This document shows, piece after piece, positions 1 through 36,030 of a stretch of DNA of 36,030 bases. The stretch is from Gammaproteobacteria bacterium. GTDB lineage: Bacteria > Pseudomonadota > Gammaproteobacteria > JABABF01 > JAHRAO01. Positions within the stretch are counted from its first letter, which is position 1. Every line of letters starts with the position of its first letter. The position numbers were made by a program, and so were the translations under genes. The stretch covers positions 1 through 36,030 of the forward strand of contig JAHRAO010000037.1 in the NCBI GenBank assembly GCA_020027215.1, given 5' to 3'. Under the pieces are notes generated by a model. It worked only from the letters and a program-made list of their open reading frames with translations. It did no database searches and had not been told where the DNA came from.

Positions 1-146
1 AACGCTTTGAGGTCATCTTTTGTCGCAAGAAATTGATGAAGATCGGTCATGGTGTTCACAATGGCTTCGGCCTGTGTGCTTTCAATTCCCGCATGTTCAA
101 GATGGCGCATTGCATGGAGGGTATTAATATTTGATTGATTGTGCAT
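1..146 (-). CDS. DUF1640-like coiled-coil protein, 3' part cut off by window edge
   Basis: Only the first 48 codons are in the window. The visible peptide runs from MHNQSNINTLHAMRHLEHAG to a segment reading FLATKDDLKA. The pattern of a short helix with an E/A-rich 'QAEAIV' turn, followed by 'ATKxDLxA', is typical of the DUF1640/CCDC90-type proteins, which usually continue into a long coiled coil and end in one membrane helix. That continuation lies outside the window. The start is supported by an AAAGGA ribosome site at 155-160, eight bases from the ATG, and by a strong promoter at 194-222. The cellular role of bacterial DUF1640 proteins is not settled. The family call is by pattern recognition on a short stretch. 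Confidence 0.6.
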   Translation of the reverse strand, partial: MHNQSNINTLHAMRHLEHAGIESTQAEAIVNTMTDLHQFLATKDDLKA

Positions 147-153
147 CTCAATT
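130..153. repeat. 24-bp direct repeat, copy 1 (over the DUF1640-like start codon)
   Basis: This stretch matches 247-270 at 23 of 24 positions, differing at 147 versus 264. On the minus strand it covers the start codon and first codons (MHNQSN) of the DUF1640-like gene. Confidence 0.85.
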
Positions 154-193
154 TTCCTTTATTGTCTGTCCGTCGCTTCCTATTACTGTATTG

Positions 194-222
194 ATTGTAG
201 CACTATGGCTACACCTTGTCAA
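194..222 (-). promoter_or_regulatory. Sigma70-type promoter of the DUF1640-like gene
   Basis: On the minus strand there is a perfect -35 TTGACA (222-217), a 17-base spacer and a -10 TACAAT (199-194). Transcription would begin near 187, giving a 5' leader of about 40 bases that contains the ribosome site at 155-160. This is the best promoter match I found in the window. Confidence 0.8.
196..213. promoter_or_regulatory. Dyad overlapping the -10 box, candidate operator
   Basis: TGTAGC (196-201), six bases, then GCTACA (208-213) forms a perfect 6-bp dyad inside the promoter, covering part of the -10 hexamer and the spacer. This is where a repressor would block RNA polymerase. No regulator is identified and the dyad could be chance. 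Confidence 0.35.
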
Positions 223-246
223 CAGAGATGAGCAAAAAATCCCAGA

Positions 247-270
247 TTTGATTGATTGTGCATTTCAATT
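247..270. repeat. 24-bp direct repeat, copy 2 (orphan gene start)
   Basis: Second copy of the repeat at 130-153. On the minus strand it contains an ATG (263-261) followed by the same first six codons, MHNQSN, and then diverges. The resulting reading frame ends after 14 codons with a TGA at 221-219, inside the -35 box of the real promoter. It looks like the remnant of a duplicated gene start. Confidence 0.75.
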
Positions 271-541
271 GATTGACCTTTTCTTTTCATCCATTGACTT
301 TTTCCCCTAACTTATTAGTTTGCATTCCCATTGGTGAATTAATTCGGCATGATTTTTGGCCATCACCCTAAAATAAACCATAGTATCTCATTGCTACAGG
401 GGGTAGCGCATTGCACCCACCGCAGAATGAATGCTTTTATCCTTATGCGGTCAATTTGTTATAGGATATAACGATATAGAGAACGATCCATGCTTCAAGT
501 GCAGAAAAAAACTAAAATTGAGACATAAAATTCCCAATAAT
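271..541. other. Non-coding stretch upstream of the AmgK-like gene
   Basis: Between the repeat and the chosen AmgK-like start I see no convincing gene, RNA or terminator. An in-frame ATG at 431 would extend that gene by 37 residues, but this extension is Cys/Lys-rich, does not resemble the family's N-terminus and has no ribosome site. No good sigma70 promoter for the downstream gene was found; TTGGCC at 356-361 with CATAGT at 379-384 is a weak pair. Confidence 0.5.
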
Positions 542-1606
542 ATGTCCACAGTATCGCAAGAAGAACTCATTACCTCTTGGTGCAGTACAGCGATATCGAC
601 CAATAAATTCACAATAGAAAAATTAAAAGGCGATGCCAGTCAGCGTATCTATTACCGCTTGCGTGCTCCCGATAGGAGTTATATTGTCCTTTCCAATCCT
701 GACTGGGTAAGGGAAAACATGCTTTTCCAGAAGATTAATCAGACATTGCGTCGCCATAATGTCAATGCGCCGAAAATTATTGCTGCTAATCACTCAAGCG
801 GGTTGTTTTTGCTGGAAGATTTTGGCGATAACTTGTTGCTTTGCGTGCTGGAAAATGACCCGCCGCCCGAAGTGATCAATCAAACCATAGAAGAACTCAT
901 TCGTATCCAAAGCGTTCCTCGCACTACAGAAAATTTCACGCTTCGCCCTTACGATGATTGTGCGATGAATGATGAATTGAGTTTGTTCCCGCAATGGTTT
1001 TGTCGCACATTATTTGCTTATCCTATGACTCTACCCGAACAAAAAATGCTGGAAAATGTTTTTAATACCATTATTATTAAGATCCTCACCCAACCACACA
1101 CTTTCGTCCATCGCGATTATCATTCACGCAATTTGATATGTTTAAAAAACGGGCGCTTAGGTGTATTGGATTACCAAGATGCCGTATGGGGACCAATAAG
1201 TTATGACATAGTTTCGCTGGTGAAAGATTGTTACATTACTTGGGATGATTCACAGATAGAACACTGGTTGCGTTCCTATTTAGAGAAGGCGCTTGCGGCG
1301 CGCGTTATAGATAATAATTGCGATTACGAGACTCTATGCTGCTGGGTAGATTGGATTGGAGTGCAACGGCACTTGAAAGTGTTGGGTATTTTTGCTCGTT
1401 TATGGCTCCGCGACAAAAAACCGCACTATACGCCTTATTTCCCGCGCATTTGCGCATATATTGGTGATGTGTGCCACCGCTACGAAGAATTGCATGAATT
1501 TGGCGCATGGTTTGAACGCAATTTTGTGCCACAAGTGGCGGAGATGGATTGGGAACAAGCGGTCATTGAGGCAAAGAAATCCAAAAATGGCGATACGGCC
1601 CTCTGA
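542..1606 (+). CDS. amgK: AmgK-like sugar phosphotransferase (APH fold, COG3178 type)
   Basis: A kinase of the aminoglycoside-phosphotransferase fold. AmgK proteins phosphorylate MurNAc and GlcNAc at the anomeric position in peptidoglycan recycling; other members are uncharacterised sugar kinases. The protein carries a GDASQRIYYRL nucleotide-binding segment near the N-terminus, the catalytic loop FVHRDYHSRNLI and the metal-binding LDYQDAVWGPISYDIVSL. These match the family closely. From ATG 542 it is 354 residues, close to the usual ~340, so I chose this start over the upstream in-frame ATG at 431; neither has a clear ribosome site. In pseudomonads and relatives the gene is followed by the nucleotidyltransferase murU, but here rpe follows, so the exact substrate is less certain. 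Confidence 0.75.
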   Translation: MSTVSQEELITSWCSTAISTNKFTIEKLKGDASQRIYYRLRAPDRSYIVLSNPDWVRENMLFQKINQTLRRHNVNAPKIIAANHSSGLFLLEDFGDNLLLCVLENDPPPEVINQTIEELIRIQSVPRTTENFTLRPYDDCAMNDELSLFPQWFCRTLFAYPMTLPEQKMLENVFNTIIIKILTQPHTFVHRDYHSRNLICLKNGRLGVLDYQDAVWGPISYDIVSLVKDCYITWDDSQIEHWLRSYLEKALAARVIDNNCDYETLCCWVDWIGVQRHLKVLGIFARLWLRDKKPHYTPYFPRICAYIGDVCHRYEELHEFGAWFERNFVPQVAEMDWEQAVIEAKKSKNGDTAL

Positions 1607-1686
1607 TTTATTATGCGGGAATATTTATTAAACAGACAGATATAATATGACAGAATGAATCTCGCTTTTGTGCCACTTTTTAGAAT

Positions 1687-2364
1687 ATGAAAAAACATTT
1701 ACTTGCTCCATCCATACTCGCCGCAGATTTTGCTCGGCTCGGTGAACAAGTAGATGCTGCTATTGCAGGCGGTGCCGATTGGTTACACATAGATGTGATG
1801 GACCAGCACTATGTGCCCAACTTGACTATGGGGGCAATGGTGTGTAAATCTTTGCGACAATACGGCATCCAAGTGCCATTAGATGTGCATTTAATGGCGA
1901 GTCCAGTAGACCAACTCATTAACGATTTTGCCGCTGCCGGCGCAAGTACCATTACCATACATCCCAATGCAACCACGCACTTAGATCGCTCTTTACAACT
2001 CATTCACCAACAAGGGTGTCAGGTTGGCGTCGCACTCAATCCCTCCGAAAGTTTAGATCATTTAGAATGCATTCTGCACCGCCTTGATGTGCTTTTGTTG
2101 ATGTCGGTCAATCCGGGCTTTTGCGGGCAGGAATTTTTACCCGCAGTTCTTTCCAAAATCAAGGCTGCCCGCCGCCTCATTGATTACAGTGACCACAGTA
2201 TATTATTGTCAGTTGATGGCGGAATTAATGCGGAAAATATCGGCACGGTTATCAGTGCTGGAGCAGATATCTGTGTAGCTGGATCGGCGGTTTTTGGTCA
2301 ATCAGATGTCGCGGCAGCGGTGCACCAGCTGCGCACTTCCATCCACGAACATGCACACCAATAA
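1687..2364 (+). CDS. rpe: Ribulose-phosphate 3-epimerase
   Basis: Interconverts ribulose 5-phosphate and xylulose 5-phosphate in the pentose phosphate pathway, in the cytosol. At 225 residues it is full length. Diagnostic pieces are the N-terminal LAPSILAADFARLGEQ, the metal-site segment HIDVMDQHYVPNLTMG, DVHLM, the MSVNPGFCGQ loop and a C-terminal phosphate-binding VDGGI...AGADICVAGSAVFG. A TATAAT lies at 1641-1646 but has no good -35. The last 14 bases overlap the start of trpE, so the two are probably translationally coupled. In pseudomonads rpe is followed by gph and then trpE; gph is missing here. Confidence 0.95.
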   Translation: MKKHLLAPSILAADFARLGEQVDAAIAGGADWLHIDVMDQHYVPNLTMGAMVCKSLRQYGIQVPLDVHLMASPVDQLINDFAAAGASTITIHPNATTHLDRSLQLIHQQGCQVGVALNPSESLDHLECILHRLDVLLLMSVNPGFCGQEFLPAVLSKIKAARRLIDYSDHSILLSVDGGINAENIGTVISAGADICVAGSAVFGQSDVAAAVHQLRTSIHEHAHQ

Positions 2365-3880
2365 ATCACCAGTTTCTCTCTCCCGCTCTGATTTTACCGC
2401 TCTTGCCTCGCACTACAGCCATGTTCCCATTTACCGGCAATTATTAGCGGATACAGCAACACCATTAGGTTCATATTTGCAAATTGCTAACCAACCCTAT
2501 TCTTTTTTGCTGGAATCGGTGGAAGGTGGTGAAAAATGGGGACGTTATTCTATTATCGGACTCCCGTGTCGCCAGTATATTTCGGTATGCGGGAACACAC
2601 TCAACACCTTTACCGATGGTCAATGCAAGACACAGACAACAAACGACCCGCTCGCTACGATAGATGAGTTGCGTCAGCATTTTCGGGTACCCAAGATCGC
2701 TGAATTACCCCCTTTTTATGGTGGATTCATCGGTTATTTTAGCTACGATACGGTGCGTTACAATGAAAAAAAGCTTGCCAAGAGTACCCCCGCAAAAGAT
2801 GACTTATCAACGCCGGATATTTTTTTGATGGTCAGCGAAGACATAGTCATTTTTGATAACCTTAACCACAGTGTTTACGTTGTCGTCCATGCACGGTGCG
2901 CCCTAAAAGATGGATACGATAGAGCGGTTGCGCGCTTAGATGAGATTACTGCTCACTTGCGCCAACCACAAATCACCAGCATGACGGATCTTATTACCCG
3001 AACCCAACCGCATCTCCCCACTCCTTTTTCGTACACCGCAAAAAGCGATTACCTGCAAAAAGTGCGCACCATTCAACAGCACATCGTTGCCGGCGATGTG
3101 ATGCAAGTGGTATTGTCGCGACGGATCCGCTTACCGTTTAGCGCCCCGCCTATCAATTTATATCGTGCCCTCCGCTATCTCAACCCTTCACCATACCTTT
3201 ATTTTTTACATTGCGCCGATTTTCAAATTATAGGTTCATCGCCGGAAATCCTTGCCCGTTTACGCGACTCCACTATCACCGTTCGCCCCATAGCCGGCAC
3301 CCGCCCACGCGGCGCCGATGAAGCACACGACCGCGCATTAGCTGAAGAATTGCAAGCTGACGCGAAAGAAATAGCCGAACATTTGATGCTGATTGACATT
3401 GGACGCAACGACATTGCGCGCGTAGCAATAAATGGATCGGTACAGGTGACCGAACAAATGGTGGTGGAACGGTATTCCCATGTAATGCACTTGGTTTCCA
3501 ATATCATCGGTCAAAAACACGAACAAGTTAATGCGTTGGATGTGTTGTGTGCGACTTTACCGGCTGGTACGCTCAGCGGTGCTCCGAAAGTGCGTGCCAT
3601 GCAAATCATTGATGCGCTGGAAGAATACAAGCGCGGCATTTACGGTGGTGCAATCGGCTATATTGGATGGCACGGCGATATGGATACGGCGATCACTATT
3701 CGCACCGCAGTTGTACGCGATCAACAGTTATATGCACAAGCAGGTGGCGGAATCGTTGCCGATTCGCAACCGGAAAAAGAATGGCAAGAAACTGAAAATA
3801 AAGCATCGGTCATTTTCAATGCTGCTACTCTTGCGACCACTATGACGTGCCATAGTGCGCGCCCAACAAAATTGGCTTAA
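2351..3880 (+). CDS. trpE: Anthranilate synthase component I
   Basis: The chorismate-binding subunit that makes anthranilate, the first step of tryptophan synthesis, using ammonia passed from TrpG. From ATG 2351 it has 509 residues, normal for TrpE. The N-terminal YSFLLESVEGGEKWGRYSII contains the LLES motif (about residues 53-56) tied to tryptophan feedback inhibition. The C-terminal catalytic domain shows DIGRNDIARVA, PAGTLSGAPKVRAM, YGGAIGYIG and AGGGIVADSQPEKEWQE. The start overlaps the end of rpe by 14 bases; an earlier in-frame ATG at 2294 lies deep in rpe and is unlikely. No trpG is nearby, so the amidotransferase subunit must be encoded elsewhere. PabB is an alternative, but LLES and the rpe linkage favour TrpE. 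Confidence 0.92.
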   Translation: MHTNKSPVSLSRSDFTALASHYSHVPIYRQLLADTATPLGSYLQIANQPYSFLLESVEGGEKWGRYSIIGLPCRQYISVCGNTLNTFTDGQCKTQTTNDPLATIDELRQHFRVPKIAELPPFYGGFIGYFSYDTVRYNEKKLAKSTPAKDDLSTPDIFLMVSEDIVIFDNLNHSVYVVVHARCALKDGYDRAVARLDEITAHLRQPQITSMTDLITRTQPHLPTPFSYTAKSDYLQKVRTIQQHIVAGDVMQVVLSRRIRLPFSAPPINLYRALRYLNPSPYLYFLHCADFQIIGSSPEILARLRDSTITVRPIAGTRPRGADEAHDRALAEELQADAKEIAEHLMLIDIGRNDIARVAINGSVQVTEQMVVERYSHVMHLVSNIIGQKHEQVNALDVLCATLPAGTLSGAPKVRAMQIIDALEEYKRGIYGGAIGYIGWHGDMDTAITIRTAVVRDQQLYAQAGGGIVADSQPEKEWQETENKASVIFNAATLATTMTCHSARPTKLA

Positions 3881-3892
3881 CATATTACGCAT

Positions 3893-3896
3893 GGAG
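3893..3896 (+). promoter_or_regulatory. Ribosome binding site that fixes the murJ start
   Basis: GGAG lies nine bases before ATG 3906. It supports that codon over the in-frame ATGs at 3855 (inside trpE) and 3891. Confidence 0.6.
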
Positions 3897-3905
3897 CGCA
3901 GTACT

Positions 3906-5471
3906 ATGACGGACACACCTTCTACGTCATTGTTGCAACAAACAATGACGGTAAGCAGCGTAACTGTGTTATCGCGCATCACAGGATTGGGGCGCGATGT
4001 CGCTATTGCCATTTTTGTAGGCGCTGGGCAAAGCGCCGATGTTTTTTTTGTTGCCTTTCGCCTGCCGCAATTTTTGCGGCGCCTCTTTGCCGAAGGTGCT
4101 TTTGCTATGGCATTTGTGCCCGTGTTGAGTGAATATCGGCAAAAGCACAGCAATGAAGTGCATGCGCTCATCAACCGCGTCTTTGCGATATTAACCAGTG
4201 CTTTGTTGGCGGTTAGTGCCGTAGCAATGGTGGCTTCGCCTGTAATCATTGCTGTATTCGCCACTGGATTTTTGCTGGATGACGCCAAGTTTAATCTGGC
4301 AAGTAGTGCTTTGCGTATTACTTTTCCCTATTTGCTTTTCATTTCACTGGTCGGTTTTGCGGGTGCCATTTTCAATAGCTACCAGCGTTTTTTAGTCCCC
4401 GCCATGACCCCGATTATCCTCAATTTATCGTTGATCGGCGGAGCATTTTTTGCCGTGCCTCTGTTTGACGAACCAGCGTTGGCGATGGCGTGGGTGGTTT
4501 TATTTGCTGGCTGTGCCCAATTGTTGTTGCAAATCCCGTTTTTACACCGTATGCGTTTAATTCCGCACCCCATCATAGATATCCAACATCCAGGTGTGCG
4601 GCGCATTTTTACCCTCATGCTCCCCGCACTTTTCGGCGTATCAGTGGGACAAATCAATTTACTCATTGATACGATTATTGCTTCTTTTCTGCCAGTAGGC
4701 AGTATCTCGTGGCTCTATTTTTCCGATAAAGTAATGGAATTGCCTTTGGGAATATTTGCGGTGGCAATAGCCACAGTGATGCTTCCCGTCCTCTCGCTGA
4801 CCAATGCGCAAGGTAATAGCAAACAATACCAACGGACAATCAATTGGGGGCTCACATTAGCGTTGACTATTGGGTTACCGGCGGCGGTTGCCCTTATTAT
4901 TCTCGCCCACCCCATTGCGATCACCCTTTTCCAATATCGCGAACTCTCCGCTGCAGATGCTCACCGCATTGGAATGGGCGTTATCGCTTACACCGCAGGA
5001 TTGATAGCGTTTATCACCATCAAGGTTTTGGCGCCGGGATACTATGCACGGCAAGATATGAAGACGCCAGTACGCTACGGGGTGGTGGCAATGATTGCCA
5101 ATACTTTGCTCAATTTTATTTTGGTCTATCCACTGCATTATTGGTGGGACAAAGGGTATATCGGGTTAGCGATTGCGACCAGCCTTGCCGCTTTTATCAA
5201 TAGTGGTTTGCTACTGTATGGCTTAATCCGCCGCGGACATCTGAGCCTTGAGCGCAACTTGGCGATCGCCATGGTCCGTGCTCTCGCCGCCACCGCTATA
5301 ATGGCGGGAGCATTGTTCCTCATTTCCTTTGCCGACTGGAACTGGATTGGATGGACGTGGAGTGAACGTACCTTACATCTTGCTGGGCTGTGTTTGGGTG
5401 GAGGCATAGTATATACGGCAGTTTTATTTTGTTGCGGGGCGCGATTGCGCCATTTTGTTTCCCCGCGCTAA
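3906..5471 (+). CDS. murJ: Lipid II flippase MurJ
   Basis: An inner-membrane transporter of the MOP superfamily that flips lipid II to the periplasm for peptidoglycan synthesis. The protein has 521 residues and about 14 hydrophobic segments. The N-terminus (TVLSRITGLGRDVAIAIFVG, then ADVFFVAFRLPQFLRRLFAEGAFAMAFVPVL) is the family signature and carries the conserved arginines of the substrate cavity. The gene starts 25 bases after trpE with a visible GGAG site and is followed after 34 bases by ribF, an order found in several gammaproteobacteria. Nothing is unusual about its length or motifs. Confidence 0.95.
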   Translation: MTDTPSTSLLQQTMTVSSVTVLSRITGLGRDVAIAIFVGAGQSADVFFVAFRLPQFLRRLFAEGAFAMAFVPVLSEYRQKHSNEVHALINRVFAILTSALLAVSAVAMVASPVIIAVFATGFLLDDAKFNLASSALRITFPYLLFISLVGFAGAIFNSYQRFLVPAMTPIILNLSLIGGAFFAVPLFDEPALAMAWVVLFAGCAQLLLQIPFLHRMRLIPHPIIDIQHPGVRRIFTLMLPALFGVSVGQINLLIDTIIASFLPVGSISWLYFSDKVMELPLGIFAVAIATVMLPVLSLTNAQGNSKQYQRTINWGLTLALTIGLPAAVALIILAHPIAITLFQYRELSAADAHRIGMGVIAYTAGLIAFITIKVLAPGYYARQDMKTPVRYGVVAMIANTLLNFILVYPLHYWWDKGYIGLAIATSLAAFINSGLLLYGLIRRGHLSLERNLAIAMVRALAATAIMAGALFLISFADWNWIGWTWSERTLHLAGLCLGGGIVYTAVLFCCGARLRHFVSPR

Positions 5472-5505
5472 TTGTCTTGTTTATCGGGAATCCTATAAAC
5501 CGCTA

Positions 5506-6453
5506 ATGGATATTATTCGGGGCTTGCACAATTTACAACGGCAGCATTCAACTGGTTGTGCGGCAACGATCGGGGCTTTTGACGGTATTCATTGCGGGCA
5601 TCAAAAAATATTGACCCATATCAGTGTAGTGGGTCAGCAAATGCAAATCCCTTCATTAGTGATTACTATGGAGCCACTCCCTCGTGAATGGTTACACCCG
5701 CATGACCCGCCGCCGCGCTTGATGTCATTGCGCGACAAATTAACCACCATCGCCCGCTTCAAAATACAGCACATACTGATTATTCACTTTAATACTCATT
5801 TTGCCTCTATAACGGCAGAAGATTTTGTGCGCCGTTATTTAGCAGACGCATTAGGCGTGCGTTATCTCATGGTCGGAAGCAACTGGCGTTTTGGTCACCA
5901 ACGTGCCGGCGATTATACCCTGTTGCAAAAAATGGCGGATCAATATGGATTCACTGTCGCCCCAGCAGAAACGGTACACTTAGACGGACAGCGCATTAGT
6001 AGCACCCGAATTCGCCAAACATTGTGCGCGGGAGATTTTTCGCTCGCCGCCCGCTTGTTAGGGCGTCCGTATCAGATAACAGGGCTGGTCGGGCGTGGGA
6101 GAGGAAAGGGGGAGGAGTTGCAAGCCCCAACAATCAACCTCTCCGTGCCGCGCAATTGCCCACCCCTTGCGGGAGTCTATATAGTGGAAGTGGCAGGAGT
6201 CATTCCCAGCCAGTATCTGCGTGGTGTTGCTAATGTGGGCACAAATCCGACTATGGTGCGTGAAGGTGTGCCACAATTAGAAGTACATCTGTTGGATTTT
6301 AAGGGTAATCTCTACGGGAAGCGTGTAGAAGTGCTTTTTCGGCAGAGAATCCGCCCCGAAAAACGGTTTCAAACTGTAAAGCAATTAAAATATCAGATTA
6401 AACGAGACATACAAGATGCGCAGAATTTTTTTGATCATTGGCAGGATAAATGA
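5506..6453 (+). CDS. ribF: Bifunctional riboflavin kinase / FAD synthetase
   Basis: Converts riboflavin to FMN and then FAD. The 315-residue protein has the expected two domains. The N-terminal adenylyltransferase has GAFDGIHCGHQKIL and ISSTRIRQTL. The C-terminal flavokinase domain has a glycine-rich segment and the PTxN motif (APTINL), then GVANVGTNPTM and LEVHLLDF. The Gly-rich stretch GRGRGKGEELQAPTINL replaces the more usual GR-LGFPTANL, a modest divergence. An upstream in-frame ATG at 5455 lies inside murJ; ATG 5506 gives the normal family N-terminus. The last four bases overlap the ileS start (ATGA), suggesting coupling. Confidence 0.95.
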   Translation: MDIIRGLHNLQRQHSTGCAATIGAFDGIHCGHQKILTHISVVGQQMQIPSLVITMEPLPREWLHPHDPPPRLMSLRDKLTTIARFKIQHILIIHFNTHFASITAEDFVRRYLADALGVRYLMVGSNWRFGHQRAGDYTLLQKMADQYGFTVAPAETVHLDGQRISSTRIRQTLCAGDFSLAARLLGRPYQITGLVGRGRGKGEELQAPTINLSVPRNCPPLAGVYIVEVAGVIPSQYLRGVANVGTNPTMVREGVPQLEVHLLDFKGNLYGKRVEVLFRQRIRPEKRFQTVKQLKYQIKRDIQDAQNFFDHWQDK

Positions 6454-9251
6454 GTCAATATAAAGATAGTTTGAACCTCCCGCAGACCACTTTCCCGATG
6501 AAAGCAAATTTGCCTCAGCGAGAACCCAATATTTTAGCGCATTGGAAGCAGATTGACCTCTACCGTCAACAACGCGCACAAGCACAAGAGCGGGAGAAGT
6601 TTATTCTGCACGATGGTCCCCCATACGCTAACGGCACAATTCATCTCGGGCATGCGATCAATAAAATACTGAAAGATATTATCATTAAGAGCAAAAACCA
6701 GAGCGGTTTTGATACTCCCTATTTGCCGGGCTGGGATTGCCACGGCTTGCCTATTGAACATCAAGTTGAGAAAAAATATGGCAGAAAAAATGCCGTAGAA
6801 CAGCCTGGCGCGTTTAGAAAAGCATGCGCTGATTACGCGCGTCAGCAAATCGCCCAGCAAAAAGAAGATTTTCAACGGTTAGGGGTGCTCGGTGATTGGG
6901 GTAGGGCATACTACACGATGGACTCAAAAATAGAAGCGGAAATTATTCGCACTTTTGGGCGCTTTGTCAGCGGCGGTTATGTGCAGAGGCGTGACAAACC
7001 GGTGCATTGGTGCTTGGATTGTGCGTCCGCTCTTGCCGAAGCCGAAGTGGAATATAAAAATATCACCTCGCCGTCAATAGATGTGGCATTTGCGGCGTGC
7101 GATCGCTCAGCGGTATTGCAAGCGTTTGGTTGCACCGCACCTAGCGATACTCCCATAGAAGTGGTCATTTGGACGACCACGCCTTGGACGCTCCCCGCCA
7201 ACCGTGCTGTTGCCCTCCACCCCACCGTTTCGTATCAATTAGTGGATGGTGGCGGACGGCTACTCGTGCTCGCTGAAGCGTTGTGCAAGCCATCATTGTC
7301 CCGTTATGCAATAGACAAGTATACCGTGCTCGGATCCTGCGCGGGAAGTGCGTTGGAAGGAAAATTGCTCCAGCACCCATTCTACGATAGGCAAGTGCCT
7401 GTGGTGTTAGGCAATCACGTCACAGTGGATACGGGCAGCGGTGCCGTGCACACTGCACCGGCACATGGATTGGACGATTATCGGTTAGCACAATCTTATA
7501 ACCTTGTCGTGGATAATCCGTTGGATGATAGAGGGTGTTTTCGTGCGCATATGGAACTCTTTGCCGGACTCCATATCTCAAAAGCCAATGAACAGATTTT
7601 GGCGGTGCTTGGTGAGAAAAAGCACTTACTCTCTCTCCGCACCCTTGAACACAGTTACCCTCATTGTTGGCGGCACGGCACGGCACTGATTTTCCGTGCC
7701 ACTCCTCAATGGTTTATTAATTTGACGCATGGACATCTTCTAAAACGGGCGATAGATTCTGTCGGGCAAGTACAGTGGCTTCCGAGTTGGAATAGAGACA
7801 TTATGTTAGAAATGCTCAACGAACGCCCCGATTGGTGTATTTCGCGCCAGCGCGCGTGGGGAGTGCCCATTCCATTGTTTAGCCATGTATCCGATGGAGA
7901 ACTCCACCCCGAAACACCGGCGATTATAGAAAAAGTAGCCGATATGGTGGAAAAAGAGAGCATTCAGGCGTGGTTTGATATCCCGACCAGTGCACTGCTC
8001 GGTGACGATGCCGAGCACTACCGCAAACATTTAGATACATTAGATGTGTGGTTTGACTCGGGAGTTACCCATCAAAGCGTGCTTATTAAACAACCCGAAC
8101 TGAGTTTTCCTGCCGATTTATATGTGGAAGGAAAAGACCAACACCGCGGCTGGTTTCAATCCTCACTCCTCACCGCCGTTGCATTGCGCAATACCCCGCC
8201 CTATCGCACGGTGCTGACGCATGGGTTTGCAGTGGATCATGAGGGGCATAAAATGTCTAAATCACGGGGCAACATTATTACCCCACAAACTGTCATCAAC
8301 AAACTGGGCGCTGATATATTGCGCTTGTGGGTGGCGGCAACCAATTACCGCAATGAAATGACGGTATCGGATGAAATTATGCAACGAGTGGCAGACGCCT
8401 ACAAACGGATACGCAATACATTGCGCTTTTTGCTCGCCAATATTCACGATTTTGACCCCCAACAACACTTGTGTCCATTAGACAAAATGCTCGCCCTTGA
8501 TTGCTGGATACTCCAACGCAGTGCCGAAATACAAGAAAACATTATTGCCGATTACAATAGTTATTCTTTCCACAGCATTTATCAAAAAATACACAATTTT
8601 TGTATTATAGATTTGGGCGGTTTTTATTTAGATATCATCAAGGATCGTCAATATACCATGCCAACCAATAGTCGCGCTCGCCGTTCGGCGCAAACAGCCC
8701 TCTACCATATTAGCGAAGCACTCACCCGCTGGATGGCGCCTATATTGAGTTTCACTGCCGAAGAAATATGGCGGTTACTGCCCGCGCCGCGGGCTGCGTC
8801 GGTACATTTATCCACTTGGTATGATATTCCCACCCCGACCGCACAATCCACTATTGATTGGCAGCAAATTATTGCTCTACGGAATGCGGTGAATAAAATA
8901 TTAGAGGCGCACCGCCACACAAATACAATCGGGGCGAATTTAGAAGCCGAAGTAACGATTTATTGCGCCCCTGAAATACATCACCAATTGATACCGTTGC
9001 AAGATGAATTGCATTTTGTGTTGATTTGTTCGGCGGCATATATCAAACCACTAACAGAGGCGGACGATGCAAACGCTTTGCCCACTACCATAGAAAATGT
9101 TAAAATTACCGCCAGCCCATCGCCGCACGCCAAATGCGAGCGGTGCTGGCATAGGCGAGCGGATATCGGCAGGTACCCTGAGCATCCCCATATTTGTGAG
9201 CGCTGTGTAACCAATATTCTCGGAGAAGGCGAAACCCGTTTTTATGCGTAA
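6450..9251 (+). CDS. ileS: Isoleucyl-tRNA synthetase
   Basis: Charges tRNA-Ile and edits misactivated valine. At 933 residues it matches the bacterial class Ia enzyme. The N-terminus MSQYKDSLNLPQTTFPMKA is typical. The HIGH motif is HLGH at about 65-68, the KMSKS motif at about 601-605, and the editing domain contains WTTTPWTLPANRAV. A C-terminal zinc finger reads CERCWHRRADIG...CERC, as in bacterial IleS with intact tRNA binding. It overlaps ribF by four bases and lspA by eight. The ribF-ileS-lspA order is classical in Gammaproteobacteria. Confidence 0.98.
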   Translation: MSQYKDSLNLPQTTFPMKANLPQREPNILAHWKQIDLYRQQRAQAQEREKFILHDGPPYANGTIHLGHAINKILKDIIIKSKNQSGFDTPYLPGWDCHGLPIEHQVEKKYGRKNAVEQPGAFRKACADYARQQIAQQKEDFQRLGVLGDWGRAYYTMDSKIEAEIIRTFGRFVSGGYVQRRDKPVHWCLDCASALAEAEVEYKNITSPSIDVAFAACDRSAVLQAFGCTAPSDTPIEVVIWTTTPWTLPANRAVALHPTVSYQLVDGGGRLLVLAEALCKPSLSRYAIDKYTVLGSCAGSALEGKLLQHPFYDRQVPVVLGNHVTVDTGSGAVHTAPAHGLDDYRLAQSYNLVVDNPLDDRGCFRAHMELFAGLHISKANEQILAVLGEKKHLLSLRTLEHSYPHCWRHGTALIFRATPQWFINLTHGHLLKRAIDSVGQVQWLPSWNRDIMLEMLNERPDWCISRQRAWGVPIPLFSHVSDGELHPETPAIIEKVADMVEKESIQAWFDIPTSALLGDDAEHYRKHLDTLDVWFDSGVTHQSVLIKQPELSFPADLYVEGKDQHRGWFQSSLLTAVALRNTPPYRTVLTHGFAVDHEGHKMSKSRGNIITPQTVINKLGADILRLWVAATNYRNEMTVSDEIMQRVADAYKRIRNTLRFLLANIHDFDPQQHLCPLDKMLALDCWILQRSAEIQENIIADYNSYSFHSIYQKIHNFCIIDLGGFYLDIIKDRQYTMPTNSRARRSAQTALYHISEALTRWMAPILSFTAEEIWRLLPAPRAASVHLSTWYDIPTPTAQSTIDWQQIIALRNAVNKILEAHRHTNTIGANLEAEVTIYCAPEIHHQLIPLQDELHFVLICSAAYIKPLTEADDANALPTTIENVKITASPSPHAKCERCWHRRADIGRYPEHPHICERCVTNILGEGETRFYA

Positions 9252-9730
9252 AAACATAACATCTCTGTTGCCGTGGTACGCGATTATCATCGCAGTGCTT
9301 GCGAGCGACCAAGTGAGCAAATGGTGGGCTTTGAGCCAGTTGCGATTTGGCATGCAAGAGTGGCTCCCCTTTCTACAAATGCGCTTGCAATTCAATGCTG
9401 GCGCCGCATTTGGCTTACTCAGTGAAGCGGGTGGATGGCAGCGCTGGTTTTTCAGTATCCTCACCGTGATTATCAGCACAGCCCTGTTCATTTGGCTGCA
9501 CCGCTTGCCGGTGAATGCGCGCTTGATGCGTAGCGGTTTATCCTTGATTATCGGCGGGGCTTTGGGGAATTTATGGGATAGAATTGAGCTAGGGCATGTC
9601 ACTGATTTTATCGCCGTGCATTGGAACAATTATTACTGGCCAACTTTTAATGTCGCCGATAGTGCAATTAGTATTGGAGCAATGTTGCTATTGATTGACC
9701 TGTGGAGCGAAGCGCGTGAGGCAAAAAAAG

Positions 9731-9741
<11 letters not shown>
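9244..9741 (+). CDS. lspA: Prolipoprotein signal peptidase (signal peptidase II)
   Basis: An inner-membrane aspartyl protease that removes the signal peptide from diacylated prolipoproteins. The protein has 165 residues and four predicted membrane helices. Conserved blocks are [27 protein letters not shown], and the two catalytic aspartates D121 (VTDF) and D139 (FNVADS). It overlaps ileS by eight bases and ispH by eleven. In E. coli fkpB sits between lspA and ispH; it is absent here. Confidence 0.96.
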
Positions 9742-10733
<992 letters not shown>

Positions 10734-10794
10734 TTCGATTTATTGATTATGCGTGATGGGATTGCGTTTGAAAGCGGGTTGCCTCCTGTGCGTA

Positions 10795-11169
10795 TTATTC
10801 GTCGACATCATAGGTCGTGATTTCATATCGATTGCCATCGGGATCCGCAAAATAAACGGAGAGGGCAAGATCGTGATCCTCTTTGGTAAATTCCACCGCA
10901 TGATCAAGCAAGTGATTTTGCCATTGCATCAATCCTGATTTGTCGGTCAAAAAAGCAACCATTCCGCTGACTTTATCGCAGCTTTCAAATAATGCTAAAT
11001 GAACGCCTCCATTTTGTATCACTAAAGGCCCCCCATCGACCGCCCACACTGCGTACTTTTTCACCGGCTTAAACCCTAAAACATCGGCGTACCATTTTTC
11101 TGAGAGTGCCCTATCTTTAACATAAACGTGGGCGTGATCAATTTTATCTAAAGTTGGTGCTGGGCGCAT
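10795..11169 (-). CDS. VOC-superfamily (glyoxalase/bleomycin-resistance fold) protein
   Basis: A small 124-residue single-domain protein of the vicinal-oxygen-chelate fold. It opens with IDHAHVYVKDRALSEKWYADVLGF and closes with VYFADPDGNRYEITTYD, the two halves of the paired beta-alpha-beta-beta-beta module. Candidate metal ligands are the histidine in IDHAHV and the glutamate in RYEITT. The substrate cannot be told; the family includes glyoxalase I, dioxygenases and antibiotic-binding proteins. It has a perfect AGGAGGT ribosome site (11181-11175), the strongest in the window, and starts 25 bases after the upstream membrane-protein gene, so it is probably the last gene of that operon. It may not be functionally linked to the glycan genes. 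Confidence 0.85.
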   Translation of the reverse strand: MRPAPTLDKIDHAHVYVKDRALSEKWYADVLGFKPVKKYAVWAVDGGPLVIQNGGVHLALFESCDKVSGMVAFLTDKSGLMQWQNHLLDHAVEFTKEDHDLALSVYFADPDGNRYEITTYDVDE

Positions 11170-11174
11170 TTTAT

Positions 11175-11181
11175 ACCTCCT
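11175..11181 (-). promoter_or_regulatory. Strong Shine-Dalgarno site of the VOC gene
   Basis: AGGAGGT on the minus strand, five bases before the ATG at 11169. Most other genes in this window have weak or no ribosome sites, so this one stands out. Confidence 0.75.
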
Positions 11182-11194
11182 AAAATATATTCAA

Positions 11195-12961
11195 CTATTT
11201 ATACACCGCAATATACAAACTATTGTGATCATACTCGATGAGCCGTGAATATTCGCGGCTGGCATACGCAAGGGACTTAACATAAACAATTTGCCAATTA
11301 TACTGCGCCAAAAGATGTTCCACGTTCTCCATTTGAGCGTCATGCTTTTCCTGCCTCCGAATATGCTTCGGAGTGCGGTAGATCCAAGCGATGGGTTCGT
11401 GTCGCCCGCGCACAGTTTTTCCCCATTCTTCGTCATCGTAAGATGCTTTTACATAATACAGTCGCGCTTGATTTAATTGCATCATTTCCATTTGTGGCGT
11501 TGATAATAAAGTGAATACTTTATTGACCCCACGTTCTTCCAACAACATATTAATAGCATGCGGATCAAATAGCTCTTTACGGGGAGCAAGATAACTATCG
11601 TAGTGATACAAGCAACTGGCGAGCACCAGCACACTGAGTAGGTGGTTGACAACGGAAGGGGAGCGATTGCCATCTACTGTCAAATAGCGGGTCATAGCGA
11701 TAATTATCCAATGGGCTCCACTCAAGACGCACAGAACAATAAAAGGCAAAAAGAGCAAACTGTGTCGCGATGGGCTGAATGTCAGTTGTGAAGTCAATAG
11801 CAATGTTATCTGTACTATACCCAAGCTCACACAAAAGATTGAGACAGCATCGGTAACCGAAAATAATCTTTTAATCCATACTAAAAAACCGACACAAAAG
11901 AGTGCAAACACTGTGATAAACATAACGATGGATAGAGCGTTATCTTCGGGTATAAACCCAGTCAAACGGGTGACAACGATATATAGATTGTGGATGAAGA
12001 ACTCTGGGATAGCCGTTAACCCTTGCCAGTTGGCGAATAAAAATTCGCCATTCAGCCCTACATGCCATGAGTTGTGTGGAACTTGATCAAGTTTATAATA
12101 AATGTAGATAATTGCCGGAAAAGAAATGATCGCAAATAACGCCCCGCTTTTCCATATGCGTGCGATGGATACGAGACAAGCTTGCATTAACCTATGTTTT
12201 TTATATTGGCTTACCCATATCATTACAAATAAACATATTCCCACAGCGGCTCCGACAAAAATCATTTGGAATTGAAGATAGATTAATATCCCGCTACACG
12301 CCACTAACATCATCCGCGACTTTTCTGATTGCGGCAAGATGGATTGCCATTTTATGAGTAAATAAGTGAGCCACCCCAGCGCAGGAATGACACACGCGTA
12401 AGGCATTGCTCCCTGCGCAAATCCAATATTTTCTAAAGAACATGCCAATAAACACACCCCCAAAATCGCGTAGGTCGGGTGCGCTTTCCTAAACAACATG
12501 GCGAACACTTTTCCCCAAATGATGAGTCCCAGCACGTAGAAAATGAATGACGGTAATCGTGAGACCACAACAGCGGGCAGATTGTCGCCTGCCAATAGCA
12601 AAATCGCTATCAACGCCGGTTGGATTGGGGCGTAAGTGGTTTTATACCATCCAGTCATAATGGTTGATATAGGTGGGATTATATTTTCTATACGGGGGTA
12701 ACTTTGATGAATAGACCTTAACGATCTTTTGATGATTCCATTATAGGTTGGCGATTTTTCTTCATAAACCCGTTGCCAAAAATAATCCACATTATGATAT
12801 CTTTTGATGAGCCCCACCGCTATCCCAAGATCATCACCATCTCCATAGTAAATCGGTAGTGAACTGGCAACTGTTGCACCCATGAGCACAATAATAATCC
12901 CTATGGCTAAACGCACATCTCCGAGCTTCTGTAGCCAGGTTCTCAATCGGGTGGCAATCAT
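11195..12961 (-). CDS. GT-C-like polytopic membrane protein, putative glycosyltransferase
   Basis: 588 residues with about ten or more hydrophobic segments up to roughly residue 450, then a soluble C-terminal domain of about 130 residues. After the first helix comes a loop with an acidic cluster GDGDD (about 40-44), where GT-C enzymes that use polyprenyl-phosphate sugars carry their catalytic Asp. The segment YAPIQPALIAILLLAGDNLPAVVVSRLPS resembles the second-loop and helix pattern of the PMT/ArnT-like (GT39/GT83) families. I infer transfer of a lipid-linked sugar on the outer face of the inner membrane. I do not recognise a named family. It sits 16 bases after the class II aldolase gene. No ribosome site is visible. 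Confidence 0.6.
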   Translation of the reverse strand: MIATRLRTWLQKLGDVRLAIGIIIVLMGATVASSLPIYYGDGDDLGIAVGLIKRYHNVDYFWQRVYEEKSPTYNGIIKRSLRSIHQSYPRIENIIPPISTIMTGWYKTTYAPIQPALIAILLLAGDNLPAVVVSRLPSFIFYVLGLIIWGKVFAMLFRKAHPTYAILGVCLLACSLENIGFAQGAMPYACVIPALGWLTYLLIKWQSILPQSEKSRMMLVACSGILIYLQFQMIFVGAAVGICLFVMIWVSQYKKHRLMQACLVSIARIWKSGALFAIISFPAIIYIYYKLDQVPHNSWHVGLNGEFLFANWQGLTAIPEFFIHNLYIVVTRLTGFIPEDNALSIVMFITVFALFCVGFLVWIKRLFSVTDAVSIFCVSLGIVQITLLLTSQLTFSPSRHSLLFLPFIVLCVLSGAHWIIIAMTRYLTVDGNRSPSVVNHLLSVLVLASCLYHYDSYLAPRKELFDPHAINMLLEERGVNKVFTLLSTPQMEMMQLNQARLYYVKASYDDEEWGKTVRGRHEPIAWIYRTPKHIRRQEKHDAQMENVEHLLAQYNWQIVYVKSLAYASREYSRLIEYDHNSLYIAVYK

Positions 12962-12977
12962 TGTAGTGCGACAAGCA

Positions 12978-14018
12978 TCATTTGGCTAATTGCTGGCGGT
13001 AATGCTCGGCATCCCAGTTGCATAAGGCTGCGATGTCATGGTGATTTAAAACCTGCACATCGTTTAACGATGGAAGGAATGAGAGAGTATGTAAATAGGC
13101 TTTCAATTGCTCTTGTTGAGCCGTATTAAATCCATCGGCGACAAATACCCCGTCATCTTTGATAAAAATAACGTCGGGTCGCAATGCCTTATCACCGTTA
13201 TCATCACTATCACCACTTTGGTGCTGAAAATGTATTCGGTCGGTATAACACAATGCTTTGGCGCCCAGAAAAACCACATGGTCGGGACAAATCGCCCAAC
13301 ACTCTTGTAGTCCCCGGTATAACGCAGGCTGATATACCAGCTGGTGTATCAGAGGGTCTTGTATCGGGCTATATTCAATACCATTCACGGCGAACCCACA
13401 AATATTTTCGTACGCGGGAATCTGTGGCATAGTCATATCATCCGATAACATTGCCAATAAGCGACCCAACAAAGAGCGCACTTCATCGACAGTTTTCCCA
13501 GCAAGAACGATGCCGTGATTTTGTAACATCAGCAATTTGACTGCGGGGCAATTTTTCGTGTGCGCAAGAACCGCAGACGCTAACTCCGCGCCAGGTTGAT
13601 GGTACGGGATAAACGTCCATTCTGGAAAATGAGCCAATTGAGCCTGCAAGATTTTTTGTGCTGACGATTGGATTAAGTACGCTAATGGTAACAAGGCATG
13701 TAAATGCACTACTATCTTTTGTGGTAACAATGCATGCAATAAAGTTTCAATGGATGGCCGTGCCTGTGCAAGAGAAGTGATTAAGCGCGGTTGAACATTG
13801 CAGTGGCCCTTGTCCAAGAAAGTGCGCAAGTGCTGGTAATCCACTGCGGTGAAGATATCTTGTTGTTGTGCATTTTGAAAACGAGTACCAGACGCTTTGA
13901 CCCAAAGCACTTGACCTTCTTTCCACGATATATTGCCACCTGCTCCTTGCACCAGCAACGGATCCTGTGCGAGATCGACACAAAACTGTTCTATGGCACT
14001 GCGGATCGGTGTGGGCAT
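12978..14018 (-). CDS. Class II aldolase/adducin-family protein
   Basis: 346 residues. The N-terminal two thirds are a class II aldolase fold with the opening GAGGNISWKEGQVLWVKASG, as in the aldolase half of rhamnulose-1-phosphate aldolase/dehydrogenase fusions. The zinc ligands are visible: HLH at 105-107 and NHG with H168. E91 in PSIETLLHALLP is a candidate catalytic acid. The family makes or breaks C-C bonds of sugar phosphates through a zinc enediolate. The remaining ~140 residues are an extension with no dehydrogenase motif. The neighbouring HAD phosphatase and P-loop kinase suggest it makes or remodels a phosphorylated sugar precursor for the surface glycan; the substrate is unknown. 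The start is 32 bases after the HAD gene. Confidence 0.8.
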   Translation of the reverse strand: MPTPIRSAIEQFCVDLAQDPLLVQGAGGNISWKEGQVLWVKASGTRFQNAQQQDIFTAVDYQHLRTFLDKGHCNVQPRLITSLAQARPSIETLLHALLPQKIVVHLHALLPLAYLIQSSAQKILQAQLAHFPEWTFIPYHQPGAELASAVLAHTKNCPAVKLLMLQNHGIVLAGKTVDEVRSLLGRLLAMLSDDMTMPQIPAYENICGFAVNGIEYSPIQDPLIHQLVYQPALYRGLQECWAICPDHVVFLGAKALCYTDRIHFQHQSGDSDDNGDKALRPDVIFIKDDGVFVADGFNTAQQEQLKAYLHTLSFLPSLNDVQVLNHHDIAALCNWDAEHYRQQLAK

Positions 14019-14050
14019 CAGTGCAATGTTCGTGTTGAAAAATACATAAA

Positions 14051-14800
14051 TTACTTATCTTTCAGCTGGGCAATAAACTTGCGCAATTCGCGATAATGCG
14101 TAAAATCGGCATCAGGTTTTACCTGTTCGCTACCTTTTTCTCCATTACTTTGTTTTTTTTGAATGGTGAGCGCCGATAGCGCGGTGCGTGCTCCCTGAAT
14201 ATCGCTTAATGGATGATCGCCGATCATCCAAATGATGCTATCTTTTTTTGCATTGATCTTTTGCAACGCCAACTGAAATGGTGCTTTATGCGGCTTATCA
14301 GCCCCCGCCTCTTCGCTCGTAACGACAAAATGGAAATATTGATCCAATTTCAAATAAATCATTTTGCGAAATTGTATCTGTGCGGTTAAATCAGTCACTA
14401 AGACCATAGGAATATTCAACAGGCGCAAATCGTCTAAGCATAATTTGAGGTCATCAAACAAAACAATGTTACTGATAAATACGCGCCAGTAGGTCTGTTC
14501 AAAATCTAAGGCATGCACCAATTGTGACCCTAGCCCTAATATTTCTAACATGCGTTGGAAATAGAGCACACGGCTGTGCGATGAGGCCGTCTTTTGTAGT
14601 TGTTCTTTAATCTGATTGCGTGCTTCGGCATACGCTTTTTCAACATCGGTCAATGGCAAAGAAAACGAGGTGGCGATTTTTTCGCTGATCGCAGTTAAAG
14701 CAGCCGTATGTGCATGATGGTAATCATAAAAAGTATTATCCATATCAAAAAGCACCGTATCGGGTAGCGAAACAAATTTATCGAGGTTATATACTTTCAC
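14051..14800 (-). CDS. HAD-superfamily phosphatase
   Basis: 249 residues with all four HAD motifs: FDMDNT (nucleophile D19, acid D21), LVTD (about 134-137), K169 in KPHKAPF and GDHPLSDIQGA (about 194-204). A helical cap lies between motifs I and II, as in subfamily I phosphatases such as pyrimidine nucleotidase or phosphoglycolate phosphatase. Likely a small-molecule phosphatase acting on a sugar phosphate from this cluster. It starts with GTG, which shares its first base with the TAG stop of the upstream kinase fusion (TAGTG), so tight translational coupling is expected. Confidence 0.88.
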   Translation of the reverse strand: MKVYNLDKFVSLPDTVLFDMDNTFYDYHHAHTAALTAISEKIATSFSLPLTDVEKAYAEARNQIKEQLQKTASSHSRVLYFQRMLEILGLGSQLVHALDFEQTYWRVFISNIVLFDDLKLCLDDLRLLNIPMVLVTDLTAQIQFRKMIYLKLDQYFHFVVTSEEAGADKPHKAPFQLALQKINAKKDSIIWMIGDHPLSDIQGARTALSALTIQKKQSNGEKGSEQVKPDADFTHYRELRKFIAQLKDK

Positions 14801-16842
14801 TATAGCGCTCTCTGCTCCATTGATTGATTAATATACACGAGAGTGCTCAATTGCATTAAGCCCAACACTCCATCCGCCCAAATTGGATTAATATCTAAAA
14901 AGTCTATCATTTTTGGGCATAATTCTTTTACACACATGGCAATGTCTTCTGCAGACACTGCTCCCTCAATAATTACTTGCTCAAAAACACTATCTACATT
15001 GACTTCGACATGCAATCCTAATAATCCACCCAAAACACGCACTAAATCGGAGTGACCAGAGTGACCGCGCATGGATACCACCAAGCGGTACAGCTTATTA
15101 CTTCCATCACTGTTTGGCGCAGACCAAACAAAATCATCCGCACGAATTGGTTGTATTGCAAATATTAAGTCGGCGTATTGTTTTTGTGGGTGAATAAAAT
15201 TTTGTGCATCGGGAATGCGTTTTTCAATGGCAGCAGTGACTTTCTGTATGGGATGCCCGCGCTCGTGTACATCGCGGGCAATCTTAAAATAACGGCGCAG
15301 ATGTTCATCCATATCTAAATAAATTTTGACATCGTAATGACGGCGCAACGATGGTAGATATAGAGCATGCAATCCATTGACTAAAATGACATGATTTTTT
15401 TTGAGATAGTGCGTCGTGCGCATATGTCCAGTGCGGTGATCGTAGTATGATGTTTTGACTATTTTACCCTGCATAATAGATCTTAAATCCGCCACCATAC
15501 GTTGCAAATTATTTGCACGCGGGTTAAGGTGAGTGAGTACTCTCCACATCGTTTTTTGCCGATCCCACAAATGATAATTATCGCCCAATAAATGCGTGAT
15601 GGATTGCCGCCCAAAAATATTTTCTATGGCACGGCTATAAGTATCTTTGCCCGCGCCCGAATCCCCAGCTATTCCTACGACAAACGGTCGCCTGCTCAAG
15701 CGAAAAAAATCATTGCGCATCACCATTATGTCCCAGATGCGTAGCGACAAAATAATGCCAAACACGGCAATAGTGGTATTCACAATAGATAAGGCATATT
15801 GATGCAAGTGTTGCGTGCTCCCAAATGCGATACTCGGAAAATAGGCAACTATATCGGGAAAAAATGCAAAGATGCTACGTATGGCATAAAGACCACCAAA
15901 CAAGCCGATTAAAATAACCCCAACCCGCTTTTCAATAAATTGGTATCCCACTAGTAGCGTAATTGGCCAGAGAAACCAGCCGAGCGAAGATGGCGATAAC
16001 ACCACCAATAGAAGCAATGCAATGCCTAAAGTGGCATGAAATAATTCAAAATTGACCCATTTTACATTCCAAGCACCGTAGAGCATCAATAAATAGACAA
16101 TGGGCACGAGATAAATTTGATAATCGCCAATGGGCAAGTGTAAGCGCAATGCGGTTGTCATTTCTGGATTGCTAAACAGCATCACTAATGCGGAAGGCAA
16201 TAGCACAAATGGCAGAATCAACAATAAAGTGCCGCTCGCTACACCGCCGCTAAAACGCATTATGATGGAGTGCAAACCCGGATTGCGTATCAAGTAGACG
16301 ATAAAAAATGGGACAACTAACGCCATACTCAATTTAGCTGATATAGCCGCGACTAACGCCACGCCAGAATAAAACCATAATTTGTAGCGAAGACAATATA
16401 GCGACAAAGCTAAAAAGCAAATGGGAACTAAATCATTGTAGCCCAAAAGATAGCTACTGATTATGACAATGGGAGACAACCAATAAGCAATGAATAATAA
16501 GTTCATTGAACCCTTATATATGTTTTTGAGTAGTATCATTAAACAGAGGTCTATCACCAGCAACGCCGCCCAGTAAGCGCCAACAATGGAAATGCCTAGC
16601 AATGAAGCACATAACACAAAAGGGAGGAAATATAGCCACATAGCATAACCATAGGGAAATGACCTGATAATACCTTCATCACGCAACCACAGTTCCCACG
16701 GATTGACCGTCCATTCAGTGACGCTGTGTTGTAGAAAAGGAACATACCATTCTGCAACTGGGGCGGGAGTGACGAAAATAATTAATGCCAGTCGTATGAT
16801 CAAACCGACTATAAACAAAGGATGGCGTAAAACAGCAAGCAT
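14800..16842 (-). CDS. Fusion: GT-C-like membrane domain + uridine-kinase-like P-loop kinase
   Basis: 680 residues. Residues 1 to about 375 form a polytopic membrane domain with about ten helices and a PIG-M/GT87-like segment (SPIVIISSYLLGYNDLVPI, then AKLSMALVVPFFIVYLI). Residues about 387-570 are a phosphoribulokinase/uridine-kinase-type domain: Walker A GDSGAGKDT (about 393-401), GDNYHLWDR, VILVNGLHALYLPSLR and RDVHERG. About 110 further residues at the C-terminus are unassigned. The kinase would phosphorylate a nucleoside, sugar or polyol, and the membrane part may transfer a sugar from a lipid carrier; neither substrate is known. The frame is open across the junction, so this is one protein rather than two neighbouring genes. 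It starts six bases after the GDPD-like gene. Confidence 0.85.
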   Translation of the reverse strand: MLAVLRHPLFIVGLIIRLALIIFVTPAPVAEWYVPFLQHSVTEWTVNPWELWLRDEGIIRSFPYGYAMWLYFLPFVLCASLLGISIVGAYWAALLVIDLCLMILLKNIYKGSMNLLFIAYWLSPIVIISSYLLGYNDLVPICFLALSLYCLRYKLWFYSGVALVAAISAKLSMALVVPFFIVYLIRNPGLHSIIMRFSGGVASGTLLLILPFVLLPSALVMLFSNPEMTTALRLHLPIGDYQIYLVPIVYLLMLYGAWNVKWVNFELFHATLGIALLLLVVLSPSSLGWFLWPITLLVGYQFIEKRVGVILIGLFGGLYAIRSIFAFFPDIVAYFPSIAFGSTQHLHQYALSIVNTTIAVFGIILSLRIWDIMVMRNDFFRLSRRPFVVGIAGDSGAGKDTYSRAIENIFGRQSITHLLGDNYHLWDRQKTMWRVLTHLNPRANNLQRMVADLRSIMQGKIVKTSYYDHRTGHMRTTHYLKKNHVILVNGLHALYLPSLRRHYDVKIYLDMDEHLRRYFKIARDVHERGHPIQKVTAAIEKRIPDAQNFIHPQKQYADLIFAIQPIRADDFVWSAPNSDGSNKLYRLVVSMRGHSGHSDLVRVLGGLLGLHVEVNVDSVFEQVIIEGAVSAEDIAMCVKELCPKMIDFLDINPIWADGVLGLMQLSTLVYINQSMEQRAL

Positions 16843-16848
16843 GCAGGG

Positions 16849-17451
16849 TTATTTATTGAGTAGTGTGTCCCACATTTCTGGATGTTTAGTACACACTGCG
16901 GTGGGTATAATGTTGCGTTTGTTGATTAAGCGGTGAAAACGGGCAATCTCTATTTGAGCATCTCGCCCTTGTAATTCAGGTGAAACCATACACAAGCGAA
17001 ATCCCGCGTCTTTTAATTGCTGTGCCTGTGTACTGTCAATAGGCAAAGTGGAAAAACAATCCACCCACACCCAATTTACCTTCCCAGCAAGCGACAGAGC
17101 CGTTTCAATGGATTCATATTCCGATATTCTCACCGCACAACGCCCCTCGATCCGTTGCGCCCACTTGATTAAGAATGGAAAAGACTGATCAAGAAAGAAA
17201 AAATCTTCTATACCGTGGGCGGACATCAATGTCAAAAGATCTTCTTCCAGTCCTTCCTCTTTAACATTGAGAATTAAAGTTCCGTGGCGATACGCTTGCA
17301 ACCAATCGGCAAATATTTCACCACCACACATGGGGTCATGATGAATAATCAGGTGTTGATCATTACTCCGAATATCGACTTCCACCCCGTATTGTGTCGG
17401 GGTGGAAATCAACAAGTCCACAGTATTACGGCGATGAGCAATAAAATGCAT
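16849..17451 (-). CDS. Short GDPD-like (PI-PLC fold) protein
   Basis: 200 residues, shorter than classical glycerophosphodiester phosphodiesterases (about 240-250). It begins FIAHRRNTVDLL and then has GVEVDIRSNDQHLIIHHDPM, matching the family's opening HR, metal-binding E-x-D and HHDP. The usual HRG-ENT reads HRRNT here. The later barrel strands are present but weakly conserved. It may hydrolyse a glycerophosphodiester-type or related phosphodiester group, or act on a similar bond in the glycan. It lies between gtrA and the kinase fusion with gaps of 17 and six bases. Confidence 0.7.
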   Translation of the reverse strand: MHFIAHRRNTVDLLISTPTQYGVEVDIRSNDQHLIIHHDPMCGGEIFADWLQAYRHGTLILNVKEEGLEEDLLTLMSAHGIEDFFFLDQSFPFLIKWAQRIEGRCAVRISEYESIETALSLAGKVNWVWVDCFSTLPIDSTQAQQLKDAGFRLCMVSPELQGRDAQIEIARFHRLINKRNIIPTAVCTKHPEMWDTLLNK

Positions 17452-17468
17452 CGGGAAATATTTAGCTA

Positions 17469-17858
17469 CTATTGATCAGTTGCTGGCTTAAAGACAAAAA
17501 ACTTCATACCGATAAAGTTGAGAGTGGCAGATATGCCTGTGGCGGCAAGGAATGCAAATTGACGGATGTACTCTAAATCGATAAAAATGCGGTTCAATAC
17601 ACTATTAACGAATACATTGATACCCAAAGTCAAGGCATACAGTAGGATAAAGCGCAATATACTATCGGCTTTCACTGCGGGGCGGTTAAAAGTCCACAAG
17701 CGGTTAGCGAGATATGCAAATACAGTGCCAATAATAAAGCCCGCCGCTTTGGCAAGGTCAATGTCCAACAAACTAATCAGCATTATATAAAAGCCATAAT
17801 CAATGGCGACCGTCAAGGAGCCGACAATTAAAAATATGCCAATTTGCTTTTGTATCAT
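17469..17858 (-). CDS. GtrA-family membrane protein
   Basis: 129 residues with four membrane helices: FLIVGSLTVAIDYGFYIMLI, a second containing AAGFIIGTVFAYLANRLWTF, and two more in the C-terminal half. The NRLWTF segment is the GtrA signature. These proteins are thought to move polyprenyl-phosphate-linked sugars across the inner membrane, often next to a GT2 enzyme that makes the lipid-sugar. That is the case here: the upstream GT2 gene overlaps this one by four bases. Confidence 0.9.
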   Translation of the reverse strand: MIQKQIGIFLIVGSLTVAIDYGFYIMLISLLDIDLAKAAGFIIGTVFAYLANRLWTFNRPAVKADSILRFILLYALTLGINVFVNSVLNRIFIDLEYIRQFAFLAATGISATLNFIGMKFFVFKPATDQ

Positions 17859-18565
17859 TGTAATTGTTTGCGCCTTTTGAGTGTGCGCAGATGGAAACTA
17901 AAACCCATTGTGCGGCGAATAAATTTCCATTTTTCCCGCCAATTAATGTTCCAATGCGATGTACCGTGTACCCGAGGAGCAAACAATACGGGGAAACGGC
18001 GTATTGTCAAATGGTGATGGATTGCCATGTAATAAGCATACAAATCCAATGAAAAATCATAGGGTGGGTTTTTCCATTGGGAAAAGAAATTGCGCCGAAA
18101 TAAAGTGGGTTGAGCATTGATATCCCATAACACTTTTCCCAAAATTAATGTTTCAAAAATGCTCATCCCCCAAGTAAAAATGCGATCAAAAAAAGGACGC
18201 CCATAACGAGATCCTTTGATAAAACCCGTTTGCGGATGTGCAGTAAATATTTTGAGCGCTTCAAGACAATCCAGTGGATTGGTCTGTAGATCTGCGTGCG
18301 TCCAACCTAATATAGCGGCTTGTGCTTCGCGCAAACCACTCAATATACCAAAACCATAACCCTTATTTTCTGTCACATGCACTAAACGCCAATTGGAATG
18401 ATGGGATAATTCGTGTTCAAATACTTTTGCCGACCCATCGTTTGAGCCATTATTGACAAAGACTACCTCAATATCTGCAGGCAGATCGCGGCAACGATCA
18501 AACAAGATCGGTAAATTTTTTTCTTCGTTATAACAAGGGATGATCAACGATAAACGATACGACAT
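17855..18565 (-). CDS. Family 2 glycosyltransferase (polyprenyl-phosphate sugar synthase type)
   Basis: 236 residues. The GT-A fold opening LSLIIPCYNEEKNLPILF is followed by FVNNGSNDGSAKVF (about 36-49), NKGYGFGILSGLREAQAAILGWTHADLQ (acidic metal site at about 88-93) and FIKGSRYGRPFFDRIFTWGMS. This pattern is that of the DPM1/GtrB-like enzymes that load a sugar onto a polyprenyl phosphate. There are no C-terminal membrane helices, so GtrA probably provides the membrane step. The gene is the first of the minus-strand operon running to 10795. The divergent nucleotidyltransferase gene starts 62 bases away; TATAAT-like sequences lie between (18595-18604), without a convincing -35. Confidence 0.9.
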   Translation of the reverse strand: MSYRLSLIIPCYNEEKNLPILFDRCRDLPADIEVVFVNNGSNDGSAKVFEHELSHHSNWRLVHVTENKGYGFGILSGLREAQAAILGWTHADLQTNPLDCLEALKIFTAHPQTGFIKGSRYGRPFFDRIFTWGMSIFETLILGKVLWDINAQPTLFRRNFFSQWKNPPYDFSLDLYAYYMAIHHHLTIRRFPVLFAPRVHGTSHWNINWREKWKFIRRTMGFSFHLRTLKRRKQLQ

Positions 18566-18627
18566 AGGGCACGGAAAAGTTAAATTTCAAGCATAGTATA
18601 TAATATATCTATTATCATCACCCCTAT

Positions 18628-20304
18628 ATGCCAACCTTTCTCATGCAGATAGTCATTCCGATGTCTGGCTTCGGTGAGCGTTTTCGCCATGCTGGCTATC
18701 GTATTCCCAAACCCCTAATTGACATTGATGGTAAACCCATGATTGCATGGGTCATAGATTTATTTCCGAATGAAAAAAACTTTTACTTTATTTGTAACCA
18801 AAAACATTTGGATGAAACAGATTTTGGAATACGCGATATATTAAATCATTATTGTCCCCACGGAAAGATCATCGCCATTTCGCCGCACAAATTTGGACCC
18901 GTGCACGCTGTGCAGCAAATTAAATCTCATTTGCGTCCTGATTTACCGGTGGTGGTGAATTATTGTGATTTTAGTTGCTATTGGGATTGGCATACATTTA
19001 AGCGCAGCGTGCAAAAAGATACATCGTGTATGGGAGCCATCCCCGCTTATAAAGGTTTCCACCCTCATTCATTAGGGAATACGCATTATGCCTATATGCA
19101 AGAGCGTAATGGTTGGGTCACCGCCATACAAGAAAAAGAGCCCTTTACTCATAACCGCATGGAAGAATACGCTTCTAGTGGCACTTATTATTTTGCCAGT
19201 GCAAAGATTATGTTCCAAGCATTTGATACCGCTGTCGCACACAACTGGAAAGTTAACAATGAATACTATGTCAGCCTCGCTTACCGCCATCTCATAAAGT
19301 ACAATTTACCGGTCAAAATATACCCTCTGCAACATTTTATGCAGTGGGGAACGCCAAAAGATCTTGCCGAATACCTTCGTTGGTCATCACTTTTTAAGCG
19401 CCTGATGGATAAAATGCACGCACCATCGCCTGCGGGGAGCGTTATAGTGCCTATGGCGGGGATGGGGAAGCGATTTTCCGATGCCGGTTACACGCTTACC
19501 AAACCCCTCATTTCCGTATCTGGTCAACCGATGGTCATACAAGCGACCGATCATTTACCACCCGCTCAACAATATTGTTTTGTGCTGCGCGGCGGCATGC
19601 CGATGAATGAGACCATCACCTGCTTACTCAACGAACACTATCCACAAGCAGTCACGAAAAAATTGGATAAGATGACCGCAGGACAAGCGTGCACGGCATT
19701 GATTGGGTTAGAGGCATTGCAAGAAAAAATGGAACAAGCTGCCGAACCGATCACTTTTGGCGCCTGTGATTTTGCCGCGTTATATGATCATCATATTTTT
19801 GTCAACTTATGCGCTGACCCAACCGTAGATATTATCGTTTGGGGGGTGCGCGGGCACCCACATGCCATGCGCCATCCTGAAATGTATGGTTGGATTGATG
19901 AAAATAATGGCGTTATAAAAAATATTTCAGTCAAGCAACCATTACAAAACCCCACCCATGATCCAATCGTATTGGGTACTTTTACTTTTTGTCGCGCAAC
20001 GCATTTTGAACAAGTGGTTGAACACCTTATTGCACATAATATGCGGGTCAATAATGAGTTTTACCTCGATTCATGCGTGAATGTCGCGTTGGAAATGGGG
20101 CTCAGTTGCCGTTTATTAGAGGTGGAACACTATATGTCGTGGGGCACGCCAAACGACTTAAAAACTTTTGAATACTGGCAATCTTGTTTTAGTCAATGGG
20201 AGGGACATCCCTATCGTTTGCATGATGATTCAATGATTCCGTCCCAAGAGAGCGATGCGCTGGCCTGTAAATACAAAAATTGGTCGGTTATTGCTGGGCA
20301 GTGA
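18628..20304 (+). CDS. Tandem two-domain sugar nucleotidyltransferase
   Basis: 558 residues made of two copies of a GT-A nucleotidyltransferase domain. Domain 1 (about 7-255) has IPMSGFGERF with PKPLI, CDF at about 113-115, VNNEYY (209) and WGTPKDL (240). Domain 2 (about 270-520) has VPMAGMGKRF with TKPLI, CDF at about 380-382, VNNEFY (474) and WGTPNDL (505). Nucleotide-binding, lysine and metal-site residues are present in both halves, so both may be active. The family activates sugar 1-phosphates, or other phosphorylated alcohols, to NDP derivatives. The product here is unknown. The kinase and phosphatase across the divergent promoter region suggest a shared pathway. An internal ATG at 18643 is a possible alternative start; neither has a ribosome site. 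Confidence 0.85.
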   Translation: MPTFLMQIVIPMSGFGERFRHAGYRIPKPLIDIDGKPMIAWVIDLFPNEKNFYFICNQKHLDETDFGIRDILNHYCPHGKIIAISPHKFGPVHAVQQIKSHLRPDLPVVVNYCDFSCYWDWHTFKRSVQKDTSCMGAIPAYKGFHPHSLGNTHYAYMQERNGWVTAIQEKEPFTHNRMEEYASSGTYYFASAKIMFQAFDTAVAHNWKVNNEYYVSLAYRHLIKYNLPVKIYPLQHFMQWGTPKDLAEYLRWSSLFKRLMDKMHAPSPAGSVIVPMAGMGKRFSDAGYTLTKPLISVSGQPMVIQATDHLPPAQQYCFVLRGGMPMNETITCLLNEHYPQAVTKKLDKMTAGQACTALIGLEALQEKMEQAAEPITFGACDFAALYDHHIFVNLCADPTVDIIVWGVRGHPHAMRHPEMYGWIDENNGVIKNISVKQPLQNPTHDPIVLGTFTFCRATHFEQVVEHLIAHNMRVNNEFYLDSCVNVALEMGLSCRLLEVEHYMSWGTPNDLKTFEYWQSCFSQWEGHPYRLHDDSMIPSQESDALACKYKNWSVIAGQ

Positions 20305-20306
20305 TA

Positions 20307-21191
20307 TTAGTGATGAGGGGAAAACAATAAATTGACTTCTATACCTATACCGATGTTAAAATTAAATTCTTTCTTACCGTAATAGGGTAAATTAAATATA
20401 AACCATGGGCGGTACCCAATGATACGCTGAACACTATAATCTTTAGGAAAGAGTGCAAAAAGATCATTTTCATCGGCAAAACTTTTCCAGGTATCATATG
20501 AAAACTCCATAAATACTGCTGGGCGAAATTTCCTCAGCGTCTGTTGTAATCCGGTTAATACTGCTTTTTCATAACCTTCCACATCCATTTTAATTAAATT
20601 TATCCGTTCAAAATTGAGCGTTGCACAATAGTCATCGCCGTTGTATACGCGATATTTTCCTGCAGGTTTATTTCCAAACGCTTTACCACGCACAAAACTG
20701 TTTGTCCCATCGTTTCTTCCATTTGCGACGTAAAATTCCATTTGCCCATCTTCAGCACCTAAAGCCAAACGGTGTAGGCATATATTCTGTATATCATTAT
20801 TGCGAATGTGCTGCTCTAATTGCTGATAAACAGGAGGGTATGGTTCAAAAGCGTGCACTTGACTGCAATGTTGTGCCATCACCAAAGTGTATTGGCCGAT
20901 ATTCGCCCCTATATCAATAAACACCGCATCGGTGCAATCTCGTACAGTATCAATCATCAATTGTGCTTCATTTTTTTCATATCCGCCAAAAAAGTATGCC
21001 ATCCAATCAAGGTAGCGATCAAAATTGCCTACATATCTTAGCCCGTGAAACTGTATTTCAAAATCTTGGGGAGCCATTGTATCTGGGTTTACAAAGCACC
21101 GCAATACCCTTTGGCGAATACCATAACGAATCCAGTCTTGGTGGGCAAACCATCTTAGCAAAGTTAATTTCTGGGAATTATTTTTATCCAT
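20307..21191 (-). CDS. FkbM-family methyltransferase
   Basis: 294 residues. The SAM-binding motif is FIDIGANIGQYTLVMA (about 91-106), followed by HAFEPYPPVYQQLEQHI, and the FkbM-specific motif LIKMDVEGYEKAVLTGL lies at about 199-215. Members O-methylate sugars and other hydroxyl groups, and are common in polysaccharide loci. It is the last gene of the minus-strand group starting at 24700, ten bases after another methyltransferase. It converges with the nucleotidyltransferase gene with only two bases between stops. No terminator is seen there. Confidence 0.9.
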   Translation of the reverse strand: MDKNNSQKLTLLRWFAHQDWIRYGIRQRVLRCFVNPDTMAPQDFEIQFHGLRYVGNFDRYLDWMAYFFGGYEKNEAQLMIDTVRDCTDAVFIDIGANIGQYTLVMAQHCSQVHAFEPYPPVYQQLEQHIRNNDIQNICLHRLALGAEDGQMEFYVANGRNDGTNSFVRGKAFGNKPAGKYRVYNGDDYCATLNFERINLIKMDVEGYEKAVLTGLQQTLRKFRPAVFMEFSYDTWKSFADENDLFALFPKDYSVQRIIGYRPWFIFNLPYYGKKEFNFNIGIGIEVNLLFSPHH

Positions 21192-21201
21192 TGAATAGGG
21201 T

Positions 21202-21957
21202 TTAATCGTTATATTTTTGGGCTATTATATACCACAATAGTGAATGCTTCCATTGCTTAAAAAATAATCTGTCCAAGCGATTAGCGACAATGGCGGCAGG
21301 CACGAGAAACAATTTGGCGAGTGGTGTCCATAACCAACGCAGTATCTTTCTGTCTATATACGGCACGACAAGCGAACAAAAATTGGTGATATATCCCCGT
21401 TCAACAATCAATAAATTGTTGCGCAAAAATTCTTTTTCTAACCAAGCAAAAGTATAACCGCGCCGCACATGACCGCCATCGGTGCGGTTGATATCAAAAG
21501 GCCCAGCGTCATTTTTATCTGCAGTTTTATAAAAATAGTTGGGCGTCGTAAAGAAAATGAATCCGCGATCGTTCAGTAAATCAGACATTGCACCCACCAA
21601 TTTTTTATCGTGCGGGATATGTTCTATATTTTCGCAGTTAATAATGACATCAAATTGCCGATTGAGTTGGGTTAAATCATCGCAATCCAGATTTTGTATG
21701 TCAATATCGTATCCTAATGCTGTTGCCCGCTGGGTAATCTTGGCTGTATTAGCAGCATCGTTACTGATACCAGTAGGGCGGTAACCTTTGCGTGCCGCAA
21801 CAAAAAGCGCCCAGCCATTACCACAGCCCACATCAAGGCACGTGAGTGGATCGGCAGTTTTCGGCAAATATTTTTTAAGCCATACCCAGCGATCGTAAGC
21901 CGCGTTATTGCCGTTATACTTTACGCCAATTAAGCGCACAAACAACTTATACATCAT
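21202..21957 (-). CDS. Class I SAM-dependent methyltransferase
   Basis: 251 residues. Motif I is CLDVGCGNGWALFVAARKGY (about 40-59), followed by the acidic-strand region GISND. Later strands include DVIINCENIEHIPHDKK and GFIFFTTPN, the usual order for Methyltransf_11/23-type proteins of surface-sugar clusters. The C-terminus has a hydrophobic stretch (FLVPAAIVANRL) that may touch the membrane. It starts two bases after the upstream membrane-protein gene and precedes fkbM-like by ten, so the three are one transcription unit. Likely a sugar O-methyltransferase; the target is unknown. Confidence 0.85.
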   Translation of the reverse strand: MMYKLFVRLIGVKYNGNNAAYDRWVWLKKYLPKTADPLTCLDVGCGNGWALFVAARKGYRPTGISNDAANTAKITQRATALGYDIDIQNLDCDDLTQLNRQFDVIINCENIEHIPHDKKLVGAMSDLLNDRGFIFFTTPNYFYKTADKNDAGPFDINRTDGGHVRRGYTFAWLEKEFLRNNLLIVERGYITNFCSLVVPYIDRKILRWLWTPLAKLFLVPAAIVANRLDRLFFKQWKHSLLWYIIAQKYND

Positions 21958-21959
21958 TT

Positions 21960-23516
21960 TTATTGAGTGCGCACACTATAAATATATAAATCATCTCCCA
22001 CGTGCAATTCATTGTAATTTTGCTCTAAATAGCGAGTAATCAGCGGAATAGGGAATTTCTCCACTCCCTCTCCGCGCATGAAACAAGCTTTGTTTTTCCA
22101 TGCGACTAGAGCTTGTATTTTTTGCTCGTGCAATTGGGCGATATAATTCTGTTCAAAAGCGGGGATGTCGCGAATAGTCAAATTTTTTTGCATAACGGTG
22201 TGATTGTTAGCGGGTAATTTATCGGCAACCAAAAAAACACCTTGAGTCACATCATCTAAATAGGCGACTTTATCGTAGGATTTGATTTTCTTTGCCGCCT
22301 CAGTAAAAGTGTGTAAATTCAATTGACAAGACGGATCAACACCCTGTGCCCCGTCAACAACCTGTAAAGGGTAATAACGATTCGTCAAACGCAATTTTTC
22401 CGGTTGATATTCATGCACAATATAAGCGAGTACCCCGCCAATAATACTGATCGCTAATCCGCTTACTACCAATTTTTGCCATAGGCTATGGCTATAAAGA
22501 GCGATATTAATACTAATCAGCAAGGGTAGCAATAAAATATAGTGACTAAAATTCCCGCCACTGACCGCTGATATGCACAAACCCATGCCCACTAAAGCAA
22601 TGTAACCGAACCGCTGGGCGGGCAAAAATTCCCTATAATATCGGAATAATATCCAATAACTCAAATAGATACTCATCACAAAAGGATAAAACACCAAACG
22701 GCCGAGCCCACCTATCCCCTGCCACAAATCACTCAACATAGCGAGCGGATTTATTAAAAAAGGCATAAACACTCCCCTCACTAATCGTGCATAGCGGGGC
22801 TCACTTTCTTGCCCAGCAAACAATAAAGGCGTGATAAGAGTAGATTGCATGTAGCGATAACCCCCCGCTAACTCATAATGCAACGCAATGGATACTACGA
22901 AAAAAATGGTCCCGCATCCGACCAATAAATAATTTGAGCGATTACGCCAAAACCCCTTTTCTGACAGCATAATTGCCGCCGCCAATATAAATGCACTCAT
23001 AATGCCGATGGGCTGTTTCGCATGAAAACTCATCACCAATAAAAGTGCGCTCCATAGCCACCACCATCGCATATGTAGCAAGCGACAGACGAGTGCCGCA
23101 AAAGCAAAAGCGACCGCCAAATTATCGTGATAATAAAACATGGGGAAAAAGAAAAAACTGCCGGTGGCAATACTGCCGACAATAATAATCCATTCATTGT
23201 GGGAGGTGATTTTACGGGCAAATGTGTAGCACAGCACACTCATTACAGATGACAGTAGGGCCATCGCCAGCAAATATGCCCAACCGACAGGCAACAAATA
23301 TAAAAATGGCTGTAGCATAACCTGTGTCCATAGACCATTGGGCATAGTGAAGCCGGACCAATTGCCTTGCTCAAATAACCTGACTGATAGCAATAAGTCA
23401 ACTATGGTGTCTACCTTCAGTGCTACGCCGCTGAGTACCAGCATTGCCCCCGACATCCCCAGTATCGCTACAAGCGCACAGTGCCTTAGAATGATTTGGT
23501 TATCTTTATTCATCAT
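21960..23516 (-). CDS. GT-C-like polytopic membrane protein
   Basis: 518 residues, with about eleven hydrophobic segments to around residue 370 and then a soluble C-terminal domain of about 150 residues. The layout resembles the 588-residue protein at 11195: a first helix, a loop with VDTIVDLL and further helices, with YYHDNLAVAFAFAALVC in an early helix pair and SFHAKQPIG after a later one. I infer a lipid-linked-sugar glycosyltransferase or a related polymer enzyme acting at the periplasmic face, but no family signature is clear. It lies between mutM and two methyltransferases. Confidence 0.55.
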   Translation of the reverse strand: MMNKDNQIILRHCALVAILGMSGAMLVLSGVALKVDTIVDLLLSVRLFEQGNWSGFTMPNGLWTQVMLQPFLYLLPVGWAYLLAMALLSSVMSVLCYTFARKITSHNEWIIIVGSIATGSFFFFPMFYYHDNLAVAFAFAALVCRLLHMRWWWLWSALLLVMSFHAKQPIGIMSAFILAAAIMLSEKGFWRNRSNYLLVGCGTIFFVVSIALHYELAGGYRYMQSTLITPLLFAGQESEPRYARLVRGVFMPFLINPLAMLSDLWQGIGGLGRLVFYPFVMSIYLSYWILFRYYREFLPAQRFGYIALVGMGLCISAVSGGNFSHYILLLPLLISINIALYSHSLWQKLVVSGLAISIIGGVLAYIVHEYQPEKLRLTNRYYPLQVVDGAQGVDPSCQLNLHTFTEAAKKIKSYDKVAYLDDVTQGVFLVADKLPANNHTVMQKNLTIRDIPAFEQNYIAQLHEQKIQALVAWKNKACFMRGEGVEKFPIPLITRYLEQNYNELHVGDDLYIYSVRTQ

Positions 23517-23540
23517 TAAAGATGCGCTGCTAGAAGATAG

Positions 23541-24383
23541 TTATTTTTGGCAGTGGTCGCAATAAAAGGTTGTTCTGCCGCATTGAGGAATACTTTCTAT
23601 GGTTCCCGTGCACTTTTCACAACCCTTTCCCCCTCGCCCATACACCTTGAAATGGTATTGAAAGTAGCCACTTTTTCCTGCGCTATCTTGAAAATCTTTT
23701 AGTGTGCTTCCGCCTTTTTTGATGGCGTGGTGTAGGATGTATTTTGTTTTTCGCACGAGTGTGCCGCATTCTTTCATAGTTAAATCACAGACACGGCGAG
23801 TAGGGTCCATACCCGCCGCAAATAGTATTTCTGAAGCATAAATATTGCCAATGCCACAAATAATTGTACCGTTCATTAAAAATGGCTTCACTGCCGCACG
23901 GCACTGACGCGTCACTTGGAAGAGCATCCCCGCATTAAATTCCCGCCCTAATGGTTCAACGCCTAATTTGTGCAAAATTGCGTGTTTTTCATTATGATCG
24001 ACCACACAAATCTTACCAAAGCGGCGAGAATCATTGAAACGCAACACGCGCCCGTCCGCAAAACAAATTGTAAAATGATCATGGCGCTCTCCTTCTTGTT
24101 GTCCTTCTGTGTTTATGCGCAAAGTGCCCGACATTCCTAAGTGAATGAGTAAAGTATTGCTATCCTCCACATTGAATAAAATATATTTTCCTCGCCGTTG
24201 AACCTCCTTAAAAGAATGTCCTTTTAAGGAGTGAACCCGCTTAGAATCTATCTGAAGATTGGATTTATTGATACTTCCTTTCATTGCTTTTTCAGAAATA
24301 GCAACTTTCTTAATCTTTTTGCTTAAGATGTTGGCTTTGGAGATTTGCCGGACGACGACTTCTACCTCTGGTAGCTCAGGCAT
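23541..24383 (-). CDS. mutM: Formamidopyrimidine-DNA glycosylase
   Basis: A base-excision repair enzyme that removes 8-oxoguanine and formamidopyrimidines and nicks the strand. The 280-residue protein starts M-PELPEVEVVV, so the mature N-terminus is the catalytic Pro with Glu next to it. Other conserved sites are RRGKYILF (Lys about 57-70), HLGMSG, DSRRFGKI, GIGNIYASEILF and the C-terminal zinc finger CEKC...GRTTFYCDHCQ. It is about ten residues longer than E. coli MutM because of a loop near the N-terminus. Its place between a small membrane protein and glycan genes is unusual and may only reflect operon read-through. Confidence 0.96.
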   Translation of the reverse strand: MPELPEVEVVVRQISKANILSKKIKKVAISEKAMKGSINKSNLQIDSKRVHSLKGHSFKEVQRRGKYILFNVEDSNTLLIHLGMSGTLRINTEGQQEGERHDHFTICFADGRVLRFNDSRRFGKICVVDHNEKHAILHKLGVEPLGREFNAGMLFQVTRQCRAAVKPFLMNGTIICGIGNIYASEILFAAGMDPTRRVCDLTMKECGTLVRKTKYILHHAIKKGGSTLKDFQDSAGKSGYFQYHFKVYGRGGKGCEKCTGTIESIPQCGRTTFYCDHCQK

Positions 24384-24409
24384 CTAAAATAGCACAGTGG
24401 ATCAGTATC

Positions 24410-24700
24410 CTAATGGTGCTTTCGCCTTAATATGGCAATGAGCCACCGCATCACTTCAAAGACTATTCCCCACCATATCGTTTGAATGACGAGAACTGCC
24501 CACCACCAATTCAAAAACCCTCCCAATAAACCCAAAATCATCCCGCCGGGAAAAAGAAGGATCATACCGAGAGGTGGAAATATGGCCAGTCCAATAAACA
24601 GCCCAAGCCCACTCGCAAAAAATCCCATAAAGACAGCAAAAATAATTGAAGGAACAAATCGTCGCATTATCTGTGTTATAGAATACCTCTTGGTTGACAT
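24410..24700 (-). CDS. Small glycine-rich membrane protein, unknown
   Basis: 96 residues, mostly hydrophobic: three to four short helices rich in Gly (FFASGLGLFIGLAIFPPLGM, then FPGGMILGLLGGFLNWWWAVL) with positive ends (MSTKRY at the start, RRKHH at the end). I do not recognise a family. It is 26 bases upstream of mutM on the same strand. A TACAAT (24712-24707, minus) lies six bases before the start codon, which would fit a leaderless message, but no -35 goes with it. Confidence 0.6.
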   Translation of the reverse strand: MSTKRYSITQIMRRFVPSIIFAVFMGFFASGLGLFIGLAIFPPLGMILLFPGGMILGLLGGFLNWWWAVLVIQTIWWGIVFEVMRWLIAILRRKHH

Positions 24701-24834
24701 AAAACTATTGTACCACCAATAAAGATTTATTCAGCCATATGTACTCCATTGTTATGTTGCCAATTGCTACTACTTATCCACTAAATAATATACAATGCTT
24801 GTTAGTTGATTGGTAATAAGAAAGCATTATTCTC

Positions 24835-26337
24835 GTGAGTGTTCATCAAACTGCAGTAGCAGGATTACCCAATAAAACTCTATTTGGTCATCCTGTTGGG
24901 TTGCGTAATCTTTTCTTTACTGAAATGTGGGAACGCATGAGTTATTACGGCATGCGTGCACTATTGGTGTTGTTTATGACCACTGCTGTCGCTGGTGGCG
25001 GTATGGGTCTCACCGATCAATCGGCAACCGCAATTTACGGACTATACACCGCCTCTGTGTATTTGATGACGGTATTAGGCGGGTGGATGGCAGACCATTT
25101 ATTAGGGGCTCGGCGGTCAATATGGTATGGTGCGATCATTATCACTATCGGGCATTTCATACTCGCCATCCCCAGTGCTTCGACCTTCTTTTTAGGGCTC
25201 ATTTTTGTCGTGATGGGCACAGGTTTGTTGAAACCCAATATTAGCACAGTTGTCGGCATGCTCTATTCCGAGAATGATCCACGCCGAGATGGTGGCTTTA
25301 CTATCTTTTATATGGGTATTAATGTTGGAGCAGCAATTGGCCCCCTTGTCTGTGGCTATTTGGCTGAAAGCGATCGCTTTGGTTGGCATTACGGGTTTGG
25401 TGCCGCAGGTATTGGCATGTTGATTGGATTAATCCAATACCGCATCGGTCAAGGAAATCTTGGTTCGGTCGGTGTAGTGGCTCCAGCGGCAAATACCACC
25501 AACCATAATGCAAGTTGGATCGGTATCGGTGTATTGCTCGCTGTGGTATTTGTGCTTTTGGTTCTGCTTTCTAATGGTTGGGTGACTATTAACCCTGTTG
25601 TCTTGGCACAATATGCCACCTACTTTATTGGATCTATATTCACCCTCTATTTCATTTACATATTTTCTATGGGCAATTTATTGCCCATAGAAAAGAAACA
25701 AGTTGCGGTCATTTTAGTACTGTGCCTTGCTGCCGCTATGTTTTGGACTGGTTTTGAACAAGCGGGTTCTTCGCTCAATTTATTTGCGGCGCGGTATACC
25801 GACCGATTAGTTGGCAGTTTTGAAATACCAGCAAGTTGGTTTCAATCACTCAATGCTTTCTTTATTGTGATGCTAGCGCCTGTTTTTTCATGGTTATGGG
25901 TGTTTTTAGCGCGCTGGGCATTAAATCCATCTACTCCACTCAAGTTTGCCTTAGGATTGATTATTATGGGTTCTGGTTTCGGCGTGATGATCGGTGCAGC
26001 CCACATCGTTTTAGAAGGTAATAAAGCACTGCCTTATTGGTTAGTGATGACCTACCTTCTTCACACGATGGGTGAATTATGCCTCAGTCCAGTCGGTTTA
26101 AGTGCGGTCACTAAATTATCGCCGCGCCGTTATATGGGACAGATGATGGGGATGTGGTTTCTTGCCTCGTCGTTAGGGCTCATTTTAGCGGGGCTCCTCG
26201 CCGGTGAATTCCGTGCCGATGCGCTTGAGGATATGCCGAGCCTGTATTGGCAGATTACTGTCACCACTGTGCTCGCTGGTGTAGTGTTAGCGCTATTTAC
26301 CCGCCCGCTCAAGCGGTGGATGGGGAAGATTCATTAG
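24835..26337 (+). CDS. POT/PTR2-family proton-coupled peptide transporter
   Basis: 500 residues and about 14 membrane helices. The proton-coupling motif appears as FTEMWERMSYYGMRALLVLF (ExxERxxYYG, with Met at the usual Phe), and the PTR2 signature as FTIFYMGINVGAAIGPLVCGYL. It takes up di- and tripeptides with protons. The start is GTG with no clear ribosome site; TACAAT at 24791-24796 is a possible -10. It most resembles bacterial DtpA-D-like carriers, but I cannot say which. A perfect 14-bp inverted repeat lies inside the gene at 25663-25694. The stop is 19 bases from the convergent M23 gene. Confidence 0.93.
   Translation: MSVHQTAVAGLPNKTLFGHPVGLRNLFFTEMWERMSYYGMRALLVLFMTTAVAGGGMGLTDQSATAIYGLYTASVYLMTVLGGWMADHLLGARRSIWYGAIIITIGHFILAIPSASTFFLGLIFVVMGTGLLKPNISTVVGMLYSENDPRRDGGFTIFYMGINVGAAIGPLVCGYLAESDRFGWHYGFGAAGIGMLIGLIQYRIGQGNLGSVGVVAPAANTTNHNASWIGIGVLLAVVFVLLVLLSNGWVTINPVVLAQYATYFIGSIFTLYFIYIFSMGNLLPIEKKQVAVILVLCLAAAMFWTGFEQAGSSLNLFAARYTDRLVGSFEIPASWFQSLNAFFIVMLAPVFSWLWVFLARWALNPSTPLKFALGLIIMGSGFGVMIGAAHIVLEGNKALPYWLVMTYLLHTMGELCLSPVGLSAVTKLSPRRYMGQMMGMWFLASSLGLILAGLLAGEFRADALEDMPSLYWQITVTTVLAGVVLALFTRPLKRWMGKIH
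25663..25694. repeat. Perfect 14-bp inverted repeat with 4-base loop, inside the POT gene
   Basis: TTTTCTATGGGCAA (25663-25676), TTTA (25677-25680), TTGCCCATAGAAAA (25681-25694). All 14 positions pair. In the reading frame it encodes FSMGNLLPIEK. No U-run follows on either strand, so it is not a standard terminator. Confidence 0.95.
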
Positions 26338-26356
26338 AGAAATTTTGCAGGAATTT

Positions 26357-27241
26357 TTATTCGTCTAGCACTAATAGTTGCGGGTCAAGCCGTTGCGTAA
26401 ACCAATTGATTCTCCAATCTAAATGCGGACCCGTTGCCCGACCACTGCTCCCCACTGTCGCGATTTCTTCGCCTTGTTGCACCGTATCGCCCACTGCCAC
26501 ATTGATTGTCTCCAAATGTAAGAAAGCAGAAGAGATCCCGTGTCCGTGATCAATAATCAAGGTGCCACCAGAAAAAAACATATCGGGATGCACTAAGGTG
26601 ACTACACCACCAGTTGGAGCACGCACTGGTGTTCCTAAAGAGACGGCAATATCCACCCCGTAATGTGGACGACGCGGAACGCCATTATAGGTGCGTTGGC
26701 TACCATACACCCCGCTAATTCTGCCCCGCACTGGCCAATGAAATCCAGTTACAAAATCGGTGCGCGTACTATCCACTTGTCGCGCGGTAACGATGGATTG
26801 GCTTTCTTGGCGAATACGTTTGAAGTCTTCTGGTTTTGGCGATACCGTTCGCTGAGGCACTCCATGAATATGCTGTTCTTTATATTGACGCGGGGCAATA
26901 TAAATCGTATAATCATTTGGCACTTTATTACGGGTAACGGTGATGGTCGCCGTGGACGGAAAATCGCGCCCAAAACCAAAAATGAAAGATCCATTGGATG
27001 AAATGCGCACCCGTTGTCCATTGAGATGAATTTGAGTATCAGGTGCCGTATTGCCACAAACTATGCCCCCTTGCACAAATAAACCATTGATTCCAATCGA
27101 CGATAAAGGTATTTTACAATGGGTCAATGCTATCGTTTCGGCTGATGAAATAGATAATTTGCTCGAGCAACATAAAACAATGCACATTCCCCCGCCGAAT
27201 AATGCGATATATCGCCCACAGACACTGCTCACTTTTCTCAT
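26357..27241 (-). CDS. M23 (LytM) family peptidase, secreted
   Basis: 294 residues. The N-terminus has basic residues, a hydrophobic stretch (YIALFGGGMCIVLCC) and a likely signal-peptidase site after SISSA. A small beta domain follows, then the LytM domain from about residue 165: HYGVDI (H193, D197), DHGHG (about 231) and GPHLDWRINW (about 272). The usual Zn-binding HxH at the end reads HLD here. The family cuts peptidoglycan cross-links, or regulates amidases when inactive. The LytM start lies only 20 bases from the divergent gcvP start. Confidence 0.88.
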   Translation of the reverse strand: MRKVSSVCGRYIALFGGGMCIVLCCSSKLSISSAETIALTHCKIPLSSIGINGLFVQGGIVCGNTAPDTQIHLNGQRVRISSNGSFIFGFGRDFPSTATITVTRNKVPNDYTIYIAPRQYKEQHIHGVPQRTVSPKPEDFKRIRQESQSIVTARQVDSTRTDFVTGFHWPVRGRISGVYGSQRTYNGVPRRPHYGVDIAVSLGTPVRAPTGGVVTLVHPDMFFSGGTLIIDHGHGISSAFLHLETINVAVGDTVQQGEEIATVGSSGRATGPHLDWRINWFTQRLDPQLLVLDE

Positions 27242-27247
27242 TTAATC

Positions 27248-27255
27248 AGTATAAT
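27248..27255. promoter_or_regulatory. Overlapping divergent -10-like boxes between M23 and gcvP
   Basis: Plus strand: TATAAT at 27250-27255, six bases before gcvP ATG 27262. Minus strand: TATACT at 27253-27248, six bases before the M23 start 27241. Each would start transcription at or next to its start codon. Neither has a recognisable -35. Confidence 0.35.
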
Positions 27256-27261
27256 AAACTA

Positions 27262-30093
27262 ATGGCGTTATCATTGCCGTCACATCAATCCATTTCCGCA
27301 GACAGTTTCGTGCATCGCCACATCGGAATAACTGCCACGCAGGCTAAAACGATGCTCGACATGCTCGGTTACACCTCATTTGAAAAATTCATTGGTGATA
27401 CTATTCCTCCCGATATTATATCGCCACAGTCATTGTCTTTGCCCGCCGCGCAAAATGAGCGGGAAATGCTCTTATCCCTTACCGAAATTGCCGACCGCAA
27501 TAGCGCCGCTTTATCGCTCATCGGTATGGGATATTATAATTGCATAACCCCTCCGGTGATCCAACGGCAAATATTAGAAAACCCTGGATGGTATACCGCT
27601 TATACACCTTATCAGAGCGAAATATCTCAAGGACGGCTACAAATGCTCATGACTTTCCAAAAAATGGTGCAAGATCTCACATTAATGCCCCTCGCTAATG
27701 CATCGTTGCTTGATGAAGCCACTGCCGCCGCCGAAGCAATGGCAATGTGTTGGCGTATCCATCGCCAAAAACAAAAGCACTTTATGTTGAGCGCACACTG
27801 CCACCCGCAAACTATAGCCGTCATCCGCACACGAGCGTATCATTACGGAATTGAAGTGCATTTATTTTCCGATTTAGCAGAATTGACCGCCCGCAATGAC
27901 TATTTTGCCGCTTTATTGCAATATCCCCAAAGCGATGGTGCTATTCCCAATGGACGGAAATTCGTTCGTTATGTGCATCAAAAAAATGCGCTGGCTATTG
28001 TTGCGACCGATTTGCTTGCCCTCGCTTTATTAGAAGCGCCGGGAGTATGGGGAACAGATGTTGTCGTGGGGAGTAGCCAGCGTTTTGGGATGCCAATGGG
28101 CGCAGGAGGTCCTCACGCTGCATTCTTTGCGACCTTAGATATTTTCAAGCGACAAATACCGGGACGGATTATCGCCGCTGCTCCAGATTGTCATGGACAA
28201 AATGGCTTGCGTATGGCACTACAAACTCGCGAACAGCATATCCGCCGTGAAAAAGCCTCCAGTAATATTTGTACCGCCCAAACCTTGCCTGCGGTCATAG
28301 CTGCCTCGTTTACTTTGTGGCATGGCGGAACGGGGATTAGACGCATTGCGACACATGTGCATACGCTCACGCATCAATTGGCGCAGGGATTGCGGCAATG
28401 CGGCTACCCGCCGACAAATGAAACTTACTTTGATACTGTGGCTATAGAAGCAGCCGATGCACCCATGCGTCACGAGCGCGCCGTATCGGCTGGTTATAAC
28501 TTGCGCCACCTATCCGATAATGCTATCGGAATCAGCTTAGACGAGTGTTGCACAATACAAGATGTTAAAAATATACTTGCTATTTTTGACGGCACGCTTC
28601 CATCATCTCCTCGGCGCTCATCACACGCATTACCCAATGTCTATCGCCGCACGACATCCTATTTGACCCATCCTGATTTTTGTCAAGAATACAGTGAAAC
28701 GGATTTTATACGCCACTTAAAGAAACTGGAAGATAAAGATATTTCCCTTAATCGCTCCATGATTGCGTTAGGGTCGTGTACTATGAAATTGAATGCCTGT
28801 GCTGAAATGATGCCTATTTCGTGGCACAAATTTTCTGCACTGCATCCATTTGCTCCTCCATCCCAGCAGGAAGGGTATTATCAATTATGCAGTGAATTAG
28901 AACAATACCTCGCTGAAATTACTGGTTTTGCCGCCGTATCACTCCAACCGAATGCTGGGTCACAAGGCGAATACGCGGGGTTAATTGCCATTAAAGCCTA
29001 TCATCATGAGCGCGGTGAGAAGCGAGATATTTGCTTCATTCCGAATTCTGCTCACGGTACCAACCCAGCCAGTGCGGTGATGGCGGGGTTGGAGGTCAAG
29101 AACGTGCCGTGTGATGAGCATGGCAATATTGATATAGACCGTCTTCGGGTGCAGTGTGAACAATATGCCCAGCGATTAGCAGGCATCATGGTCACTTACC
29201 CTTCTACGCACGGAGTATTTGAACCGCAAATCCAGCAATTGTGCGAGTTAATACATCATTATGGCGGATTAGTGTACCTAGATGGCGCAAACCTCAATGC
29301 CATGGTCGGCATTGTTCGCCCCGCACAATTTGGCGCCGATGTAATGCATATCAATTTGCACAAAACTTTTTGTATTCCACACGGGGGCGGCGGACCAGGT
29401 ATGGGGCCTATAGCGGTGACTGAAAAATTGGTGCCTTTTTTGCCTCCCCATCCACTACAAGCGCGTTCTACTGGTGCTATTTCCGCTGCCCATTGGGGGA
29501 GTGCGAGTATCCTGCCTATCGTGTGGGCATATATCCGTCTGATGGGGGGTGACGGCTTAACTTTAGCCAGCGCATGCGCCATCCTCAACGCCAATTATAT
29601 GGCACACCATTTATCGGAGCATTACCCACTCCTATACTCTAATTCATCGGGATGTGTTGCGCATGAATGTATTATTGATCTGCGTCCGTACAAAGCGACC
29701 AGTGATATCACGGTGGAAGATATAGCCAAACGGCTTATTGACTATGGCTTCCACGCCCCCACTATATCTTTTCCTGTTGCGGGAACCATGATGATTGAAC
29801 CGACCGAAAGCGAATCTTTGCCTGAACTCAATAGATTTTGCCATGCAATGATAGAGATTAAAAAAGAAATTGACACCATTGCTGATGGTAGATGGAACCG
29901 CCATGATAATCCACTTAAAAATGCCCCGCATACCCTCGCTCAAGTCACTGCTGATGAATGGAATCATGCTTATTCCCGCCAGCAAGCGGCTTTCCCGTTA
30001 GAACACCATAACAAATATTGGGCACCGGTAGGACGGATTGACAATGTACGAGGTGATAAAGCATTTTTACATGGTTTCATTGAAAAATTATGA
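27262..30093 (+). CDS. gcvP: Glycine dehydrogenase (decarboxylating), P protein, one-chain form
   Basis: The PLP-dependent P protein of the glycine cleavage system; it decarboxylates glycine and passes the aminomethyl group to the lipoyl H protein. From ATG 27262 it has 943 residues, the fused N+C form typical of Gammaproteobacteria. The N-terminal half opens FVHRHIGITATQAKTML. The C-terminal half holds the PLP lysine at about K701 in HINLHKTFCIPHGGGGPGMG. gcvT and gcvH are not in the window. Its start follows a TATAAT by six bases, with no ribosome site, so a leaderless message is possible. Its last four bases overlap the next gene. Confidence 0.97.
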   Translation: MALSLPSHQSISADSFVHRHIGITATQAKTMLDMLGYTSFEKFIGDTIPPDIISPQSLSLPAAQNEREMLLSLTEIADRNSAALSLIGMGYYNCITPPVIQRQILENPGWYTAYTPYQSEISQGRLQMLMTFQKMVQDLTLMPLANASLLDEATAAAEAMAMCWRIHRQKQKHFMLSAHCHPQTIAVIRTRAYHYGIEVHLFSDLAELTARNDYFAALLQYPQSDGAIPNGRKFVRYVHQKNALAIVATDLLALALLEAPGVWGTDVVVGSSQRFGMPMGAGGPHAAFFATLDIFKRQIPGRIIAAAPDCHGQNGLRMALQTREQHIRREKASSNICTAQTLPAVIAASFTLWHGGTGIRRIATHVHTLTHQLAQGLRQCGYPPTNETYFDTVAIEAADAPMRHERAVSAGYNLRHLSDNAIGISLDECCTIQDVKNILAIFDGTLPSSPRRSSHALPNVYRRTTSYLTHPDFCQEYSETDFIRHLKKLEDKDISLNRSMIALGSCTMKLNACAEMMPISWHKFSALHPFAPPSQQEGYYQLCSELEQYLAEITGFAAVSLQPNAGSQGEYAGLIAIKAYHHERGEKRDICFIPNSAHGTNPASAVMAGLEVKNVPCDEHGNIDIDRLRVQCEQYAQRLAGIMVTYPSTHGVFEPQIQQLCELIHHYGGLVYLDGANLNAMVGIVRPAQFGADVMHINLHKTFCIPHGGGGPGMGPIAVTEKLVPFLPPHPLQARSTGAISAAHWGSASILPIVWAYIRLMGGDGLTLASACAILNANYMAHHLSEHYPLLYSNSSGCVAHECIIDLRPYKATSDITVEDIAKRLIDYGFHAPTISFPVAGTMMIEPTESESLPELNRFCHAMIEIKKEIDTIADGRWNRHDNPLKNAPHTLAQVTADEWNHAYSRQQAAFPLEHHNKYWAPVGRIDNVRGDKAFLHGFIEKL

Positions 30094-30491
30094 CTACAGT
30101 CAATATTTGGCAACCGCCAGCAAAAAAAGCAGATATCGCTCCCCAAGACCTACACAAAATCATCGCCATTGCAAAAAGCGACGATGCCGATACCCTTACC
30201 GCAGCTTTAACTCCTCAATTACAGCCCATCGGGAAAGCATTATCCCAAGCGACTGAAAAGCAGTGGAGCGAATTGACCGCATTTTGTTCGGCACAAGACC
30301 TGTTTGGATTGATCCGCCTCTACACTATTGCCGAAATGCGTTTCACTGGGTGGCGAATGGGGGATCAATCACCAGTCATTATACTGACGCGCCTTTTACA
30401 ACAACGCGGGGTTTCACCACCAAAAGAACTATTGCATTGGATCAAAAAGCATAGCGATAATCGTTATCTCCCATTCGGACCATTGGTTTAA
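30090..30491 (+). CDS. Conserved-looking small protein of unknown function
   Basis: 133 residues, soluble, mostly helical by composition. No known domain is recognised. Notable stretches are DLFGLIRLYTIAEMRFTGWRMGDQSPVI in the middle and LHWIKKHSDNRYLPFGPLV at the end, where the WIK-HSDNRYLP block looks strongly conserved. It overlaps gcvP by four bases (ATGA) and ends three bases before the sialidase-like gene, so it is probably co-translated with gcvP. Whether it acts in glycine metabolism is unknown. Confidence 0.75.
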   Translation: MTTVNIWQPPAKKADIAPQDLHKIIAIAKSDDADTLTAALTPQLQPIGKALSQATEKQWSELTAFCSAQDLFGLIRLYTIAEMRFTGWRMGDQSPVIILTRLLQQRGVSPPKELLHWIKKHSDNRYLPFGPLV

Positions 30492-30494
30492 TTG

Positions 30495-31784
30495 ATGATA
30501 CTGCCTACTAAGTCATCGATCCTTTTAATGTTATTAGGCGCAGTCGCCTTTTGGTTAGCGATAACTGCCGTGCCGCCGACTGTATCCTTTCAATTGGCAT
30601 TGCCCAACGAGAGCGCGCTCACGACAACTACATCCCAGAAAAAAATTATCGCCATCAACTATTTGTCAGACAGTCCGTCATTAAATATCGGTGCTCCAGC
30701 ACTTTCTGTGTTGCCCGGTGGAAAAATATGGGCAGTATGGAGTGCGGACATACCCCAGCCTCGCTATCGTGCTATCTACAGTGATGTATGGCATGCGGAT
30801 AAGGTCTGGGGTGCAGATCATGCCATTCTTGTGCAAAAATCACCGCGCACAGGAATGCCAGTGGATTATTTACAGGCTGCTGCAGTCGTGCCATTGGCAC
30901 ACGATGCCCGTAAACATGTTGTATTTTATGCTGATACCATGCGCAATTACCCACAAATGAGCCACTTAAAGATGATTGTCTCCACTGATGGAGGAACGGA
31001 ATGGTCACTACCCCACCGTATCTACAGTTCACCTCTTGCGGGAATGGGCTTACATGTGCGCCATAAACCACTATTTTATGCCGATGGATCGATTGGAATT
31101 CCCGCCATAGCGCATATATTAGGGAGTACTGGATTAATTGTGCGTTTCAATTCAGATTACCAAGTCACAGGGCACAATCGTATACGAACCAGCGTTGGCA
31201 GTGCGCCTTGTCTTGTGCCTCTCAATGAAAAAACGATCGTCTCACTGCAACCCCGCAGCAATCGATCACCCCAGCGTTTTGAATTCCAACGCCGCGTGAG
31301 TACAAATAGCGGTCAATTATGGCAATCCGATTTTACGGATTTGCGTGCCCGCACACTCAGTATTGTCGCTTTGCCTAAAAACCGTGAGCTTATTGCTGTG
31401 TTGAATAACAATACCCGCCGGCGAGCGCGTGATTCATTAGCGTTAGCGATATCTAACGATCAAGGTAAGCATTGGCGCACAATTTATCATTTTGAACACC
31501 CATCCGCTATCCAAAACCAACCGCAAATAGCTCACAAAAAAAACTATATGCAAGAAATTGAGCGCACTCTGGTGCGTGACCAACACATGCCCGATGATCA
31601 TGCGCAACGCGCCGCATGGTTAGCGGCATCGCAATTGTGCTATGACGGCATTTGCCGCACTCGCTACCGTGATCCATGGCTCCTGCGCGACGAGCACAAT
31701 AATTTTCACTTAATTTATGTGTGGAATGATGTTCTCGTCAAGCATATACAATTTAATCAAGCGTGGTTGAATGCTGTGCGATGA
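30495..31784 (+). CDS. Sialidase-like Asp-box (BNR) protein, membrane-anchored or secreted
   Basis: 429 residues. An N-terminal hydrophobic segment (SILLMLLGAVAFWLAITAV) acts as signal or anchor. The rest is a beta-propeller-type protein with three Asp boxes: STDGGTEW (about 163-170), STNSGQLW (about 269-276) and SNDQGKHW (about 320-327). These repeats define the sialidase/BNR fold, but sialidase activity does not follow from them and the catalytic Arg triad was not confirmed. A TTG at 30492 could also start it. The stop codon overlaps the next gene's start (ATGA), so the two products probably act together at the envelope. Confidence 0.8.
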   Translation: MILPTKSSILLMLLGAVAFWLAITAVPPTVSFQLALPNESALTTTTSQKKIIAINYLSDSPSLNIGAPALSVLPGGKIWAVWSADIPQPRYRAIYSDVWHADKVWGADHAILVQKSPRTGMPVDYLQAAAVVPLAHDARKHVVFYADTMRNYPQMSHLKMIVSTDGGTEWSLPHRIYSSPLAGMGLHVRHKPLFYADGSIGIPAIAHILGSTGLIVRFNSDYQVTGHNRIRTSVGSAPCLVPLNEKTIVSLQPRSNRSPQRFEFQRRVSTNSGQLWQSDFTDLRARTLSIVALPKNRELIAVLNNNTRRRARDSLALAISNDQGKHWRTIYHFEHPSAIQNQPQIAHKKNYMQEIERTLVRDQHMPDDHAQRAAWLAASQLCYDGICRTRYRDPWLLRDEHNNFHLIYVWNDVLVKHIQFNQAWLNAVR

Positions 31785-32464
31785 ATAACTTCATTTGGCT
31801 TTACGATACTTTTGTTTGGGCAGCAATAATTTCACTTATCTTCTGCAGAATATTTAGGATAAGCAGCTCGTATAAATTTGTTGGTTTTTGCATTTTATGT
31901 GCATTACTCCACCTGCCCTTACCCAATGTGCCGTACTCTACGCTCGCTTATATCACCAATTGGATGAGCAGCTTGAGCGTCATGAGCGCCGCTATTTTAG
32001 GCGTGTATTTATTGCGTTCATGGGATTTGAGTTATGGTATCACCCGTCAAGAAAAAAATGCCCTTTGTATTGTGATCGTTTTTGCCTCCACTATGCTGTA
32101 TCTATCGGTCAATGGATGGGGATTTGGCGATTTGTATGCTATAGGGTTTCGCCCATACCTGCTCATTACCGGTATGGGAATCATTTTTGTCTTTTGCTGG
32201 ATTATCCGTTTTTATATTATTTGTGGTTGTTTAATTTTAATTATGCTCGGTTACTATGGGCATATTTTGCCATCCAATAATTTGTGGGATTACCTCTTTG
32301 ATCCTTTATTAGTGTTATGGGCGCTATTCTGTTTTGCCATTATAGCGATACAATGGGCAATGCAGGCGAGTGTTGCTATCACGCTCTATTTGCGCCGATC
32401 TGCACTCAGCAATAATCCCACTGATATAAAAACTGGCACGCCACAACCATCGCGTAAAGAATAG
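31781..32464 (+). CDS. Polytopic membrane protein, partner of the sialidase-like protein
   Basis: 227 residues with about six membrane helices, beginning MNNFIWLYDTFVWAAIISLIF. The C-terminal tail is basic and cytosolic-looking (RRSALSNNPTDIKTG). No family is recognised. Its ATG overlaps the TGA of the sialidase-like gene by four bases, the tightest arrangement possible, suggesting a complex of a periplasmic propeller and a membrane protein. An ATG at 31763 is an alternative start but lies inside the upstream gene. Confidence 0.7.
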   Translation: MNNFIWLYDTFVWAAIISLIFCRIFRISSSYKFVGFCILCALLHLPLPNVPYSTLAYITNWMSSLSVMSAAILGVYLLRSWDLSYGITRQEKNALCIVIVFASTMLYLSVNGWGFGDLYAIGFRPYLLITGMGIIFVFCWIIRFYIICGCLILIMLGYYGHILPSNNLWDYLFDPLLVLWALFCFAIIAIQWAMQASVAITLYLRRSALSNNPTDIKTGTPQPSRKE

Positions 32465-32555
32465 CCCGAACATTTTTTTTACCTCACCCGCCAGTAGTTT
32501 TTAATTTGTAGTATGATACACATTATGAATATTTATGTAGTACTCACAATGAACC

Positions 32556-33545
32556 ATGTCAGTCGATCGTTCTTACAAAATAGCAGTTATTGGCCCCATT
32601 CCACGCGATAGTATTATCACCCATGAGGGCAAAGAATTCAAAAAATACGGTTGTGTCACCCATACCGCTATTGCTCTATCCCACCTAGTGCCCAAAAACA
32701 GCACTATTTATCCCGTTACTCATCTGCGGCAACGCGATCATGGCAATGTGTTGGAGATATTTAAAGAATATCAAAACATTGATGCTACGCATGTCAAGGC
32801 GGATGCCGATAGAGGGGATGTTGTTTATCTCAAATTTATTGATCAAAACCGGCGGCAAGAAAAACAGGTCGGATCTATGAATCCCATTGAGCCAGCCGAT
32901 GTGCAACCTTTACTCAATTGTGACGCTTTTGTCTTTGTGCCGATCACCGACTTTGAAGCGCCATTACTCACCTTGAAATACATTAAAGACAATAGCGATG
33001 CCATCACTATTTTTGATGCACACGGTCCAACCAATGCCCTCACTATGCACGGCGATCGCTTAATGAAGCCGTGGATTGAACGTGATCAATGGTTGCCATA
33101 CATTGATTTTCTCAAAATGAACCTCGAAGAAGCGCGATGTAGCTGGTTTGCGAAAGAATATACTTTGGAAGATTTAGAAGACTTACCACCAATCAGTGAT
33201 AATGAATGTGCCCAATTTGCAGAACACTGTTTAGAAAAAGGAGTGAGCGCTGTTTTCATTACTGTGGATGAAAAAGGGGTGATGTGCTACTACAAAAAAA
33301 ATGGCTCATTTTGTCAGGAAAACATCCCCGCCATAAAAGTTGATAAAGTCGTCCAAACGACAGGTTGTGGCGATTCCTTTGCTGCTGGGTTGGCTTATGG
33401 TGTTCTCACCGATCCCCTCGATATGGGTCGTGCTGCCCAGTATGGCAACATTATGGGTGCACAGCGCACACAAGGGATTACTTTTGATGTATTTTTGTCG
33501 CGCGACGAAAGCGAAAAAATGCGCCGTGACCACTACGGCACCTGA
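32556..33545 (+). CDS. PfkB-family carbohydrate/nucleoside kinase
   Basis: 329 residues of the ribokinase fold. The N-terminus KIAVIGPIPRDSI is followed by substrate-site segments. The signature is VQTTGCGDSFAAGLAYG at about 266-282, with catalytic base D273. The usual GAGD is GCGD here, which is common. The family includes ribokinase, adenosine kinase and fructokinases; the substrate cannot be told. The spacer before it (32465-32555) contains a T-rich run and a TATGAT (32512-32517) without a clear -35. The upstream membrane protein gene ends 91 bases before. Confidence 0.88.
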   Translation: MSVDRSYKIAVIGPIPRDSIITHEGKEFKKYGCVTHTAIALSHLVPKNSTIYPVTHLRQRDHGNVLEIFKEYQNIDATHVKADADRGDVVYLKFIDQNRRQEKQVGSMNPIEPADVQPLLNCDAFVFVPITDFEAPLLTLKYIKDNSDAITIFDAHGPTNALTMHGDRLMKPWIERDQWLPYIDFLKMNLEEARCSWFAKEYTLEDLEDLPPISDNECAQFAEHCLEKGVSAVFITVDEKGVMCYYKKNGSFCQENIPAIKVDKVVQTTGCGDSFAAGLAYGVLTDPLDMGRAAQYGNIMGAQRTQGITFDVFLSRDESEKMRRDHYGT

Positions 33546-33597
33546 AATATTTTCTTATTTATAAAACGCTTTTTTGTTTGTTATTCCAACGAGTTAA

Positions 33598-33629
33598 GGT
33601 GCTTGTAAGCACCATGTGCCTCTCTTTTT
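33598..33629 (+). terminator. Possible terminator between convergent genes
   Basis: GGTGCTT-GT-AAGCACC (33598-33613) is a perfect 7-bp inverted repeat. On the plus strand a T-run (33625-33629) follows only after 11 bases. That spacing is longer than usual, so the call is weak. It lies after the PfkB gene and before the end of the convergent aldose-dehydrogenase gene. Confidence 0.4.
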
Positions 33630-34767
33630 AAGGTTTTTTGGGCACAATGCGCATCACGCCTTTGTCGTCAATGCCGAGATAAATATACCCATCAAGCCCC
33701 TGTATAACTTCGCGTACTCGTCCAGCATGTGGAAAAAGGTGGTGGTGGCTTATTACCCGCTTGCCTTTCAGGCGCACCAACACTAAATGCTCAAACTTGA
33801 GTGACCCGACTAGTAAGTGTCCTTGCCACTGGGGATAGAAATCGCTGGTGACAAATGCCATCCCCGATGGAGCTATAGATGGTGTCCAGTGCCAAATGGG
33901 TGCTTCCATACCCCGTTTATGGGTGAGATTGGTAAATGAAGTGCCGGTGTAGTTGATACCGAAACTGACCACAGGCCAGCCATAATTGCGTCCTTTGCGG
34001 ATAATATTTAATTCATCGCCACCGCGCGGACCGTGTTCGTGTTCCCATAACATACCTGTTACAGGGTGGATCGCTAATCCTTGTGGATTGCGGTGTCCAT
34101 AAGAAAAAATGGCGGGTGTGCCCCCTTTGGCAAAAGGATTATCTTGCGGGATGCGTCCATCGGAGTGCAGGCGATAAATTTTGCCGCTATCCACTTGGTT
34201 GTTTTGTGGCAGAGTATCGCGATAACCGCGATCGCCGATAGAGAAAAACAAGTACCCGTGCCGATCAAATACGATGCGACTGCCAAAATGGTGGGCTGTT
34301 TTTGATTCTGGGGTGGCGGCATAAATGATTTTTTGTTGGGTGAGGGCGTGGCGATGATAAGCGGCACGCATAATGATAGTATTGCGTCCATTGCTTTTCG
34401 CATCATCGGAAGAATAGGCAAAATAGATGTGACGATTTTGAACAAAATTGGGGTGTAATTCAATGTCTAATAACCCGCCTTGTCCTCGCGCAAAAACCTC
34501 AGGGACACCTTGTATTGCAGTCTTTGTGCCGTTTTGAGCAATGTGCCACATTGTGCCACTCCGTTCGGAAACGAGTAGTGCGTGGTTGGGCAACATGACA
34601 ATCCCCCACGGAACATCAATTCCTCGCGCCACCATTTTTAAGTGGTATTGTGTATCGCTCGTATGGGGGAGTAATTCAGGGCTTGGATGACGCGCTGTTG
34701 CGGCACTTGCATATGCTGCGATACAAGCTGTAAACACCCCGATCCATAGTGGTAGATACTTTTTCAT
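33628..34767 (-). CDS. PQQ-dependent aldose sugar dehydrogenase-like protein, periplasmic
   Basis: 379 residues from the ATG at 34767 (a GTG at 34770 is just upstream). An N-terminal signal peptide (KKYLPLWIGVFTACIAAYASA) directs export. The beta-propeller shows ARGQGGLLDIELHPNF, HFGSRIVFDRHGYLFFSIGDRG, YGHRNPQGLA, EHGPRGGDELN and NYGWP, the usual pattern of soluble glucose/sorbosone dehydrogenases (YliI/Asd type). They oxidise aldoses with PQQ and Ca2+. No PQQ synthesis genes are in the window, so PQQ must come from elsewhere in the genome or the medium. It ends near the hairpin at 33598. Confidence 0.93.
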   Translation of the reverse strand: MKKYLPLWIGVFTACIAAYASAATARHPSPELLPHTSDTQYHLKMVARGIDVPWGIVMLPNHALLVSERSGTMWHIAQNGTKTAIQGVPEVFARGQGGLLDIELHPNFVQNRHIYFAYSSDDAKSNGRNTIIMRAAYHRHALTQQKIIYAATPESKTAHHFGSRIVFDRHGYLFFSIGDRGYRDTLPQNNQVDSGKIYRLHSDGRIPQDNPFAKGGTPAIFSYGHRNPQGLAIHPVTGMLWEHEHGPRGGDELNIIRKGRNYGWPVVSFGINYTGTSFTNLTHKRGMEAPIWHWTPSIAPSGMAFVTSDFYPQWQGHLLVGSLKFEHLVLVRLKGKRVISHHHLFPHAGRVREVIQGLDGYIYLGIDDKGVMRIVPKKP

Positions 34768-34815
34768 CACACTTTATTAAAAGTAGAAATTGACTGATTC
34801 ATCAATATTAGCACT

Positions 34816-35658
34816 TTAATTTGTGGCTTGCTCTAGCGCTTGGTGGATTTTATCAAATTCAATTTTATTTAACTTAGGTTCTTGTAATTCTATTGACTTC
34901 CAAACACTCAAGTATGCTAATTGATCTATAATGTTTTTCACACTTAATTGTCTATTCTGCTTTTCTTGTAAAAATAACACAAACCCAGCTAATATTCTTA
35001 TTTGCCCAATATAACTTTTTCCTGACCACATTTTTTCGGTAAAGATACCGAAATATTTAGCCGACAGTATTGCTCTAATTTGCCGATCATTCATATCGGG
35101 TAAATGTTCCTCTAGATCCTTTGACCATTGGTATAACCAATAAGCACAACCGATATAAAAGTCCTTATAAATTATTCTTTGATCTCTCGGTGCTTCATTA
35201 CACATAGATCTCAATATTCGCCGAACTACTGTATCAATTTTTTCAGACTTTTCGGATTTAATAGCTGCCTCTATCGTATAAATACCAGTTTCATTTGAGG
35301 CATTGATATTTGAAGCCAAATAACTTGGCTGAATATAACCAGCCTTAATCATAGCAAAAATTTGATATGCCCAAAAACCACATTTAGCCGTATACGTGGG
35401 GTGATCACTTGCATAGGTATCCCAAATGAGTTGCGATGTTTCCTCGGTGGGGTAACGAAACTCTGATTCTGAAAATGTGTGTTTTAGTTTACAATCTTCG
35501 CCCACCTTGCAACCAAGTTTTTCCTCTAAATGTCGGATAAATTCCTCGCTTTTATTATCTTGAGATAATTCCAAAAAATTCTTTTGTTCTTCTGATCCTG
35601 GGCTTTTTATTAACGCTTTTCCAAAGTCCCGCCATTTTTGCTTGTCAATTATCGGCAT
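34816..35658 (-). CDS. Unrecognised protein in AT-rich right-hand segment
   Basis: 280 residues, hydrophilic, rich in Lys, Glu, Ile and Tyr. It has no signal peptide or membrane helix. Aromatic-rich blocks include CGFWAYQIFAMIKAGYIQPS and FYIGCAYWLYQW. No family is recognised with confidence; a loose likeness to DUF6339, a family I associate with some defence-type gene clusters, is unproven. A+T content is clearly higher than in the neighbours, and codon choice favours A/T ends. Its start overlaps the upstream partial gene by 14 bases. Confidence 0.7.
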   Translation of the reverse strand: MPIIDKQKWRDFGKALIKSPGSEEQKNFLELSQDNKSEEFIRHLEEKLGCKVGEDCKLKHTFSESEFRYPTEETSQLIWDTYASDHPTYTAKCGFWAYQIFAMIKAGYIQPSYLASNINASNETGIYTIEAAIKSEKSEKIDTVVRRILRSMCNEAPRDQRIIYKDFYIGCAYWLYQWSKDLEEHLPDMNDRQIRAILSAKYFGIFTEKMWSGKSYIGQIRILAGFVLFLQEKQNRQLSVKNIIDQLAYLSVWKSIELQEPKLNKIEFDKIHQALEQATN

Positions 35659-36030
35659 AATTTTCTATTCTAATGCGCTGCATCTTTGTGGCTGCGAGGG
35701 TTGGGCTAAAGTCGTCACTCGTATAATCTTGTTGCTTTTCACTAACTTCCTCCAAGTGACGCCTTAAAATCAAGTGTATGTTTTCTCCCATACCATCTTT
35801 TTCTGAAATTTGCAGCATTTTAATTTCAAAATACACGGCTTGTAAAATGTTAGTCAAAATGGATAATTGTACTGAGTCTGCCCACTTTTGGGGGTTTTCT
35901 TGTGTTCTTATATCAATTGATTTTAGAAAATTAGCAACATCTTGTGCACAAGCAACTTCAACAGGGGGAGTATCTGGCTCTCCTTGTAACCGTACTATTA
36001 CCTTATAAGTTCCATCGTCAAAATCTTCTT
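35645..36030 (-). CDS. Unrecognised protein, 5' part cut off by window edge
   Basis: The frame is open from 36030 and gives the last 127 residues of a protein: it runs DGTYKVIVRLQGEPDTPPV, then a helical region NFLKSIDIRTQENPQKWADS and ends RIRIENYADN. A TTG at 35857 is not the true start, since the reading frame continues upstream without a stop. No domain is recognised. It overlaps the 280-residue gene by 14 bases and shares its A+T-rich composition, so they are one operon. Confidence 0.75.
   Translation of the reverse strand, partial: EDFDDGTYKVIVRLQGEPDTPPVEVACAQDVANFLKSIDIRTQENPQKWADSVQLSILTNILQAVYFEIKMLQISEKDGMGENIHLILRRHLEEVSEKQQDYTSDDFSPTLAATKMQRIRIENYADN

Follow-up and report, generated by a model that had tools for sequence, protein, structure and literature searches.

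The window, the whole stretch of 36,030 nucleotides that was analyzed, contains a run of genes in one direction that encodes a GT2 glycosyltransferase, a GtrA-family protein, a GDPD-like protein, a fusion of a membrane domain with a kinase, an HAD phosphatase, an aldolase and a 588-aa polytopic protein. A nucleotidyltransferase gene is divergent from this run. The features are listed below, with the evidence for each in brackets.

11195..12961 (-): 588-aa polytopic protein encoded separately (acids DGDD in the loop that follows membrane helix 1; Pfam gave no match)
12978..14018 (-): class II aldolase-family enzyme with conserved E91, H105, H107 and H168 (Pfam, alignment)
14051..14800 (-): HAD phosphatase closest to ribulose-1,5-bisphosphate (RuBP) 5-phosphatase, with a 1-base overlap with the fusion gene (profile match)
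14800..16842 (-): fusion gene, 680 aa, GT-C-fold membrane half and phosphoribulokinase (PRK)-type kinase (frame, Pfam, AlphaFold2, Foldseek)
14803..15696 (-): PRK-type kinase with its own C-terminal region, aa 383-680 of the fusion (Pfam, phmmer, Foldseek, tree)
15376..15378 (-): Asn489, where the EGLH motif has its Mg-site Glu (residue comparison; UCK2 Mg ligands, PMC9163393)
15640..15666 (-): P-loop GDSGAGKDT, aa 393-401, with Asp400 at the PRK Ser/Thr position (residue comparison)
15703..16842 (-): membrane half, aa 1-380, GT-C fold, with D98 and D137 as the only invariant acids (AlphaFold2, Foldseek, profile, alignment)
16849..17451 (-): GDPD/PI-PLC-like phosphodiesterase with conserved H6, E24, D26, H38 and K64 (RefSeq labels, conserved residues)
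17469..17858 (-): GtrA-family membrane protein, a putative polyprenyl-sugar flippase (Pfam)
17855..18565 (-): GT2 glycosyltransferase (Pfam), kept in most cassettes
18628..20304 (+): double-domain nucleotidyltransferase, divergent (domain match), kept in most cassettes

We named the GDPD-like protein (~200 aa) from RefSeq labels and conserved residues because it had no PDB match and no meaningful Pfam match. After the cassette, positions 20307-23516 hold a methyltransferase gene (21202-21957), a second methyltransferase-like gene and a gene for another polytopic GT-C-like protein, and these may be part of the same glycan locus.

The fusion gene reads as one frame from an ATG start with zero internal stops. 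The two halves have GC contents of 41.7% (membrane) and 42.7% (kinase). The full-chain AlphaFold2 model has a mean pLDDT of 87.5 and a pTM of 0.86 (14 sequences as input; the models were built without the three plasmid sequences). A single protein spans both halves in ten further loci, giving a total of 11 from Gamma- and Alphaproteobacteria. Full-length fusions occur in an uncultured gammaproteobacterium (38% identity) and in two more gammaproteobacterial genomes (38 and 41%), and three of the ten are plasmid-borne (Escherichia coli, 44%; Azospirillum brasilense, 34%; Hirschia baltica, 34%). The same architecture at 11 loci rules out an assembly or frameshift fusion. The original prediction of an uninterrupted single chain was therefore correct; homologues that always occur as two separate genes, which would have contradicted it, were looked for, and fused genes were found at the 11 loci.

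We ran a profile of the membrane half alone over 398 Pseudomonadota genomes (E <= 1e-15). It matched the window's own genome and four others, and all five matches sit within frames of ~680-720 codons. These genomes thus yielded no membrane half encoded on its own. The fusion is rare, occurring in 5/398 Pseudomonadota genomes with the window's genome counted. Viral spread was considered and rejected, as viral contigs held no relative and phage records gave kinase-length matches with at most 26% query coverage.

The membrane half had been predicted to be a polytopic GT-C-like domain of about 375 residues, and the structural comparisons agree. Simple hydropathy gives ~9 hydrophobic peaks, and the AlphaFold2 model has helices through aa 8-375. 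GT-C enzymes make up all of the top Foldseek matches among solved folds (GPI mannosyltransferase I, TM 0.67; ALG6, 0.60; PimE, 0.55; also ArnT and ALG9), with modest E-values (best 8e-4). An independent profile match to GPI mannosyltransferase 1 was found at 3.6e-5, and one fusion member gave a weak match to Pfam GT87 (9e-4). GPI mannosyltransferase I needs an acid in its first loop, and its relative PIG-U has SSW there (PMC12653191). Across the fusion alignment, no conserved Asp or Glu was found in the first periplasmic loop. D137 is in a later loop, and many aromatic and Gly/Pro residues are invariant. Because the first-loop acid of GPI mannosyltransferase I is not conserved, transferase activity of the membrane half is doubtful. 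By analogy with PIG-U, a role in docking a lipid or a complex, or an atypical transferase activity, is more probable for this half than that of the acceptor-specific enzyme.

The kinase half is PRK-type, not uridine-kinase-type as first proposed. Pfam PRK (PF00485) matches aa 388-565 (E 2e-40), and the closest solved relatives are phosphoribulokinases (phmmer, 1e-39). In the phylogenetic tree, which we used to test for membership in the uridine kinase clade, the 11 fusion kinases form one group (support 99/96) on the PRK side, with uridine kinases separated at 100/100. The tree and the residues together rule out an ordinary uridine kinase. The nearest free-standing kinase relatives include PRKs from Rubisco-bearing genomes, and RefSeq labels relatives as either "uridine kinase" or "phosphoribulokinase". 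A Calvin-cycle PRK is ruled out, as no Rubisco was found in seven fusion genomes and the residues differ; the genome of an eighth fusion (L003) had one weak Rubisco-like match. The 110-residue tail, originally listed apart from the kinase, turned out to be the PRK C-terminal region and not a domain of its own. PRK structures align with the kinase half over ~310-325 columns with the tail included (~315 columns for 9qkp in Foldseek, TM 0.80 by target length), and in the phmmer alignment to 9qko, the matched part of the 300-residue query (kinase plus tail) is residues 2-264. The kinase half should be cytosolic because it lies beyond the last membrane helix and requires ATP.

The Walker A motif is at aa 393-401, where it had been placed, and its Lys is invariant across the 11 fusions. 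It had also been called intact, but this part of the description does not stand: the motif reads GKD and not GKS/T in 9/11 fusions, with Asp replacing the Ser/Thr, and the EGLH Glu is replaced by Asn, Thr or Ser in 11/11. This Glu is present in 7/7 PRKs and 11/11 uridine kinases compared. Residues at the positions that we take to bind ribulose-5-phosphate or to act in catalysis in PRK are invariant in all 11 fusions (D421, H424, R428, H469, R523, D524 and R528), with K520 in 10/11. The role of the Asp-His dyad in PRK has been described (PMC9978339). The Mg ligands of UCK2 are Asp62, Ser34 and Glu135 (PMC9163393), and by motif position these match D421, D400 and N489 of the fusion. Having Asp plus Ser in place of Ser plus Glu thus resembles a trade of one set of metal ligands for another. 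In L003 and L033, neither changed position has an acid, which speaks for reduced activity in these proteins. With the Mg-site Glu lost in every member and both acids lost in these two, kinase activity of the fusion is not assured from the residues.

The neighbors had been correctly named as GT2, gtrA, phosphatase and aldolase genes, and the proposed link to a lipid-linked (polyprenyl-sugar) type of cassette is supported. The GDPD-like, fusion and HAD genes are adjacent in 11/11 loci, the aldolase was found in 10/11, and most loci also have the double nucleotidyltransferase, GT2 and GtrA. The best-scoring family for all 11 HADs is RuBP 5-phosphatase (up to 2e-56); the window's HAD scores 155 bits against NCBIfam NF053830, under the 330-bit cut-off. 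The class II aldolase Glu and three His, whose zinc-site roles we assume from FucA, are conserved in 10/10 aldolases, and the enzyme is closer to the RhaD type than to ribulose-1-phosphate aldolase. Several cassettes have separate polytopic proteins with acidic first loops near the fusion. In the window, the 588-aa polytopic protein is probably the acceptor-specific GT-C. GT2, GtrA and a separate GT-C (assigned by topology only) are thus in one unit, as is characteristic of Gtr-type systems.

Other plasmids carry related clusters in which the GDPD-like and nucleotidyltransferase genes occur without the membrane half or the aldolase. The fusion, the RuBP-phosphatase-like HAD and the aldolase therefore come together as one package. 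L055, L056 and L057 are glycan clusters without a PRK that combine the GDPD-like family with nucleotidyltransferase and HAD genes. Relatives of the nucleotidyltransferase are named "glycosyltransferase family 2" on several plasmids, probably a misannotation. In E. coli ES3, an eight-gene cassette is located between two IS26 copies, and the same DNA was detected in 2/5426 E. coli genomes. At L058 (NZ_JCAPUP010000005.1, 2901-15077), the eight-gene cassette of an E. coli plasmid shares the stretch between two IS26 copies with a disrupted gene for an AIDA-repeat autotransporter; an IncR plasmid from human stool carries the same DNA.

Heptose activation proceeds in the order kinase, phosphatase, nucleotidyltransferase (HddA, GmhB, HddC). 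We interpret the cassette, as our best reading, as a donor-making module for Gtr-type surface-glycan modification, in which the kinase and phosphatase would yield a pentulose- (or pentose-) 1-phosphate. The kinase would phosphorylate ribulose-5-phosphate, or a close 5-phospho-pentose, on C1, and the HAD phosphatase would then remove the 5-phosphate to leave a ketopentose-1-phosphate. The aldolase would act at the same ketose-1-phosphate node, splitting or forming ribulose-1-phosphate. By the logic of heptose activation, the double nucleotidyltransferase would activate the product; as in Gtr systems, GT2 would load the sugar on polyprenyl phosphate, GtrA would flip it, and the separate, variable GT-C would transfer it. 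There is a haloarchaeal precedent for the central steps, in which RuBP is converted to ribulose-1-phosphate and then to DHAP and glycolaldehyde (PMC9700705). The analysis itself shows the fusion with its PRK ancestry and GT-C fold, the conservation of the cassette, the retained sugar-phosphate residues and the changed Mg site. The HAD and aldolase matches, the IS26-flanked E. coli unit and the separate polytopic proteins with acidic first loops also speak for the model. We tentatively propose, a little short of even confidence, that a membrane-tethered PRK-type kinase forms the core of a mobile cassette whose products build an unusual sugar from a pentose and attach it to a surface polymer. 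More tentative still is the evolutionary reading: a PRK may have been recruited out of carbon fixation, its Mg site rewired, and the enzyme joined to a GT-C-fold module to produce a new pentulose- or pentose-derived lipid-linked donor by a route that moves between bacteria as one cassette. A literature search on xylulofuranose as the product gave nothing useful.

Several points speak against this model: the Mg-site Glu is lost throughout, the window's HAD scores under the family cut-off, the aldolase is closer to the RhaD type, the model assigns no step to the GDPD-like enzyme, and a ketose-1-phosphate is not an anomeric phosphate, which makes it a questionable feed for GT2. A pentose-1-phosphate product is therefore a serious rival. 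The kinase half could convert ribose-5-phosphate to ribose-1,5-bisphosphate, leading to ribose-1-phosphate and an NDP-pentofuranose donor, or its substrate could be a lipid-linked sugar phosphate on the cytoplasmic side of the membrane. An aldose-1-phosphate would be a better match for the nucleotidyltransferase and GT2, the membrane half could place a lipid-linked substrate within reach, and the Mg-site change is clade-wide. However, all PRK ribulose-5-phosphate-binding residues are kept, and the HAD is closest to RuBP phosphatase, whose studied member is RuBP-specific, so we consider a different substrate unlikely. The metal site also bears on whether the kinase half works at all. As a pseudokinase, it could bind a pentose phosphate and serve as a regulator of, or scaffold for, the membrane half, which would fit the universal loss of the EGLH Glu and the two members lacking both acids. 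We find this improbable given the invariant P-loop Lys, catalytic Asp421 and His469 and sugar-phosphate residues, the P-loop Asp that appears in 9/11 members as if substituting for the lost metal ligand, and the HAD and aldolase neighbors, which suggest a working pathway.

A different division of labor would make the membrane half itself a periplasmic GT-C transferase, with the kinase attached to make or control its donor. The GT-C fold, the invariant D137 in a later loop and the many invariant aromatic and Gly/Pro residues are consistent with this. Yet its first loop lacks a conserved acid at the site of the GPI mannosyltransferase I catalytic base, and separate polytopic proteins with acidic first loops are encoded near several fusions, making this arrangement somewhat unlikely. 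Finally, the RefSeq names of the relatives could be taken at face value, as an ordinary uridine kinase or Calvin-cycle PRK joined through an assembly error. This is scarcely credible, as the tree and residues set the fusion apart from uridine kinases, seven fusion genomes have no Rubisco (with the weak match in an eighth), and the architecture is the same at 11 loci.

The occurrence of the same fusion with the same set of surface-sugar genes across distant bacteria suggests that pentose phosphates are turned into cell-surface sugars by a route not yet described. If the model of a donor-making cassette is correct, a pentose phosphate becomes a surface sugar through phosphoribulokinase chemistry outside carbon fixation, carried out by a naturally occurring kinase whose metal site has been altered. 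It would also mean that the database names "uridine kinase" and "phosphoribulokinase" are wrong for these proteins. Two E. coli isolates carry the complete cassette on plasmids, which opens the pathway to direct tests in laboratory strains of this species. We found no paper that treats phosphoribulokinase, GtrA and O-antigen together, and wider literature searches turned up nothing relevant (most subscription journals were outside their scope). None of the papers found describes the fusion architecture, the changed metal site or the complete cassette; the fold of each half is already known, and the surrounding genes resemble known systems.

Compared with phosphoribulokinases (PF00485; 9qkp, 6hzk, 6gve and 5b3f), the kinase half has the same full fold with its C-terminal region and the same ribulose-5-phosphate-binding and catalytic residues, but it sits behind a GT-C-fold membrane domain, has the Mg-site Glu replaced and usually a GKD Walker A, and occurs in genomes without Rubisco. 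The membrane half shares its predicted fold with GPI mannosyltransferase I (Gpi14/PIG-M, GT50) and the GT87 enzyme PimE but lacks a conserved first-loop DxD or acid and has a kinase attached. PIG-U of the GPI transamidase also has a GT-C fold that has lost the first-loop DxD, but it is a eukaryotic transamidase subunit with no kinase. Like the GtrA/GtrB/GtrC systems for O-antigen modification, the cassette combines GT2, GtrA and polytopic GT-C-like proteins, and it adds its own kinase, phosphatase, aldolase, nucleotidyltransferase and phosphodiesterase. The haloarchaeal non-carboxylating pentose bisphosphate pathway shares an HAD resembling RuBP 5-phosphatase and a class II aldolase at ribulose-1-phosphate, although the aldolases are distantly alike; there, RuBP comes from ribose-1,5-bisphosphate isomerase and no glycan genes are involved (PMC9700705).
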